A stretch of 64,000 nucleotides of DNA from NCBI GenBank assembly GCA_024689005.1, contig JAILDU010000043.1, positions 16,017 to 80,016 on the forward strand. The letters are read 5' to 3'. The DNA comes from Paludibacteraceae bacterium. Its GTDB lineage: Bacteria; Bacteroidota; Bacteroidia; Bacteroidales; Paludibacteraceae. Below, piece by piece: positions 1-64,000 of this stretch. The position numbers and the translations under genes are program-made. Under the pieces are notes generated by a model. That model searched no databases and had not been told where the DNA came from. It was given only the letters and a program-made list of their open reading frames with translations. Each line of letters starts with the position of its first letter. Positions within the stretch are counted from its first letter, which is position 1.

Positions 1-867
1 ACATTCTATGCCAACGATGCCGCGCCAGAACTAACACTGACTTTACCTTTGGTATTCCCAGAAGGGACAAATCCCGACTCTGTTCCCAAAACAGGAATAC
101 CCGTTTCTTTCTCAATCAGGAATACCGGTGGTACCTTCCGCGGAGATATATCTGCGCGTGTTTACAAAGGTTCTTTTGCTAAAGGTCAGTATGAGATAAT
201 GGATAGCGTTGTCATTCGCCGCAATCAAAGTCTCAGTTCTGCTTTGCAGCAGAAGTTTGATGCAGCTTTGGAATTAAATCAACAATACAAGATGAAGTTG
301 TGTTGGCGTGCAGGAGAAGGAGATAACTGGCATGATTTTGATGGTACATTGCCTTTCAAACTGTATGATCCCGATTACCACTTGTCGCTGACCGATACTA
401 TCCGCTTTGACCGCAACGATAGTGTACCACGTAGCAATGCTAATCTTAATTATTCGATTCGTAATACCGGTGCTCCCTTCGATGGCGAATTGCAGGTCTC
501 GTTCTATCAGACCTATTTCTCTCGCGGCAAGAGTGAGATACGGGAAGTATATATCGGTACCAATGATACGTTAACTGGAGTGTTCTCCGGACCTCTGGAG
601 CAGGAGGCAGGAATCTACGACGTAGTTCTCCGCTATCGAGACCAGGATGGCGATTGGCAGGATTTTATTGATATTAATGATAACAATATAGGTGCTATCG
701 TTGCGACGGTTTATGATGATACGGTGTCAACCGAAATTAATAATCGTCAACTATCAACTGTCAATAGTCAACTACTAATGCACCTCGGCGCGTATGACCT
801 TTATGTAGTCATCACCCGCGAGGGGAATAAACAGAAACACAAGAAAGTATTTATACCCATTCAATGA
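1..867 (+). CDS. C-terminal part of a secreted/surface protein with repeated Ig/CARDB-like modules (5' end outside window)
   Basis: Frame 1 is open from base 1; the listed TTG at 49 is not a convincing start. Repeated 'SIRNTG..F.G...V' modules; C-terminal 'GAYDLYVVITREGNKQKHKKVFIPIQ' resembles a T9SS-type tail. Confidence 0.7.
   Translation, partial: TFYANDAAPELTLTLPLVFPEGTNPDSVPKTGIPVSFSIRNTGGTFRGDISARVYKGSFAKGQYEIMDSVVIRRNQSLSSALQQKFDAALELNQQYKMKLCWRAGEGDNWHDFDGTLPFKLYDPDYHLSLTDTIRFDRNDSVPRSNANLNYSIRNTGAPFDGELQVSFYQTYFSRGKSEIREVYIGTNDTLTGVFSGPLEQEAGIYDVVLRYRDQDGDWQDFIDINDNNIGAIVATVYDDTVSTEINNRQLSTVNSQLLMHLGAYDLYVVITREGNKQKHKKVFIPIQ
742..776 (+). repeat. 7-bp tandem repeat inside CDS (AATCGTC AACTATC AACTGTC AATAGTC AACTACT)
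   Basis: Five consecutive 7-mers of form AAYNNTC read directly; encodes NRQLSTVNSQLL in the linker before the C-terminal tail. Confidence 0.85.
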
Positions 868-2465
868 AACATTATAAAAAATATTTATTAGTTGGTTTTT
901 TATGTTTGTCAGCATCTTTACATGCTGATGTCAAGCGTGAAGGTATTCATTTTCTGACAACCGAGGCTTCTTTGGGCTATTCGGCTTTGCTTAATCAGTC
1001 AACGTTAGGAACTTCTTCCGGTTTGGCCGGAGCCAAACTGCAAGTAGGCTATGAGTTCAACTATCGTAAGTTGCTGGTCCATGCTGGTATCGAGTTTGCT
1101 TCTATCAATGACCGAGCGCGAGTACAACCCTTCGTGTTGGAAACACCATACACTATCGGTTTGTCTGCGGGGCAGCAGATGATCGAGCATTTTGAGTTCC
1201 AGTCGTTCTCCGAGACCCAGTATATAGGTCAAATCAATATTCCTCTGCAAGTCGGTGCCTGGTTTGATCGCCGATACTATTTCTTGGCAGGTGTCCGCTT
1301 GGGTTTGCCGGTACTCCATAGCGCATCTACTAAGGCGCAAGTACGAACCTACCTGACCGATCCCACTTTGATCGGTGGTCTCGGTGAGCACGAAGAGGTT
1401 CCTACACATGATGCATATACGTCCGACCTGCGTTATTCCCATGCTTGGGCAACATCTCCTATTAACGCACAAGTATCTGCCGAGGTTGGTACAGTACTCA
1501 ACTCTTTTTTCGAGAAACCGCAGAAAGGTAGAAATTCATCTGCTGCGCGTGGCAAAAATGCGAAGAAACCTATCCTCTACCGGGTGGCTCTGTTCGCAGA
1601 CTACGGTGTGATGTCCTGTTGCAATAATTCAGCTCCTGCTGTTGCGTTAGCTTCAGTCTCCCAACCGCGCGAGATTACTATCAATGATTATTACCAAGCA
1701 TCACAAACATCCGTCAATTCATTATTGGTGGGGGCTAAGTTTGCTGTGTTGTTTCAACTCAATATGCCTAAACCTGCCAAGCCTCTGCCTTCTTATTTTG
1801 ATATCTATATCACCGATGCAGTGACAGCCAAATCCATACCTGCAAGCCTTAATATTCGCGATTTGGCTAAAAATAAATCTGTAGTCAAGGAGGCCAAGAA
1901 CGGTCACGTGCGTCATCGTATTAAGGATGGTGAATACTCAATTACTGCATCCAACGAGCAATATATTGCACAATCGCTCAGTGCATCTATGGCCGGAGAA
2001 GGTGTCATAGATACCATACGTTTTGCATTGCAACCTAAACCCAAACCGGTGGTCATAGATACCCCTATTGTTTCCATACCTATCAAGGTGGGTACCAAGG
2101 TCGTTTTGCATAATCTGTTCTTTGCAACCAACAGGACACAAATCTTACCTGAGTCCGAGGCTGCACTGGATGAGTTGTCCACGTTCATGAGCAGCAATGA
2201 GGGATTGGTTATTCGTATCACCGGCCACACGGATAATGTCGGTTCTGATCAAGCCAACCAAATTCTTTCAGAAGGTCGTGCCAAAGCAGTACGCGAGGAA
2301 CTTATCAAACGCGGTATAGCTGCTGAGCGCATTGAGGCAGAAGGCAAAGGTGAGAGCGAACCGGTTGACACGAATGATACAGAAGAAGGCCGTGCGCGCA
2401 ACCGTCGTGTAGAGTTCACTATCATCTCCACCGGCGGAGCGGATATTGAGCAAATCGCTGAATAA
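864..2465 (+). CDS. Outer-membrane beta-barrel protein with C-terminal OmpA peptidoglycan-binding domain
   Basis: Signal peptide; barrel-like N-terminal half; C-terminal 'LFFATNRTQILPES...ITGHTDNVGSDQANQILSEGRAKAVREELIKRGI...NRRVEF' is OmpA-like. ATGA overlap with upstream CDS. Confidence 0.9.
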   Translation: MKHYKKYLLVGFLCLSASLHADVKREGIHFLTTEASLGYSALLNQSTLGTSSGLAGAKLQVGYEFNYRKLLVHAGIEFASINDRARVQPFVLETPYTIGLSAGQQMIEHFEFQSFSETQYIGQINIPLQVGAWFDRRYYFLAGVRLGLPVLHSASTKAQVRTYLTDPTLIGGLGEHEEVPTHDAYTSDLRYSHAWATSPINAQVSAEVGTVLNSFFEKPQKGRNSSAARGKNAKKPILYRVALFADYGVMSCCNNSAPAVALASVSQPREITINDYYQASQTSVNSLLVGAKFAVLFQLNMPKPAKPLPSYFDIYITDAVTAKSIPASLNIRDLAKNKSVVKEAKNGHVRHRIKDGEYSITASNEQYIAQSLSASMAGEGVIDTIRFALQPKPKPVVIDTPIVSIPIKVGTKVVLHNLFFATNRTQILPESEAALDELSTFMSSNEGLVIRITGHTDNVGSDQANQILSEGRAKAVREELIKRGIAAERIEAEGKGESEPVDTNDTEEGRARNRRVEFTIISTGGADIEQIAE

Positions 2466-2481
2466 TTCTCTGTTTCCGTCC

Positions 2482-2528
2482 ATTTCAATCAGGTGCGCGG
2501 ATTGACAGTCTGCGCACCTGATTGAAAT
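2482..2528 (+). terminator. Long perfect hairpin downstream of OmpA-family gene
   Basis: 17-bp perfect stem ATTTCAATCAGGTGCGC / GCGCACCTGATTGAAAT, 13-nt loop. Confidence 0.75.
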
Positions 2529-2535
2529 AGTATAT

Positions 2536-2620
2536 TTGCAATCTCTGCTTGACAAAATTAAAAAAAATCGTTCTTTCTCCGTCAAAATGTTGGACGCAGA
2601 GATATTTTGTGCTAACTTTG
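2536..2620 (+). promoter_or_regulatory. 85-bp upstream element including TAnnTTTG promoter, duplicated at 12794-12878
   Basis: Gap-free alignment with 12794-12878, about 60/85 identical by hand count; ends in TAACTTTG. Confidence 0.7.
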
Positions 2621-2719
2621 CGGCCTATTTTTGTGTTTAATGAACATTTTGTGCTCTTTTTGGCAAAAATATAGCATTTGTGACAACTTGTAAGGTGTAA
2701 TTCTTAGGTATTAGTTAGT

Positions 2720-5700
2720 ATGAGAAAAAAATTGTATAGCATGTTGGCGGCTATAGTAGCTGCGACAATGAGTCTCAGTGCCCAGACTGTAGTGATTGAC
2801 GAAGGTTTTGAGAATGGAATCCAAGAAGATGTGTGGACCCAAGAGTTTGTCTCGGGTCATATGGCTTGGTCGGTAGAGAGTGTTGATGACAATCTTTCAT
2901 ATCCTGCTACTGTATTTCAGGGCACGCATCGTGCCTATCTTCGCAATACAACGGGGCAAACCCAAGGCTATGTTACCCGCCTGGTCAGCAAGGTGATGGA
3001 TCTTAGCCCGGATGCAATATATCGCCCGGAGTTGATTTTCTCATATGCAAATCCGCGCTGGGGAGCGTATCGTGATACACTCCGTGTTCTTTATAGAACT
3101 TCACAAACAGATAAATGGCAACTTATCAACGAGTATTCTAGGGGTACTACTAATTGGGAAAGAGTAGTTCTCCCTTTGCCAAGTGTGAGTTCCACTTGCC
3201 AAATTGCTTTTGAGGCATCAGAGAGTTTAGGTCGAGGTATCGTGTTGGATAGTGTTTTGCTGCGTTCTGAGCCGTTGTGCACTGTCCCGTATGATCTCGG
3301 AGTTGTTAACAAAGGAGCCGGTCGTGTAGAAGTCTATTGGATGGCTAGTTGGGATGCTTATTTTTTTGAGTTGATTGTAAGCAAAGAAAAAATCAATCCC
3401 AATGAGGTAGAATCTGTTGATCCGTCTGTGATTGCTTATCACGGGCAGGTCGATGGATGGACTTTTTCTCACGATCTTACATTGATTCCAGGCGAGACAT
3501 ACTACATGTACGTCCGCTCCTTGTGTGACCGAGAGATAAGCGCTTGGAGTAGTGAGACATCTGCGGATGGTCCGTTCCAATTCCGTGTCCAAACTACAGC
3601 GCAAGTTCCCTATAATTGCACATTTTCTATACCGAGTACAGCCGCTGACCAAGCGCACGAACCCGGTTGGAGTTGGGGAAATAATTTGGGAACAATTGAC
3701 CCATATGTAAATTCCAAGACAACCAACAAGGCAACACTTGCATGTTATTCTCCTGATTCTACATCTTGCCTTATATTTTCGGGTGCAGATGCTAATCCCG
3801 AAACAGCCATTCCATATGGATCGTATGCTTATGCCGCTACGCCGGCGATGGTTGATTCGTTGAATACAAATTTCTCACTCTCTCAGTGTCAGGTCCGTTT
3901 CTGGAGTACGGTATATACATATGCGGGGCGTCAGTATGGACGTAGTTTGATAGTGGGAGTCATGGACAATCCTGAGGATATCACTACCTTCGTCCCTATT
4001 GACACAGTTTATGTGTTGAACTCCAAGACATTTGTTGAGAACGTTGTTGATCTCTCTTCCTATCGTGGCAAAGGAGAATATGTGGGATTTAAGAGCCATT
4101 CTGATAAGCCAAACCTTATCTATATTGATAATGTAACGGTAGAGTATCGTCCTGCTGTGAACAAGGTTACGAAGATTTCCGTTAACCCGCGCGATACCTA
4201 TGCCGATATTACTTGGAAGGGCAATGCTTCCTCATATAATGTGCTGGTTACCAATACGGAGGTAGATCCGGCAAATCCTGCATCTACTGCCGTTGTCGCT
4301 AGAGCTAATGTAACAACTAACAATTACCATTGTGAAGCACTTGAGCCGGATCATACATGGAAAAAACCATACTATGTTTATGTCCAGGCCGTAGGAGCGG
4401 AATGGTCTAATAGATGTCCGTTTATTACGATTGCATCCAAACGTACATTGCCGTACAAGTTTGATTTTGAGCAAACTCCCGGTACAACAGGGATGAGTTT
4501 GTTTAGTAATAATTCCGTCTATCCTCAGACCACAACAACCAATTATTATAAGGGTAGAAAATGTTTGTATCTGAGTAAGGTTGCAGGCATGGATACTTGG
4601 GTCACATTGCCGATGGTTGATAATTTGGATAGTACACAAGTCAAATTTTATCTCAGCGGTTCTAACCAATATACACGTTCACATGCTATTGTGGGTGTAA
4701 TGACTAACCCAATGAATATCAATACATTTATCCCGGTAGCAGATTTCAAGTTGTCTGCTAGAGGTTATTCAATGTGCTACGCCAATTTCAAAAATTATTC
4801 CGGACCGAATGGAGTCATTGCTATTGTTTGGGGAGACGTGGCTGGCATGTCGCAACCTACGATGAATTATATAGACGAATTGAGTGTGGAGTCATTGCTT
4901 GATTGTATCCCCCCTGAGCACGTACAATTAGATGTGCTTCCTGATTCGATGACTATCCGTTGGGACGCTAGTCGGGCAGATAATTGGGATGTCGTGATAT
5001 CTCGCAATGCCTTGAGTGCTGACCAGAAGGAACTAGAATTGGCAGAGTTGTCCGCACTAAACTCTGTGGTATATGCCAATACACTGACATGGGACCAACC
5101 GACCCAGAATCCTACTTTTGGTTTCGGTGGACTTACTCCGCATACTAACTATTATTTCTACGTACGTACGGGTTGTTACGGTGAAACTACATGGTGGACC
5201 GAGTATCAATTCGAGACTCCATGTAGAGATGCTGCATTCCCATTTAGAGATGATTTTGATAGTTACGCTAATGGTGCTACAGAGATTGGATGTTGGAAAC
5301 TAAAGAACTATAAGGGCGTTGGCTATCCTAAAGTATTAAGCGTCAGTTCAAATAATCTGCTTAACTTGGTGTCTAGTGATTCCAAGGATCGTAGTCTTGC
5401 TGTCATGCCACCGGTCGATGGAGACCTTAGTGATATGATGCTTGTGTTCGAGACGCGTTCGAGAGAACTGCGAAGTACCAAGTCTGTAATTCATGTGGGC
5501 ACAATAGGTAATGTTGATGACCCCGATTCGTTTGTTCCGTTTGCTACTATAAACAACTCTGTTGGCGAAATCAATACTGTGAGACTATTCCTGTCGGACT
5601 ATAATTTAGTTCACAATCAGATTGCATTCTCATCCGGTGTTAAAGACAGAGAGGTAACCAGTGACGTAGTAATTGATAACGTAGAGTTGCGTGATGCTAA

Positions 5701-8700
5701 GTGTACCGAGGCATATGACATGCGTCAGACTGCATCAACAGCTCATTCCGTTGATTTTGATTGGAGTGGTAATGCTGTTAATAATCAGTGGAGAGTTATT
5801 GTGTTGAGGCTGCCTATGCGAAACGGAACCTACGACCCGCGTGAAGCAATTGTAGATGACTCGCTTGTTGTCGGCAATACGTTCCATGTCACAGGTCTGG
5901 ATCCTATTTGTTTCTATTATGTTTATGTGCGTCCTGATTGTGCAGCCGGATATAGTGTGCTTGAGGTGCAAACGGGATGTGAACTGCTCAACCCGAATAA
6001 ACCTAATAAAGAAACTTTTGAGTCTTACCAAAGCAGTTCTGTTGGTAACTCTGAATATCAGGCTTCATGCTGGACGGCTGATAAAGCACATGCGTTTATA
6101 TGCAGCAATAGACAATATGCCGCATCAGGAAGCAATGTATATAAGCTTTCCTCAACAAAGGAGATGATGCTTCCTTCATACATTGCTTCGCCGGCTATAG
6201 ACTGTCGGTCTATGTCGGAACTGACTGTAAGTTTCTCATACTCTGGAGATTCTTATTCGTGGATGATAATAGGTGTAATGAGTGACCCTTATGATCTGAG
6301 TTCTTTTGTTGCTTTAGATTCTATAGAGTGCCGGAATACCGTAGATACTCGAACAATATCCTTGAGCGAGTATGCAAGTCGTATCCCTTCCGATGCACGT
6401 CATTTCGCATGGAGAACGTCGTATCGTACTACCGCTTCTCTTTATATTGATGATGTGTCTATTGTCAGACTGACGTGCCCCTCTACCAACCCGAGATTCT
6501 CAAGGTTGACGCAGCATAGTGTGCGTGTCCACAGTGGCCTCTATGAAGATATATCATGGAAGTTGTTGGTAACCTCATTGCCATTGAATATTGATTCCCT
6601 TAATAGCGAGACATATGCCTTGCCTCCATCATTTGTTACTACTGTTGATAGCCGTTCTACTGAAGTAACGGGATTAGAGGCAGGAACGCGCTATTATGTC
6701 TATACATCAACTGATTGCGGATCAGAAATATCGCTATGGAACTCAGTTTCGTTTGTTACACCATGCACTGCGCAAACTCCTGATGCCTTAGGAACGATTA
6801 CTTTCTCTGAAGATCAAGGATTCGTCCCAGGAACGAAAGGTAATATGCAATGCTGGAGAGTGGGAAGCTCTTCGTCTGCTACGCCGGAGTATATACCGCA
6901 TATTGAGAAGTCGATTTCCATTATGCATAATGGTTACAACTATCTTAAGTTGCAAGATTATGTTCTTTCGTACTCTACTTTTAGCTATACGGGTGCGCAT
7001 GCAGTTATGCCCGAACTGAGTGTTGATTCCATTCGTCACTATCAGGTTAATTTCTGGGCTCGTGGTGACAAATCCATTGTTAACAATCGGATTATAGTGG
7101 GCGTAACCACTGATCCTGCGGATATGTCTACTTTTACTGCAGTAGATACGATTTCTTTGGATCAATCGGAATGGAGAACTTACCATGTTCTGCTTGACTC
7201 ATACCAAGGAGATTTCTTGGGTGTGCATGGTAAGTATATCACCTTCTATTCCAATTTCGGAATTAGCAATATAGCGTATATCTCCGAGGTTTCGGTTCAT
7301 CGGATACCTACTTGTATTGAGCCGTCTTCTTTCTCGGTGGACAACGTGGGTGAGAATACTGCAACCGTAAGTTGGACCGGCAATCAGAAGTCATATCGCT
7401 TATTAGTAGCAGATAGGGAATTATTAGAAGCAGAGAAACCGACCTATCATTATGTAGTTGATTCTCTGGTCTCCCATTCTAATCATGTGTCGATTGGTGG
7501 ATTGAAACTGGCAACTGACTACCATGTTTATGCGCAAGGTATCTGTCAGGATGGTGATAGCAGCGCAATATCTCTTCAGTTTGCCTCATTCCGTACAGAG
7601 TGTCCGCATACCATCGGCTACCCGTTGCCATATGTCGAAAAATTTGATACTTACGCAAATAACGAGCATAATCCGGGTTGTTGGCTATTCCTAAGCACCA
7701 ACACAAGTGAGTATGAGTATCCTAAAATTGAGCAGGTAAATGGTACAAAAGTCTTAGAATTGTATTCTGCCAATAGTGCCAGTTCGCTGGCAATGATGCC
7801 GTTAGTTAGTGGAACAATGCAAAATCAAATATTGTCTTTTGATGCGCGTCCGACGGCCGGTGTTTCTTCTAGATTGTATCTTGGCACAATCGCTGATTCA
7901 GGAGATCCTCGTTCTTTCGTAGTATTCGACTCTTTGACTCTTCCTGTCTCTAATGATTTCAAACATTATGAGATTGAATTGGCTGACTATAATTTGCCCA
8001 ACAGGCACATTGCTTTTACTTGCGGATTTGATATGAGCAAAAGCTCTTTCCTGTCCAATAATGCTTACTTAGACAATATCAAGTTGGATAAGATACCTAC
8101 TTGTCTGGCTCCGGCAATTAATGTGGCTGAGACGTCATACAATTCGATTAAGTTAAATATTGCTCCTGCTAACGAGCATCATCTATCGTGTGAGATAGTC
8201 TCAATCGTAGATTCTGTGTATGCTTCGATCAACGATATCTATTCCTATTTGGACACTGTACGTGGTACAGTTTTGACCGACAATGCTAATCCAATCATAT
8301 CGGGATTGCAACCGGCTACTCCTTACTATATATACGTGCGTGCGCTGTGCGAAGGAGGGGAAAGTTATAGTGCCTGGAGCAAAGAGCCGCTTATAGTATC
8401 AACGAAGTACTATTATCGCGATAGTTATTTCTTTGGATTCGAGAAGAGCGAGCCTTGGATTCGTAGTTCCTATTCGACGAGCGATAATTATTACATCCAT
8501 CCGGCGTTGGTAACTGGTCGTGATGCGTTCAATGTGACAGATTCGTATAATTATTACCCGTATAGCATTAGCAATAATGCCGGACATCTCTATTCTTATA
8601 CGAACGAAGGAGCATTGCTGATGCATTCATCACGCAATTACAATGGTGGTTACATCGTTTTCCCTGCTATTGAAGATGCACAAGATCGTTCCTTTGAGTT

Positions 8701-11700
8701 CAAGGCACGTCCGGCATCAATCAATGCAGAAACACACATGCCGGAAACTTCTGCTAATGCAATTTTGGAGATAGGTCTGATAGATAAAAATAAGGACTTT
8801 GATACCTACAAACTGCTTGCAACGATTAATCTAAGCAGGCTGGATGGCTCATCAGAGGCGACGCAGGAGAATGAGTATCTATTTGGTTCATATACATTGG
8901 ATCTGAATGCGGCTATTGTTGCGTCCAAGCAGATAGTGTTCCATGCTCCAAAGCAGCCGCAAGGTATCTCCGATATCTATATTGATGATGTGACATTAGG
9001 AACTTCAAAAGGTTATAGCCTTGTCTCGTTTACTCGCATCTTGGAAGGAAACGATAACGCAAAAATCGAGTGGGCGAATATCGGAGGGCCGTGGGACCTA
9101 TTCGTGATGGATGCTCATAATGATACGATAGCTCGTTTCAATAATCTATCTTCTACTTCGCAGGTTGTCGAAGGACTCATTCCTCATTCGGAATATACTG
9201 CAGTACTGAAGGCTGCTAATGTCCCGTCCGAATCTGGCTATATCACATCGGCAACCCGCGTATTCCAAACTACATGCCCTACGCAGGAGGCGAATGATGA
9301 TGGAGAGTTTGTTTGGAATTTCGATGATGCAAACGATTGGGTTACCGGTGACATACTTGAAGGAACTCCTTCTGACTCTCTCTATCTGCAACCGGCATGT
9401 TTTGCGGTGGTAACAACTAACGCGGCTCCCGCTAATGGATATCAGTGGTTGATTCAGCGCAAAGGCTATAATTACTATTCTGCCGCAGTACCGAGTCAGT
9501 CCTATTCTAACTATGAAGTAGGTCTTGACAATAGTAATGCTGTGCGTATTTTCTCCGACAAGAAACATCTTGGCTCATATCTGGTATTGCCAGAGATGAA
9601 GTGTGATTTCGATACGATGATGATTGAATTCTATGGTCGTTGTTTCGCTAACTACGATGAATCAGCTTCTGTGTCTAACCGAGGAAAGATTGTTGATGTA
9701 TCCTATTTGGGACCTCAGTATAGCCAATCACTTGTAGTGGGCACGTTGGCTAGTCCCAAAGATATAACCACATTAGAAGTGTTGGATACATTGTCCTATC
9801 GCTATACTGGTTTGAAGGAGGGAGACAACGTAAATGATGATCCGGCTGGCAAACATTACTGGGAAAAGATGCAATTGCCGCTGACGGGTGCAAAAGGCAA
9901 ATATATTGTGCTTTTCCAACCGGCAGAAGGTCTGTTCTTCGTGGACAATCTAAGTATTAAGCCGATTGGTAGCACATTGTTTGCTCCTACAGAGTTGCGA
10001 GTAGATGTTGCCGCTGCAACATCGGCTGAACTATCATGGCATGCACATCACCCTACTTTGTCTTCTGTTGTGGTTGTCCTTGATGCTACGGGTAGCAATG
10101 AGATTATTCGCGACACAGTGGTTGGCAATACCTATTCAGTAACCGGACTTAGCGGAGGAACGTCTTATCAATGTTATGTATATCAGACCGATGGAATACA
10201 TGACGGACAATCTTCTGCATCTCTATATTTTGCAACTGAATGCGTGGCGATTACGCCTGCTTACACTTGTGGCTTCGAACAGGAGAACGGATGGAGTTTG
10301 TTAAAAGATCAATTAGGACAAGTAGCAAAACAAACTCTATGTTGGACTTATGCTGATGCTGCAAATAATAACTGGAACGGTAGCTATGACGCAGCTAACG
10401 TGGAGAATGCTGGCGCGTATAGGTATAGTTATTCCGGTACATCTGCGGTATTCATGCATGGTGTGAAAGGAAGCAAGATCTCTTACCAGCCGTATATCGC
10501 TATGCCTGCAATGGACATTGCGGCTTACGATACGTTGCAAGTCTCCTTCTGGATGCGACCGGCAAATGTGAGTGCTTCGACCGGTAAAGTTGTAGAGTCA
10601 TTCACAGGTAGTAATTATGCCAAGTCGATTATCATTGGTACGATGACGGATCCAAGCGATGCTTCCACTTTTATGCCGATAGATACGGTTACCTACGACG
10701 GCCAATTGTCAACGGGCGATGTGGCTTCTGTTGAGAATAACTTCCTCTATCAGAAAATGAAGGTTGCATTAGTTGGGGCAACTGGTTCGTATGTGGCATT
10801 TATGACTTCGTTCCAAGAGAAAGAAAAATCTGCGTATAAAACGCACGACTGCATCTATTTGGATGACATCGCCTTTTCGCACATAAGCGAATGTGCAGAC
10901 CCGACCGATTTGACATTGGTTCAAGCCGGATCAACCTCTGCTACACTTCAATGGACAGGAAACGATCCGAATGCTGCATATCTGTTACAAGTCTCAACAG
11001 ACCCGTCATTTGTTCAACCGAATGCGTTTGTGTTTAATGATATAGTGCGTACGAATCAGTATACAGTTACCGGTTTGCAGAGTCTTACCGGTTACGCATG
11101 GCGCGTACAGAGTATCTGTAGTGGAAACAGAGGAGAAAGCTGGTTCTCTCGTAAATCAACATTCACTACTATACGTAGCCCGTATCACTTGGAGCAATTT
11201 GATGCTATTCCGTCTGATTGGCTATTCAGTAATGTCAGATGTGATTCTACTATAAATGGCGTAGCCATAGCCACTGGTGTAGATTCCCATGACTTCAGTC
11301 GTGCAACGAATAATTTTGGTTTGCAAAGTCCGCACTATGTTGCTAAATGTCATACTAACTCTTCCAACTGGTTGATATCTCCGGCTTTCTATATTTCCGA
11401 CAAGGACAGCGTACATTTGTCTCTTGACCTGGCCTTAACAGCATGTAATGCGGCCAATGTTCCTACAGCTTCGCCTGCTACAGAGGAAAACCTAAAGGAT
11501 GACTATCAGTTCCTTATTATTGTTTCCGAAGATGGGGGGTCAACGTGGAATGTAAAGAATATCATAGCGACATGGAAAGGTAAGCAGTTACTTAATTTAC
11601 CTGCTACCGGAACTAACCTTCGACTCAGCCTTGCTCGGTACGCAGGAAAGAGTGTTCGCTTTGGTTTCTACCGAGGAGCTAATTCGACGTCTACTACGGG

Positions 11701-12577
11701 AGTGGCTGTACATGTGGACAATTTCCGCTTGGCATATTTCAATAAAATTGCTGATCGTATATCTACTTGTATGTATGAGGATGTACAGGTGGGAGATATA
11801 TCACTCTCCGGTGATGAAATCAAGCCGGGTATCTATTCTTTCCCAACGACCTCTTTCGCAACGGACCAGGAAGCAAGAAATGGTGCATTTGATGTCGTCA
11901 ATGCTACAGAAATAGAAGTGTTTGAAGAAGCCCGTACGATAATGTATGATACGATCTGTCAAGGAGAGACCTACACGGATGCTAATTTCCAATGTATTAA
12001 TCAATCTAAGCCATATGATAGAAGGTTAACTTCCATTCATGGATGTGATAGTATAGTAACGCTGAATTTATATGTAAAGCCGCGTTCGTATGCAGAGGAG
12101 GAAACAGCACTCATCTGTCGTGGAGAGATCTTCGAATGGCATGGCCATCAGTATGATCGTGCAGGCGTGTACCGTGATACTGCGGTGTCTGTCATCGGGT
12201 GCGATAGCATAGAGACATTAATTCTCTCGTATATGGGAGCAGAAGATACTATATTTGATGCTACGCAGATTTTTGACAATGAACTTCCATTCACGTATAC
12301 TAATGTTTCGCATCCGTACATCATTGGGCAGGCTCCTATCTTTTATCCGGTCGGAACGCCTTATGGTGAATACAAGGACACTGTAATGGTGCAAGGAACG
12401 ACATGTACTGCTCCGTTGGTTCATACATTGACCATCATCAAGAGTGATGGTATAGAAGATGTCAACGCTGAGCGTAGCGGAGCTAGAAAGATTCTCTACC
12501 AAGACAATATGTACATCATCATTAACGATGAATGGTACAATGTCTCCGGTCAGATAGTATCCGACCCACGCAAATAG
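2720..12577 (+). CDS. Giant modular surface protein (3285 aa): about 11 jelly-roll/choice-of-anchor-J-like + FnIII-like modules, Cys-containing GCDS repeats, short C-terminal sorting-like tail
   Basis: Signal peptide 'MRKKLYSMLAAIVAATMSLSAQ'; repeated module starts (GFENG, FDFEQT, DDFDSY, ETFESY, EKFDTY, FGFEKS, CGFEQEN, LEQFDA); repeated 'YIDNV' and 'GL.P.T.Y..YV...C' signatures; tail 'KILYQDNMYIIINDEWYNVSGQIV'. Confidence 0.85.
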   Translation: MRKKLYSMLAAIVAATMSLSAQTVVIDEGFENGIQEDVWTQEFVSGHMAWSVESVDDNLSYPATVFQGTHRAYLRNTTGQTQGYVTRLVSKVMDLSPDAIYRPELIFSYANPRWGAYRDTLRVLYRTSQTDKWQLINEYSRGTTNWERVVLPLPSVSSTCQIAFEASESLGRGIVLDSVLLRSEPLCTVPYDLGVVNKGAGRVEVYWMASWDAYFFELIVSKEKINPNEVESVDPSVIAYHGQVDGWTFSHDLTLIPGETYYMYVRSLCDREISAWSSETSADGPFQFRVQTTAQVPYNCTFSIPSTAADQAHEPGWSWGNNLGTIDPYVNSKTTNKATLACYSPDSTSCLIFSGADANPETAIPYGSYAYAATPAMVDSLNTNFSLSQCQVRFWSTVYTYAGRQYGRSLIVGVMDNPEDITTFVPIDTVYVLNSKTFVENVVDLSSYRGKGEYVGFKSHSDKPNLIYIDNVTVEYRPAVNKVTKISVNPRDTYADITWKGNASSYNVLVTNTEVDPANPASTAVVARANVTTNNYHCEALEPDHTWKKPYYVYVQAVGAEWSNRCPFITIASKRTLPYKFDFEQTPGTTGMSLFSNNSVYPQTTTTNYYKGRKCLYLSKVAGMDTWVTLPMVDNLDSTQVKFYLSGSNQYTRSHAIVGVMTNPMNINTFIPVADFKLSARGYSMCYANFKNYSGPNGVIAIVWGDVAGMSQPTMNYIDELSVESLLDCIPPEHVQLDVLPDSMTIRWDASRADNWDVVISRNALSADQKELELAELSALNSVVYANTLTWDQPTQNPTFGFGGLTPHTNYYFYVRTGCYGETTWWTEYQFETPCRDAAFPFRDDFDSYANGATEIGCWKLKNYKGVGYPKVLSVSSNNLLNLVSSDSKDRSLAVMPPVDGDLSDMMLVFETRSRELRSTKSVIHVGTIGNVDDPDSFVPFATINNSVGEINTVRLFLSDYNLVHNQIAFSSGVKDREVTSDVVIDNVELRDAKCTEAYDMRQTASTAHSVDFDWSGNAVNNQWRVIVLRLPMRNGTYDPREAIVDDSLVVGNTFHVTGLDPICFYYVYVRPDCAAGYSVLEVQTGCELLNPNKPNKETFESYQSSSVGNSEYQASCWTADKAHAFICSNRQYAASGSNVYKLSSTKEMMLPSYIASPAIDCRSMSELTVSFSYSGDSYSWMIIGVMSDPYDLSSFVALDSIECRNTVDTRTISLSEYASRIPSDARHFAWRTSYRTTASLYIDDVSIVRLTCPSTNPRFSRLTQHSVRVHSGLYEDISWKLLVTSLPLNIDSLNSETYALPPSFVTTVDSRSTEVTGLEAGTRYYVYTSTDCGSEISLWNSVSFVTPCTAQTPDALGTITFSEDQGFVPGTKGNMQCWRVGSSSSATPEYIPHIEKSISIMHNGYNYLKLQDYVLSYSTFSYTGAHAVMPELSVDSIRHYQVNFWARGDKSIVNNRIIVGVTTDPADMSTFTAVDTISLDQSEWRTYHVLLDSYQGDFLGVHGKYITFYSNFGISNIAYISEVSVHRIPTCIEPSSFSVDNVGENTATVSWTGNQKSYRLLVADRELLEAEKPTYHYVVDSLVSHSNHVSIGGLKLATDYHVYAQGICQDGDSSAISLQFASFRTECPHTIGYPLPYVEKFDTYANNEHNPGCWLFLSTNTSEYEYPKIEQVNGTKVLELYSANSASSLAMMPLVSGTMQNQILSFDARPTAGVSSRLYLGTIADSGDPRSFVVFDSLTLPVSNDFKHYEIELADYNLPNRHIAFTCGFDMSKSSFLSNNAYLDNIKLDKIPTCLAPAINVAETSYNSIKLNIAPANEHHLSCEIVSIVDSVYASINDIYSYLDTVRGTVLTDNANPIISGLQPATPYYIYVRALCEGGESYSAWSKEPLIVSTKYYYRDSYFFGFEKSEPWIRSSYSTSDNYYIHPALVTGRDAFNVTDSYNYYPYSISNNAGHLYSYTNEGALLMHSSRNYNGGYIVFPAIEDAQDRSFEFKARPASINAETHMPETSANAILEIGLIDKNKDFDTYKLLATINLSRLDGSSEATQENEYLFGSYTLDLNAAIVASKQIVFHAPKQPQGISDIYIDDVTLGTSKGYSLVSFTRILEGNDNAKIEWANIGGPWDLFVMDAHNDTIARFNNLSSTSQVVEGLIPHSEYTAVLKAANVPSESGYITSATRVFQTTCPTQEANDDGEFVWNFDDANDWVTGDILEGTPSDSLYLQPACFAVVTTNAAPANGYQWLIQRKGYNYYSAAVPSQSYSNYEVGLDNSNAVRIFSDKKHLGSYLVLPEMKCDFDTMMIEFYGRCFANYDESASVSNRGKIVDVSYLGPQYSQSLVVGTLASPKDITTLEVLDTLSYRYTGLKEGDNVNDDPAGKHYWEKMQLPLTGAKGKYIVLFQPAEGLFFVDNLSIKPIGSTLFAPTELRVDVAAATSAELSWHAHHPTLSSVVVVLDATGSNEIIRDTVVGNTYSVTGLSGGTSYQCYVYQTDGIHDGQSSASLYFATECVAITPAYTCGFEQENGWSLLKDQLGQVAKQTLCWTYADAANNNWNGSYDAANVENAGAYRYSYSGTSAVFMHGVKGSKISYQPYIAMPAMDIAAYDTLQVSFWMRPANVSASTGKVVESFTGSNYAKSIIIGTMTDPSDASTFMPIDTVTYDGQLSTGDVASVENNFLYQKMKVALVGATGSYVAFMTSFQEKEKSAYKTHDCIYLDDIAFSHISECADPTDLTLVQAGSTSATLQWTGNDPNAAYLLQVSTDPSFVQPNAFVFNDIVRTNQYTVTGLQSLTGYAWRVQSICSGNRGESWFSRKSTFTTIRSPYHLEQFDAIPSDWLFSNVRCDSTINGVAIATGVDSHDFSRATNNFGLQSPHYVAKCHTNSSNWLISPAFYISDKDSVHLSLDLALTACNAANVPTASPATEENLKDDYQFLIIVSEDGGSTWNVKNIIATWKGKQLLNLPATGTNLRLSLARYAGKSVRFGFYRGANSTSTTGVAVHVDNFRLAYFNKIADRISTCMYEDVQVGDISLSGDEIKPGIYSFPTTSFATDQEARNGAFDVVNATEIEVFEEARTIMYDTICQGETYTDANFQCINQSKPYDRRLTSIHGCDSIVTLNLYVKPRSYAEEETALICRGEIFEWHGHQYDRAGVYRDTAVSVIGCDSIETLILSYMGAEDTIFDATQIFDNELPFTYTNVSHPYIIGQAPIFYPVGTPYGEYKDTVMVQGTTCTAPLVHTLTIIKSDGIEDVNAERSGARKILYQDNMYIIINDEWYNVSGQIVSDPRK

Positions 12578-12583
12578 CATTAA

Positions 12584-12623
12584 TAATCATCAAGGGCTAC
12601 CTTCGGGTGGCCCTTGATGGTTA
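12584..12623 (+). terminator. Rho-independent-like hairpin
   Basis: 18-bp stem TAATCATCAAGGGCTACC / GGTGGCCCTTGATGGTTA (two G-T pairs) with TTCG loop. Confidence 0.8.
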
Positions 12624-12724
12624 TGTTCCCGAGATGGTCGCGGTGCTATAAGTATGCGGTACCATATTAGTACTGATGCGATAAAATTAGACAAAAACCG
12701 AGAAAACATTTTCTCGTACATTGT

Positions 12725-12793
12725 CCCTTTGTCCATCTCCTGTCCCACGCCCCCGTAACCTATAACCCATTCCCCGTAACCTCTCACCTTCAA
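12725..12793 (+). repeat. Degenerate 7-bp-period repeat (CCGTAAC CTATAAC CCATTCC CCGTAAC CTCTCAC ...)
   Basis: 7-bp periodicity by eye; ends directly at the 85-bp upstream element. Confidence 0.55.
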
Positions 12794-12878
12794 TTGCAAT
12801 CTCTGTTTGTCAAAATCAAAGAAATTTACTCTTTGTTGCGCAAAATGTTGCCAGAACATAAAAAAAATGCTAACTTTG
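12794..12878 (+). promoter_or_regulatory. 85-bp upstream element including TAnnTTTG promoter (second copy)
   Basis: Aligned without gaps to 2536-2620; shares TTGCAATCTCTG, CAAAATGTTG and TGCTAACTTTGC.GCC. Confidence 0.7.
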
Positions 12879-13015
12879 CAGCCGTTTTTCGTTGTTTTAA
12901 AAGCAATTTGTGATTTTTTGTAGAAAAACACGATTTTTTTGTAAAGTCTGTTACTTGTTATGAAACTAATTAGTAGTTTGTTTATTTTTATATTAATTCT
13001 TTAAAATCAAAGCTT

Positions 13016-16000
13016 ATGAGAACATTCACTCAAAAGTTATTATGTTCACTCGTGTTATTGCTTTGTTGCGTAAGTTTGCAGGTAAGGTCTGAAGAACTTA
13101 TTGTGGCAGATGGCGCTGCAACCAATACCAATTTGCCGATAAACGGCACGTGGGTAGATGCGGCAGGTACACGCAGTCAGTGCCTATATCCTAGTGATTC
13201 CTTGACGGACTTAGAAGGCGCAACGATTACTAAAATGACGTTCTATATAGACCCGGAGGACGCCAGTGGATGGGCTAATGCCATATTCCAAGTCAGCCTG
13301 GCAGAAAGTACAGAATCCGGACTTACTAAAAGTGAGTTTTTGGAGAACTTGACGTCGGTCTATTCTGGAGGACTGAGTGTGTCCCAGCCGACAATAGAAG
13401 TGGTATTTTCTTCGCCATATCTTTACTCTGGCGGAAACCTCGTAGTTGATTTCCAGGTACAAACAGCAGGTACGTGGAAAACTGTTAATTTCTATGGCGT
13501 TGATGATATTGGTTTTGTTGCTGGTCACTATTTTTTTAGTAATAACCATGACCTTAAACAGTTTCTTCCCAAAGTCAAATTTGATTATATTCCTGCTAGC
13601 GGACCTAAATGTGAAAGACCCTCCTCTCTTGATGTTATCGATCTGACTACATCAACTGCTTCACTCGTATGGGCTGGGGGTAGCGGAGAGTACAATGTTG
13701 AATATAAGGCTGCATCAGCCACTGACTGGACTTCTCTGCTTGCTAATTCGAGTGCTTTAACAACCTCCCTTAGCAACCTTGCTCCTGCTACTACATATCA
13801 GGCGCGTGTCCAGGCTGTCTGCGAAGAATCTACTAGCGGAAGAACATCCATCTCATTCACGACCCCATACGCTATCCCGTATGAGCAAAACTTCTTTGGA
13901 AATGCGATGCCTGCTGATTGGCTTACATACAAAGGTCTTCTTAGTGAAGTCCTTGCTGGTACAGCTTCATTATCCCGTGCATCTGACAATATCAAATGGA
14001 AATTCTCGTCTTCGGCTGCAGGAGAACTATCTCAACATGCATATTGCGAGATTATGGAAGATAATACTAAGGATTGGCTGGTACTGCCTGCTGTTCAGAT
14101 GGACTCAAATGTCCAACTGTCATTCTGGATGGCTTTGTCCAATAGTTCTGGTCTCCCGGTAACAGCAGGTTCTCAACCGGATGACAAGTTTGCAGTATTG
14201 CTTTCTTCGGATAACGGAGCTACATGGACGATACTACGTCAGTGGGATAACAGTGGTGCGTCACAGTATTCTTACGATAACATTAGTCCTAACGGAGAAG
14301 AAATATCCATTGATCTTAGTGCGTACAGTAGTGGATTGATCAAGTTGGCGTTCTATGGTGAATCTACAGTGAGTGGAGGTGGTGCCCGTCTTCATATAGA
14401 TAGTGTGCTTGTGGATAAGATCCCAACTTGCTTTAAGCCGACCGCTCTCGAAGCAAGTGCTATCTCGAAGAACTCTGTACAACTGAGTTGGGTAGCTAAT
14501 AGTGGTGAGACGGCATGGAAGATCCAGTATAAGAAATCTTCCGAAACCGCATGGCAGACTATTGATGTTACAGAGAATCCATATGTGCTTTCTGGGTTGG
14601 AAAGTTTGACCGATTACGATGTGCACGTTGCTGCTGTATGTGATGGCTCTGCTTCAGATGGAACAAGCAAGTATAGCCAGACCATTCATTTCAAGACGGT
14701 AGCTGGTGTGCCTTATACTGAGCCGTTCAGTGCATCATCTATGCCTGTCGATTGGTCTACGTATAGAGGATTGTTAAGCGAAATCATGAATAACGAAGCA
14801 ACGCTTAATTTGGTGGCTACCTCTGCTACTTGGAAAGTAGCGTCCGGCAATGGTGTATTCGCAGGGGAGACGCATCTACTTCTTTTGAATTCAGGTGCAG
14901 ACTCCAGAGCTTGGGCTGTTTCTCCGGAAATACAATTGGATGATAATGTTCAGCTCTCGTTTGACTTAGCCTTGACTGGCTCGAACAATATCTTGCAGCC
15001 GGTTGTTCCTGGTGAGCAGGATGATGACAAGTTTGTAGTGCTCATCAGTACGGATAATGGAGCAAACTGGGGTAAACTCAAGGAGTGGAATAATACCGAT
15101 TCAGAGAATTCGTACGATGCTATCAGTTGTACTTCAGAAGGTCAAGAGGAAGTATGCAATTTGTCGGCATATGCAGGTCAAAAAGTTAGAATCGCATTCT
15201 ATGGCGAATCAACTGTTAAGGGAGGAGATAGTTATATCCATATCGGCAATTTGCATGTTGATTACATTCCGGCATGTGAGAAGCCTCTTGGCTTGATTCT
15301 ATCCGACGTCACGAGTGCATCCGCTACGTTTGAGTGGAATGAAGCTCAGAGCGGTTCGGAACCATGGATCTTTGGTGTTGCTGCTAATCCTGCAGATGAT
15401 TTCTCACCCGAAGCCGCTGATTTTACTGGTAGTACTTCGGATACGTGGGCAGAGATAGATACTTTGAGAGAAAATACGGATTATATCTTCTTCATCCGTA
15501 GAAATTGTGGTGGCGAAATAGCTACACGTCGCTTCCATACCTCTCAAGCCCCGGCTAATTTGCCATATGCAGATGACTTCGAGAGTGGTAATAAGTGGGC
15601 ATTCAATTGTGGTGGAATGACCAACGCATGGGCATACGGTTCTGCTACCAACAATGGAGGTTCGCATGCATTGTATATTTCTAATGATGGTGGTGCTACT
15701 AACGCCTATACATTAGGAAGTGATAACACAGTCGTTTATGCAACCAAGTTATTTGCATTCGAAGATGGCACTTATACTTTCCAATACGATTGGAAAGCCA
15801 AAGGAGAAGGCTTATCAGATTATCTGCGCGTTGTCTTAGTCCCTGCTTCTGTAAATCTTTTTGCGGGTTCGACACTGCCATCAGGTCTGACAAATAGCGC
15901 AGTACCGGCTGGTTGGAAAGCATTGGACGGCGGCACTAAACTCAACTTGAGCAACAATGAGTGGAAGACTGTTAATTTGGAGGTAGAAGTTGCTGCAGGT

Positions 16001-17878
16001 GAATACAATGTGGTATTCGTATGGCGTAACGATGCTACTAGTGGTTCTCAAACTCCTGCTGCTATTGACAATTTCAGTATCACTCCGACCTTGTGCGCTA
16101 GACCTATAGCAGATAGCGTTGCTACGAATATATCAACTCATTCTATTTTGCTAAAGTGGAAACGTCAGGATAGCGATGCATGGTTGATCCAATACAAGAA
16201 GAGTGACGCGAATAGTTGGACTACACTTTCTGAGCCTATCCTTACGGATTCCTTCCGAGTAGAAGGTCTTGAGTCGGCTACTTCGTATGACTTCCGTATA
16301 GCTGCTTGGTGTGACGTGACAGATCCGGCTACTATCAGCGAATATAGCGCACCGTTTACTGCGCTCACCGCTTGTGAAGCCATTTCTTCTTTCCCGTATA
16401 GTGAGAATTTCGATGGTATTACTGTTACTCAAACTTCATCGCCGAGCAAGCGTGTATTGCCCCTATGTTGGAATTTTATTAATTCATCTATCAATAGTAG
16501 CAATAATGTTTACCCGACTATATTCAAATATTATGCCGGATATTATGCTTCGTCACCTAACTCGTTGCGTCTCCACTCTAATTATAGCAGTACGACCAAC
16601 AAGGATCCGCAAGACGAGTATGCTATACTCCCGGAGATGCTCGGCGTCAATGGATTGCAAATGACGTTCAAGGCACGTGCATATTCTACAGCAAACGCAT
16701 ATTCCGCTAAGTTTACGGTAGGAGTGATGACAGATCCGTCCGATACGGCTACATTCGTGGAGCTTGCTACCTTTGAACCTACTACTACTACCTTCCAGCC
16801 ATTTGAGGTGAAGTTTAATAGTTATAATGGTACAGGCAGATACATAGCCTTCAAGTTGGAGGCTGCGGATGCAAACAAATCCAACCATAGTGTGCTGATT
16901 GATGATATCGCAATTGACGAACTGCCATGCTATGAGGCTTCCGGTTTGGCTGTTTCTGACATCACATCCGCGGGTGCTACATTCTCTTGGAATAGCGAGG
17001 TTAACGGAGCTTGGAAATACGCAGTCGCATCAGCTTCTGATGCAGAGCCTGCAGAGGATGCGTTTATTGCTATCGATACCAATGCTGTTATTATTGATGC
17101 CTTGACAGACCTTAGCGACTATGTATTCTATTTGAGCCGTGTATGTAAGGATGGATTGAGTCAAAGTATCTCAGTCGCTTTCAGTACTACACAGCAGGTT
17201 GCAACTATTCCTTTCGCAGATGACTTTGAGGATGCCAATAGTTGGCTGTTTGTCAATGGTACATCTACCAATGCTTGGGCTTATGGACAAGCAACCGCTA
17301 ATGGTGGTTCGCACGCATTGTACATCTCTAATGATGGCGGAGTAAGCAACGCTTATACTGCTACTGAGGCGGCTATGGTATATGCTACCAAGTTGTTCTT
17401 CTTCGAGGAAGGCACCTATGCCTTCAGCTATGATTGGAAGGCTGAAGGACGAAATAACGAAGATGTTCCGGCAGACTACCTGCGCGTAGCGCTCGTTCCG
17501 GCAACGGCTACTTTCCCGGCAGGAATGAAACTTCCTTCTTTCAGTGGTACTAATCTGCCTAATGGTTGGATTGCTCTTGATGGAGGACACCAACTTAATC
17601 AAAGTGCAGAATGGCAAACCATCAGTATAGAAGATGTTGCTATCGAAGAAGGTACATACAAGATTCTTCTTGCATGGAGAAACGAATCGACAGATGGCGT
17701 AGCAAATACTCCGGCAGCAGTTGACAATTTCACTATCACAAAGAAATCTGTCGCTACCGGAATCAATAGCGCTGAGACTTCTGACAAACCGCTTAAGTTC
17801 ATCCGCAATCGTCAGGTCTACATCCTTGTCAATGGTGTTGTCTATGATACGATGGGACGCAAAGTGGTTGTGAAGTAA
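13016..17878 (+). CDS. Large modular surface protein (1620 aa): jelly-roll/choice-of-anchor-J-like + FnIII modules, short C-terminal sorting-like tail
   Basis: Signal peptide; repeated 'PYADDFE/PFADDFE...NGGSHALYISNDGG' and FnIII-like modules; tail 'KPLKFIRNRQVYILVNGVVYDTMGRKVVVK'. Confidence 0.85.
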   Translation: MRTFTQKLLCSLVLLLCCVSLQVRSEELIVADGAATNTNLPINGTWVDAAGTRSQCLYPSDSLTDLEGATITKMTFYIDPEDASGWANAIFQVSLAESTESGLTKSEFLENLTSVYSGGLSVSQPTIEVVFSSPYLYSGGNLVVDFQVQTAGTWKTVNFYGVDDIGFVAGHYFFSNNHDLKQFLPKVKFDYIPASGPKCERPSSLDVIDLTTSTASLVWAGGSGEYNVEYKAASATDWTSLLANSSALTTSLSNLAPATTYQARVQAVCEESTSGRTSISFTTPYAIPYEQNFFGNAMPADWLTYKGLLSEVLAGTASLSRASDNIKWKFSSSAAGELSQHAYCEIMEDNTKDWLVLPAVQMDSNVQLSFWMALSNSSGLPVTAGSQPDDKFAVLLSSDNGATWTILRQWDNSGASQYSYDNISPNGEEISIDLSAYSSGLIKLAFYGESTVSGGGARLHIDSVLVDKIPTCFKPTALEASAISKNSVQLSWVANSGETAWKIQYKKSSETAWQTIDVTENPYVLSGLESLTDYDVHVAAVCDGSASDGTSKYSQTIHFKTVAGVPYTEPFSASSMPVDWSTYRGLLSEIMNNEATLNLVATSATWKVASGNGVFAGETHLLLLNSGADSRAWAVSPEIQLDDNVQLSFDLALTGSNNILQPVVPGEQDDDKFVVLISTDNGANWGKLKEWNNTDSENSYDAISCTSEGQEEVCNLSAYAGQKVRIAFYGESTVKGGDSYIHIGNLHVDYIPACEKPLGLILSDVTSASATFEWNEAQSGSEPWIFGVAANPADDFSPEAADFTGSTSDTWAEIDTLRENTDYIFFIRRNCGGEIATRRFHTSQAPANLPYADDFESGNKWAFNCGGMTNAWAYGSATNNGGSHALYISNDGGATNAYTLGSDNTVVYATKLFAFEDGTYTFQYDWKAKGEGLSDYLRVVLVPASVNLFAGSTLPSGLTNSAVPAGWKALDGGTKLNLSNNEWKTVNLEVEVAAGEYNVVFVWRNDATSGSQTPAAIDNFSITPTLCARPIADSVATNISTHSILLKWKRQDSDAWLIQYKKSDANSWTTLSEPILTDSFRVEGLESATSYDFRIAAWCDVTDPATISEYSAPFTALTACEAISSFPYSENFDGITVTQTSSPSKRVLPLCWNFINSSINSSNNVYPTIFKYYAGYYASSPNSLRLHSNYSSTTNKDPQDEYAILPEMLGVNGLQMTFKARAYSTANAYSAKFTVGVMTDPSDTATFVELATFEPTTTTFQPFEVKFNSYNGTGRYIAFKLEAADANKSNHSVLIDDIAIDELPCYEASGLAVSDITSAGATFSWNSEVNGAWKYAVASASDAEPAEDAFIAIDTNAVIIDALTDLSDYVFYLSRVCKDGLSQSISVAFSTTQQVATIPFADDFEDANSWLFVNGTSTNAWAYGQATANGGSHALYISNDGGVSNAYTATEAAMVYATKLFFFEEGTYAFSYDWKAEGRNNEDVPADYLRVALVPATATFPAGMKLPSFSGTNLPNGWIALDGGHQLNQSAEWQTISIEDVAIEEGTYKILLAWRNESTDGVANTPAAVDNFTITKKSVATGINSAETSDKPLKFIRNRQVYILVNGVVYDTMGRKVVVK

Positions 17879-17918
17879 GCATCACTTATCGACATACGGC
17901 TTACCGCCGATTATACTC

Positions 17919-17945
17919 CAAAGGGCTGCCTCGTGCAGCCCTTTG
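17919..17945 (+). terminator. Rho-independent-like hairpin
   Basis: CAAAGGGCTGC CTCGT GCAGCCCTTTG. Confidence 0.8.
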
Positions 17946-17955
17946 AGCATTTTCC

Positions 17956-17979
17956 TTCATTCGTTCATTCGTTCTTTCG
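17956..17979 (+). repeat. 8-bp tandem repeat TTCATTCG TTCATTCG TTCTTTCG
   Basis: Three adjacent 8-mers directly downstream of the terminator. Confidence 0.7.
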
Positions 17980-18086
17980 TTCCAATCCTAACCCGACATC
18001 CTATGTTCTTTTTCTTTCCTGAAAGTTATTTTTTGTAATGATTATTAAACAAAAACAATGAGAAAGTGCTAAAAATATGTCAATTA

Positions 18087-18118
18087 TTTGCACATCTCAA
18101 AAAAAAGCAGTACTTTTG
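18087..18118 (+). promoter_or_regulatory. Bacteroidetes-type promoter for the 18152-27882 gene group
   Basis: TTTGCACATCTC...TACTTTTG with 20-nt spacer; nearly identical to 53488-53519. Confidence 0.75.
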
Positions 18119-18151
18119 CCGCTCAAATCGCTTTATAATTGCAATTAGTCT

Positions 18152-19108
18152 GTGAGAAGGTACGTTCTATTAATATGCATTATTGGGCTTAGTGTATCTG
18201 TCAGTGCCCATACCAGTCTCTCTCCGGAGACCCATCATTTTGTGTCCCTTCATGGAGATCTGGGCTTTTCTATGCTCCTTCATTCGATCGACAATCAGAG
18301 TCCTGCAAAAGGACTGAATCCGAATATCGGTGTCGATTATCGTCTCTTTCACAACAATTTCTTACTCTCCGTAGGTGTGGAGGGTATGTATGGATTGTAT
18401 GCCAACTCTCTGGAAGGAATAGAGGAAGTCATTCCGATGATGGATACCGAGGGTGACCTCTTCAATATGCATGTGTCTGTAAGCGCAGCGCGCGATCATG
18501 CGCACATGATTAACGCTAATGTACCATTATTGATAGGAGGTGAGTGGGGATGCTTCTATTTCCTTGTTGGACCCAAACTCTCTCTCAATCTCTATGGTGT
18601 CACTTCTTCCTCTGCGCAAGTTACTACGTATGGCGAATACGACCGTTATTACGACGATTTCTACGATATGCTCAACCACCAGTTTGAGACCAATCGCCCT
18701 ATGACCAGTGGTACGCTTCCGCTCAAGTGGAATATGAACGTTATCGCTCATCTCGAGGTCGGAGGACGTCTCGATGACTTCCCTAAGAGTTCGGGTTATT
18801 ACGCTAATCGAAACAAGGTGCGCGTTTATCTTGCCGGATATGTGGATTTCGGTGTCCTCAATCTGAAAACTGCCGGCAATGGAGAACCATTGTTCCAATA
18901 TCGCGAAACCGATCAGGGCTTGCAATTCTATATCCAACCGCTATTGGTAAGCAATCGTTCGGATAATGCCGTGATTCGCAATCTCAGTCTGGGCGCCAAA
19001 CTGACAGTCGCATTCCCGATGGCTGAGCATGGCAAGTCCTACAAGTACGACTCGCGTCGTGTCAAACTCAATTATCGTAAACGTGGCGGAACCCAAGCGC
19101 TGTATTAA
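18152..19108 (+). CDS. Outer-membrane beta-barrel protein (318 aa, GTG start)
   Basis: Signal peptide; alternating hydrophobic strands; layout resembles the barrel regions of the neighbouring OmpA fusions ('VYLAGYVDFGVLN...LSLGAKLTVAF'). Confidence 0.75.
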   Translation: MRRYVLLICIIGLSVSVSAHTSLSPETHHFVSLHGDLGFSMLLHSIDNQSPAKGLNPNIGVDYRLFHNNFLLSVGVEGMYGLYANSLEGIEEVIPMMDTEGDLFNMHVSVSAARDHAHMINANVPLLIGGEWGCFYFLVGPKLSLNLYGVTSSSAQVTTYGEYDRYYDDFYDMLNHQFETNRPMTSGTLPLKWNMNVIAHLEVGGRLDDFPKSSGYYANRNKVRVYLAGYVDFGVLNLKTAGNGEPLFQYRETDQGLQFYIQPLLVSNRSDNAVIRNLSLGAKLTVAFPMAEHGKSYKYDSRRVKLNYRKRGGTQALY

Positions 19109-19113
19109 TGTTT

Positions 19114-19155
19114 ACACACTACACATTACGCATCAAACATTAAACATTAAACACT
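19114..19155 (+). repeat. 7-bp tandem repeat ACACACT ACACATT ACGCATC AAACATT AAACATT AAACACT
   Basis: Six consecutive 7-mers; fills almost the entire intergenic gap. Confidence 0.85.
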
Positions 19156-19156
19156 G

Positions 19157-21367
19157 ATGAAACGATTATTCCATATATTGCTTATTTCTTTGGCTTTTGC
19201 CTTTGTTGCACCGGCTTTGTCCGTAGTTGATAGCCGCATCGCAGCAGTCTATGCTGTGGATGCTAAGGCTAAAGCTAAAGCACAACGTGAGAAAGAGAAG
19301 GCTAAGGCAGCTAAAGAACGCGAGAAGGCTAAAGCGGCTGCTCAAAAACAAAGAGAGAAAGCAGCCGCCCAGAAGAAGAAAGAACAGGCTAAGTCTGCTG
19401 CTCAGAAGCAAAAGGCTAAGGCTAAAGCACAGCAAGCTAAAGCAGCCGCTAAACCGGCTCCTAAACCTGCTGCTTCTAAGCCCGCGCCCAAGGCCATTGC
19501 TGCCATGACTCCGGAGGAGGAGAAGACGCAGTATATGGAGCAGAAAGCCACTGTGGATAAAGCCAACGCAAGAGCCGAGGCATACAATAATCGTGATATC
19601 ACCCACCGCCTTGGCTTTTGGGGGCAAGTAGGCTATAGCAACCTCTTTACTTCCGGCATCGCTTTCGAGGCAGCTACTCCTAACCCTGTCGGTTTCGAGA
19701 ACAAAGACAAAGGCTTCGTTGGTGGTGGCCTTGGTCTTGGCTATCAGATGCGCTATCGGCAGATGATCCTCACTACGGGTCTCGAATTCAATACGTACAA
19801 TTCCGTCATGGCGTTCTCTAATCAGCCGGATGGTACTATGCTTCTCCAATACGGAATGAGCCCGTATGCATCTACTATGACTTATCACTATGCGTTCGAT
19901 TCGATGCAAGACAAATTGATTGGTGGCTTTGCTCAAATACCTGTCTTGTGCGGTATGGAGTTGAGTAATTCCCCGCTCTTCTGGCAGGTTGGTCTGAAAA
20001 TCGGTATGGGAGTGATGGGCCAATCGACCATTAGTGGCAATATGACTACTTCCATCGAAGACAAAGAGTTGATCGAAGGTCTGCAAAATATGTACAACCA
20101 TTTGTTGGTTTCTGATCAGGCTGTTCAACGCCCCGCTACATCGGTTAAGTTCGGCCTCAATCTGGCTGCCAGTGCTGAGATTGGCGTTAATCTCGATCAG
20201 TGGATCAATGCTTCGCCTCGCCTGCGTGCATCGCTTTTTGCGGATTATGGTATCCTCAATTCGCTTAGCTACAAGGCTGCTGACGGCGCGCAAGATATAC
20301 CTATGCAGATGACGGTGGCTGCTAATCCGTTGGATTATCCTACCAATTCTACACTCGCTACCACCTCTGCGGCTAATGCCCAAGTCCATCCGTTCTTGGT
20401 AGGTGCCAAACTCTCCGTATGGTTCGATCTGCCGCGCAAGCAGAAACCTGTTATGGATTATCCGGCTATGCCGGCTTCGCGTTTGGGAGTTTATTTGTAT
20501 GATCAGGAGAATGAGTCGGCTTTGGGTGGCGTGTCTGTCGAAATCATCGATGTTGCTACTGGCAAGTCTTTGCAGAAGAATACCAACCGCCAAGGTCTGC
20601 TCCAGAATCGTTTTGCTCCGGGTCAGTATCGTGTCTTGGCTACCAAGAACGGCTATCTGCCGTCTGATACGATTCTTCAGACTGTCGAGGAGTTCTCGTT
20701 CGACACGCTGCGCTTGCCTATGCATCGTATTGTCGCACCTGTGGTTCATACGTTGTGCCTCAATATCTTTGATGCAGATACTCGCGCGCCTATCGAGGCT
20801 GCTGTGCGCATCGTTTCTATAACCGATCCTGCTGTCGGCTATACGGCTCAGTCTTCGGATGACGGCTTCATCGAGACCCCGCTTACTGCAGGAGATTATA
20901 TCGCCCACCTGAGCGGAACAGGCTATCTGTCCAAGGATGATACGCTCCACTTCGTGCTGGATACTCTGGATTTGTTTATGCAGCATATCCAGGAGGGTGT
21001 CAAGGTGAAGATTGAGAACCTCTTCTTTGCAACCAACAAGACTTATATCCTCCCGCAGTCCGAGCAGGCTATGTCAGATCTCGCTACTTTCCTCTTGGAG
21101 AATCCGACTGTCTCTATCCATATCGTAGGCCACACCGATGCTGTCGGTTCGGATGAGGCCAACCAGATCCTGTCTGAGGGACGTGCTAATGCCGTACGCG
21201 ATGACCTTATCAAGCGTGGCGTGGCTGCAGAGCGTCTCAGCGCTGAGGGTAAGGGCGAGCAGGAGCCGGTGGCTGACAACGATACCGAAGAAGGACGCCA
21301 ACTCAACCGTCGTGTAGAGTTCGTCATCACCGGAACGGATGGTAAAGATATTGAGCAAGTTTATTAA
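19157..21367 (+). CDS. Ala/Lys-rich N-terminal segment + beta-barrel + carboxypeptidase-regulatory-like repeats + C-terminal OmpA domain
   Basis: N-terminal 'AKAKAKAQREKEKAKAAKEREKAKAAAQKQ...'; barrel region; two regulatory-like repeats; OmpA domain 'VGHTDAVGSDEANQILSEGRANAVRDDL...NRRVEF'. Confidence 0.88.
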   Translation: MKRLFHILLISLAFAFVAPALSVVDSRIAAVYAVDAKAKAKAQREKEKAKAAKEREKAKAAAQKQREKAAAQKKKEQAKSAAQKQKAKAKAQQAKAAAKPAPKPAASKPAPKAIAAMTPEEEKTQYMEQKATVDKANARAEAYNNRDITHRLGFWGQVGYSNLFTSGIAFEAATPNPVGFENKDKGFVGGGLGLGYQMRYRQMILTTGLEFNTYNSVMAFSNQPDGTMLLQYGMSPYASTMTYHYAFDSMQDKLIGGFAQIPVLCGMELSNSPLFWQVGLKIGMGVMGQSTISGNMTTSIEDKELIEGLQNMYNHLLVSDQAVQRPATSVKFGLNLAASAEIGVNLDQWINASPRLRASLFADYGILNSLSYKAADGAQDIPMQMTVAANPLDYPTNSTLATTSAANAQVHPFLVGAKLSVWFDLPRKQKPVMDYPAMPASRLGVYLYDQENESALGGVSVEIIDVATGKSLQKNTNRQGLLQNRFAPGQYRVLATKNGYLPSDTILQTVEEFSFDTLRLPMHRIVAPVVHTLCLNIFDADTRAPIEAAVRIVSITDPAVGYTAQSSDDGFIETPLTAGDYIAHLSGTGYLSKDDTLHFVLDTLDLFMQHIQEGVKVKIENLFFATNKTYILPQSEQAMSDLATFLLENPTVSIHIVGHTDAVGSDEANQILSEGRANAVRDDLIKRGVAAERLSAEGKGEQEPVADNDTEEGRQLNRRVEFVITGTDGKDIEQVY

Positions 21368-21401
21368 TAGTGTACCCTTACACAAGATACATCACACACA
21401 A

Positions 21402-24400
21402 ATGCGTAAGTTCTTCTTATATATCAGTTTGATGGTTTCTGCGCTCATTTCCGCGCAGACCCTTCCTTACGAATGTAGTTTTGAGGAATCCGAAGATTTG
21501 TCTAACTGGCATTTTAATGCTGGCTCTGCCTCTAATAAAGACAAGTGGATAGTAGGTACTGCTACGCACAGTACGGGCAAGCGCTCTCTGTATATATCTT
21601 CCGATGGTGTCAGTCCTATATATGGAGCCAAACCGAATGTGTCGGTTTCTTATCTGAGCTTTGATTTTCCTACAGATCCTAACCCCCAAAACTATGATGT
21701 TAGTTTCGATTGGGTGGGAATGGGCGATGTGGACAAGTCGCATCTCCGTGTTATAATTTGCCCCGAATCTGCTCTTTCATCAGGAACGTTAAGTCTGGAC
21801 AATATTGCATCCGACAACTCTGGAGTAATAAGTAGTGATAATATCGAACCGAAATGTATGGATTTGGGATCTCACGGAAGGAAAGCTTGTGGTAGTGCTA
21901 CATGGATAAATGTATCAATCCCGGTAACGGTAAGATCCAACTCTCCTACTTATGCTATAGTTTTTATATGGGAGAATAATAATACCGACACCACTGTGCG
22001 CCATTCTTCTATAGCTATTGACAATGTGCAGATCGCTTCGAACAAATTAAGAAAACCGACAAACTTGGAAGTTATACCGGCCTGCGACTCAACACTGGCC
22101 CTTACCTGGGAGGCCGCAAGTTTACCACAAGGAGCAAGATTTGAGGTGGGATACCGTCTCGTCGGTTTGTCTAATTGGATAACATTTGAGCCGGACCAAA
22201 GCGACGGACTCCAAAAAATAGGAACGTACAAATACTCTTATACGATTAGTGATGTTTTGGAAGGAGCATATGATGTGCGTGTGCGTGTTGAGAATGGTAA
22301 CCTAACTACTAATTATACGTATAGTAATTCAGTGTTCCTTTATTGCCCGGAGAATCATTGTGTCAATTATGCGCGTCTTGATGCTTCTAATGTTAAATGT
22401 GCATATGGCCATCATCCGGACTACGAGCACAACCATAGCCATCGTGTTAATGAAGAGGAAGGAATAGTTGATTTCGGACCGGCCGCAATGGAGAGTCGTC
22501 ATACCGTTCATGTGGACCCAACCGAGACCGACCCGCGTACAGGTGGCGAATTGTACACAGTCCCCAAGGGAGCTTTAGCCTCTGTTCGCTTGGGTAACTG
22601 GGGTACAGGAGCCGAAGCAGAATCTATCACGTACGAAATAGATGTGGATTCTGCCAGTTACTTGCTCGTTCAGTATGCGGTTGTGCTTCAGGAACCTGGA
22701 CATCCTGGAGAACCGGAGTTCAAACTCGAAGTGTTGGATGAGAATGGTCAACTCATAAACCATAGTATGTGTGGTCAGGCTGATTTTACCTATACGCAAG
22801 CGTATAATGATCCTCACTGGAAAACCTTTACTCATGAAGGCAGTAGTATTGTATGGAAGAATTGGACTACCATAGGAGTCGATTTGTCTGATTATTATAA
22901 GAATAGTATCCAAGTCCGCTTCACTACTATGGATTGTACCGAAACTGCTCACTATGGCTATGCGTATTTTACAGTAGATTGTGCTAGTGCGACTATCAAG
23001 ACCAATAACTGCGGTAAAGATCCGTATCTTTCATGCTACGCGCCGAAGGGATTCAAATACGAGTGGACCGACGAGCAAGATTCGGTTGTCGGACGCGAGC
23101 GCGAACTGGAGGTGCCGGCTACTCCACAGAGTTATACCTGCAAGCTGACCTTCCTTGAGAATGATACATGTTATTTCACTATTAGCACTTACTATGCTCC
23201 GCGTTTCCCAGTTCCGGACTATAAAGTTGATACAGTATTTGAGGATTGTACAAGCCTACTTAAATTTACTAATAAGTCGCATGTGATGTACATGATTGAC
23301 GGTGTACCTGAGCATAAAGATAGCGAACTGTGTGAAGCTTGTCATTGGCAGTTTCGTAGTATTACAAAAAATACTGTCATTAAGGAAGACGATAGTAAGA
23401 ACCCCACATGTCCATGCCCTTTGCAGGGAGACTCCATTGAGATAACCTTGACGGCTTATGTGGGAGCAGATAACCATTGTGATAGTGTTCGCGTGGATAC
23501 TATCGTTGTGCCGAATATACTGACTCCGGACTCCATCCGTCGTGTGGATACGTGTTCTATTAATCTTCCCGTTTCATTTGATGGCAAATTATACTACGAA
23601 GATACAATCGCTGTGCATCCTCACAAGAACATCTTCGGTTGCGACTCCTTACTTTGGCTCTATTTGAACGTGTATCCTGATGCTCCGGATCGTTATATTC
23701 ACGACTCTATATGTTCTGACTCTGTCGCTACAATTGCAGGGTTTACCTTCAACGAACCTATTGTCAATCATAGGATCAATCTTGAGACCGTTCATGGGTG
23801 CGACAGTATAATATTTTATACACTGACAGTCAATGAGCGTTTGCAGGCAACGGTTGACCGGATGCCTTATGCATGTGCCGACGACGAGCAACTCTATGTC
23901 TCTTTCGATATCGCAGCCGGAGTATATGACAGTCTCGAGATTAGGTTCAATACACCCGAACTGCGTGACACAATGATATATGACCCGAGTGTGGTATCGG
24001 TCTCAATCCCTTACCCGTCGGATATTGCGCCGGGGCATTATCAGGCCACTATACGTTTCCATCAGTTCTGTTGTGGTATCTACGAGGAAACACGCGATTT
24101 CGATATCCGCTTTCGCAGTTCCATCGTGGAGCAGAAGTGGAACGATGTGCTCACGTTGTTGAGTCCGAAAGCCAATGGTGGCTTCGAGTTTACTGCCTTT
24201 CAGTGGTACAAAGATGACGCGCCGCTTTTGGGAGAGACCAAGTCTTATCTCTACCAACCCCTGGATATGGACGCTACCTACTATGTAGAGCTTACCCAGC
24301 CGGACGGCTCTGTGGTTGCTACTTGTCCGATTCAGCCTGTTTATCATGAGCAGCAGACGGCGTTCCCGACTATCGTATCGGCTGGCCAGCATCTGCCGAT

Positions 24401-24578
24401 GTATATGGAGCATTCCGCTACCATTTGGTACTATACCATCTCTGGTCAACTCTATACCACCTTCTCCCTTCCGCAGGGTTATACCTCGCTTTCGATACCG
24501 GGTCAAAGTGGATCATATATCGTTAAATCCGTCAATTCAGAGGGGGAAACCCAGGCTCAAGTCATGATTGTTCAATAA
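21402..24578 (+). CDS. Secreted modular protein (about 1058 aa) with T9SS type-A-like C-terminal domain
   Basis: ORF listed from 21339, but the ATG at 21402 begins signal peptide 'MRKFFLYISLMVSALISAQ'. Jelly-roll-like start, 'ETDPRTGG...ASVRLGNWG' block, GCDS repeats, C-terminal 'WYYTISGQLY...GSYIVKSVNSEGETQAQVMIV'. Confidence 0.85.
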   Translation: MRKFFLYISLMVSALISAQTLPYECSFEESEDLSNWHFNAGSASNKDKWIVGTATHSTGKRSLYISSDGVSPIYGAKPNVSVSYLSFDFPTDPNPQNYDVSFDWVGMGDVDKSHLRVIICPESALSSGTLSLDNIASDNSGVISSDNIEPKCMDLGSHGRKACGSATWINVSIPVTVRSNSPTYAIVFIWENNNTDTTVRHSSIAIDNVQIASNKLRKPTNLEVIPACDSTLALTWEAASLPQGARFEVGYRLVGLSNWITFEPDQSDGLQKIGTYKYSYTISDVLEGAYDVRVRVENGNLTTNYTYSNSVFLYCPENHCVNYARLDASNVKCAYGHHPDYEHNHSHRVNEEEGIVDFGPAAMESRHTVHVDPTETDPRTGGELYTVPKGALASVRLGNWGTGAEAESITYEIDVDSASYLLVQYAVVLQEPGHPGEPEFKLEVLDENGQLINHSMCGQADFTYTQAYNDPHWKTFTHEGSSIVWKNWTTIGVDLSDYYKNSIQVRFTTMDCTETAHYGYAYFTVDCASATIKTNNCGKDPYLSCYAPKGFKYEWTDEQDSVVGRERELEVPATPQSYTCKLTFLENDTCYFTISTYYAPRFPVPDYKVDTVFEDCTSLLKFTNKSHVMYMIDGVPEHKDSELCEACHWQFRSITKNTVIKEDDSKNPTCPCPLQGDSIEITLTAYVGADNHCDSVRVDTIVVPNILTPDSIRRVDTCSINLPVSFDGKLYYEDTIAVHPHKNIFGCDSLLWLYLNVYPDAPDRYIHDSICSDSVATIAGFTFNEPIVNHRINLETVHGCDSIIFYTLTVNERLQATVDRMPYACADDEQLYVSFDIAAGVYDSLEIRFNTPELRDTMIYDPSVVSVSIPYPSDIAPGHYQATIRFHQFCCGIYEETRDFDIRFRSSIVEQKWNDVLTLLSPKANGGFEFTAFQWYKDDAPLLGETKSYLYQPLDMDATYYVELTQPDGSVVATCPIQPVYHEQQTAFPTIVSAGQHLPMYMEHSATIWYYTISGQLYTTFSLPQGYTSLSIPGQSGSYIVKSVNSEGETQAQVMIVQ

Positions 24579-24597
24579 TTAATAGTTTGTTTGGTTT

Positions 24598-27500
24598 ATG
24601 AAGAATCGCTTATATTTGTTTATCCTATTAGTCATGGTGAGCTTCTCGCTCCCCGCAAAAGCTGTCAAACAGTACACGTGTGATTTCGAATCTCCTGAAG
24701 ATCGTGCTCGTTGGACATTGAATCCTGTAGACGAGAATATGACCTTGCCCAATAAATGGTATTTCGGAAATTTGGGAAATAACGACAGAGACGGGCAGTA
24801 TGGACTCTACATATCTAACGACGGAGGAGAATCCGCCCGTTACACCAACAAGGGGTGTTGGGTCTTTGCTTATGACACGGTGTCTCTCGATCATCTTACC
24901 GCCGATTCGGCCTATTATACCATTACCTTCGACTATGTCGCTATGGGTAATGTCGCAAGTAATTTCGACGGACTATACTTGTTGTGGATCCCTATGACGG
25001 ACAATAATGGCGATTCTATTGATATACAATCTGCTATTCTGCAGCACGAAGAGAAACTAGTAAAATACGATGACTATGTCCGATTGCTTCAACCGACCTC
25101 CGGCAGTACGTATCTCAACGGAACTTCCACTTGGCGTCAGTGTGCCCACCGATTACCCGGTAAATCTTGCGACGGCAAACCGCATTATCTGGCTTTTGTA
25201 TGGGCTAATGGCAGAACGATCATGCAGCAACCTGGAGCTAAGTTAGACAATATATCTATCACCAACAATATCATTTGTAAAGCGCCCGACTCCTTGTATG
25301 TATCCACGAGCGGAACAACTGCTAATGTATCCTGGGTTGGAGAGGCGCAGAGTTACGAACTCTCTGTCTATTCCTATGAGACACAAACGTGGCTCGGACC
25401 GATGATCGTTGAGGGAACACAAACAACGGTTTCCGGTATTCCTGTCGGCCAGGCGGACTTTATTGTTCGCTCGGTGTGTGAGGATAATATCTATAGCCTA
25501 AAGACTATCCTCTCTAAACTCATGTACTATCCGGACCAATTATGTGTGGATTACCTCAACTTAGATAATGCCATCTGCTATGTTAATAGTGAACCACCTG
25601 CCAGTACATTAGATTTTGATGCTTTCCGGATAGTACGGCCTGTTGATAATGGACCATCTGATAGATTCAGCCGCCATGTGGTCCATTTCGATCGAGAGGA
25701 AACTGATCCCCGCACGGGAGGTATGGCTAAGACTATTCCGGATGGAGAACTGGCTTCTGTGCGGTTAGGCAACTGGGAGGTTGGTAATGAGGCAGAACGT
25801 ATCGATTTTTCTTTTGAAGTTGATGCGATTGAGCATCCGATACTCTTGCTCAAGTATTTGCCTATCTTGGAGGCCCCTGACCATGTGCGTAATCACAACC
25901 CACGATTCAAACTTGAACTCTTTCATAACGGGAAATCAATAGGAGAATGTGGCATGGCCAATTTTAGTGCAGATGATGTGCTCAACAAAGAGAAAACAGC
26001 ACTTTCTGATAGTGCTAAGGCGCAAGGCTGGCATTTGACGCCGGCATCCGTGGCATTCTCTGGCCCTGGTCAACAAGACCGAGCTGATGTGGTGTGGAAA
26101 GAGTGGACTACTGTCGGTATAGATCTTAGCGCCTATGACGGAGAAACCATTAAGGCGCGTCTGACTACTCATGATTGCCAAGAAACAGGACATAGCGGTT
26201 ATGCATATTTCACGTTAGGATGTTCTGACGCCAATTTCAAAGGCATGATGTGTGGCGCAGTCAATCCGGAATTTGAGGCTCCCGAGGGATTCTCTTATCG
26301 TTGGATGTATGCGTCAAGCGAACAATATCGAGACGATGCTGATGGTGGTTCCGTTCCCGAGCAATATGTGTTAGGACGTGATCGGCATTTCGTGGCCGGG
26401 AACAAGGATGATAGTGTATATGTAGTGGATTGTATGTTCTCTATGGATACTACATGCTATTTCTCGCTCTATACTACTACGCTGGCTACTGCTCCTATTC
26501 CCGTGATGAATGAGCCTAAGATCCAGCCTGATTGTCGTGAGGACAAGTATATCGTTTCTTTCGATGCTTCTCCTTCGTGGGTGAGAGAGATTGATCATGT
26601 TAAGAACGATACAATCCCCAGTCGCCTCTATCATATTGAGCACTACGAGTGGTTTGTCGAGGGTATTGCTGGTGGCTGGTCCGACCGGGTGACTCCTTCT
26701 TTCACGTTCCCTCCTACAGGAGGCGACTACAAGGTGAGTCTGCGTGTCTCTGGAGGAAACTGTGATTCCACGCTCTATTATAATCTTCATTTGGATACGT
26801 TGGGCTTAGTCCGAGATACAACGGTAATAACCCTCTGTGATGATGTGCGCAAGAACGGCTATGTATGGGGCGAAAAGTCAGATACTATATACCATTCATA
26901 TGGCTTGGATTCAGTCAATATTCATAATGAGATTAATGGTTGCGATAGTGTGCGTTACCTCGTCCTTAGAGAACCGCATCGTCTACTCATAGATACGTTC
27001 GTAGTACCGGAATCGCTGCCTTTCAACTATCGTGGGCGCACTTATAATGCTAACGCTGTAGATACGATTCCCATCTCCGATTCCAATTGTGATACTACTT
27101 GGGTCCTCAATTTCGAGGTTTACGAGTCATTGCAAGCCTCTATGCAAGATAGTATCTTTGTGTGCGCCGGAGAGCCGTTTGCATCGCTCGGTTATGAAGT
27201 GACGAGAGGACGTAGCCTGCGCTATTCATATGCGTTTACCGACGCCTCGCTCACGTCCATCGATCCTATATCTGATGAGCAAAAACAAGGACATTATGAG
27301 GTGAATATTCCTCTGTCTGCAACGCTGACGCCGAATATCTATTCAGGAACGCTTTTGTTAGAGGACCTGAAGCCGAGTTGCAATGTGACTCTGCCTTTCA
27401 AGCTGATAGTGCAATACGCGTCCTCGGTTATAACCCAACGTTGGAACGATGTGCTCGCTATCCGCAATAGTGATTATAACGGCGGCTTTGAGTTCGATTC

Positions 27501-27882
27501 CGTTCAGTGGTACCTGGGCAATACACCTATCTTGGGTGCTACGGGATTCAATTATTATGCCGGCGATGGTATCCATCTGAACTTTGGCGAATCATATAGC
27601 GCACTGCTTACGCGACGGGATGGTGTCAAACTCTTTACATGTCCGTTCATACCGCAACCGGTGGCAGCTGATATCAACGATCTGCCTACTTTGGTGTCGC
27701 CTTCTGCTCCTATGCATATCCCGGGCAAGGGTACTGCCTATTGGTATGATATTCTCGGACGCCAATATCATGCGCAGCCATACAACGATTCGGATATAGC
27801 ATCACCTGCAGCCAAGGGCTATTATCTCCTCGTCTTGCAGACACCCGCTGAACGTTCGATTCATCCTATTATGGTTAGATGA
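24598..27882 (+). CDS. Tandem paralogue of the preceding protein (1094 aa), T9SS type-A-like C-terminal domain
   Basis: Shares 'ETDPRTGG...LASVRLGNW..G.EAE' and overall layout; C-terminal 'YWYDILGRQYHAQ...KGYYLLVLQTPAERSIHPIMV'. Confidence 0.85.
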   Translation: MKNRLYLFILLVMVSFSLPAKAVKQYTCDFESPEDRARWTLNPVDENMTLPNKWYFGNLGNNDRDGQYGLYISNDGGESARYTNKGCWVFAYDTVSLDHLTADSAYYTITFDYVAMGNVASNFDGLYLLWIPMTDNNGDSIDIQSAILQHEEKLVKYDDYVRLLQPTSGSTYLNGTSTWRQCAHRLPGKSCDGKPHYLAFVWANGRTIMQQPGAKLDNISITNNIICKAPDSLYVSTSGTTANVSWVGEAQSYELSVYSYETQTWLGPMIVEGTQTTVSGIPVGQADFIVRSVCEDNIYSLKTILSKLMYYPDQLCVDYLNLDNAICYVNSEPPASTLDFDAFRIVRPVDNGPSDRFSRHVVHFDREETDPRTGGMAKTIPDGELASVRLGNWEVGNEAERIDFSFEVDAIEHPILLLKYLPILEAPDHVRNHNPRFKLELFHNGKSIGECGMANFSADDVLNKEKTALSDSAKAQGWHLTPASVAFSGPGQQDRADVVWKEWTTVGIDLSAYDGETIKARLTTHDCQETGHSGYAYFTLGCSDANFKGMMCGAVNPEFEAPEGFSYRWMYASSEQYRDDADGGSVPEQYVLGRDRHFVAGNKDDSVYVVDCMFSMDTTCYFSLYTTTLATAPIPVMNEPKIQPDCREDKYIVSFDASPSWVREIDHVKNDTIPSRLYHIEHYEWFVEGIAGGWSDRVTPSFTFPPTGGDYKVSLRVSGGNCDSTLYYNLHLDTLGLVRDTTVITLCDDVRKNGYVWGEKSDTIYHSYGLDSVNIHNEINGCDSVRYLVLREPHRLLIDTFVVPESLPFNYRGRTYNANAVDTIPISDSNCDTTWVLNFEVYESLQASMQDSIFVCAGEPFASLGYEVTRGRSLRYSYAFTDASLTSIDPISDEQKQGHYEVNIPLSATLTPNIYSGTLLLEDLKPSCNVTLPFKLIVQYASSVITQRWNDVLAIRNSDYNGGFEFDSVQWYLGNTPILGATGFNYYAGDGIHLNFGESYSALLTRRDGVKLFTCPFIPQPVAADINDLPTLVSPSAPMHIPGKGTAYWYDILGRQYHAQPYNDSDIASPAAKGYYLLVLQTPAERSIHPIMVR

Positions 27883-27904
27883 TAGATTCTCCCTTTTTCC
27901 ATAG

Positions 27905-27931
27905 CAGCCCGTCATATCTCGTGACGGGCTG
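27905..27931. terminator. Hairpin between convergent genes
   Basis: CAGCCCGTCA TATCTCG TGACGGGCTG TTTT; the minus-strand stop codon (27912-27914) lies within it. Confidence 0.8.
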
Positions 27932-28301
27932 TTTTGTATATCGTGACAAAGACATAGTTGTAGAAGTGATAACCGCTTTCTCCGGGTTTCAAACTGCGTT
28001 TGTATTCCGCATACCTGATCTCCCATTCTTTGCGCAACTCAGGGTCACGTTCTATATCGTGGGCAGTCCGTTGTGCTGCCTTGATCATCTCTCGGTTCCG
28101 CGTCGCGGCATCCGACCATTTGCCTTCGTGGAAATGGTAGTAGTACAGCTCGTGCCATCTGCTGCCGTCCTTGTCATAACTCTTTTCGCCATAGTCATGA
28201 CGACGAACCACAAGACGTCTGCGGTTCTTTTGTCCTTCTTTTGCGTTGTCTATCGCGCCCCACATGGACGCTATTCCATCTGAAAATGTTACTTTTGCCA
28301 T
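27912..28301 (-). CDS. Conserved hypothetical protein (129 aa), 'MAKVTFSDGIASMWG' type
   Basis: Plausible start; N-terminus resembles a small family I recall from Bacteroidales accessory regions. Confidence 0.6.
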   Translation of the reverse strand: MAKVTFSDGIASMWGAIDNAKEGQKNRRRLVVRRHDYGEKSYDKDGSRWHELYYYHFHEGKWSDAATRNREMIKAAQRTAHDIERDPELRKEWEIRYAEYKRSLKPGESGYHFYNYVFVTIYKTARHEI

Positions 28302-28323
28302 TTTTTTCTAAATTAATATTTTT

Positions 28324-28365
28324 ACACAATACCCATTACACACTACACACTACCCATTACCCATT
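28324..28365 (+). repeat. 7-bp tandem repeat ACACAAT ACCCATT ACACACT ACACACT ACCCATT ACCCATT
   Basis: Six consecutive 7-mers. Confidence 0.85.
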
Positions 28366-28391
28366 CCCTTTTCAATTAACGGTCGATCTCG

Positions 28392-28447
28392 AGACAATCC
28401 TAGACAATACAGCGGGTAATTAGCGGGTCTTAAGCCACTCTCGCGCT
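28392..28447. repeat. 10/11-bp-period repeat (AGACAATCCT/AGACAATACA, then AGCGGGTAATT/AGCGGGTCTTA) with tail TTAAGCCACTCTCGCGCT
   Basis: AGACAAT at 28392 and 28402; AGCGGGT spaced 11 bp; tail shared with 48610-48627. Confidence 0.6.
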
Positions 28448-28476
28448 ACTTTTGCCCCTTCGACTTTATTTGTGTT

Positions 28477-28569
28477 GTCGCTCTGTCGCTCTTGTCGCTA
28501 TCCTGTAACAGTTTCTAATTCAGCAACTTATATGCTTCTGGTGTGCAGAACAAGAGCGACAAGAGCGAC
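28477..28569. repeat. Imperfect inverted repeat downstream of the DUF3987-like gene
   Basis: GTCGCTCTGTCGCTCTTG (28477-28494) versus CAAGAGCGACAAGAGCGAC (28551-28569), one-base gap, about 56-nt loop. Confidence 0.75.
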
Positions 28570-28575
28570 ACAGCG

Positions 28576-29814
28576 TCATCCTATTTTCTTATATTCTCCG
28601 AAATTTGTCTTTTGAACAAGCCCTTTTTCCATCCATATCATATTCCATCTTTCCGCGGTTCGCTTGGATATGCCTTGGCGTTGTGCTTCTTCTGCTAAGT
28701 CTCTGTGGCTGTACTTTGTATTCAATTGTTCGAATAGGATCTTTTTGGGGTCCAGCGGTTTGATCTCTGGCACCAAGTCCTGCTTGTCTCCTTCGATCAT
28801 TCTGAATGTGGCGGCCATGTGGAGCAATAGTTTGTTGCCAATTAGTTCTGCTGTTTGATAATCTTCGTCTCTGCATATCCATGCCTCGTTGCCTTTCCCC
28901 CTCATCGCCGATAGAATCATAGCGATGCGGATTATATGTACTGCCATGCGGAGAACTACAGAGTGAAAATTTTCGCCCAACAGATGGATGAGTGTGTTGT
29001 ATTCGGTCTCCAGATGCGAACCCAATCGCTCTTTTTGCTCATCGCTTAGACTCCATTCTTGTTCCCCGTTCTGTGTCAAATGCTCATAGATATTTAGCAA
29101 CTCAAGACCAACCTGCTTGGCAACGGCAGACTTGTTGCCCGTCGTGGTTACATAGTGTTTGTTGAATGGATTTTGCTCGCGAATAACTAATGTCAGTAGT
29201 CGGGAAAAATAACCGTTCTCAATCGAAGGAACCAATGTGCGATACTGATTAAATGTGCCTGTCAGTAGCATAGATAATCGTGGCGAACCGATTTCCGAAG
29301 CTCCCGTGCAGCGGTTTCGGCTGATAGGCTCATGTTCCGCTGCCTTACGCAACGCTGTGTTGTAGTTCGCGGCGCCTGATTTCCAGATGTCCGTGATGAC
29401 CGAACCTTCCGATTCATGCATATATCCGCAACCGTTGCGCTCCATCAGCGCTTTGTACCATGCTGCTAATGTGCTGTCGCCCGAGATGAGCAATGGATAC
29501 CGCTCGTCTATCACGCGTACCATCTCCAACACTTGGTTGGCTATGCCTTTTCCGCTCGCTGAGGCTGCGAGAATGAAGCATTGCAGATTGCTGTAATAGC
29601 GTTTGCCGGTTGGACCGTATCGGAAATAGAGATTAGGTACGCACGCGCTTGCGGCCGTGAGTGTCGCCAACAGCAGAATGTCTTGCTCCTCGGGCGTTGA
29701 TGCTAATGTCAGCATTAGTCGTAGTGGCTCCGGCAGGCTTTGTGTGTCTAGATGTTCGACGATACGGAGGTTGCCCTGCTCTTCCGAGCAGAGAATGTTT
29801 GGTTGTAGATTCAT
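28576..29814 (-). CDS. DUF3987-like protein (412 aa), degenerate P-loop 'ASASGKG', C-terminal helix-turn-helix-like region
   Basis: Similarity by eye to Bacteroidetes DUF3987 proteins ('PEEQDILLLATLTAASACVPNLYFRYG...YSNLQCFILAASASGKG'). Confidence 0.7.
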   Translation of the reverse strand: MNLQPNILCSEEQGNLRIVEHLDTQSLPEPLRLMLTLASTPEEQDILLLATLTAASACVPNLYFRYGPTGKRYYSNLQCFILAASASGKGIANQVLEMVRVIDERYPLLISGDSTLAAWYKALMERNGCGYMHESEGSVITDIWKSGAANYNTALRKAAEHEPISRNRCTGASEIGSPRLSMLLTGTFNQYRTLVPSIENGYFSRLLTLVIREQNPFNKHYVTTTGNKSAVAKQVGLELLNIYEHLTQNGEQEWSLSDEQKERLGSHLETEYNTLIHLLGENFHSVVLRMAVHIIRIAMILSAMRGKGNEAWICRDEDYQTAELIGNKLLLHMAATFRMIEGDKQDLVPEIKPLDPKKILFEQLNTKYSHRDLAEEAQRQGISKRTAERWNMIWMEKGLVQKTNFGEYKKIG

Positions 29815-29855
29815 ACAGTAAAAATTGTTTTTAGAGGTTAAACATTTTTTCGCTT

Positions 29856-29869
29856 ACGCGTATACGCGT
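29856..29869. repeat. 14-bp perfect palindrome ACGCGTATACGCGT upstream of the DUF3987-like gene
   Basis: Self-complementary by inspection. Confidence 0.7.
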
Positions 29870-30016
29870 TGTAATATAATCGATAGTATACTTTTGTGTA
29901 TGCTTAATATGCAAATTTTTAGCAAAAAATTATATTATCTATGTTTCTGCACTCACCAATAGACAAGATTAGGCAAGATTTGTTTTGCCAACCAATCGTG
30001 CCCGTCTGGTGATAAG

Positions 30017-30051
30017 AACTATCAACTGTCAATTATCAATTATCAATTACC
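30017..30051 (+). repeat. 7-bp tandem repeat AACTATC AACTGTC AATTATC AATTATC AATTACC
   Basis: Five consecutive 7-mers. Confidence 0.85.
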
Positions 30052-30149
30052 ATCCCCCCATAATAACGCGCGCGACGCGCCCGCGCGTTCAATATTACAG
30101 ACCTTACAATAGCTATCATACCGAAAAATGCAAGTAATTTGCGTTTTCT

Positions 30150-30181
30150 CTTGCATATGTGCGAAAAATGTAGTAATTTTG
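30150..30181 (+). promoter_or_regulatory. Bacteroidetes-type promoter
   Basis: CTTGCATATG...TAATTTTGCAC, 20-nt spacer. Confidence 0.65.
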
Positions 30182-30203
30182 CACGCCCAAATTGTATAAA
30201 TAT

Positions 30204-30755
30204 ATGATTTATAAACTTACATTTTCGTGTGAGGAAGGCGATCCGAACTTCCGCCGCGTGTTTGAAGCTGACGCAGATGCTACGTTTTTGGACCTGCACA
30301 ATGCTATACTAAAATCAGTTGATTATCCTGACGACCAAATGACCTCTTTTTATCTCTGCAACGATGAGTGGGAGAAGGGTCAGGAGATTACGTTGGTAGA
30401 AATGGACTCTAACTTCGAGTACGACAATATGGTCATGAACGAGACTAAGTTGAGTGACTTGCTCGAGGAACAGGGCCAGCGCCTCATCTATGTGTTCGAT
30501 CCTATGTTCGAACGCTATTTCTTTGGTAGTCTCAAGGAAATCAAGGCCGGCTCAATGAATGGGGTAGAGTGCGTGGAGAGCAAGGGCAAGGCACCTAAAC
30601 AACTTAAGTCTGACGACCCGCTATCCAATATCGGTTCTACCAAAGGAGGAGACAACCTCGATTTCGATGATGAGTTCCGTGACGAGTTGGACCTCGGTGA
30701 CATTGATATGGAGGGATTCCAGGACTTGAGCTTTGACGACGGTAGTATGTTTTGA
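30204..30755 (+). CDS. pRiA4b ORF-3-like / IS1096 passenger TnpR-like protein
   Basis: 'MIYKLTFSCEEGDPNFRRVFEADADATFLDLHNAILKSVDYPDDQMTSFYLCNDEWEKGQEI' matches that family pattern; ATG at 30204 preferred over TTG at 30192. Confidence 0.75.
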   Translation: MIYKLTFSCEEGDPNFRRVFEADADATFLDLHNAILKSVDYPDDQMTSFYLCNDEWEKGQEITLVEMDSNFEYDNMVMNETKLSDLLEEQGQRLIYVFDPMFERYFFGSLKEIKAGSMNGVECVESKGKAPKQLKSDDPLSNIGSTKGGDNLDFDDEFRDELDLGDIDMEGFQDLSFDDGSMF

Positions 30756-30814
30756 TGGCTTGTTGCGTAGCTGTTAATAACATGCCTCTGAATTAAATTA
30801 ATGAGCAATCGCGA

Positions 30815-31747
30815 ATGGCTAATCCTAAGACCCTGCTTCTCATACTTGGTCCCACAGCTGTGGGAAAAACAGAGTTAGCTCTGCGTGTTGCCGAGCACTT
30901 GCGATGTCCTATCGTCAATTGTGATAGCCGTCAGATCTACCGAGAGATACCTATCGGCACTGCTGCGCCAACTCCTGCAGAGCAAGCGCGTGTACACCAT
31001 TATTTTGTTGGCACGCATGCCTTGGACCAAGATCATAATGCCGGGAAGTACGAACAGGGCGTCTTGTCTCTTCTGTCTACTATCTTCGCAGCACACGATG
31101 TGGCCATCTTGACAGGCGGTTCAATGCTCTATGCTGACGCGGTATGCCACGGCTTGGATGATTTACCGGCTGTGCCGCCCGAGGTGCGCGAATCGGTTAA
31201 TAGAGGATTCGAGCAGGGCGGATTGGTTTGGTTGCAGTCAGAGGTGCAACGTTTGGATCCTGCATATTGGCAGATAGTTGATAGGCAAAATCCGGCGCGG
31301 TTGAGGCATTGTGTCGAACTGAGCATGGTACTCGGCAAACCATATTCGTCGCTACGTACCAATAGTGTAAAAGAGCGGCCATTCCGTATCGTCAAGGTTG
31401 GATTGGACCGCCCTCGCGCAGAATTGTACGCGCGGGTGGACGAGCGCGTGAGACAAATGATGGATGCCGGTTTCTTGGAGGAAGCCAAAAGCGTTTATCC
31501 GCACCGCCGACTGAATAGCCTGCAGACCGTGGGGTACAAAGAGTTGTTTGCTTATCTTGATGGAGAATATGATCTCAATAGAGCAATCGAATTGATACAA
31601 CAAAACACACGTCATTATGCCAAAAGACAACTTACTTGGCTTAGACGTGATAAAGACATCCATTGGTTGGATGCACGAGAAGAATATGAGAAAAATATTG
31701 ATATTATTGACTCTCTGTTGCGCGCTGATTGCATGCAAGAGAAATGA
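30815..31747 (+). CDS. miaA: tRNA dimethylallyltransferase
   Basis: 'LILGPTAVGKTELALRVAEHLRCPIVNCDSRQIYREIPIGTAAP' and 'TVGYKELFAYLDGEYDLNRAIELIQQNTRHYAKRQLTWLRRD'. Confidence 0.95.
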   Translation: MANPKTLLLILGPTAVGKTELALRVAEHLRCPIVNCDSRQIYREIPIGTAAPTPAEQARVHHYFVGTHALDQDHNAGKYEQGVLSLLSTIFAAHDVAILTGGSMLYADAVCHGLDDLPAVPPEVRESVNRGFEQGGLVWLQSEVQRLDPAYWQIVDRQNPARLRHCVELSMVLGKPYSSLRTNSVKERPFRIVKVGLDRPRAELYARVDERVRQMMDAGFLEEAKSVYPHRRLNSLQTVGYKELFAYLDGEYDLNRAIELIQQNTRHYAKRQLTWLRRDKDIHWLDAREEYEKNIDIIDSLLRADCMQEK

Positions 31748-32720
31748 AGTTGAGTTTGTTTATAGTCCGGAGGCTCCGCGTGCGGGACAACCGGTTACTT
31801 TTAGCAATCAGTCCACTTCCGGAGAAGAGTGGGCATGGTCTTTTGGTGATGGCGTGACCTCAACGCTCAAGTCACCCACTCATACCTACAAAAAACCTGG
31901 TAAGTACCTCGTTACTCTCCAGGTGGATAAGAAAAATGCATGGAAGGTGGCTAAGGAAATCACTATCTACGACACGGTGCCCTCTTTCACCTGCGCTGAT
32001 ACTATCTTCTATATCTACCAAGACTATACTTTTACGGCGTGTATCTATAATCCGTACAAATATGAAGTGCAGTATGCATGGTCGTTCCCTGCCAATACCC
32101 CTTATGTAGTCATGGCAGATGAGAATGCATCTCTTTCGGGCTCAGGTATCACGTTGTGTTTTACCCAACCGATGGAGGCTGCACCTGTTTGTTTGGATAT
32201 TACTCTTAATGGCGAGACTACTCATATCCAAAAGTCATTCGTTGTTCTGGATAGACCGACCCATTCTCTTTTGATGCGAACGGAGGTTGCTGATTATCGT
32301 CAACGTATCTTCGGAAAACGTGCTGAGCAGGCAAAAACCGATGCAACAGCTACGGCCCTTCTGAATGCAGAACAAGATACATTGCAGACGTATAACGGCA
32401 GGGAGTTTTCACTCACTCAGCTGGTAACTTTCTTTGATGGCATACAGGGCTTCCATATCGCTAATCGTAAACTCTATTACCGCGCTGATGGATTGTGGGT
32501 AGCTAATATTGATGGCAGCAATCGAGTGCAGATTGATACGGCTCAATGCTCTGCCATGACATTGGATATGACTGATAATCGTATCTATTGGGCTACAAGC
32601 CAAGGTGTTTGGTATATGCCTCAAGTCGGATCGGACAACAACAAATTTGTTACTATTCCCCAGCAACTCAATGCCATATCCGGTGTTAACGTTCTTGCTG
32701 CTGACAGCGAACTTAGATGA
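31686..32720 (+). CDS. PKD-domain lipoprotein, overlapping miaA by 62 nt
   Basis: Signal/lipobox 'MRKILILLTLCCALIACKRN' starts at 31686; PKD 'WAWSFGDGVTSTLKSPTHTYKKPGKYLVTL'. Confidence 0.8.
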   Translation: MRKILILLTLCCALIACKRNEVEFVYSPEAPRAGQPVTFSNQSTSGEEWAWSFGDGVTSTLKSPTHTYKKPGKYLVTLQVDKKNAWKVAKEITIYDTVPSFTCADTIFYIYQDYTFTACIYNPYKYEVQYAWSFPANTPYVVMADENASLSGSGITLCFTQPMEAAPVCLDITLNGETTHIQKSFVVLDRPTHSLLMRTEVADYRQRIFGKRAEQAKTDATATALLNAEQDTLQTYNGREFSLTQLVTFFDGIQGFHIANRKLYYRADGLWVANIDGSNRVQIDTAQCSAMTLDMTDNRIYWATSQGVWYMPQVGSDNNKFVTIPQQLNAISGVNVLAADSELR

Positions 32721-32759
32721 ACCCCTTTGATTTTCATTTGTCATTGATAATTACTTTTG

Positions 32760-34292
32760 ATGAAACAGCCTGATTATATTTTCGAAACCAGTTGGGAAGT
32801 ATGCAATCGTGTAGGAGGTATCTATGCGGTGCTCAGCACGCGTGCTGCCAGTATGCAACTGGAGCATCCGGACAAGGTGGTTTTCTTCGGTCCCGATTTT
32901 GGAGAACATAGCAATATATGGTTCCGCGAGGACAAAACTATCCTCCGCGAATGGCAAAAATCACTTGCTAAATCTTCTATTTCGGATATTCCCGTTCGTG
33001 TCGGACGGTGGGATATACCTGGCCAGCCTATTGCAGTTCTGCTCAAAGCGGACGCTGAGTTTGCGCGCAAGAACGAAATCTATGCGTGGGCATGGGAGAA
33101 ATACGCGGTACAGAGTCATGCTGCTTATGGAGACTACGATGAGTCATGTATGTTTGGCTATGCCGCAGGCCGTGTCATGGAGAGCCTTTACCGCTATCTC
33201 CTCTCTGCTAACGAGGGTTTGACATTCTGCGCACATGCCAATGAGTGGCAAACGGTATTCTCTATCTTCTATCTCCGTGACTATTGTCCGCAAATAGCAA
33301 CTCTCTTCACTACTCACGCTACAGGCATAGGTCGTTCCATTGCTGGTAATGGCAAACCTCTCTACGATTATTTCGAGGGCTATCATGGCGATCAGATGGC
33401 ACAGGAACTCAATATGGTCAGCAAGCATTCTGTCGAGAAGCAGGCTGCGCATTATGCCGATTGCTTTACTACGGTCAGTGATATTACCGCTCGCGAGTGC
33501 AAACAATTGCTGGATAAGGAGCCGGACATCGTCACACCTAATGGCTTTGAACTCGATTTTGTACCGCGAGGAAAAGCTTTTGCTACTAAGCGTGCAGCCG
33601 CACGCGAGGCATTGCATCGGGTTGCAAGTAAGTTGCTTGATAGAGAGATACCGGACAATGCGCTCATGATCTGTATAGCCGGACGCTTGGAAATGAAAAA
33701 CAAAGGTATAGATGTCTTTGCCGAGGCTTTGGACGTCTTAGCCCAAAAAATCTATCGGAGCCGGAACGAAGAGCGAGAAGTTATCGCATTCGTAATGATT
33801 CCTTATTTGGATAGAGCACCGGCACGCAAGTACAAAGTGAATGCTGTGTTCGTTCCGTACTATCTGGATGGGCGTGATCCGCTTTTTGGCATGACTTATT
33901 ACGACCTGCTCATCGGTATGGATGCTTCGGTTTTCCCGAGTTATTACGAACCATGGGGATACACGCCGTTGGAGTCATGCGCTTTCCATGTACCTACTAT
34001 AACGACTTCACTGGCTGGCTACGGCGAGTGGTGTCAACGCCACTTCGAAGCAACCGATATCAAACAAGGCGTAGTCACTATCAATCGAACGGACTCTAAT
34101 TTCCACGTAGTGGCAGAGGCTATTGCTGACAACTTGCTAACGTACATGCATTTGCCGGAGAAGGAGGTAGAAAAAGCTCGTTCTAACGCTGCATCCATTG
34201 CCCAAAAAGCACAGTGGAAATACTTCTTTAAGTATTACCGCAAGGCTTACGAAATAGCATTAAACAAATCCATTAAACGCAACAAGAAATGA
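32760..34292 (+). CDS. Glycogen/starch synthase-like glycosyltransferase (GT3-like)
   Basis: 'FETSWEVCNRVGGIYAVLSTRA', 'FTTHATGIGRSIAGNG', 'DASVFPSYYEPWGYTPLES'. Confidence 0.85.
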   Translation: MKQPDYIFETSWEVCNRVGGIYAVLSTRAASMQLEHPDKVVFFGPDFGEHSNIWFREDKTILREWQKSLAKSSISDIPVRVGRWDIPGQPIAVLLKADAEFARKNEIYAWAWEKYAVQSHAAYGDYDESCMFGYAAGRVMESLYRYLLSANEGLTFCAHANEWQTVFSIFYLRDYCPQIATLFTTHATGIGRSIAGNGKPLYDYFEGYHGDQMAQELNMVSKHSVEKQAAHYADCFTTVSDITARECKQLLDKEPDIVTPNGFELDFVPRGKAFATKRAAAREALHRVASKLLDREIPDNALMICIAGRLEMKNKGIDVFAEALDVLAQKIYRSRNEEREVIAFVMIPYLDRAPARKYKVNAVFVPYYLDGRDPLFGMTYYDLLIGMDASVFPSYYEPWGYTPLESCAFHVPTITTSLAGYGEWCQRHFEATDIKQGVVTINRTDSNFHVVAEAIADNLLTYMHLPEKEVEKARSNAASIAQKAQWKYFFKYYRKAYEIALNKSIKRNKK

Positions 34293-35998
34293 GAAAATAT
34301 CTTTTCGCAGCTGCGCTGCTTCTTTCAACATTCAACATTCAACATTCAACAGTCATTGCCTGCACCAATTTTCTGGTTGGTAAGGACGCTTCGGTAGATG
34401 GCAGTACTATCATATCATACGCAGCCGATTCATACGCGTTGTATGGCACCTTGCGTTTTTCACCTGCCACCGATTGGCCCGCCGGCGCTATGCGCGAGGT
34501 TAAAGATTGGGATACCGGACGCCCGCAAGGATTTATTCCGCAAGTAAGCCATACATACAAGGTGGTTGGCAATATGAATGAACACCAAGTCACTATCGGC
34601 GAAACTACTTGGGGAGGACGCGAAGAACTGTGGGATACGATAGGTGTAGACTACGGTAGCCTCATCTATATCGCCTTGGAACGTAGTCGCACTGCACGCG
34701 AAGCGATTGAGTGTATGATTTCTTTGGTCAATGAGTTTGGGTATGCCAGCGAGGGAGAGTCTTTCTCTATTGGCGATCCCAATGAAGTCTGGATAATGGA
34801 TTTGATTGGCAAAGGAAAAGGACAGAAAGGAGCTCTGTGGGCTGCTGTCCGTATTCCGGATAACGCAATCAGTGGTCATGCCAACCAGGCACGTATTACT
34901 ACTATCCCGGTTGGAAAAACTAAACTGACCAAAGAGCAAAAACGCTTGGAGAAGAAACTGAATTGCGTCTGCAATGGAGATTGGATGTATGCTCGGGATT
35001 TGATTTCTTTTGCTCGCGAGAAAGGCTATTTCACTGGTAAGGATGCAGAGTTCAGTTACCAAGAGGCATATGCGCCGTTCGACTTCTCGGGCTTATTCGT
35101 TTGCGAGGCACGTGTATGGTCGTTCTTTCGCCATTTTAGAAGCGACATGGACCGCTATTATGATTATGCCGCCGGAGTCACTTTCTGCGAGACAAATGGA
35201 AAAAATGCAGGAGAACATATGCCGTTGTGGATCGTGCCTGAGCACAAAGTGAGTGTGCAGGATATCAAAGAGTGTATGCGTGACGAATACAAAGGAACCC
35301 CGTTGGATATTACGCAGGGCACAGATGCCGGTCCATGGAATAGTAAATTGCGCTATGGCGGACTCGGCTTCAAACTGACAGACCCGGTAGATACAGCGAA
35401 AACGACGCAATATTGGTATGAGCGCCCGACTGCAACGCAGCAAACGGCATGGTCCTTTGTGGCACAAATGCGAACAGACAAACGTGGTATCTTTTGGTTT
35501 GGTGTAGATGATGCCGCATGCAGTTGCTATGTGCCAATGTATTGCTGTATCAATACTGTCCCCGAGTGCTTCGCTGAGAACAATGGAGATCTTTATACCT
35601 ATAGCCCGACGAGCGCGTGGTGGACCTTCAATGTTGTAGCCAATTGGGCATATACCAAGTACAGCCGCATGTATCCGCATATTCGCGAGCAGCAAATGGC
35701 CTGGGATGATAAGTTCAACACCCAGGTAGCAGGCATAGATGCACAGGTAGCTGAAATGAATGATGAAGAAGCGTGTGCCTTCCTGACCAAATATAGTTGC
35801 TCACAGGCCGAGAATGTCGTGGCTGATTGGCAGCGTCTGGGTATTTATCTTATGACTAAGTTCTTGGATGGACAAGAACGCAAGGAGGAGAACGGACATT
35901 TCAAACACAATTCGTATGGCAATAGTTGCAGTCCGGATCGTTTGTCTTTGCCGGAGACTTTCTTGCGAAAAGTTGCATCAGAAGTAACACATGAGTAA
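34289..35998 (+). CDS. C69 family dipeptidase
   Basis: 'ACTNFLVGKDASVDGSTIISYAAD...NEHQVTIGETTWGGR'. Confidence 0.9.
   Translation: MRKYLFAAALLLSTFNIQHSTVIACTNFLVGKDASVDGSTIISYAADSYALYGTLRFSPATDWPAGAMREVKDWDTGRPQGFIPQVSHTYKVVGNMNEHQVTIGETTWGGREELWDTIGVDYGSLIYIALERSRTAREAIECMISLVNEFGYASEGESFSIGDPNEVWIMDLIGKGKGQKGALWAAVRIPDNAISGHANQARITTIPVGKTKLTKEQKRLEKKLNCVCNGDWMYARDLISFAREKGYFTGKDAEFSYQEAYAPFDFSGLFVCEARVWSFFRHFRSDMDRYYDYAAGVTFCETNGKNAGEHMPLWIVPEHKVSVQDIKECMRDEYKGTPLDITQGTDAGPWNSKLRYGGLGFKLTDPVDTAKTTQYWYERPTATQQTAWSFVAQMRTDKRGIFWFGVDDAACSCYVPMYCCINTVPECFAENNGDLYTYSPTSAWWTFNVVANWAYTKYSRMYPHIREQQMAWDDKFNTQVAGIDAQVAEMNDEEACAFLTKYSCSQAENVVADWQRLGIYLMTKFLDGQERKEENGHFKHNSYGNSCSPDRLSLPETFLRKVASEVTHE
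34327..34354 (+). repeat. 7-bp tandem repeat AACATTC x3 + AACAGTC inside the signal-peptide coding region
   Basis: Four consecutive 7-mers; encodes STFNIQHSTV. Confidence 0.9.
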
Positions 35999-36013
35999 TA
36001 TTAAGCACAAATC

Positions 36014-36871
36014 ATGAAAAGAGTATTTGCTATCATAGGAGTATGCTGTTTGGCACATTTCTTGTTGAGCGGTTGTCAGCTATTGGAGCGTAAGCAGCAA
36101 GCAGGAGCGATTGTCGAATTGGATGGCCATTATTTGTATGAGACCACGTTAGACTCATTGACTCTGGGCTTGACGGGCGAGGATAGTGCACAAGTGGCAC
36201 AGCAATTTATCAGCCAGTGGGCAAAAGACGTGCTGATGTACGAAGCAATCAAGGATAATTTGACTCCCGAGAAGAATCGAGAGTTGGAAAACTTGGTTGC
36301 TGCCTATCGCCGAGCCCTCTATGTACATGCCTATGAGGAATATTTGGTGACAGCCCGTATGCCTAAGGGAGTGGCTGATAGTACCATCGAGCAGATGTAC
36401 GCTCGTATGCCCGAACATTTCCGCCTTTCTGAGAGTATCGTCAAGGGTATGCTAATCGTGTTGCCTAACGCTGCTCCTAAAATGAATGAACTGAGAGAAG
36501 GCATGAGCAAACTGAACATGGATAATATAGAAAAGTATGCCTATCAATATGCTTCAGGTTATGAGTTGTTTGTCGATCGTTGGGTGACTTCTACCGACTT
36601 GCTCCTCCAGATGCCTTTTGGACGAGATGACTTGGACGCAAGACTGCGTGAACAGAAGCAGCAGATAGAAATTAGTGACTCGACAAAAACATATATACTG
36701 CAAGTTACTGACAAACATCTGCGTGGCGAACAAATGCCTCTGGATTACGCACGACCGGAAATCGAAAAAATGGTGTTGAGAGGACGGCAGACTGATTTCC
36801 TTCAAAAGGAACGTGAGCGGTTGTACCACGAGGCTGTGCAAGAACAACGTATTAAATTTAATCAACAATAA
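36014..36871 (+). CDS. SurA-like/peptidylprolyl isomerase-related lipoprotein
   Basis: Lipobox 'LLSGC'; SurA-N-like helical composition; adjacent to a second SurA-like gene. Confidence 0.65.
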   Translation: MKRVFAIIGVCCLAHFLLSGCQLLERKQQAGAIVELDGHYLYETTLDSLTLGLTGEDSAQVAQQFISQWAKDVLMYEAIKDNLTPEKNRELENLVAAYRRALYVHAYEEYLVTARMPKGVADSTIEQMYARMPEHFRLSESIVKGMLIVLPNAAPKMNELREGMSKLNMDNIEKYAYQYASGYELFVDRWVTSTDLLLQMPFGRDDLDARLREQKQQIEISDSTKTYILQVTDKHLRGEQMPLDYARPEIEKMVLRGRQTDFLQKERERLYHEAVQEQRIKFNQQ

Positions 36872-36878
36872 TATCGTA

Positions 36879-38228
36879 GTGAAAAAGATTTTATTAATAG
36901 CAACTCTGTCCTTTAGCCTTTGGACTAACGCGCAAACCAATGGTATTATCGACGAGGTAGTATGGATTGTCGGTGATGAAGCCATCTTGCGTAGTGAAAT
37001 AGAGGAAGAGCGCATGCGCGCGCAATATGAAGGAGTGCCTATTCAAGGTGATCCTTATTGTGTCATCCCGGAGCAATTAGCTGTGCAAAAATTGTTTTTG
37101 CACCAGGCGGAATTGGATTCTATAGAAGCCAATGAATCCAGCGTGAGCCACCAAGTGGATATGCGACTCAATTATTATATCAACCAGATTGGGTCCAAAG
37201 AGAAAATGGAAGAGTATTTCCGTAAAACCAGCAGTGAGATACGCGAGGAGATGATGACTACTGTGCGCAATCAAATGATTATTCAACAGATGCAGGCCAA
37301 ACTGACGCAGCATATCAAGCCCACACCGGCAGAAATACGCCGTTTCTACAATTCGCTGCCTGCCGATTCTATTCCTATGATGCCCGCACAAGTAGAAGTG
37401 CAAATCCTTAGTTTTGAACCTGCTGTACCTATCGAGGAAACTGAACGAATCAAGCAGCGTTTGCGCGAGTTTACCGAGCGTGTACAATCTGGTAGCGCTG
37501 ACTTCAGTATGTTGGCCCGTCTCTACTCCGAGGATACCGAGAGTGCCAAACGAGGCGGAGAGTTGGGATTTGTAGGAAAAGGACAATTGGTCAGCGAATT
37601 TGCCGATGTAGCCTTCAATCTGAATGATCCTAAGAAGGTCAGCCGTATCGTGCAGACAGAATATGGTTATCATATTATCCAGCTTATAGAGAAAAAAGGA
37701 GAGCGCATCAATTGCCGTCACATCCTCCTCAGACCGCGTGTCAGTGCATCGGATAAGGTCAAGGCTATTGAGCGTTTGGACAGCATTGCCAAGCAGATCA
37801 AGACCGGCAATCTCTTGTTCGAACAGGCGGTAATTCAGTATTCACAAGACAAGAATACTGCCATGAGCGCCGGATTAATGATCAATCAGAATACGGGTAG
37901 CAGTAGTTTCGAATATCAGGACCTGGCTCCCGAAATCGCCAAACAAATATACACAATGCAAGAAGGCGATATCTCGCAGCCATTTGTGATGATGGATCAA
38001 CAGAAGAACCGCGAGGTATGTGCCATCGTGCGCCTTAAGAAGAGAACGGACATCCATCGTGCTAATCTCTCTGATGACTTCCAGACTATCAAGTCTATGC
38101 TTGAGCAACAGCAGAGCCGTGAGTTTATTCATGATTGGATTATCAAGAAACAAAAAAGCACCTTCGTACAGATCGATCCGGAGTGGCAAGGATGTGATTT
38201 TCAATACCCAAATTGGATACACGAATAG
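36879..38228 (+). CDS. Parvulin-type peptidylprolyl isomerase (SurA-like)
   Basis: GTG start before signal peptide; 'FSMLARLYSEDTESAKRGGELGFVGKGQLVSEFADVAFNLNDPKKVSRIVQTEYGYHIIQLIEKKGERINCRHIL'. Confidence 0.9.
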   Translation: MKKILLIATLSFSLWTNAQTNGIIDEVVWIVGDEAILRSEIEEERMRAQYEGVPIQGDPYCVIPEQLAVQKLFLHQAELDSIEANESSVSHQVDMRLNYYINQIGSKEKMEEYFRKTSSEIREEMMTTVRNQMIIQQMQAKLTQHIKPTPAEIRRFYNSLPADSIPMMPAQVEVQILSFEPAVPIEETERIKQRLREFTERVQSGSADFSMLARLYSEDTESAKRGGELGFVGKGQLVSEFADVAFNLNDPKKVSRIVQTEYGYHIIQLIEKKGERINCRHILLRPRVSASDKVKAIERLDSIAKQIKTGNLLFEQAVIQYSQDKNTAMSAGLMINQNTGSSSFEYQDLAPEIAKQIYTMQEGDISQPFVMMDQQKNREVCAIVRLKKRTDIHRANLSDDFQTIKSMLEQQQSREFIHDWIIKKQKSTFVQIDPEWQGCDFQYPNWIHE

Positions 38229-39815
38229 TTGAGAACTTATAAGCACATAGTATTTCTGCTTGCTGTTCTGTTGGCAATTCTCAATCGTCAATTGTCAACG
38301 GCTCAGACCATGGTCTATCTGGAGCGGGCCGAAACTCTGGACTTTGACCAGGAGCGCATTGCCGACGCACAAATCCTGCGCGGCGATGTCGTCTTTCGTC
38401 ATGAGGAGGCTTTGATGTATTGCGATAGCGCATATTTCTACGAGCAGACCAACTCATTGGATGCCTTCGGGCATGTACGCTTCGAGCAGGGCGATACACT
38501 ACGAGGATTCGGAGAAGCGCTCTTCTATGACGGCAATACCAAGATTGCCCATCTGCGCCATAATGTCAAGTTAATACATGGTCTCGAGAAAGGACCGCGA
38601 GGCAGTAAGGGCAATCCAACTATCTTGACAACGGATAGTTTGACTTATGATCGCAACGAGAACTTGGCATACTACTATACGGGAGGTACTATTGCTGATA
38701 CACTCAATACATTGACCTCCGTGCGTGGTCAGTACGCACCGAATACCAAGCAGGCGGTCTTCAGCGAGCAAGTGCGATTAGATAACCCAAAGTTTATCTT
38801 GACCAGCGATACACTCATCTACAATACTGAGACTAAAGTTACTGATATAGTTAGTCCGACGACCATTGTTTATGAAAAAGAAACCACTATTCGCACTTCC
38901 CGAGGTTGGTACAATACCGACAACGAGCAATCTATGTTATTGGACCGATCAGTTGTGGAACATGCCGATGGCAAGATGATGACAGGCGACACTATCTATT
39001 ATGACAAAGCGATTGGCTACGGGCGCGTCTTGGGCAAAATGGAGATGAGAGACTCTGTCCAGCAAGCCACTCTTTACGGCAACAAAGGCGAGATGTGGGA
39101 GACGGACAGCCGAGGTTATGCTACTGATAGTGCTTTGATGGTCGATTGGTCCGACGAGGAACATTATGCCTATATTCACGCAGATACACTCTTTACAGAG
39201 GAAATGCATTATACCGACAGCGCCAAGACTGATAGCACATATCGCCGCGTACGTGCCCATTACGGCGTGCGTGTATTTAGAGATGACATGCAGATGAAGT
39301 GTGACTCTATGATCTATTTGGGCAGCGATTCTACTATTCACCTGTTCACCGACCCCATCTGTTGGAGTGACAATCAGCAAATATCCGCAGATAGTATTAC
39401 TGTCTTCATCGTAAACGAGAAGGTTGATCACGCAATCGGTACAGGCAATGCGTTAACGGTTATGGAGGATTCTGCCGGAGTGTACAACCAGATGAGTGGC
39501 AAAGAGATTACGGCTACTATGCATGACGGAGAAGTTGAGCTGATAGACATCAGCGGAAATGCACTCACCATCTACTATCCTAAGGAGGAAAATGGTGACT
39601 TGGTCGGCATGAATACCACCGAAAGCAGTTTTATCCGAGTCTATGTCAACAATCGTGAAGTAGAACGTATCCGATTCACCAAAGAGACAACCGGAGTCCT
39701 CTATCCTATGGACCAGATACCGGCCGGCGGTGATCGATTAGCGTCTTTCTTTTGGGCAAGCAAAGTTAGACCAACCGACCCGATGGATGTGTTCCGAAAA
39801 GTTGACGATTTTTAA
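38229..39815 (+). CDS. OstA-like (LptA-family) protein
   Basis: 'QILRGDVVFRHEEALMYCDSAYFYEQTNSLDAFGHVRFEQGDTLRGFG...'; TTG start. Confidence 0.85.
   Translation: MRTYKHIVFLLAVLLAILNRQLSTAQTMVYLERAETLDFDQERIADAQILRGDVVFRHEEALMYCDSAYFYEQTNSLDAFGHVRFEQGDTLRGFGEALFYDGNTKIAHLRHNVKLIHGLEKGPRGSKGNPTILTTDSLTYDRNENLAYYYTGGTIADTLNTLTSVRGQYAPNTKQAVFSEQVRLDNPKFILTSDTLIYNTETKVTDIVSPTTIVYEKETTIRTSRGWYNTDNEQSMLLDRSVVEHADGKMMTGDTIYYDKAIGYGRVLGKMEMRDSVQQATLYGNKGEMWETDSRGYATDSALMVDWSDEEHYAYIHADTLFTEEMHYTDSAKTDSTYRRVRAHYGVRVFRDDMQMKCDSMIYLGSDSTIHLFTDPICWSDNQQISADSITVFIVNEKVDHAIGTGNALTVMEDSAGVYNQMSGKEITATMHDGEVELIDISGNALTIYYPKEENGDLVGMNTTESSFIRVYVNNREVERIRFTKETTGVLYPMDQIPAGGDRLASFFWASKVRPTDPMDVFRKVDDF
38276..38296 (+). 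repeat. 7-bp repeat AATTCTC AATCGTC AATTGTC (then AACGGCT) inside the signal-peptide coding region
   Basis: Encodes ILNRQLST at the end of the signal peptide. Confidence 0.75.
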
Positions 39816-39826
39816 GATTATGTCAC

Positions 39827-39892
39827 TATCGAACGCATATCGAAGTCATCTCGAACTCACATCGAGGTTAAATCGAGGTTTCTTCGCAACAA
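39827..39892 (+). repeat. 11-bp-phased intergenic array, six units with TCGA core
   Basis: CG dinucleotides at 39830, 39841, 39852, 39863, 39874, 39885: exactly 11 bp apart. Confidence 0.85.
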
Positions 39893-39934
39893 ATATACAT
39901 ATAAAACATGCGATTTTTTAAGATTTCAATATAT

Positions 39935-40648
39935 ATGAGAAAATTATTTGTATCAGTTATCTTAGTGTTTTTCGCTATTAATGCAATGGCTATAGACCTG
40001 CCCAAGCAAGGATTCGGTATGCAAATCGGTTTTGCCGCTCCAACGCTGAGGCTCAACGACAAGAGTCTTAACCCAAAGGACTCGTTGATTAACGTTACCA
40101 AACTCAATGGATTGAAACTTGGTATTGTTTATGATGCTAGTTATATAGCCGGTTTCGGTAGCACATTAGGTATCAACTATACATTCGCTGCAAATACGAC
40201 TCCGTGGGTTCAAAAGTATCAAATGAAGACTCAACCAGAGACTCATACCAGAACATTTTATCATGAAGTTGAAGTGTTTGTAGATTGGCAGTATAAGTTT
40301 GAACTTGCCAAAGAAACATATTTAATGCTTTACACTGGACCAAGCATACAATATGGTATAGCTTTCAATGTGTATAAAGATGAACGTGCTTGGGGAACGA
40401 TTACTCCTTTGCCAGAGGAAACCAAATTGCGTTACCATGCAGAAGGCGACGAACAATTGAAAAACCTCAATGTAACATGGGGTGTTGGAGCAGGATTCCA
40501 ATACCAGCGTTTCTTCTTACGTGGAGGCTACGATTTCGGTATCCTCAATCCTTATAAAAATACTAAGTTCGAAGGTTCCGACCGCTACACGCGCGGGCGT
40601 CTGGACCAATGGTCTATCAAGGTTGGTATGTACTTCTTGTATAAATGA
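39935..40648 (+). CDS. Outer-membrane beta-barrel (porin-like) protein
   Basis: Signal peptide 'MRKLFVSVILVFFAINAMA'; barrel pattern. Confidence 0.75.
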   Translation: MRKLFVSVILVFFAINAMAIDLPKQGFGMQIGFAAPTLRLNDKSLNPKDSLINVTKLNGLKLGIVYDASYIAGFGSTLGINYTFAANTTPWVQKYQMKTQPETHTRTFYHEVEVFVDWQYKFELAKETYLMLYTGPSIQYGIAFNVYKDERAWGTITPLPEETKLRYHAEGDEQLKNLNVTWGVGAGFQYQRFFLRGGYDFGILNPYKNTKFEGSDRYTRGRLDQWSIKVGMYFLYK

Positions 40649-42672
40649 TTCCACGCGAGACTGTTGATAGAATCTTTGCCGCTGCCAAGATAGAAGAGGT
40701 CGTGAGCGATTATGTGACACTGCGCAAACGCGGTGCCAACCTCATCGGCTTATGTCCTTTTCACAATGAGAAAACAGGATCGTTTACGGTTAGCCCGTCT
40801 AAGGGTATTTACAAGTGCTTCGGATGTGGAGCCAGCGGACACGCTGTACGTTTCATTATGGAGATAGAGCAGTGTTCTTTTGCCGATGCTGTGCGCCAAT
40901 TGGGAAAGAAATATCATATCGAGGTAGAGGAACGACAACTCACTGCAGAAGAACAGCAACGTCAGGACGACCGAGAGTCAATGTTCGTCCTCAATGATTA
41001 TTGCAATCAATGGTTTCAGCAACAGTTATGGGATTCCGACGAAGGACAAGCTGTCGGCCTCAGTTATTTTCGTGAACGCGGCCTACGAGACGATATTATC
41101 CGCAAGTTCCAGCTCGGATATTCGCCCGAAAAAGGTAGCCCGCTGGCTAAAGCTCTCTTGAAACAAGGATTCAAAGAAGAGTATATACTCAATAATGTAG
41201 ATACTAAAATAGGCTGCGGAGTGTGTGGCAAAAGTGAACAGGACGGACATCTCTACGACCGTTTTCGTGATCGTGTTATATTCCCGATTTTTACGGTTAG
41301 CGGCAAACCTGTTGCTTTTGCAGGACGTATCCTCAAGAAAAAAGACAATGTCGGTAAGTATGTCAACTCGCCCGATTCCATCATCTATTCCAAAACCAAC
41401 GAGTTGTACGGCATCTTCCAGGCCAAACAGTCTATCGCACGTTTAGATATGTGCTATCTCGTTGAGGGACAGATGGATGTGATTTCCATGCATCAATCGG
41501 GAATCACCAATGTGGTTGCCAGCGGTGGAACAGCGCTGACCAAACCGCAGATTCGGCTCATCAAACGATTCACATCCAATATCACCGTTCTCTACGACGG
41601 CGATGCCGCAGGTATCCACGCAGCGCTACGAGGCATTGATATGTTCCTCGAAGAGGGATTCAATGTCAAAGTTCTGCTCCTACCTGACGGAGAAGATCCC
41701 GATAGTTTCGCACAGACGCACGATGCTGCTTTCTTTATCGACTATATAGAACAGAACAAAACTGACTTTATCAAATTCAAGCTCGACTTATTGAGCCAAG
41801 CGGCAGGAAATGATCCGCAGAAACGCAACGATTTGGTTAAAGACGTTGCCATGTCCATTTCTGTCATCCCGGATATCATCACTCGTAGAAATTATATACG
41901 CGAGTGTGCTATGCAGCTACATGTTGATGAACAAAGTCTAATTCTTGGAACTGATAAACTGCGTAGAAACAAACTCGAGGAAGAGAAAAAGCGCAAAGAA
42001 GAGGAAGCCCGACACCATGATAATGAATCTCCGATATCAGAAAACATAGCCGATACCGGCACGGAAGATGTTTTTGATAATATACAATTCTTAGATCAGG
42101 TTGTTTCCAATAAGTTAGAAAAAAACTATTACAACCTCATTCAATTGGTAGTCCGCTATGGAGATCGCCAGATAGAAGTAGATGGAGATGTATATACTAT
42201 TGGCGACGTCATTATTTATACGCTTGAGGGCGATGAAATAAAAGCTCCGCAACCCGTCTATCAGAAGATTATTGACGAATTCAAACTGCATAGCAAGGAA
42301 CCGGATTTTTGTGCAGAGTCGTTCTTCAAGTTTCATCCCGACCCTGACATCAGTGCTATGGCAATTGATATGATTGCCGATAAGTATCAACTAAGCACTA
42401 TTTATGCTCGTCAGAGTATCTCAGAGAATGTGCAACGCCAAGTCAATGTCGGAGATGAGAGCCGTTTGGGAGAACTGGTAACCCAGTTGCTCTATGAAAT
42501 CAAACTCACCGTTATCAATCTTCAAATAGAAGAGTTGGATGCCGGACTCAAAGAGGCGCAGGCAGCTGGAGATATGGAACGCCAATTGCAACTCCTGGCG
42601 CATCAGCCGGAATTGATTAATGCACGCAATCAGATTTGTAAAATATTAGGAAACCGAGTAATCAATATATAA
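40645..42672 (+). CDS. dnaG: DNA primase
   Basis: Zinc finger 'CPFHNEKTGSFTVSPSKGIYKCFGCGASGHAVRFIM'; Toprim 'YLVEGQMDVISMHQSGITNVVASGGTALT'. Confidence 0.96.
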   Translation: MIPRETVDRIFAAAKIEEVVSDYVTLRKRGANLIGLCPFHNEKTGSFTVSPSKGIYKCFGCGASGHAVRFIMEIEQCSFADAVRQLGKKYHIEVEERQLTAEEQQRQDDRESMFVLNDYCNQWFQQQLWDSDEGQAVGLSYFRERGLRDDIIRKFQLGYSPEKGSPLAKALLKQGFKEEYILNNVDTKIGCGVCGKSEQDGHLYDRFRDRVIFPIFTVSGKPVAFAGRILKKKDNVGKYVNSPDSIIYSKTNELYGIFQAKQSIARLDMCYLVEGQMDVISMHQSGITNVVASGGTALTKPQIRLIKRFTSNITVLYDGDAAGIHAALRGIDMFLEEGFNVKVLLLPDGEDPDSFAQTHDAAFFIDYIEQNKTDFIKFKLDLLSQAAGNDPQKRNDLVKDVAMSISVIPDIITRRNYIRECAMQLHVDEQSLILGTDKLRRNKLEEEKKRKEEEARHHDNESPISENIADTGTEDVFDNIQFLDQVVSNKLEKNYYNLIQLVVRYGDRQIEVDGDVYTIGDVIIYTLEGDEIKAPQPVYQKIIDEFKLHSKEPDFCAESFFKFHPDPDISAMAIDMIADKYQLSTIYARQSISENVQRQVNVGDESRLGELVTQLLYEIKLTVINLQIEELDAGLKEAQAAGDMERQLQLLAHQPELINARNQICKILGNRVINI

Positions 42673-43439
42673 TGTTGTTTTCCGAAATAGCATATGGTCC
42701 TATTCATAGTCGACGCTTGGGCACAAGTCTTGGTGTTGAATTGATGCCACTTGACCATAAACTTTGCACATTCAATTGTGTCTATTGTGAATGCGGATGG
42801 AATCAACCCGTTTCTCATCCGAAGTTGCCGACGCGGGAGCAAGTACGTGGGGCATTGGAAGCGAAACTGCAAGCCTTGCTAAACGAAGGAGTCTCCTTGG
42901 ATGTAATTACTTTCTCTGGAAACGGGGAACCTACTTTGCATCCTGATTTCTTGGATATCATTCGTGATACAATCGCTTTGCGTAATCGCTTCTTCCCGTT
43001 GGCCAAAGTGAGTGTGTTGAGCAATAGCACGCAACTCTGTCGCCCGGATGTCGTTGAAGCACTGAAGTTGTGCGACAATCGTATCCTCAAACTCGATGCC
43101 GCCACCGACGAAATGATGCGACGTATTGATTTGCCTGTTAATGACCAAATATCGGTCTCTACTATAGTTCGTTGGTTGGCACAGTTTGATGGCAACTTTA
43201 CGCTGCAGACATGCTTTCTGCGAGGAGAACATAATGGACTACTCATAGACAATACTGCTGCTGACCAGCTCAATGCTTGGTACGAGGCAGTTGATATTCT
43301 CCATCCTAAACAAATCATGATTTATGTCATCGATCGCAAGACTCCGGAGGAACATTTGCAGAAGATTCCTCGCGATGAAATGGAGCAAATTGCAGAGCCG
43401 CTTCGTCACAAAGGGTACGATGTTATTGTTTCAGCTTAA
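42672..43439 (+). CDS. Radical SAM protein
   Basis: CxxxCxxC motif 'CTFNCVYC'; 'FSGNGEPTLHPDF'. Confidence 0.9.
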   Translation: MLFSEIAYGPIHSRRLGTSLGVELMPLDHKLCTFNCVYCECGWNQPVSHPKLPTREQVRGALEAKLQALLNEGVSLDVITFSGNGEPTLHPDFLDIIRDTIALRNRFFPLAKVSVLSNSTQLCRPDVVEALKLCDNRILKLDAATDEMMRRIDLPVNDQISVSTIVRWLAQFDGNFTLQTCFLRGEHNGLLIDNTAADQLNAWYEAVDILHPKQIMIYVIDRKTPEEHLQKIPRDEMEQIAEPLRHKGYDVIVSA

Positions 43440-43453
43440 TTCCGCTTTGAATA

Positions 43454-44446
43454 ATGAAAATCCTTGTAGCACCGCTCAATTGGGGACTTGGTCATGCTTC
43501 CCGTTGTATTCCTCTTATCCGTCAGTGGGTTGCAGAAGGCAATGAAGTTGTGTTGGGAGGAGATGGTGATAGCCTACTGTTGTTGCGCAAGCAGTTTCCG
43601 GCATTACGATATGTGCAATTGGCTTCTCTGAATTTACGTTACAGTGCAAGTAGTAGCCAAGTATGGTCTATGCTCGTAGCAATTCCAAAGCTGATATTCT
43701 GGTCGGTTAAAGATCACTTGCTGCTTCGGGCCATCTTGAGCGAAGAGAATTTCGATATGGTTGTTTCGGATAACCGTTTTGGGTTGTATATTACTCGTCC
43801 CAATGCATCTGGCCAACCGGAATGTAAATGTATTTACATCACTCACCAACTTCTCATTCCTTTGCCAGAAACATGGGAGTGGGCACAACCGATTACTGCA
43901 CGTCTCCATGCACGCATATATGCGCGCTTTGATGAATTGTGGGTGCCGGACTATGAGCCCTTGGAAGTGAGCCTGGCAGGAAAACTGAGCCATTCGCAGT
44001 GCGATAATCATCAGTTGTTACCTATTCGCTATCTTGGTCCTCTTAGTCGTTTCAATGCATTACCAAATCAAGACTCACCATTGACCTCCCGATATGATGT
44101 GGTCGCTGTTTTAAGCGGATTGGAACCGCAGCGCTCTATGTTGGAGAAAAAGTTGATTGAACGCTATCTGGGAAAGAGTGAGTCTCTTCTTATTGTTCAG
44201 GGATTGATCGGTCGTCCAAATATACGTATCACACGTGGCAATATTACTCAAGTGCCGTATATGCGAGACGAAGAGTTGATTCCTCTTTTGCTGCAAGCTA
44301 CTCGTATAATTGCTCGTTCTGGCTATTCTACAATCATGGATCTCCATGCTTTGAACTTATTAAGCAAAGCAGAATTGATTCCCACTCCGGGACAGCCTGA
44401 ACAAGAATATTTAGCTCATTGGATGTCTTCTAAATTGTCACAATAG
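43454..44446 (+). CDS. MurG-like glycosyltransferase
   Basis: 'MKILVAPLNWGLGHASRCIPLIRQWVAEGNEVVLGGDGDS' and 'IARSGYSTIMDL'. Confidence 0.8.
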   Translation: MKILVAPLNWGLGHASRCIPLIRQWVAEGNEVVLGGDGDSLLLLRKQFPALRYVQLASLNLRYSASSSQVWSMLVAIPKLIFWSVKDHLLLRAILSEENFDMVVSDNRFGLYITRPNASGQPECKCIYITHQLLIPLPETWEWAQPITARLHARIYARFDELWVPDYEPLEVSLAGKLSHSQCDNHQLLPIRYLGPLSRFNALPNQDSPLTSRYDVVAVLSGLEPQRSMLEKKLIERYLGKSESLLIVQGLIGRPNIRITRGNITQVPYMRDEELIPLLLQATRIIARSGYSTIMDLHALNLLSKAELIPTPGQPEQEYLAHWMSSKLSQ

Positions 44447-46848
44447 TGAAACGAATCATAGGCATATTATCTTTTTCAATTATCGTAGTTGCTCTGATGG
44501 CGCAACGCGCATCCACTTATACCGTTAGTGGATACGTATCAGATGCCGAATCCGGCGAACGACTCATAGGAGCCGCTGTGTTTGACACGATTACTCACCA
44601 AGGAGCTGTTACTAATACAGCCGGATTCTATACGCTGACTTTACCTGCTCATCAGTCTTGTGCCTTGGTGGCAACATATGTTGGTTATTCTCCCAGTCAT
44701 GTGTTTTCCGCTGACTCAGCGCAGACCCATAGTTTTGCTTTGACGAGTACTACACATCTTCAGGAAGTCACAGTTACCGGCCATGTTTCTATCTCTGCAC
44801 CGGATAATGTTCAGATGTCGGCAATAGACGTGCCGGTAAATCAGATTCTTGCTATCCCGGCTATCGGTGGAGAAGTGGATGTGCTCAAAGCTATTCAGTT
44901 ATTGCCGGGAGTCCAATCTTCCGGGGAAGGTAGCGCGGGTATTTATGTCCGCGGTGGTGGTCCCGACGAGAATCTTATAATGCTTGACGGAGCGCCTTTA
45001 TATAACATCAACCATGCCATGGGCATGTTCTCTGTCTTCAATGCTGATGCTATCAAGAATGTAACGCTCTACAAAGGTAATTTCCCTGCACGTTTCGGAT
45101 CTCGCCTCAGTTCCGTTATTGATGTGCAGCAGAAGGAGGGTAATAATAGCTATTGGCATGGCGGTGTGTCAGTCGGGTTGATTGCTTCTAAAATAAATGT
45201 AGAGGGCCCTATTTTCTCCAAATCGCAGTTAGATAGCCTTCGCCAGGGTTATTCCCCGCGTGCCAAGACTACTTTCAACCTCTCTGCCCGTCGCACTTAT
45301 TTTGACCTTTTTACGGCTCCGCTTATTGCTGCTGTGACGGCCTCCGCAGACATGGCGCTTTGGGCCGGATACTATTTCTACGATGTCAACGCAAAACTGA
45401 GCCATACCTTTTCTGAGAAGGATCGCCTAAGAATCGGATTCTACAATGGTATGGACGTACAATATACCAATACGAAACAGGAGGATGAGGATGCATCCGG
45501 CTTCTATAGTTTTGATATGCGTTATACATGGGGAAATACTCTGGCCACTATAGATTGGCAACATCGTATCAACCACCAGTTGTTTCTCAATACGCAAGTC
45601 TATTATAGTGGCTATTATTGTCGCCTTAAGCAACAGATGGAGATAGAGAGCCGCGACGCGGGTATCTACACGGGATTCAATCAGGGTATGGGTTACAATA
45701 GTATGATCAACGATGTTTCGGCTTCTACACACTTGGAGTTCACGCCCAACCAGCGTCACCAGCTTACAGCCGGCATACAATATATTTACCATCATTTCCG
45801 TCCTTCTGTCCAGAATAACTATATCTTAGCCGTCGGCGACACGTCCAATGCACTTGCTAATGTGGATACAGTCTATGGCGGGCAAGTGTTACATGGTCAC
45901 GAAATGGCTGCCTATGTTGAGGATACATGGACTCCGTGTCCTTGGTTTCGTCTTAACTATGGCGCACGATTCAGTCTCTATTCTATCAGCGGCCAAGTCT
46001 ATCCTTCTGCAGAACCACGTATAGGTATGCGCTTCCTCTTGCATAGAGACGTAGCGCTCAAGATGAGTTATTCCTATATGTCACAATACGTTCATCTGCT
46101 TAGCAATAGTCGTGTCTCTTTCCCAAGTGATCTTTGGGTTCCCGTTACGCGCGAAGTGCCACCCATGCGCTCCATGCAAGTGGCTTCGGGTCTCAGTTAT
46201 GATGTGCTCGGCCAGGTCGAGTTGAGCGTAGAAGGATACTATAAACGTAGTCTCAATCTCTTGGAGTACAAAGAAGGAGCCAATTTTATGACTAATTCCC
46301 AAGGATGGCAAACGCAGGTCGAAATCGGAAACGGATGGAGTTATGGCGTAGAATTCCTTGCCCAACGCAAGGTGGGACCTGTTACAGGTTGGATCGGTTA
46401 TACATGGAGTCGCTCTATGCGTCAGTTTGATAATATCAACGAAGGAAAGCCCTTTCATGCCAAGTATGATCGTGAACACGATTTGAGTATTACGCTTATG
46501 TACCAAATCACACCGAGAATTGACATAGCAGGCACATTTGTCTATGGTACGGGCAATCGAGGTACACTTGCTACGCAGATTTACTATGACAATTATGGAG
46601 AAGTGGAGTATTATAAAGAACGCAATAGTTATCAGTTCCCGGATTACCATAGACTCGATTTGGCAATCAATTTCCATTTCCCGCACAAGAAATGGTCACA
46701 TGCCGAGCACATGCTCAATGTGAGTTGTTACAACGTCTATTGTCACATGAACCCTGTCATGATTGAATCAAATATATATTCAGGCTCGCTCTATCAAATT
46801 AGTATTTTCCCAATTTTGCCGAGCATAAGTTATATTTTCAAATTCTAA
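44446..46848 (+). CDS. TonB-dependent receptor with N-terminal regulatory-like domain
   Basis: 'YTVSGYVSDAESGERLIGAAVFD...'; plug 'LLPGVQSSGEGSAGIYVRGGGPDENLIMLDGAPLYN'. Confidence 0.93.
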   Translation: MKRIIGILSFSIIVVALMAQRASTYTVSGYVSDAESGERLIGAAVFDTITHQGAVTNTAGFYTLTLPAHQSCALVATYVGYSPSHVFSADSAQTHSFALTSTTHLQEVTVTGHVSISAPDNVQMSAIDVPVNQILAIPAIGGEVDVLKAIQLLPGVQSSGEGSAGIYVRGGGPDENLIMLDGAPLYNINHAMGMFSVFNADAIKNVTLYKGNFPARFGSRLSSVIDVQQKEGNNSYWHGGVSVGLIASKINVEGPIFSKSQLDSLRQGYSPRAKTTFNLSARRTYFDLFTAPLIAAVTASADMALWAGYYFYDVNAKLSHTFSEKDRLRIGFYNGMDVQYTNTKQEDEDASGFYSFDMRYTWGNTLATIDWQHRINHQLFLNTQVYYSGYYCRLKQQMEIESRDAGIYTGFNQGMGYNSMINDVSASTHLEFTPNQRHQLTAGIQYIYHHFRPSVQNNYILAVGDTSNALANVDTVYGGQVLHGHEMAAYVEDTWTPCPWFRLNYGARFSLYSISGQVYPSAEPRIGMRFLLHRDVALKMSYSYMSQYVHLLSNSRVSFPSDLWVPVTREVPPMRSMQVASGLSYDVLGQVELSVEGYYKRSLNLLEYKEGANFMTNSQGWQTQVEIGNGWSYGVEFLAQRKVGPVTGWIGYTWSRSMRQFDNINEGKPFHAKYDREHDLSITLMYQITPRIDIAGTFVYGTGNRGTLATQIYYDNYGEVEYYKERNSYQFPDYHRLDLAINFHFPHKKWSHAEHMLNVSCYNVYCHMNPVMIESNIYSGSLYQISIFPILPSISYIFKF

Positions 46849-46852
46849 CGCG

Positions 46853-47857
46853 ATGAAACGTATATCTTGTATAATCATAGTATTACTGTCGTTTGCGTCT
46901 TGTGGCGATATGTTTATGCGCGAAATAGAGTACAATGGAGCAACAGAACCGGAGATGCTTGCGCTTTCTGCAGACTTGGCAGTTGGAGGTATGCCTCAGT
47001 TTAAGGTGGGACATTCTCATTTTATAGGCAATGGAAATGCAGACCTTAGTAGTATGCGATCTGTCATGGTTGATGCCTCTATGCGCGTTAATGGCGGACC
47101 ATGGCTGCCAATGACACATAGCGACTCATTGGACGCCTATGTACAAGAAGACATTCTGCTTCAGCCACATGATACAGTCGAAATACGGGCTTCCAATCCT
47201 GATTATCCCATGGCTGTAGCACACCAAGTTATGCCCGGACAACTATCTGCGCGGATTGTCTCATACCAAGTATTACCTAATTATTGGGTCGAACTGACAC
47301 TTGAGTTTGATGTATATCGGGGCAATCCGGATGACATGATTGCCGTCATACTAACCGAAGGTGCCCTGTATGTCCAATCATCTTACGGAAATGCATATGC
47401 GCCATTGACGAATATCTATTCCACAGACCCCGTCTTTGCCGAAGCGCAAAACCCCCAAGTATCTGGATATTATGGCGCGGAAACTAATACATATCTGTTC
47501 TTCCCGTCTTCGGCGTTACAGAACAAACGGCAGATCCGCTTTATTATTGACCGCCAATGGAACGAAGATGATCGCAGCCATGCCATTAATGTCCAATTAG
47601 ACAGATTGAGTATATATGCCTTTGCTACCACATATAGTATCTACCGCTTTGACCGTTCCTCTCTGCTTGCACAACATCAATTCTCTATCTATGCTCCCAG
47701 CGGAATGCCGGAGTCTGACAAATCAATCGTAGATCAAGTGATGGATGCTATCAAAGAGTCCTTGGGGGAGCAAGAACCGATACACGTTTATTCGAACATA
47801 GAAGGCGGAGTGGGGCACATCGGAGGCTGTAGTAGTACCCTTTTGCAGGTTAAATGA
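46853..47857 (+). CDS. DUF4249-like lipoprotein
   Basis: Lipobox 'FASCGD'; position after a TonB receptor; typical domain pattern. Confidence 0.8.
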   Translation: MKRISCIIIVLLSFASCGDMFMREIEYNGATEPEMLALSADLAVGGMPQFKVGHSHFIGNGNADLSSMRSVMVDASMRVNGGPWLPMTHSDSLDAYVQEDILLQPHDTVEIRASNPDYPMAVAHQVMPGQLSARIVSYQVLPNYWVELTLEFDVYRGNPDDMIAVILTEGALYVQSSYGNAYAPLTNIYSTDPVFAEAQNPQVSGYYGAETNTYLFFPSSALQNKRQIRFIIDRQWNEDDRSHAINVQLDRLSIYAFATTYSIYRFDRSSLLAQHQFSIYAPSGMPESDKSIVDQVMDAIKESLGEQEPIHVYSNIEGGVGHIGGCSSTLLQVK

Positions 47858-47897
47858 TCCATAAAAGTGCAGAAAATTGCAAAAAAATGCAGAAATA

Positions 47898-47929
47898 TTT
47901 GGTCATGTCAAAAAAAAGTACTACCTTTG
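47898..47929 (+). promoter_or_regulatory. Promoter for tRNA-Glu (and possibly rpsT)
   Basis: TTTGGTCATGTC...TACCTTTGCACCCG, 20-nt spacer. Confidence 0.75.
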
Positions 47930-47992
47930 CACCCGCTTTTGACGTCAGGATGAGTGGAAATAAGTCCTAAGTCAGTAAATACCAAGTCATTT

Positions 47993-48067
47993 GGTGCCAT
48001 CGTATAACGGTTAGTACTCAAGATTTTCATTCTTGCAATAGGGGTTCGATTCCCCTTGGCACTACCA
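47993..48067 (+). tRNA. tRNA-Glu (anticodon TTC), CCA encoded
   Basis: GGTGCCA/TGGCACT acceptor stem; anticodon arm CAAGA-TTTTCAT-TCTTG; T-arm GGGG-TTCGATT-CCCC. Confidence 0.95.
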
Positions 48068-48182
48068 AAGACCTTCCCTAAAGTCAAATCTGGAGGCCAA
48101 TCCTCTCAAGGCTAAAGGATATTACTAAACCGCTGAATGCAAATAACGTATTGCTGACAGCAAAAATTAATTTAATAACAAG

Positions 48183-48437
48183 ATGGCAAATCATAAATCA
48201 TCTTTGAAGCGTATCCGCCAGACGGAAACCCGCAAAGCTCACAATCATTACTACGCTAAAACAACTCGTAATGCTGTGCGCGACTTGCGTAAAACTACCG
48301 ACAAAGCTGCTGCTGCTGAGGCTCTGCCAAAAGTAAGCTCCATGCTTGATAAACTGGCTAAGCGTCACATTATTCACGACAACAAGGCTGCCAACCTCAA
48401 ATCGAAATTGGCTCGTTTCGTAAATAAACTCGCTTAA
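48183..48437 (+). CDS. rpsT: 30S ribosomal protein S20
   Basis: '[37 protein letters not shown]...[25 protein letters not shown]'. Confidence 0.96.
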
Positions 48438-48465
48438 GCGGAGCGCATTATTAGGAAAAGAATCG

Positions 48466-48489
48466 GAAGAACCACCTAGGTGGTTCTTC
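48466..48489 (+). terminator. rpsT terminator: perfect 24-bp palindrome followed by T-tract
   Basis: GAAGAACCACCTAGGTGGTTCTTC + TTTTTTTTC. Confidence 0.9.
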
Positions 48490-48555
48490 TTTTTTTCTTT
48501 CGTCTATTCATTCTCCATTCACTCTTTGATTCTTTGACTGTCAATTACGAGAAAG

Positions 48556-48599
48556 ACCTAGGTGATACCTAGGTGATACCTAGGTTATACCTAGGTTAT
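48556..48599 (+). repeat. 11-bp tandem array ACCTAGGTGAT x2, ACCTAGGTTAT x2
   Basis: Four exact 11-bp units. Confidence 0.92.
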
Positions 48600-48655
48600 T
48601 TAGCGACCCTTGAGCCACTCTCGCGCTCACAAAAACCCGAAAAGTAGCATGTCTG

Positions 48656-48687
48656 TTTGCACATATCGTTTTTTTGTAGTATCTTTG
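48656..48687 (+). promoter_or_regulatory. Promoter for the SusC-like gene
   Basis: TTTGCACATATCG...TATCTTTGTGCCCG, 20-nt spacer. Confidence 0.75.
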
Positions 48688-48742
48688 TGCCCGTTTTCAA
48701 TTAAGAAGGAATATACACCTTATGATTATTAATAATGCTATT

Positions 48743-51487
48743 ATGAAAAAATCGTATTCTATTCTTCTATGTCTCTTTATGGTATCTACAGCTATGTGGG
48801 CAGACGAAGCAGCGGTAGATTCTATCAGCGAAATAGTCTCTCTCGGCTATTGGGAAACTGCAAAGTCTGATGTTAACGCCTCTATTGTAACTATCTCCGC
48901 GGAAACGCTTACGGATGCAACTACCTGCGATTTAGGAGATATGCTCCAAGGCAAAATGGCCGGAGTACGAGTTGTCCGTTCCAGCGGTCAGCCCGGTAGC
49001 AGTGCCGAAATCAGTGTACGCGGAATCAACTCGAATAGTGGTGCCGCAATGCCGGTCTATGTGGTGGACGGTATCGTAGGCGGCACATTCAATCCCAATG
49101 ACATAGAGACCGTCTCGGTTCTCAAGGATGCCGGTTCGGCTGCTCTCTACGGCGGAGCTGTCGGAGGAGTCTTTGTCATTACTACCAAGTCCGGTGCTTA
49201 TGGCAGCAAACCGCGCGTTACTATACGTTCGCGCGTGGGCACAGCGATGCCCCAATTCGGCAATTTCGTACCGATGAAATCGGAAGAACTGTACAACTAT
49301 CATAAATCACTCTATAGCGAATCGGAATTCAACGACAAATATCCGGCCTTGAGCGAATTGGCTGACTACAACTGGCGGAACGAGGTTTACCGTAATAGCC
49401 TGATTCAGAACCACTATGTGTCTGTAGCCGGTGGCGGTAAGCGCGTGGGATACTACTGCTCGCTGGATTACTACGGAGAAGACGGTACAATGCAATCCAC
49501 CGGTATGCAAAAGTTCGCCGGCCATGCAGCGCTGAAGATTGACGTTTGCAAGTGGCTGGATATGCATATTAAGACTGATTTCGTCAGTTCAAAAACCAAT
49601 CGACCGTATAGTGGTCGGATGATAAGCGACGCATTCTATAAGTTGCCTTGGGATTGCCCGTACGCATATGATGCCGACGGCAATGTAACGAACCAATATG
49701 TGCGTATTGGCAGCGGTACCCGTCCGGATAACGGTGGCAAATGGTGGAGCAGCCAAACAAATTCCCTGCATAGTGCGCAATACAATTACGATAGGTTAGA
49801 GGAATTCTCTTTCGCCGCTTCGCTCCAACTCAATTTCCACATCACCGATTGGCTGCATTTCACTTCGACCAATTCTTATGATTTCGGGAGTAGTCTGTTT
49901 TCAAGTTATATAGACCCGCGCACGTACGATACCAATTTTAAGGATGGATATTTAGGTAAGCAACCCGGTGAGGGAAGCAATTTTATTACTACCAATATCC
50001 TGAGGGCTGCATATACGTGGGGAGACCATTCCGTTAGCGGTTTGATTGGCGGAGAATACGGATTGTGGAAATCCGAATATTTCACCGCTGATGGAATAAG
50101 GATGCTTGATGGAATGGATGCGCTTAATGTTGTAACTCCTCTTTCTGTAGGTGGATTCGCAACTAAAGGCCTGAGTTATGGCGTGTTTGCGCAAGTGGGG
50201 TATGATTATGCCAAGCGCTATTTTATCAATGCGGCTTATCGTTGTGGAGCAAGTTCTCTCTATGCTCCGGGAAGTCTTCAGGGACACTTCCCGTCTGTTT
50301 CTGCCGCATGGCTGATTAGCAACGAGGCCTTTATGCAAGAACAGAATATAGTTAGTTTCCTTAAACTGCGCGCCAATTATATTTTTACGAGTAACAATCG
50401 TGCTTCTGATGACCTGCCGGACTACACTTCGAGTCATTTCACTGATCCGGGAATGGCTGTGGTGATTCCGCCTTCTATATTTTCCGGTCGGGAGCATTCG
50501 AATACTTATACTGTAGGCATTGACCTGGCTTTCATCAATCGCATTGATATGTCTATCGACCTCTATCAAACCGATTACAATGAGTTGGAGAATGTATATG
50601 TATATATCGTACCTTACTACGGTGGTCATTATTCCAAAATAGAATACAAGATGCGTAGACGCGGTATTGACTATCGTCTGGATGCACAGGTCCTCAATAT
50701 GAACGACTTGCGTTGGAATGTGGGCTTCAATATCGCCTTCAACCAACTAATGTTAACCGAATTGCCGGATTATGGTTTCTCCTTCAGTTACACAACTTCA
50801 TCGCTCAAAGTAGGCGAGGACCCGTACACATGGTATATGAAAGAGTGGGCGGGTGTCAATCCGGCCAACGGTGATCCGTTGTGGTATAGAGTGGATGCAG
50901 ATGGCAATTATATATTGAATGCCGCCGGCAACAAGACCGTTACCAGCAACTACAATGCTGCTTTGCCTCACGCAGTCGGCAAGGTCACGCCGCTCTTCTT
51001 CGGAGGTCTGAATACGCAACTTAGTTGGAAAGGTTTGGCGCTCAGCATCAATACCAATTTCACTTATGGCAACAAGGTGTACAACTACGTCCGCTATTCG
51101 ATGGATGCCGATGGCGCGTACCTTGGTTACAACCAACTCTCGATGGACAACAACCGACTCGGTTGGAGCCGTTGGACTCAGCCGGGCGATATAGCTACCC
51201 ACCCGAAGGCTGTGCTTGGCGGTAACCAGGATGCCAGTCAGTTTTCGTCTCGCTATTTGGAGGACGGCAGTTTCTTCCGCCTGAAGAATATCACGCTCAG
51301 TTATGATTTCTGTGCAACGCTGATTCCGCAGAAGTACATGAGCAAGTGCCGTATTTTCGTTTCGGCGGACAATGTGGCAACCGCCACTCGCTTCTCCGGC
51401 GTCAATCCGGATGTCAGTTCGGGCGAGTATCGCGAGACTTATCCTCTCGCCCGCAACATTGTCGGAGGCATTGAAATAGCATTCTAG
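48743..51487 (+). CDS. SusC/RagA-like TonB-linked outer-membrane protein without an obvious N-terminal regulatory domain
   Basis: 'SLGYWETAKSDVNASIVTISAETLTDATTCDLGDMLQGKMAGVRVVRSSGQPGSSAEISVRGINS...PVYVVDGI'; ATG at 48743 precedes the signal peptide. Confidence 0.9.
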   Translation: MKKSYSILLCLFMVSTAMWADEAAVDSISEIVSLGYWETAKSDVNASIVTISAETLTDATTCDLGDMLQGKMAGVRVVRSSGQPGSSAEISVRGINSNSGAAMPVYVVDGIVGGTFNPNDIETVSVLKDAGSAALYGGAVGGVFVITTKSGAYGSKPRVTIRSRVGTAMPQFGNFVPMKSEELYNYHKSLYSESEFNDKYPALSELADYNWRNEVYRNSLIQNHYVSVAGGGKRVGYYCSLDYYGEDGTMQSTGMQKFAGHAALKIDVCKWLDMHIKTDFVSSKTNRPYSGRMISDAFYKLPWDCPYAYDADGNVTNQYVRIGSGTRPDNGGKWWSSQTNSLHSAQYNYDRLEEFSFAASLQLNFHITDWLHFTSTNSYDFGSSLFSSYIDPRTYDTNFKDGYLGKQPGEGSNFITTNILRAAYTWGDHSVSGLIGGEYGLWKSEYFTADGIRMLDGMDALNVVTPLSVGGFATKGLSYGVFAQVGYDYAKRYFINAAYRCGASSLYAPGSLQGHFPSVSAAWLISNEAFMQEQNIVSFLKLRANYIFTSNNRASDDLPDYTSSHFTDPGMAVVIPPSIFSGREHSNTYTVGIDLAFINRIDMSIDLYQTDYNELENVYVYIVPYYGGHYSKIEYKMRRRGIDYRLDAQVLNMNDLRWNVGFNIAFNQLMLTELPDYGFSFSYTTSSLKVGEDPYTWYMKEWAGVNPANGDPLWYRVDADGNYILNAAGNKTVTSNYNAALPHAVGKVTPLFFGGLNTQLSWKGLALSINTNFTYGNKVYNYVRYSMDADGAYLGYNQLSMDNNRLGWSRWTQPGDIATHPKAVLGGNQDASQFSSRYLEDGSFFRLKNITLSYDFCATLIPQKYMSKCRIFVSADNVATATRFSGVNPDVSSGEYRETYPLARNIVGGIEIAF

Positions 51488-51532
51488 TTAACCAAATATC
51501 ACATTCTATGTGCTGGTTGGATTCGTATCAAT

Positions 51533-51565
51533 AAAACCCCGATAAAACCCCGATAAGAGTTCGAT
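51533..51565 (+). repeat. 11-bp tandem array AAAACCCCGAT x2 + AAGAGTTCGAT
   Basis: CGAT at 51540, 51551, 51562. Confidence 0.85.
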
Positions 51566-51611
51566 GGTAAATTGAGAAAAAGGAAATCCTTAATAAAAAG
51601 TGATGTGCGTG

Positions 51612-51643
51612 CTTGCGTATATCACTTTTTTGTATTATCTTTG
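51612..51643 (+). promoter_or_regulatory. Promoter for the NlpC/P60 gene
   Basis: CTTGCGTATATCA...TATCTTTGCACTCG, 20-nt spacer. Confidence 0.7.
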
Positions 51644-51680
51644 CACTCGATTTATCAGCAGAAGAATCAATTGATATGGT

Positions 51681-52490
51681 ATGATAAAAGCAATCAGTTT
51701 ACATAGTGTAGTGCCGGTACGGGCGGAATCAGCGGAGAGTAGCGAACAAACGACGCAAATGCTCTTTGGTGAGACATGTACAATATTGGAGCAAAAAACC
51801 CGATGGAATCGAATTAAACTACATTCGGATGGTCATGAAGGCTGGGTGGACAGCAAGATGGTAGTTCCTATGTCTGAAGACGAGTACAAAGGTTATGCAA
51901 CCGACTATGTAAATGCGGCACAAGTAGTCTATCCTATGGCATATGCCATGAGCGAAAATAATCACCAAACGATTCCGTTGACTGCCGGTACCAAACTGAC
52001 CAACTATCAGGATGGCCGTTTCTCTTTATTGGGAGTGAGTTTTCGGATAGACCCAAGTATGGTGTCCGTAGCTCCGCTTGAACTCAATGGAAACACATTG
52101 CAACAAGCTGTTCGCTTCTTCTTGAACATACCATATTTGTGGGGAGGAAAAAATGCAATGGGTATGGATTGCTCCGGTTTCACCCAGATTATTTTAAGTC
52201 TGTTTGGCAAGACTCTACTCCGTAATGCAAGCGAGCAAATTACGCAAGGACGGCTCATTAGTGACATAAAGAAGTCGCAAGCCGGAGATCTTGTCTTTTT
52301 TGACCATCAGGGACTAGATGACGGGACCGCAAATCCCGACAAGATATCGCATGTTGGCATCATTTTGGATCCGGAACGAGTAATCCACTGCTCTGGACGA
52401 GTGAAAGTGGAAAAGCTCGATGAAATCGGAATATTTAATGCAGAGAATGGCTCACATTCTCATCACCTTGTACAAATACGTAGAATATAA
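51681..52490 (+). CDS. SH3 + NlpC/P60 (C40) peptidase, YkfC-like
   Basis: 'MDCSGFTQ' catalytic Cys, 'SHVGIIL' His; N-terminal SH3-like 'VVPVRAESAESSEQTTQMLFGE'. Confidence 0.9.
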   Translation: MIKAISLHSVVPVRAESAESSEQTTQMLFGETCTILEQKTRWNRIKLHSDGHEGWVDSKMVVPMSEDEYKGYATDYVNAAQVVYPMAYAMSENNHQTIPLTAGTKLTNYQDGRFSLLGVSFRIDPSMVSVAPLELNGNTLQQAVRFFLNIPYLWGGKNAMGMDCSGFTQIILSLFGKTLLRNASEQITQGRLISDIKKSQAGDLVFFDHQGLDDGTANPDKISHVGIILDPERVIHCSGRVKVEKLDEIGIFNAENGSHSHHLVQIRRI

Positions 52491-52500
52491 AACACAATAA

Positions 52501-53430
52501 ATGGAATCAATCATTACTCTTAACGAAGCGCTTGACACTCCAACCTTCTATGGCGTGAATAACCAGAATATGATGTGCCTGCGCAATCAGTATCCCGATG
52601 TGCGTGTTGTGGCTCGTGGTTACCAGGTTAAAGTAACCGGTTCGGAGACGGCCATCGGCCGTTTTGAGCAAGCTTTACGCATATGCGAGGCATTTTGTAT
52701 CCGGACTAATACATTGAACGAACAACAGATCTTACAATTGTTGCATGGCGAAGAACCGCACGCACAGCAGCCGGACCACCTTATTTTGCACGGAGTTAAC
52801 GGCCGTTCGGTTTTTGCCCGTTCTGTTAATCAGCAAGCTTTGGTTAAAGCATATGAGGATAACGACTTGTTGTTTGCAATCGGACCTGCAGGTAGCGGGA
52901 AGACATACACAGCAATCGCGTTGGCTGTTCGAGCGCTGAAGAACAAAGAAGTCAAACGTATTATACTCTCGCGCCCGGCAGTAGAAGCCGGGGAGAAGTT
53001 GGGATTTTTGCCGGGTGATATGAAAGAGAAGATAGATCCGTATCTCCAACCTTTGTACGATGCCCTGCAAGATATGATTCCGAGTGTCAAACTGACTGAG
53101 TATATGGAGAAAGGAGTAATCCAAATAGCTCCATTGGCCTTTATGCGAGGAAGGACGCTAAGCGATGCTATAGTCATTCTTGATGAGGCGCAAAACACTA
53201 CGGTCCCGCAACTTAAGATGTTCCTTACTCGTCTTGGTATAGGTGGAAAAATGATTGTAACCGGTGATATGACTCAGATTGACTTGCCACCTTCCCAAAA
53301 GTCAGGTTTGCGCGATGCCATCGACCGTTTTAGGAATATAGAGGGTATCAAAATCATCGAATTCAACGAGAAAGATATCGTTCGTCATCCGCTCGTTAAA
53401 CTTATAGTTTCTGCATACGGAAGAAGTTAA
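52501..53430 (+). CDS. PhoH family ATPase
   Basis: 'FAIGPAGSGKTYTAIALAVRALKNKEVKRIILSRPAVEAGEKLGFLPGDMKEKIDPYL'. Confidence 0.95.
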   Translation: MESIITLNEALDTPTFYGVNNQNMMCLRNQYPDVRVVARGYQVKVTGSETAIGRFEQALRICEAFCIRTNTLNEQQILQLLHGEEPHAQQPDHLILHGVNGRSVFARSVNQQALVKAYEDNDLLFAIGPAGSGKTYTAIALAVRALKNKEVKRIILSRPAVEAGEKLGFLPGDMKEKIDPYLQPLYDALQDMIPSVKLTEYMEKGVIQIAPLAFMRGRTLSDAIVILDEAQNTTVPQLKMFLTRLGIGGKMIVTGDMTQIDLPPSQKSGLRDAIDRFRNIEGIKIIEFNEKDIVRHPLVKLIVSAYGRS

Positions 53431-53487
53431 TATGTTTTTGTGAGATAAAACTTTATTTGCAAGGATTCGGTAAAAAAACGCATTTTT

Positions 53488-53519
53488 TTTGCATATCTCA
53501 AAAAAAAGCAGTACTTTTG
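53488..53519 (+). promoter_or_regulatory. Promoter for the rmlA gene group
   Basis: TTTGCATATCTCAAAAAAAAGCAGTACTTTTGCACCC. Confidence 0.75.
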
Positions 53520-53564
53520 CACCCACATAGTTGATCTACACATAGAGCACACAATAAAAACAAC

Positions 53565-54437
53565 ATGAAAGGAATCATTCTAGCCGGAGGTAGCGCAACG
53601 CGTCTCTATCCTCTGAGTAAAGCCATCAGCAAGCAAATCATGCCGGTCTATGACAAGCCTATGATTTATTATCCGCTTTCCAGTCTTATGCTGGCCGGTA
53701 TCCGTGAGGTGCTTGTTATTAGTACGCCACGCGATTTGCCTATGTTTCAGGAATTGTTGGGTGACGGCAGTCGTATCGGTATGCGTTTGGAATACAAGGT
53801 TCAATTGGAACCGAACGGATTGGCGCAAGCATTTGTGTTGGGAAAAGAGTTCTTGAGTGGCGAACCCGGTTGTCTTATATTAGGCGATAATATGTTTTAT
53901 GGGCATGGTTTTAGTGCTATGCTTAAGGAGGCTGTTGCCGGAGTATCTGAAGGAAAGCGTGGCGCTTGTATCTTTGGATACGAAGTGGCAGATCCTCGTG
54001 CGTATGGTGTGGTGGAGTTCGATGCCGATGGCAATGTGTTAAGTTTGGAAGAAAAGCCGTCAGAACCGAAGAGCAACTATGCAGTTCCCGGACTCTATTT
54101 CTATGATAGCACAGTCTGCGACAAGGCTGCAGAACTCAAACCGAGTGCACGCGGCGAATACGAGATAACTGATCTGAATAAGATGTATCTGAAAGAGGGT
54201 ACGCTCAAAGTTAAGTTGTTTAGTCGAGGCTTCGCATGGCTTGATACCGGTAATTGTGACAGCCTGCTGGAAGCTGGTAATTTTATCGCAACAATCCAAA
54301 ATCGTCAGGGATTCTATATCAGTTGTATAGAAGAGATAGCGTGGCGCAACGGATGGATTAGTACAGAGCAATTGAGATCTCTCGGTCGGGAGATGAAAAC
54401 GGCCTATGGTCGGTACTTGGAGCGTCTGGCAAAATGA
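53565..54437 (+). CDS. rmlA: Glucose-1-phosphate thymidylyltransferase
   Basis: '[55 protein letters not shown]'. Confidence 0.95.
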
Positions 54438-54955
54438 GAAAACAACTACGCTTAATATTATCCCTGTCGTGCCTATTGATATTGATTGGTTGTGGCAATC
54501 AAGGACCGCAACGTCCGACACGTTGGCTGGGCAAGGAACCTGAGTTGGATAGCGCCCAAATGGCATTGTTGGAACTAAATAGGCAAATGGCCTTAGCCGC
54601 TGACAAAGAACTTCTTCAGTTGGCGCAATCACAAGAAGAAAAGTATGCTCTCTATGACGGAGGTGTTTGGGTTCATCAGATAGAAGCAGGAAGCGACTCG
54701 CTTGTCCGCCTGGGCACGTCATGTACGGTACACATCTGTACCTATAGACTTGACGGGCAGATGCTCACGGATATTGAACAAACATATAGTGTTGGAAAAT
54801 TTGAAATGCCGATGGCCATAGAGCGTAATATAAACAGTTGGAATCATGGAGCCAAAATGCGGATGTATGCGCCATGGTATGCAGCATACGGAATGAAAGG
54901 TACAGAGTATGTTGCGCCTTACGAAAATGTAATATTTGAAATTGAGATACGATAA
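54434..54955 (+). CDS. Lipoprotein with degenerate FKBP-like C-terminal region
   Basis: Lipobox 'LIGC'; C-terminal '[41 protein letters not shown]' resembles an FKBP core. Confidence 0.6.
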
Positions 54956-55534
54956 ATGAAAAGACTTTTCTTTCTGGTATCCGTTGCTCCGGCTCTGCTG
55001 CTGACAGGATGCCATCAAAACACCTATTCAGACTTGCGTAACAAGGAGGATAAACTGATCGCCAATTATATATCGCGCAATAATTTGAATGTTCTAACAG
55101 AAGTACCGGCAGACGATTATGTATGGGGAGAGAAGGATTATCTGAAAGTGCCGGGTTACGACAATTTCTATTTCCATTTAATCAAACGCGGAGATTCTAT
55201 TCGCGTCGATTCCATCGGTCCAAATCGCAAGGATACAATAGATTTGACTATTTCTGCCAATGCCACAATAGTGGCGCGATACAAGCAGTTTGCCTTGACT
55301 GAGAATGCTGATACAATCAGCAGCTGGACTACACTTGACCAAGCATATCCATATGAGTTCCACTATATGAATACAAGCGATTGTGAGGCGGTAGGCTGGC
55401 ACTTGGCTGTAAGGTATATGAAGTACCCGGATTCGCAGTGCTCAATTATCCAACCCAGTAAGTTGGGATTCTCTACTGAACAGAATAGTGTCACACCATA
55501 TGGGTATATTCTGAAGATTAAAGTTAAGCAATAA
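54956..55534 (+). CDS. DUF4827-like lipoprotein
   Basis: Lipobox 'LLTGC'; 'TYSDLRNKEDKLIANYISRNNLNVLTEVP'. Confidence 0.65.
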   Translation: MKRLFFLVSVAPALLLTGCHQNTYSDLRNKEDKLIANYISRNNLNVLTEVPADDYVWGEKDYLKVPGYDNFYFHLIKRGDSIRVDSIGPNRKDTIDLTISANATIVARYKQFALTENADTISSWTTLDQAYPYEFHYMNTSDCEAVGWHLAVRYMKYPDSQCSIIQPSKLGFSTEQNSVTPYGYILKIKVKQ

Positions 55535-55580
55535 ATACTCAACAGAGTAAAAACATTATCAATCATAAATCGTTATACCA

Positions 55581-56954
55581 ATGAGTTTAGTTAAGAGTAT
55601 TTCCGGAATCCGCGGAACAATAGGCGGACGCGTAGGAGAGGGATTAAATCCCGTTGACATCGTACGTTTTACCGCAGCCTATGCCACCCAGCGACGTGCT
55701 GCTATGCCAAACAACAACACTATCGTTGTAGGACGTGATGCCCGCCTGAGCGGTCACATGGTAGAGCAAATCGTTTGCGGCACACTGATGGGCATGGGTT
55801 ATGACGTCGTGAATATTGGCTTGGCCACTACTCCGACAACCGAGTTGGCTGTTACAGGCGAAAAAGCCGCAGGAGGTATCATCCTGACAGCGAGTCACAA
55901 TCCCAAGCAATGGAACGCGCTCAAATTGCTTAACGAACGCGGTGAGTTTCTCAATGACGCGGAAGGGAAATGCGTGTTGTCAATTGCAGAGAAGGAGGAC
56001 TTTTCCTTTGCAGAAGTAGATAATTTGGGGCACATGTGTTCGAAAGATTATCTTCCTTATCACGTAGAGCAAGTTTTGAAACTCAAATTGGTTGACAAGG
56101 ACGCCATCGCCAAGCGCAATTTCACCGTTGCCATCGATTGTGTCAACTCGGTCGGCGGTCTGGCTATTCCTGCCATGTTGCGAGCATTGGGTGTGAAGAA
56201 TGTCATCGAACTCAATTGTACTCCTGACGGACGTTTTCCGCATAATCCGGAACCGCTACCGCAGCACTTGACGGAAATCAGCGATTTGCTACGTAGCGGC
56301 AAGGCTGACGTGGGATTTGTTGTTGATCCGGATGTAGATCGTCTGGCTATCATTTGTGAGAACGGAGATATGTTCGGTGAAGAGTATACATTGGTAAGTA
56401 TTGCTGATTATGTACTCTCGCACACTCCCGGTAGTACAGTAAGTAATCTCTCTTCGTCTCGTGCATTGAGTGATGTTGCACGCGCTCACGGATGCTCCTA
56501 TAGCGCAGGAGCAGTAGGAGAAGTAAATGTAGTGACAGAGATGAAGCGTGTGAATGCTGTCATAGGGGGAGAAGGAAATGGTGGAGTAATCTATCCTGAA
56601 TGTCACTACGGTCGAGATGCCCTGGTAGGTGTTGCTTTGTTCTTGTCACTCTTGGCCAAGACAGACAAGCGTGTGAGTGAAATACGTCGCTCCTTGCCGA
56701 ATTATTGTATAAGTAAGAACCGTATTGATTTAACTCCGGAAACAAACGTAGATGCTCTCCTCTCGCGCGTTAAAGACGAGTTTAGCAATGAGCGCGTGGA
56801 TACTCGCGATGGCGTGAAAATAGATTTCGCAGAAGGTTGGGTACACTTGCGTAAGAGCAATACAGAGCCGATAATCCGAGTGTATTCTGAAGCGGCAACC
56901 ATGGAGGCTGCTGATGCACTTGCACAAAGAGTAATAGACATCGTCAAGAAATGA
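55581..56954 (+). CDS. glmM: Phosphoglucosamine mutase-like
   Basis: 'GIILTASHNPKQWNALKLLN', 'VDPDVDRLAIICENG', 'GEGNGGVIYPECHYGRDALVG'. Confidence 0.88.
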   Translation: MSLVKSISGIRGTIGGRVGEGLNPVDIVRFTAAYATQRRAAMPNNNTIVVGRDARLSGHMVEQIVCGTLMGMGYDVVNIGLATTPTTELAVTGEKAAGGIILTASHNPKQWNALKLLNERGEFLNDAEGKCVLSIAEKEDFSFAEVDNLGHMCSKDYLPYHVEQVLKLKLVDKDAIAKRNFTVAIDCVNSVGGLAIPAMLRALGVKNVIELNCTPDGRFPHNPEPLPQHLTEISDLLRSGKADVGFVVDPDVDRLAIICENGDMFGEEYTLVSIADYVLSHTPGSTVSNLSSSRALSDVARAHGCSYSAGAVGEVNVVTEMKRVNAVIGGEGNGGVIYPECHYGRDALVGVALFLSLLAKTDKRVSEIRRSLPNYCISKNRIDLTPETNVDALLSRVKDEFSNERVDTRDGVKIDFAEGWVHLRKSNTEPIIRVYSEAATMEAADALAQRVIDIVKK

Positions 56955-57691
56955 ATATAGTAGTTGTAAATGATGATGGGTGGGGCACTGCTGGCATTCG
57001 TCTATTGGCGCGTGAAATGACCAAATTGGGTCAAGTTACAGTAATCGCACCTGACGGACCACGTAGCGGAAACGGAGCATGTATAACAGTAGAAGGTCAG
57101 ATATGGCTTAAACGGGTGGAAGAACATGACCTGAACGGAGCGGAGGTATATGTAACGAATGGTACTCCTGCAGATTGTGTGAAGCTTGCGCGTGAAGTTG
57201 TCATGCGTGGTAAATCCATAGATTTGCTCGTTTCGGGCATTAATCATGGAAGCAACGCCTCTATCAATGTGATTTATTCCGGAACAATGGGCGCTTGTTT
57301 GGTGGCTGCAGAAAAAGGGATACCTGCTATAGGTTGGTCTATCAATACGCACCAATTAGACGTGGATCTTCATTGGCTGCAACCATTCTTGTGCGACATA
57401 ACTCAACATTTGCTGGAAGAGGGATTTCCTCCATGCACGTGCTACAATATTAATGCGCCGGTGGGTGAAATAGAAGGCATTCGATGGACACGCCAGTGCC
57501 GTGGTCATTGGGCTAATGAATTGGAGGCTGTAGATGAAGTGCCTGCCGATGCAGACAGCGCATGGCGATTGGCGGGAGAGTACATCAATGACGAGCCGGA
57601 AGCCACAGACACGGATATATGGGCACTGGAGCACCAGCAATTGGCTATCACCCCCACTACAATAGATTTGACTGCATATGGATCGCTTTGA
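56951..57691 (+). CDS. surE: 5'/3'-nucleotidase SurE
   Basis: 'IVVVNDDGWGTAGIRLLA...VIAPDGPRSGNGACIT...VTNGTPADCVKLA...VSGINHGSN'. Confidence 0.94.
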   Translation: MNIVVVNDDGWGTAGIRLLAREMTKLGQVTVIAPDGPRSGNGACITVEGQIWLKRVEEHDLNGAEVYVTNGTPADCVKLAREVVMRGKSIDLLVSGINHGSNASINVIYSGTMGACLVAAEKGIPAIGWSINTHQLDVDLHWLQPFLCDITQHLLEEGFPPCTCYNINAPVGEIEGIRWTRQCRGHWANELEAVDEVPADADSAWRLAGEYINDEPEATDTDIWALEHQQLAITPTTIDLTAYGSL

Positions 57692-57956
57692 CCGTTATTG
57701 GATAGGCATATTGATTGGTTTGATACTGCCGGCGGCATTTGGACTGACGTATATCGAGGCGAATGACCTTTGGTATCCGCTGCGCATGCTTTATTTTAAT
57801 GCAGGCGGTATTCTTAACAAGTTGTTGCTGGTGTCCGTTTTTCCGGACTTGGCGCTTATCTTTGTCTTTTATACTACAGATACTTGGAAATTAAGTAAGG
57901 GCGTCCTTATCGGCGCCCTTCCCTATATACTCGCCTCCATTCTGGTGACGATGTGA
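57678..57956 (+). CDS. Small membrane protein (92 aa), overlapping surE by 14 nt
   Basis: Three hydrophobic segments; follows surE in the same direction. Confidence 0.65.
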   Translation: MDRFDRYWIGILIGLILPAAFGLTYIEANDLWYPLRMLYFNAGGILNKLLLVSVFPDLALIFVFYTTDTWKLSKGVLIGALPYILASILVTM

Positions 57957-58009
57957 TCGAATATTTTACGACATCATCGGACTAATTTCTTTCCGATGAA
58001 ATCGCGTGA

Positions 58010-59500
58010 TTAGTAGTTCAGCGCGAATACCACGCGTCCTGCACTCGGTTTGCCGGTAACGATACACTTGCCCGGCTCGTTCTTGTGACCCGGAAGGTCT
58101 GCCAAGGGGATGCAACGGATGGTTGCTTTGGTCTCGTCCTTGATGCGCTGCTCGGTCTCGGCTGTGCCGTCCCAGTGGGCGAGAAGGAAACCACCCTTCT
58201 TCAGTTCCTCTTTGAACTCCTCGTAACTATTCACCTCGCGGGTGTTAGCAATACGGAAATCAAGCGCCTTTTTCAGTAGGTTCTTCTGGATCTCCTCCAA
58301 CAGATTCTTGACAATATCTACGATTCCATCGAGCGAAATGGTCTCCTTGGTTTGCGTATCACGACGTGCAATTTCGATGGTGTTGTTCTCCAAGTCGCGG
58401 CCACCCATAGCCAAACGAACAGGCACACCCTTCAGTTCGTAGTCTGCGAACTTGTATCCCGGTGTATACTTGTCGTCAGTATCCACCTTAACGCGGATGC
58501 CGAGAGCCTTCAGTTGGTCAGCAATCGGGTTGAGTTTAGCCAATAGTTCGGCCAGCTGCTCTTCCTTCTTGTAGATAGGCACGATAACTACTTGTATCGG
58601 AGCCAAGTGCGGCGGCAAAACGAGTCCGTTGTCATCCGAGTGAGTCATGATCAGCGCACCCATCAAACGTGTCGAAACGCCCCAACTGGTTGCCCATACA
58701 TATTCGTACTTATTCTCCTTGTTGAGGAACTGTACGTCAAAACTCTTGGCGAAGTTCTGTCCCAAGAAATGGCTTGTGCCTGCCTGCAGAGCCTTTCCGT
58801 CTTGCATCATTGCTTCGATGCAATATGTATTCAGTGCACCGGCGAAACGCTCGTTAGGTGACTTAACACCCTTCACCACCGGAATAGCCATCACGTTCTC
58901 TGCAAAGTCTGCATAGACATCCAACATTTGGCGTGCGTAATCCTCGGCCTCCTCTTTGGTTGCGTGGGCAGTATGTCCTTCTTGCCAGAGGAACTCGGCC
59001 GTACGCAGGAAGAGGCGGGTACGCATCTCCCAACGCATAACGTTACACCACTGATTGCAGAGGATAGGCAGATCGCGGTAACTGTTAATCCAATTCTTAT
59101 ATGTGGACCAGATAATGGTCTCTGACGTCGGGCGGATAATGAGTTCCTCCTCCAGTTTGGCTTGTGGATCAACAACGACTCCTTTGCCGTTAGGGTCATT
59201 CATTAGTCGGTGGTGTGTAACCACAGCACATTCTTTAGCGAATCCCTCAACGTGCTCAGCCTCACGGCTAAGGAATGATTTGGGAATCAACAGAGGGAAA
59301 TAGGCATTCTTAACGCCTTGTTCTTTGAAACGACGGTCGAGTTCGGCCTGTATGCTCTCCCATATAGCATATCCATATGGTTTGATAACCATGCATCCAC
59401 GTACGGCGCTCTGTTCTGCCAAGTCTGCCTTGACAACCAGTTCGTTGTACCATTTGGAATAGTCCTCGCTGCGAGGAGTTAATTTCTGAAAATTAGCCAT
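58010..59500 (-). CDS. proS: Prolyl-tRNA synthetase
   Basis: '[48 protein letters not shown]'; 'RPTSETIIW'. Confidence 0.95.
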
Positions 59501-59542
59501 TTATAATAGTTCTTTTATATACGTTTGCAAGAAAATCGGGTG

Positions 59543-59574
59543 CAAAATTACTACAAAAAAATGATATATGCAAA
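59543..59574 (-). promoter_or_regulatory. proS promoter
   Basis: Reverse complement TTTGCATATATCATTTTTTTGTAGTAATTTTGCACCCG, 20-nt spacer. Confidence 0.75.
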
Positions 59575-59693
59575 TGCGCAGGGTACTTTTCGTCAAAAAC
59601 AGAGGGTAATCATCCCTCTTTTTCTTTGTCCAATCCTCAAATACGCATCATTTAGGCTCGAGATAAGTCCGATTACTCAATAGATATGGATGT

Positions 59694-60191
59694 TTAGCAA
59701 ATGAGCCAAGCGTAGAGAACTGCTCCGATAAGGCATGGAATAAGTCCAATCAGCATGCCCCAACAGGATTGTATGAAGTGGTATTTCTTTTGGTGATATG
59801 CAGTGTCCATGTGTTCAGTCCCCGGTAGGCGTACTGATCTCATATTGGCAAATAAAACCCAATCCAAGAAGAAGCAATCGTACCAATCAATAATAAACCA
59901 CATGCCGTAGCCGACAGCAAAAGCAGACCAAAAATCATATGCCCCGGCTAGCCAAACTACCAGAAGAAGCAGCGCAAGTGCAACGAGTACGGCAAAGCCT
60001 TTTTTTAACAAAACAGTAAGGGAGAAGAATTTGGAAGGAATGCGTTCGTGTGTTTTGAAGTATTCCTCCTGAATATCTTCCGGATAATCGGCAATCCACC
60101 AAACCGGGTTTTTAACCAACGGGATGAGAATCATAGCAGTAAAAGCCGCAGTTAGCACAAGTGCTTCAATAATGATAATTGTCCAATTCAT
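59694..60191 (-). CDS. Integral membrane protein (165 aa)
   Basis: Several transmembrane-like segments. Confidence 0.6.
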   Translation of the reverse strand: MNWTIIIIEALVLTAAFTAMILIPLVKNPVWWIADYPEDIQEEYFKTHERIPSKFFSLTVLLKKGFAVLVALALLLLVVWLAGAYDFWSAFAVGYGMWFIIDWYDCFFLDWVLFANMRSVRLPGTEHMDTAYHQKKYHFIQSCWGMLIGLIPCLIGAVLYAWLIC

Positions 60192-60210
60192 TGTAGTTAT
60201 TAATTAGTGG

Positions 60211-60927
60211 CTATATACCGCACATGGTCTCATATAATCCCGGAATGAGTGATGTAGCGAGAATCTGTATTGCGGTAGCCAAGTCGATGACTGCGTGACC
60301 AATCATGACAGGAACGGGATTGCGTCTTTTGTAGTAATAGGCGCATAAAATAATAGTCAGCGGAAGGAATGACAGGAAGCGGTACAAAATGTATCGTCCG
60401 TCAACGAGAAAGGGAATAAAGCAGTGCTGAAAGGCATAGAAGAATGCCGGCACAAGTATAGCGGTGTATTTGTTTTTGATTTGATTAACACCGCATCCCA
60501 AGTATAATCCGTCTTCTGCAAAGACAGTAGATATAGGGAGCAACAGGATGTTGATGATGGCAATCCATTTAGGAATAGGCGCAATGATTACAGAAGGCGC
60601 ATAGAGAAAATTGTTGTAGCATAGGAAACCTGCTAAATACATGCCTGCCATGCCGATGAAGAGAATAATCAGTGTAATAAGCAAGACGGAGGTCCATCCG
60701 GTGGCTCCACGTTGATAATTGATCAGTTGCCCAAAAGTTAGGTTGCTTTTATGTGCAACATAGACGAGCAACATAATGGTTAATATATTTACTACTACAG
60801 CAATTATCGACCACCAGCGGCCGAGGCGTTCTACGTCGGTTTCGGTAATGAGAGCTCCGGCTAAGAACACAAATAAGAATTTAACAGACCGAACGGGCAA
60901 TAATATAGGTAATAACTTATTTTCCAC
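60211..60927 (-). CDS. CPBP-like intramembrane protease family protein with atypical first motif
   Basis: 'AEDGLYLGCG' in place of EExxxR; 'FFYAFQH'; 'IGHAVIDLAT'. Confidence 0.65.
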   Translation of the reverse strand: MENKLLPILLPVRSVKFLFVFLAGALITETDVERLGRWWSIIAVVVNILTIMLLVYVAHKSNLTFGQLINYQRGATGWTSVLLITLIILFIGMAGMYLAGFLCYNNFLYAPSVIIAPIPKWIAIINILLLPISTVFAEDGLYLGCGVNQIKNKYTAILVPAFFYAFQHCFIPFLVDGRYILYRFLSFLPLTIILCAYYYKRRNPVPVMIGHAVIDLATAIQILATSLIPGLYETMCGI

Positions 60928-60939
60928 GGAAGATGACTT

Positions 60940-61563
60940 TTATATTAGGATTTTGAGGTTATTGTCATACCATTGTCGGCATAGTGATTGGAGTTCGGGT
61001 TCGTTGCTGATTATGTCTCGCAAGATTTTCAGGTTGGCCACATTGCGTTCGCTATTAAGCCATAATTTAAGGTATCCTCCTTCCGCGTACTTCTCCTGCA
61101 GGTGTTCTTTACTTCGTTTGTATAGTGTATTGAAATCACCATTCGGAAAGAGTTTTGCACTATAGGCCATTGTCCGATGAATGACAAGAACCGGGTCAAT
61201 TTGTCTGTCCGCCTCAGCAACAATTGCTCCGTATATCGTACGTGGGGGATTTTTGCCACTGGCTCTATGGTCTTCTATTGCATCGCGCATTGTGAGCATT
61301 TGTCCTTCGGAAAACCATTGCCTCAATTGCTCGTCTGCCATGAGAATCTCTCCGGAACGGATATGGTGAGTCTCGCGGTCGTAGCGCAATCCCAAGTCGT
61401 GGTATGCAGCAATTACATAAGCCATCTGTGTATCTGCTCCATGCTGTTGAGCCAGATTAAGACTTTCGTCTATTACCATTTGCGCATGGTCGCGTTTGTG
61501 TCCTCCATCAAGCGAATCGTATTGCGGCAAGATAGTGGATTCTATGTACTGCTGTAGAGTCAT
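60940..61563 (-). CDS. HD-domain hydrolase
   Basis: 'GGHKRDHAQMVIDESL...AAYHDLGLRYDRETHHIRSGEI...EDHRAS'. Confidence 0.85.
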   Translation of the reverse strand: MTLQQYIESTILPQYDSLDGGHKRDHAQMVIDESLNLAQQHGADTQMAYVIAAYHDLGLRYDRETHHIRSGEILMADEQLRQWFSEGQMLTMRDAIEDHRASGKNPPRTIYGAIVAEADRQIDPVLVIHRTMAYSAKLFPNGDFNTLYKRSKEHLQEKYAEGGYLKLWLNSERNVANLKILRDIISNEPELQSLCRQWYDNNLKILI

Positions 61564-62009
61564 TGTTCTAATTGTAGGACTGAAAACGGCGGAATGGCGG
61601 TGGTAGTTGTTATTATTCCGTTAGTTGATACTTGTACAAAGAGGGACTGCGGGCCGTTGTGCAATAGCAAGAAAGGGACTGAAAGTCGTCGGTTGTAAGT
61701 GAGTGCCTGGTCCAGCGTTTTTTGTGTCAGAGGGACGGTGTCTGCTTTACATTCGATGATCAAGAGAGGTTGCATGGTTCGGTCGTAAACAACGGCATCT
61801 GCCCGGAACTGTTTTTTGTTCACTGCATATTGTTCGTTGCCAATAGTAAATGCGACCTCAACGGCAATGAGCGAAGCCGGATAGCCCAGCTGCTCCACCA
61901 ATCGGTGAAGCAACTGTTGGCGTACCCATTCTTCCGGGGTGAGTCTTACCCACTTGTGCCGCCAATCGCAGAACACTTGTTCTTTGTTATTGAAAATGCG
62001 CGTGCGCAC
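61560..62009 (-). CDS. HsdR N-terminal-like (PF13588-type) nuclease-fold protein
   Basis: 'LTPEEWVRQQLLHRLVEQLGYPASLIAVEVAF...RADAVVYDRTMQPLLIIECKA'. Confidence 0.85.
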   Translation of the reverse strand: MRTRIFNNKEQVFCDWRHKWVRLTPEEWVRQQLLHRLVEQLGYPASLIAVEVAFTIGNEQYAVNKKQFRADAVVYDRTMQPLLIIECKADTVPLTQKTLDQALTYNRRLSVPFLLLHNGPQSLFVQVSTNGIITTTTAIPPFSVLQLEQ

Positions 62010-63754
62010 TACTTGAGATAATTATCCTTCAAGGAACAGGTTCTGTTGAGCACGAGTTTCTCGGCTGTCGTGTCCGGATCAACAACGAAATAGCCTTGTT
62101 TGAGAAGCTGGTAGTGGTTCTCTTGGGCGATTCCATTGACGATAATAGGAGCGTGTAGTTCGCTACGCAGTGCGCCCTCCACCTTAATGTTCTTCACAAT
62201 CAGGCTATCCGGGTTGAGTAACTCGCGGAAATCTCCTTCTTCAGCACTTGGATTTTCTACAGCAAAGAGTCGGTCATACAAGCGTGCTTCGGCATCAATA
62301 CATGAATTGCATTCAACCCAGTTGATGGTAGCTTTTGTCTTGCGGTTACCACCTTCGGTACCTGATTTGGAATTCGGATCGTAGGTGGCATAGACGGTAG
62401 TGATATTGCCGTTAGCATCCTTGTCGCAGCCTATAGCCTGGATGATATAACTATTCTTGAGACGTACTTCGCGTCCGCCCGGAGAGAGACGATAGAACTT
62501 GTTGTCTGCTTCCTCCAGGAAGTCGCCGCGTTCGATCCACAACTCGCGTCCAAAACGAATCTCGCGTGTGCCAAGATCTTCGATTCCATCGATATTTTCT
62601 GCAGTCAGCGTCTCGCCTTCACCATTATAGTTGGTGATGATGAGTTTAACCGGATCAAAGATAGCGCAGACACGCGGAGCAGTTTCTTTGAGTGCTTCGC
62701 GGATAGTGTGTTCGAGTAGTCCTTGGTCAATCATTCCTTCGACCTTGGTATAACCGATACGATCCATGAAATCGCGAATAGCCTTAGGCGTATAACCACG
62801 ACGACGCAGACCACATACGGTCGGCATGCGCGGATCGTCCCAACCGGCTACAAGTCCTTCCTTAACTAACTGGAGCATCTTACGCTTGGACATCACAGTA
62901 TTGGTGATGTTGAGGCGGTTGAACTCGCGCTGTTTCGGACGATAGTTAGGTCCGTAAGGTGACAGCCCGGCGAAATTCTCTCCTGAAATCTGATCTATGA
63001 AATAGTCGTACAACGGGCGGTGCACTTCAAACTCCAATGTGCAGATAGAGTGGGTTACACCCTCAAAATAGTCAGATTGTCCGTGTGCAAAGTCGTACAT
63101 CGGGTACACATTCCATTTGCGACCAGTGCGGTGGTGAGGATGCGTAGTAATGATACGGTACATGATTGGGTCACGGAAGTGCATATTCGGGTTAGCCATG
63201 TCAATCTTAGCACGAAGAACCATTTTTCCGTCTTCTATCTCACCGCGTTGCATGGCTTCAAAGAGACGCAGGTTCTCCTCGATAGGGCGGTCGCGATAAG
63301 GCGAAGCAACACCCGGTTCGGTCGGAGTGCCTTTTTGCTCAGCGATTTGCTCTGCTGTCTGTTCGTCCACATAGGCCTTGCCTTCTTTAATAAAACGGAT
63401 AGCGAGGTCGTAGAGTTGCTGGAAATAATCGGAGGCATAATAGATATTGCCCCACTTAAATCCCAACCAAGCGATGTCCTGTTGGATGGAATCGACGTAT
63501 TCAACGTCTTCTTTGACCGGGTTGGTGTCATCGAAACGCAGGTTGCAGACACCATTGTATTTCTCAGCGATGCCGAAGTCCATGCAGATGGCCTTGACGT
63601 GGCCGATGTGCAGGTAGCCATTCGGCTCCGGCGGGAAACGGGTCTGGATACGTCCGTCGTTCACTCCCTCCGAGAGGTCTTTCTCCACAATCTGCTCAAT
63701 GAAGTTGAGCGATTTTTCTTCTTTGCCTTCAATAGGCATGTTTGTTTCTTCCAT
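62009..63754 (-). CDS. glnS: Glutaminyl-tRNA synthetase
   Basis: 'TRFPPEPNGYLHIGHVKAICMDFGIAEKYNGVCNLRFDDTNP', 'VMSKRKMLQLV'. Confidence 0.95.
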   Translation of the reverse strand: MEETNMPIEGKEEKSLNFIEQIVEKDLSEGVNDGRIQTRFPPEPNGYLHIGHVKAICMDFGIAEKYNGVCNLRFDDTNPVKEDVEYVDSIQQDIAWLGFKWGNIYYASDYFQQLYDLAIRFIKEGKAYVDEQTAEQIAEQKGTPTEPGVASPYRDRPIEENLRLFEAMQRGEIEDGKMVLRAKIDMANPNMHFRDPIMYRIITTHPHHRTGRKWNVYPMYDFAHGQSDYFEGVTHSICTLEFEVHRPLYDYFIDQISGENFAGLSPYGPNYRPKQREFNRLNITNTVMSKRKMLQLVKEGLVAGWDDPRMPTVCGLRRRGYTPKAIRDFMDRIGYTKVEGMIDQGLLEHTIREALKETAPRVCAIFDPVKLIITNYNGEGETLTAENIDGIEDLGTREIRFGRELWIERGDFLEEADNKFYRLSPGGREVRLKNSYIIQAIGCDKDANGNITTVYATYDPNSKSGTEGGNRKTKATINWVECNSCIDAEARLYDRLFAVENPSAEEGDFRELLNPDSLIVKNIKVEGALRSELHAPIIVNGIAQENHYQLLKQGYFVVDPDTTAEKLVLNRTCSLKDNYLK

Positions 63755-63770
63755 ATATGTAAGTATTTAA

Positions 63771-64000
63771 TTATTCGTAATATTCAATGACTCGTTCGGT
63801 AGTCGTTTTCGCAACTTTATGAGTGACTCCCTTTAGTATTAACCAATTGTCATATTTATCAAATTTAGAGTATTGCGCACTCATATTTGTTGATTCCATT
63901 TTAATTATATTTCCATTCTTATCAGCAGTATATTTTACGTTCCACGTCTTACCTTCTTTATCAGTAGCACGCTCTGTATAGCTTCCGTTGGGGTAGTATA
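63771..64000 (-). CDS. C-terminal part of a hypothetical protein (5' end beyond window)
   Basis: Open minus-strand frame to the window edge: ...YYPNGSYTERATDKEGKTWNVKYTADKNGNIIKMESTNMSAQYSKFDKYDNWLILKGVTHKVAKTTTERVIEYYE*. Confidence 0.6.
   Translation of the reverse strand, partial: YYPNGSYTERATDKEGKTWNVKYTADKNGNIIKMESTNMSAQYSKFDKYDNWLILKGVTHKVAKTTTERVIEYYE

Follow-up and report, generated by a model that had tools for sequence, protein, structure and literature searches.

Two very large surface-protein genes, here called A and B, lie one after the other in the window that we analysed (the whole 64,000-nt stretch of contig), and a sequence-only reading had proposed that a gap-free 85-bp promoter element is duplicated in front of both, which raises the question of whether these genes share a regulator site or only a common type of promoter. 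The match itself held up with exact coordinates: positions 2536-2620 and 12794-12878 align without gaps at 60 of 85 positions, the runner-up 85-mers in the window reaching 44/85 and 42/85 against a background mean of 22 (sd 4.1). As had also been claimed, TTGCAATCTCTG, CAAAATGTTG and TGCTAACTTTGC are equally spaced in both copies and the leaders that follow them diverge; the likeness ends just upstream of the block as well. A genome-wide search with the pattern CAAAATGTTGN{15,21}TAACTTTGC gave matches at these two blocks only, and TTGCAATCTCTGNTTGNCAAAATNAA, when up to three mismatches were allowed, was found at two sites only, both of them in the blocks, in the 1.96-Mb Bacteroidales draft genome from which the window is derived. 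Two copies at up to three mismatches in the whole draft genome are not the many near-identical copies of a mobile or interspersed repeat.

The features of the locus are collected in Table 1. Strong terminator-like hairpins follow the upstream OmpA-family gene, gene A and gene B, and therefore A, B and the gene for a predicted outer-membrane beta-barrel downstream of them are probably separate transcription units. These hairpins, which end each upstream gene, were absent from the sequence-only reading. Beyond the barrel gene, a 606-aa open frame (window 19166-20986, minus strand) runs antisense to another OmpA-family gene (19157-21367) and is probably a by-product of composition.

Table 1. Positions of genes, terminator-like hairpins, promoters and operator copies in the window.
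Feature	Position	Strand	Details
Upstream OmpA-family gene	864-2465		
Terminator-like hairpin after the upstream OmpA-family gene	2482-2528	+	22-bp stem, -35.1 kcal/mol, z -9.0
Operator of gene A, degenerate 24-bp palindrome	2534-2557	.	centre 44 bp upstream of -33 TTG; 22.6 bits, best 24-mer of the window; conserved in relatives
Housekeeping (sigma-ABfr type) promoter of gene A	2590-2620	+	TTG 2590-2592, TAACTTTG 2613-2620
Gene A, 3285-aa choice-of-anchor-J / fn3 / MAM surface protein	2720-12577	+	Pfam and NCBIfam
Terminator-like hairpin after gene A	12583-12624	+	-32.4 kcal/mol, z -9.0
Operator of gene B	12792-12815	.	centre 44 bp upstream of -33 TTG; 14.9 bits, third-best 24-mer of the window; near-identical in G104
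Housekeeping promoter of gene B	12848-12878	+	TTG 12848-12850, TAACTTTG 12871-12878
Gene B, 1620-aa choice-of-anchor-J / fn3 surface protein	13016-17878	+	Pfam and NCBIfam
Terminator-like hairpin after gene B	17916-17947	+	-26.4 kcal/mol for an 82-nt stretch, z -4.4
Third operator, TTTTGTAATGATTATTAAACAAAA	18031-18054	.	centre 45 bp upstream of -33 TTG; 16.6 bits, second-best 24-mer; full-length R1 match
Housekeeping promoter of the barrel gene	18088-18118	+	TTG-N20-TACTTTTG
318-aa predicted outer-membrane beta-barrel gene	18152-19108	+	weak OMP_b-brl_2 match, below Pfam's own cut-off

The block divides into an ordinary Bacteroidetes housekeeping promoter, its downstream half, and a 24-bp palindrome in degenerate form, its upstream half. 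Promoters of the sigma-ABfr housekeeping type have TTTG at -33 and TAnnTTTG at -7 as their consensus (PMC7366714), and the A, B and barrel promoters all possess a TAnnTTTG -7 box and a TTG-containing -33 element spaced by about 20 bp. In each block the last 31 bp agree with this type as known from Bacteroides (PMC7366714) and Flavobacterium (PMC9723704), whereas the known system has no palindrome 44 bp upstream. This half consists of TTG-N20-TAnnTTTG and A/T tracts, the former of which precedes nearly all A and B orthologs examined; because the same promoter and tracts are also found before many unrelated genes of the same genome, the -33/-7 half carries no specific signal.

The upstream half was characterised by comparison with relatives, the closest one found being G104 (labelled as a Paludibacteraceae MAG) and the others rumen MAGs. 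The A-B loci were located through the N-terminus of gene A, the upstream OmpA gene having given mostly non-syntenic places. Orthologs of gene A are present in about 40 genomes of the same genus, with 50-61% identity over the N-terminal 827 aa (93% in G104), and the tandem A-B order is retained in about 25. When the promoters are aligned on the -33 TTG, an imperfect palindrome appears at a constant distance from it, TTGTAAA-N6-TTTACAA in the A orthologs and TTTTGCAAACT...TTTGCAAAA in the B orthologs, and in other genomes this register assigns it to 33 A promoters and 17 B promoters. Many of these promoters are orthologous and not independent, so that common descent accounts for part of the constant distance. 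The site is absent at B in G093, G100, G147, G184 and G199. A matrix built from the A promoters of other genomes, with B promoters left out of its training set, found the palindrome at -56/-57 from the TTG in both A and B of the source genome and in the B promoters of most relatives.

Within the window, the palindrome was scored with a matrix trained exclusively on other genomes. The three best 24-mers are the operators of A, of the barrel gene and of B (Table 1), followed by one of 9.1 bits, and ten other core promoter matches in the window have palindrome scores of 2.3 bits or less. The third and more diverged operator-promoter copy (18031-18118), located before the gene at 18152, had not been mentioned in the sequence-only reading. 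The operator arms are TTGCAA / TTGNCAAAA. Lying upstream of the promoter, the palindrome does not fold as RNA (z -0.07), and an Rfam scan of the window returned one tRNA only, with no riboswitch or structured leader.

The genus-wide form of the palindrome is TTTTGYAAASTNNASTTTRCAAAA, with the half-site TTTTGYAAAST, and with up to three mismatches it was found in 163 of 178 genomes of the genus, many of them incomplete drafts, at 0-15 sites per genome, the reversed control being almost always 0. It is thus an inverted repeat conserved across species at promoters and above chance, as is expected of a regulon site. Five consensus-type sites, including one at EF-G2, occur in the source genome, where the A and B copies are degenerate and both differ from the consensus at more than three positions. 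A regulator site upstream of the -33 region, as first proposed, is strongly supported by this comparative evidence as a predicted binding site, its fixed position recurring in dozens of genomes and being recovered by a matrix blind to the source genome, but the proposal does not hold for the unspecific -33/-7 half. Nothing matching this palindrome was found in a search of the literature.

Could the upstream likeness be no more than the trace of a recent A/B duplication or gene conversion behind a shared housekeeping promoter, with no regulatory meaning? In the source lineage the A and B promoters agree at 59 of 85 positions with registers matched, against 46.4 +/- 3.9 predicted from column frequencies, and the source genome has no further copies of the TTGCAATCTCTG type. 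The excess similarity lies in the palindrome and spacer, with none in the core, and G104, the nearest relative, has the same version of B as the source genome; gene conversion or joint drift of the A and B sites may therefore have added to the similarity. Such events nevertheless leave the conservation unexplained: the palindrome columns are kept at the same position across relatives, and in nearly all genomes the consensus is found ahead of a variety of unrelated genes, the control being near zero. An explanation by duplication or conversion only is already largely refuted, and we give it very little credence. That the block is a private duplication was first suggested by 85-mer-like patterns matching two copies, and was abandoned when relatives revealed the palindrome as the conserved core; pattern matches in G024 and G049 were also set aside as looking like chance, since they have no canonical promoter at the right place downstream. 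The idea of a duplicated promoter element hence stands insofar as A and B are here more alike than the family average, but the operator is one repeated across a regulon.

The extent of this regulon was surveyed with a further model, R1, which was built from 26 promoters and whose E-values are rough. R1 alone is not specific, generic promoters scoring 28-40 bits through their -33/-7 elements and A/T tracts, and for this reason the palindrome was scored by itself. A third strong full-length R1 match in the source genome, outside the training set, lies upstream of another barrel gene on contig C102, and strong new matches in relatives precede choice-of-anchor-J proteins, barrel genes, a glutathione peroxidase and a SusC-like gene. 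Relatives of the barrel protein are encoded downstream of a site in G175, G066, G134, G149, G065, G107 and G000 (contig C102), and genes after consensus sites include pckA, gapA, TypA, EF-G2, guanine deaminase, a SulP transporter, a TetR regulator and secreted proteins. The element, said at first to be tied to the two largest surface genes, is indeed present at both, but it also precedes a third unit of the window as well as metabolism, translation and redox genes of relatives. The occurrence of the site across almost the whole genus points to one putative regulator that would control metabolic genes too. Two glutathione peroxidase promoters from different species, L262 (G061) and L263 (G110), are identical over the whole printed stretch, which indicates recent transfer or contamination. 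Separately, L255 and L256, on different contigs of G029, are near-identical operator-promoter copies with the same short ORF start (MVLDLRLSKD...), possibly belonging to a mobile or repeated element.

For sites picked regardless of promoters, the distances from operator centre to TTG cluster at 23-24, 33-34, 44-46, 54-55 and 65 bp, and a 10.5-bp phase is evident (R = 0.63, Rayleigh p ~6e-6, n = 30 with repeated gene families merged), the families having been grouped manually; four sites, at 37 bp, do not follow this phase. With the -7 box taken as covering -12 to -5 (PMC9723704), the operator centre at A and B would be near -79. The positions upstream of the -33 element are thus helically phased. 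At class-I activator promoters of the E. coli CRP type the operators are centred upstream of the -33/-35 element at distances in phase with the helix, and the promoters studied here resemble them in this respect, although a phase offset of about 3 bp and a different, Bacteroidetes promoter set them apart. Because phased upstream positions are the geometry of class-I activators, activation is the favoured inference for the operator at A and B.

The best explanation overall, to which we assign a probability of roughly 70%, is a shared class-I-type operator that would place A, B, the barrel gene and metabolic genes in one regulon. Under this explanation the three transcription units would each start at a sigma-ABfr-type promoter, with a palindromic operator copy 44-45 bp upstream of each -33 TTG, at about -79 from the presumed transcription start; a dimeric DNA-binding protein would most likely bind the operator and activate from one helical face in class-I style, so that genes for central metabolism, translation and redox functions would share a regulon with the giant surface proteins and the barrel protein that partners them. 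Computation shows the operator copies, their constant placement, conservation and helical phasing and the separate terminators; protein binding, the sign of regulation at A and B, co-expression and the action of a single regulator are what we infer.

A second class of sites is located 49-50 bp downstream of the TTG, near +14, at every EF-G2 gene seen and before several secreted proteins (L294, L302, L323, L326, L336, L342 and other loci), which suggests repression at those genes, EF-G2 included. Since this class sits in a repressor-like position, the putative regulator may have both activating and repressing effects. The same class, lying where a repressor would block, fits an operator for a repressor such as a TetR- or MarR-type protein acting from upstream or by looping. 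The length of the palindrome would be appropriate for a TetR-type dimer; in most close relatives the promoter of a candidate TetR regulator gene, which is single-copy (154/178 genomes), itself contains the site, and a MarR gene adjoins a site-carrying gpx gene. We nevertheless regard a repressor as rather unlikely: the sites at the A, B, barrel, gpx, pckA and TetR promoters lie 23-65 bp upstream of -33 and are helix-phased, an arrangement unnecessary for a simple repressor, and in the TetR promoters of close relatives, too, the site takes an activator-like position upstream of -33, while the source genome's own copy lacks the consensus form. TetR promoters on G000 contig C82 (L375) and at L351, L355, L362 and L366 share another word, approximately TTTTGCNACATGGAAACTACAAAA, about 34 bp upstream of the TTG, which may be another operator.

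As to which protein would act in the class-I manner, a Cur/BT4338-like CRP-family regulator of carbon limitation with lineage-altered DNA specificity would be compatible with the best explanation. The Cur regulon of Bacteroides likewise has a palindromic operator upstream of sigma-A promoters and overlapping targets (EF-G2, sugar and central metabolism); here the site is carried by pckA, gapA and SusC genes and also by EF-G2 (fusA2), which of all Cur targets in Bacteroides is the strongest (PMC6989115), and phased class-I-like positions are typical of CRP. The Cur consensus wwwTATGTTnTAnAACATAwww (PMC6989115, PMC3878776) has a conserved G 5 bases from the centre, as opposed to 8 here, so that half-site sequence and spacing both differ, and the EF-G2 site here lies downstream of the promoter in a repressor-like position, whereas Cur activates fusA2; giant surface proteins and barrels are, moreover, the conspicuous targets here. 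Comparison by eye gave no agreement of TTTTGYAAAST with the known Cur/CRP motif in sequence or in distance from the centre, and a Rex-type site (TTGTGAAW4TTCACAA in the literature) was rejected on half-site sequence and spacing. A Cur-like protein consequently appears improbable to us.

In conclusion, we put forward tentatively, with the odds somewhat against it, that a previously undescribed global regulator of Paludibacteraceae, distinct from Cur and recognising a 24-bp operator, may link giant surface proteins to central carbon metabolism, translation (EF-G2, TypA) and redox defence, activating from phased upstream sites and repressing near +14. The operator itself is of a familiar type and the surprise is moderate. 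We know of no control described for the giant surface proteins of uncultured rumen Bacteroidales, and to our knowledge little has been established on the rules of activator geometry at Bacteroidetes promoters. An operator with fixed positions makes the regulon predictable from sequence in about 160 genomes and would provide a DNA bait for finding the regulator, and an undescribed global regulator, if the proposal is true, would contribute to a comparative view of how class-I activators work at the sigma-ABfr promoters of Bacteroidetes.
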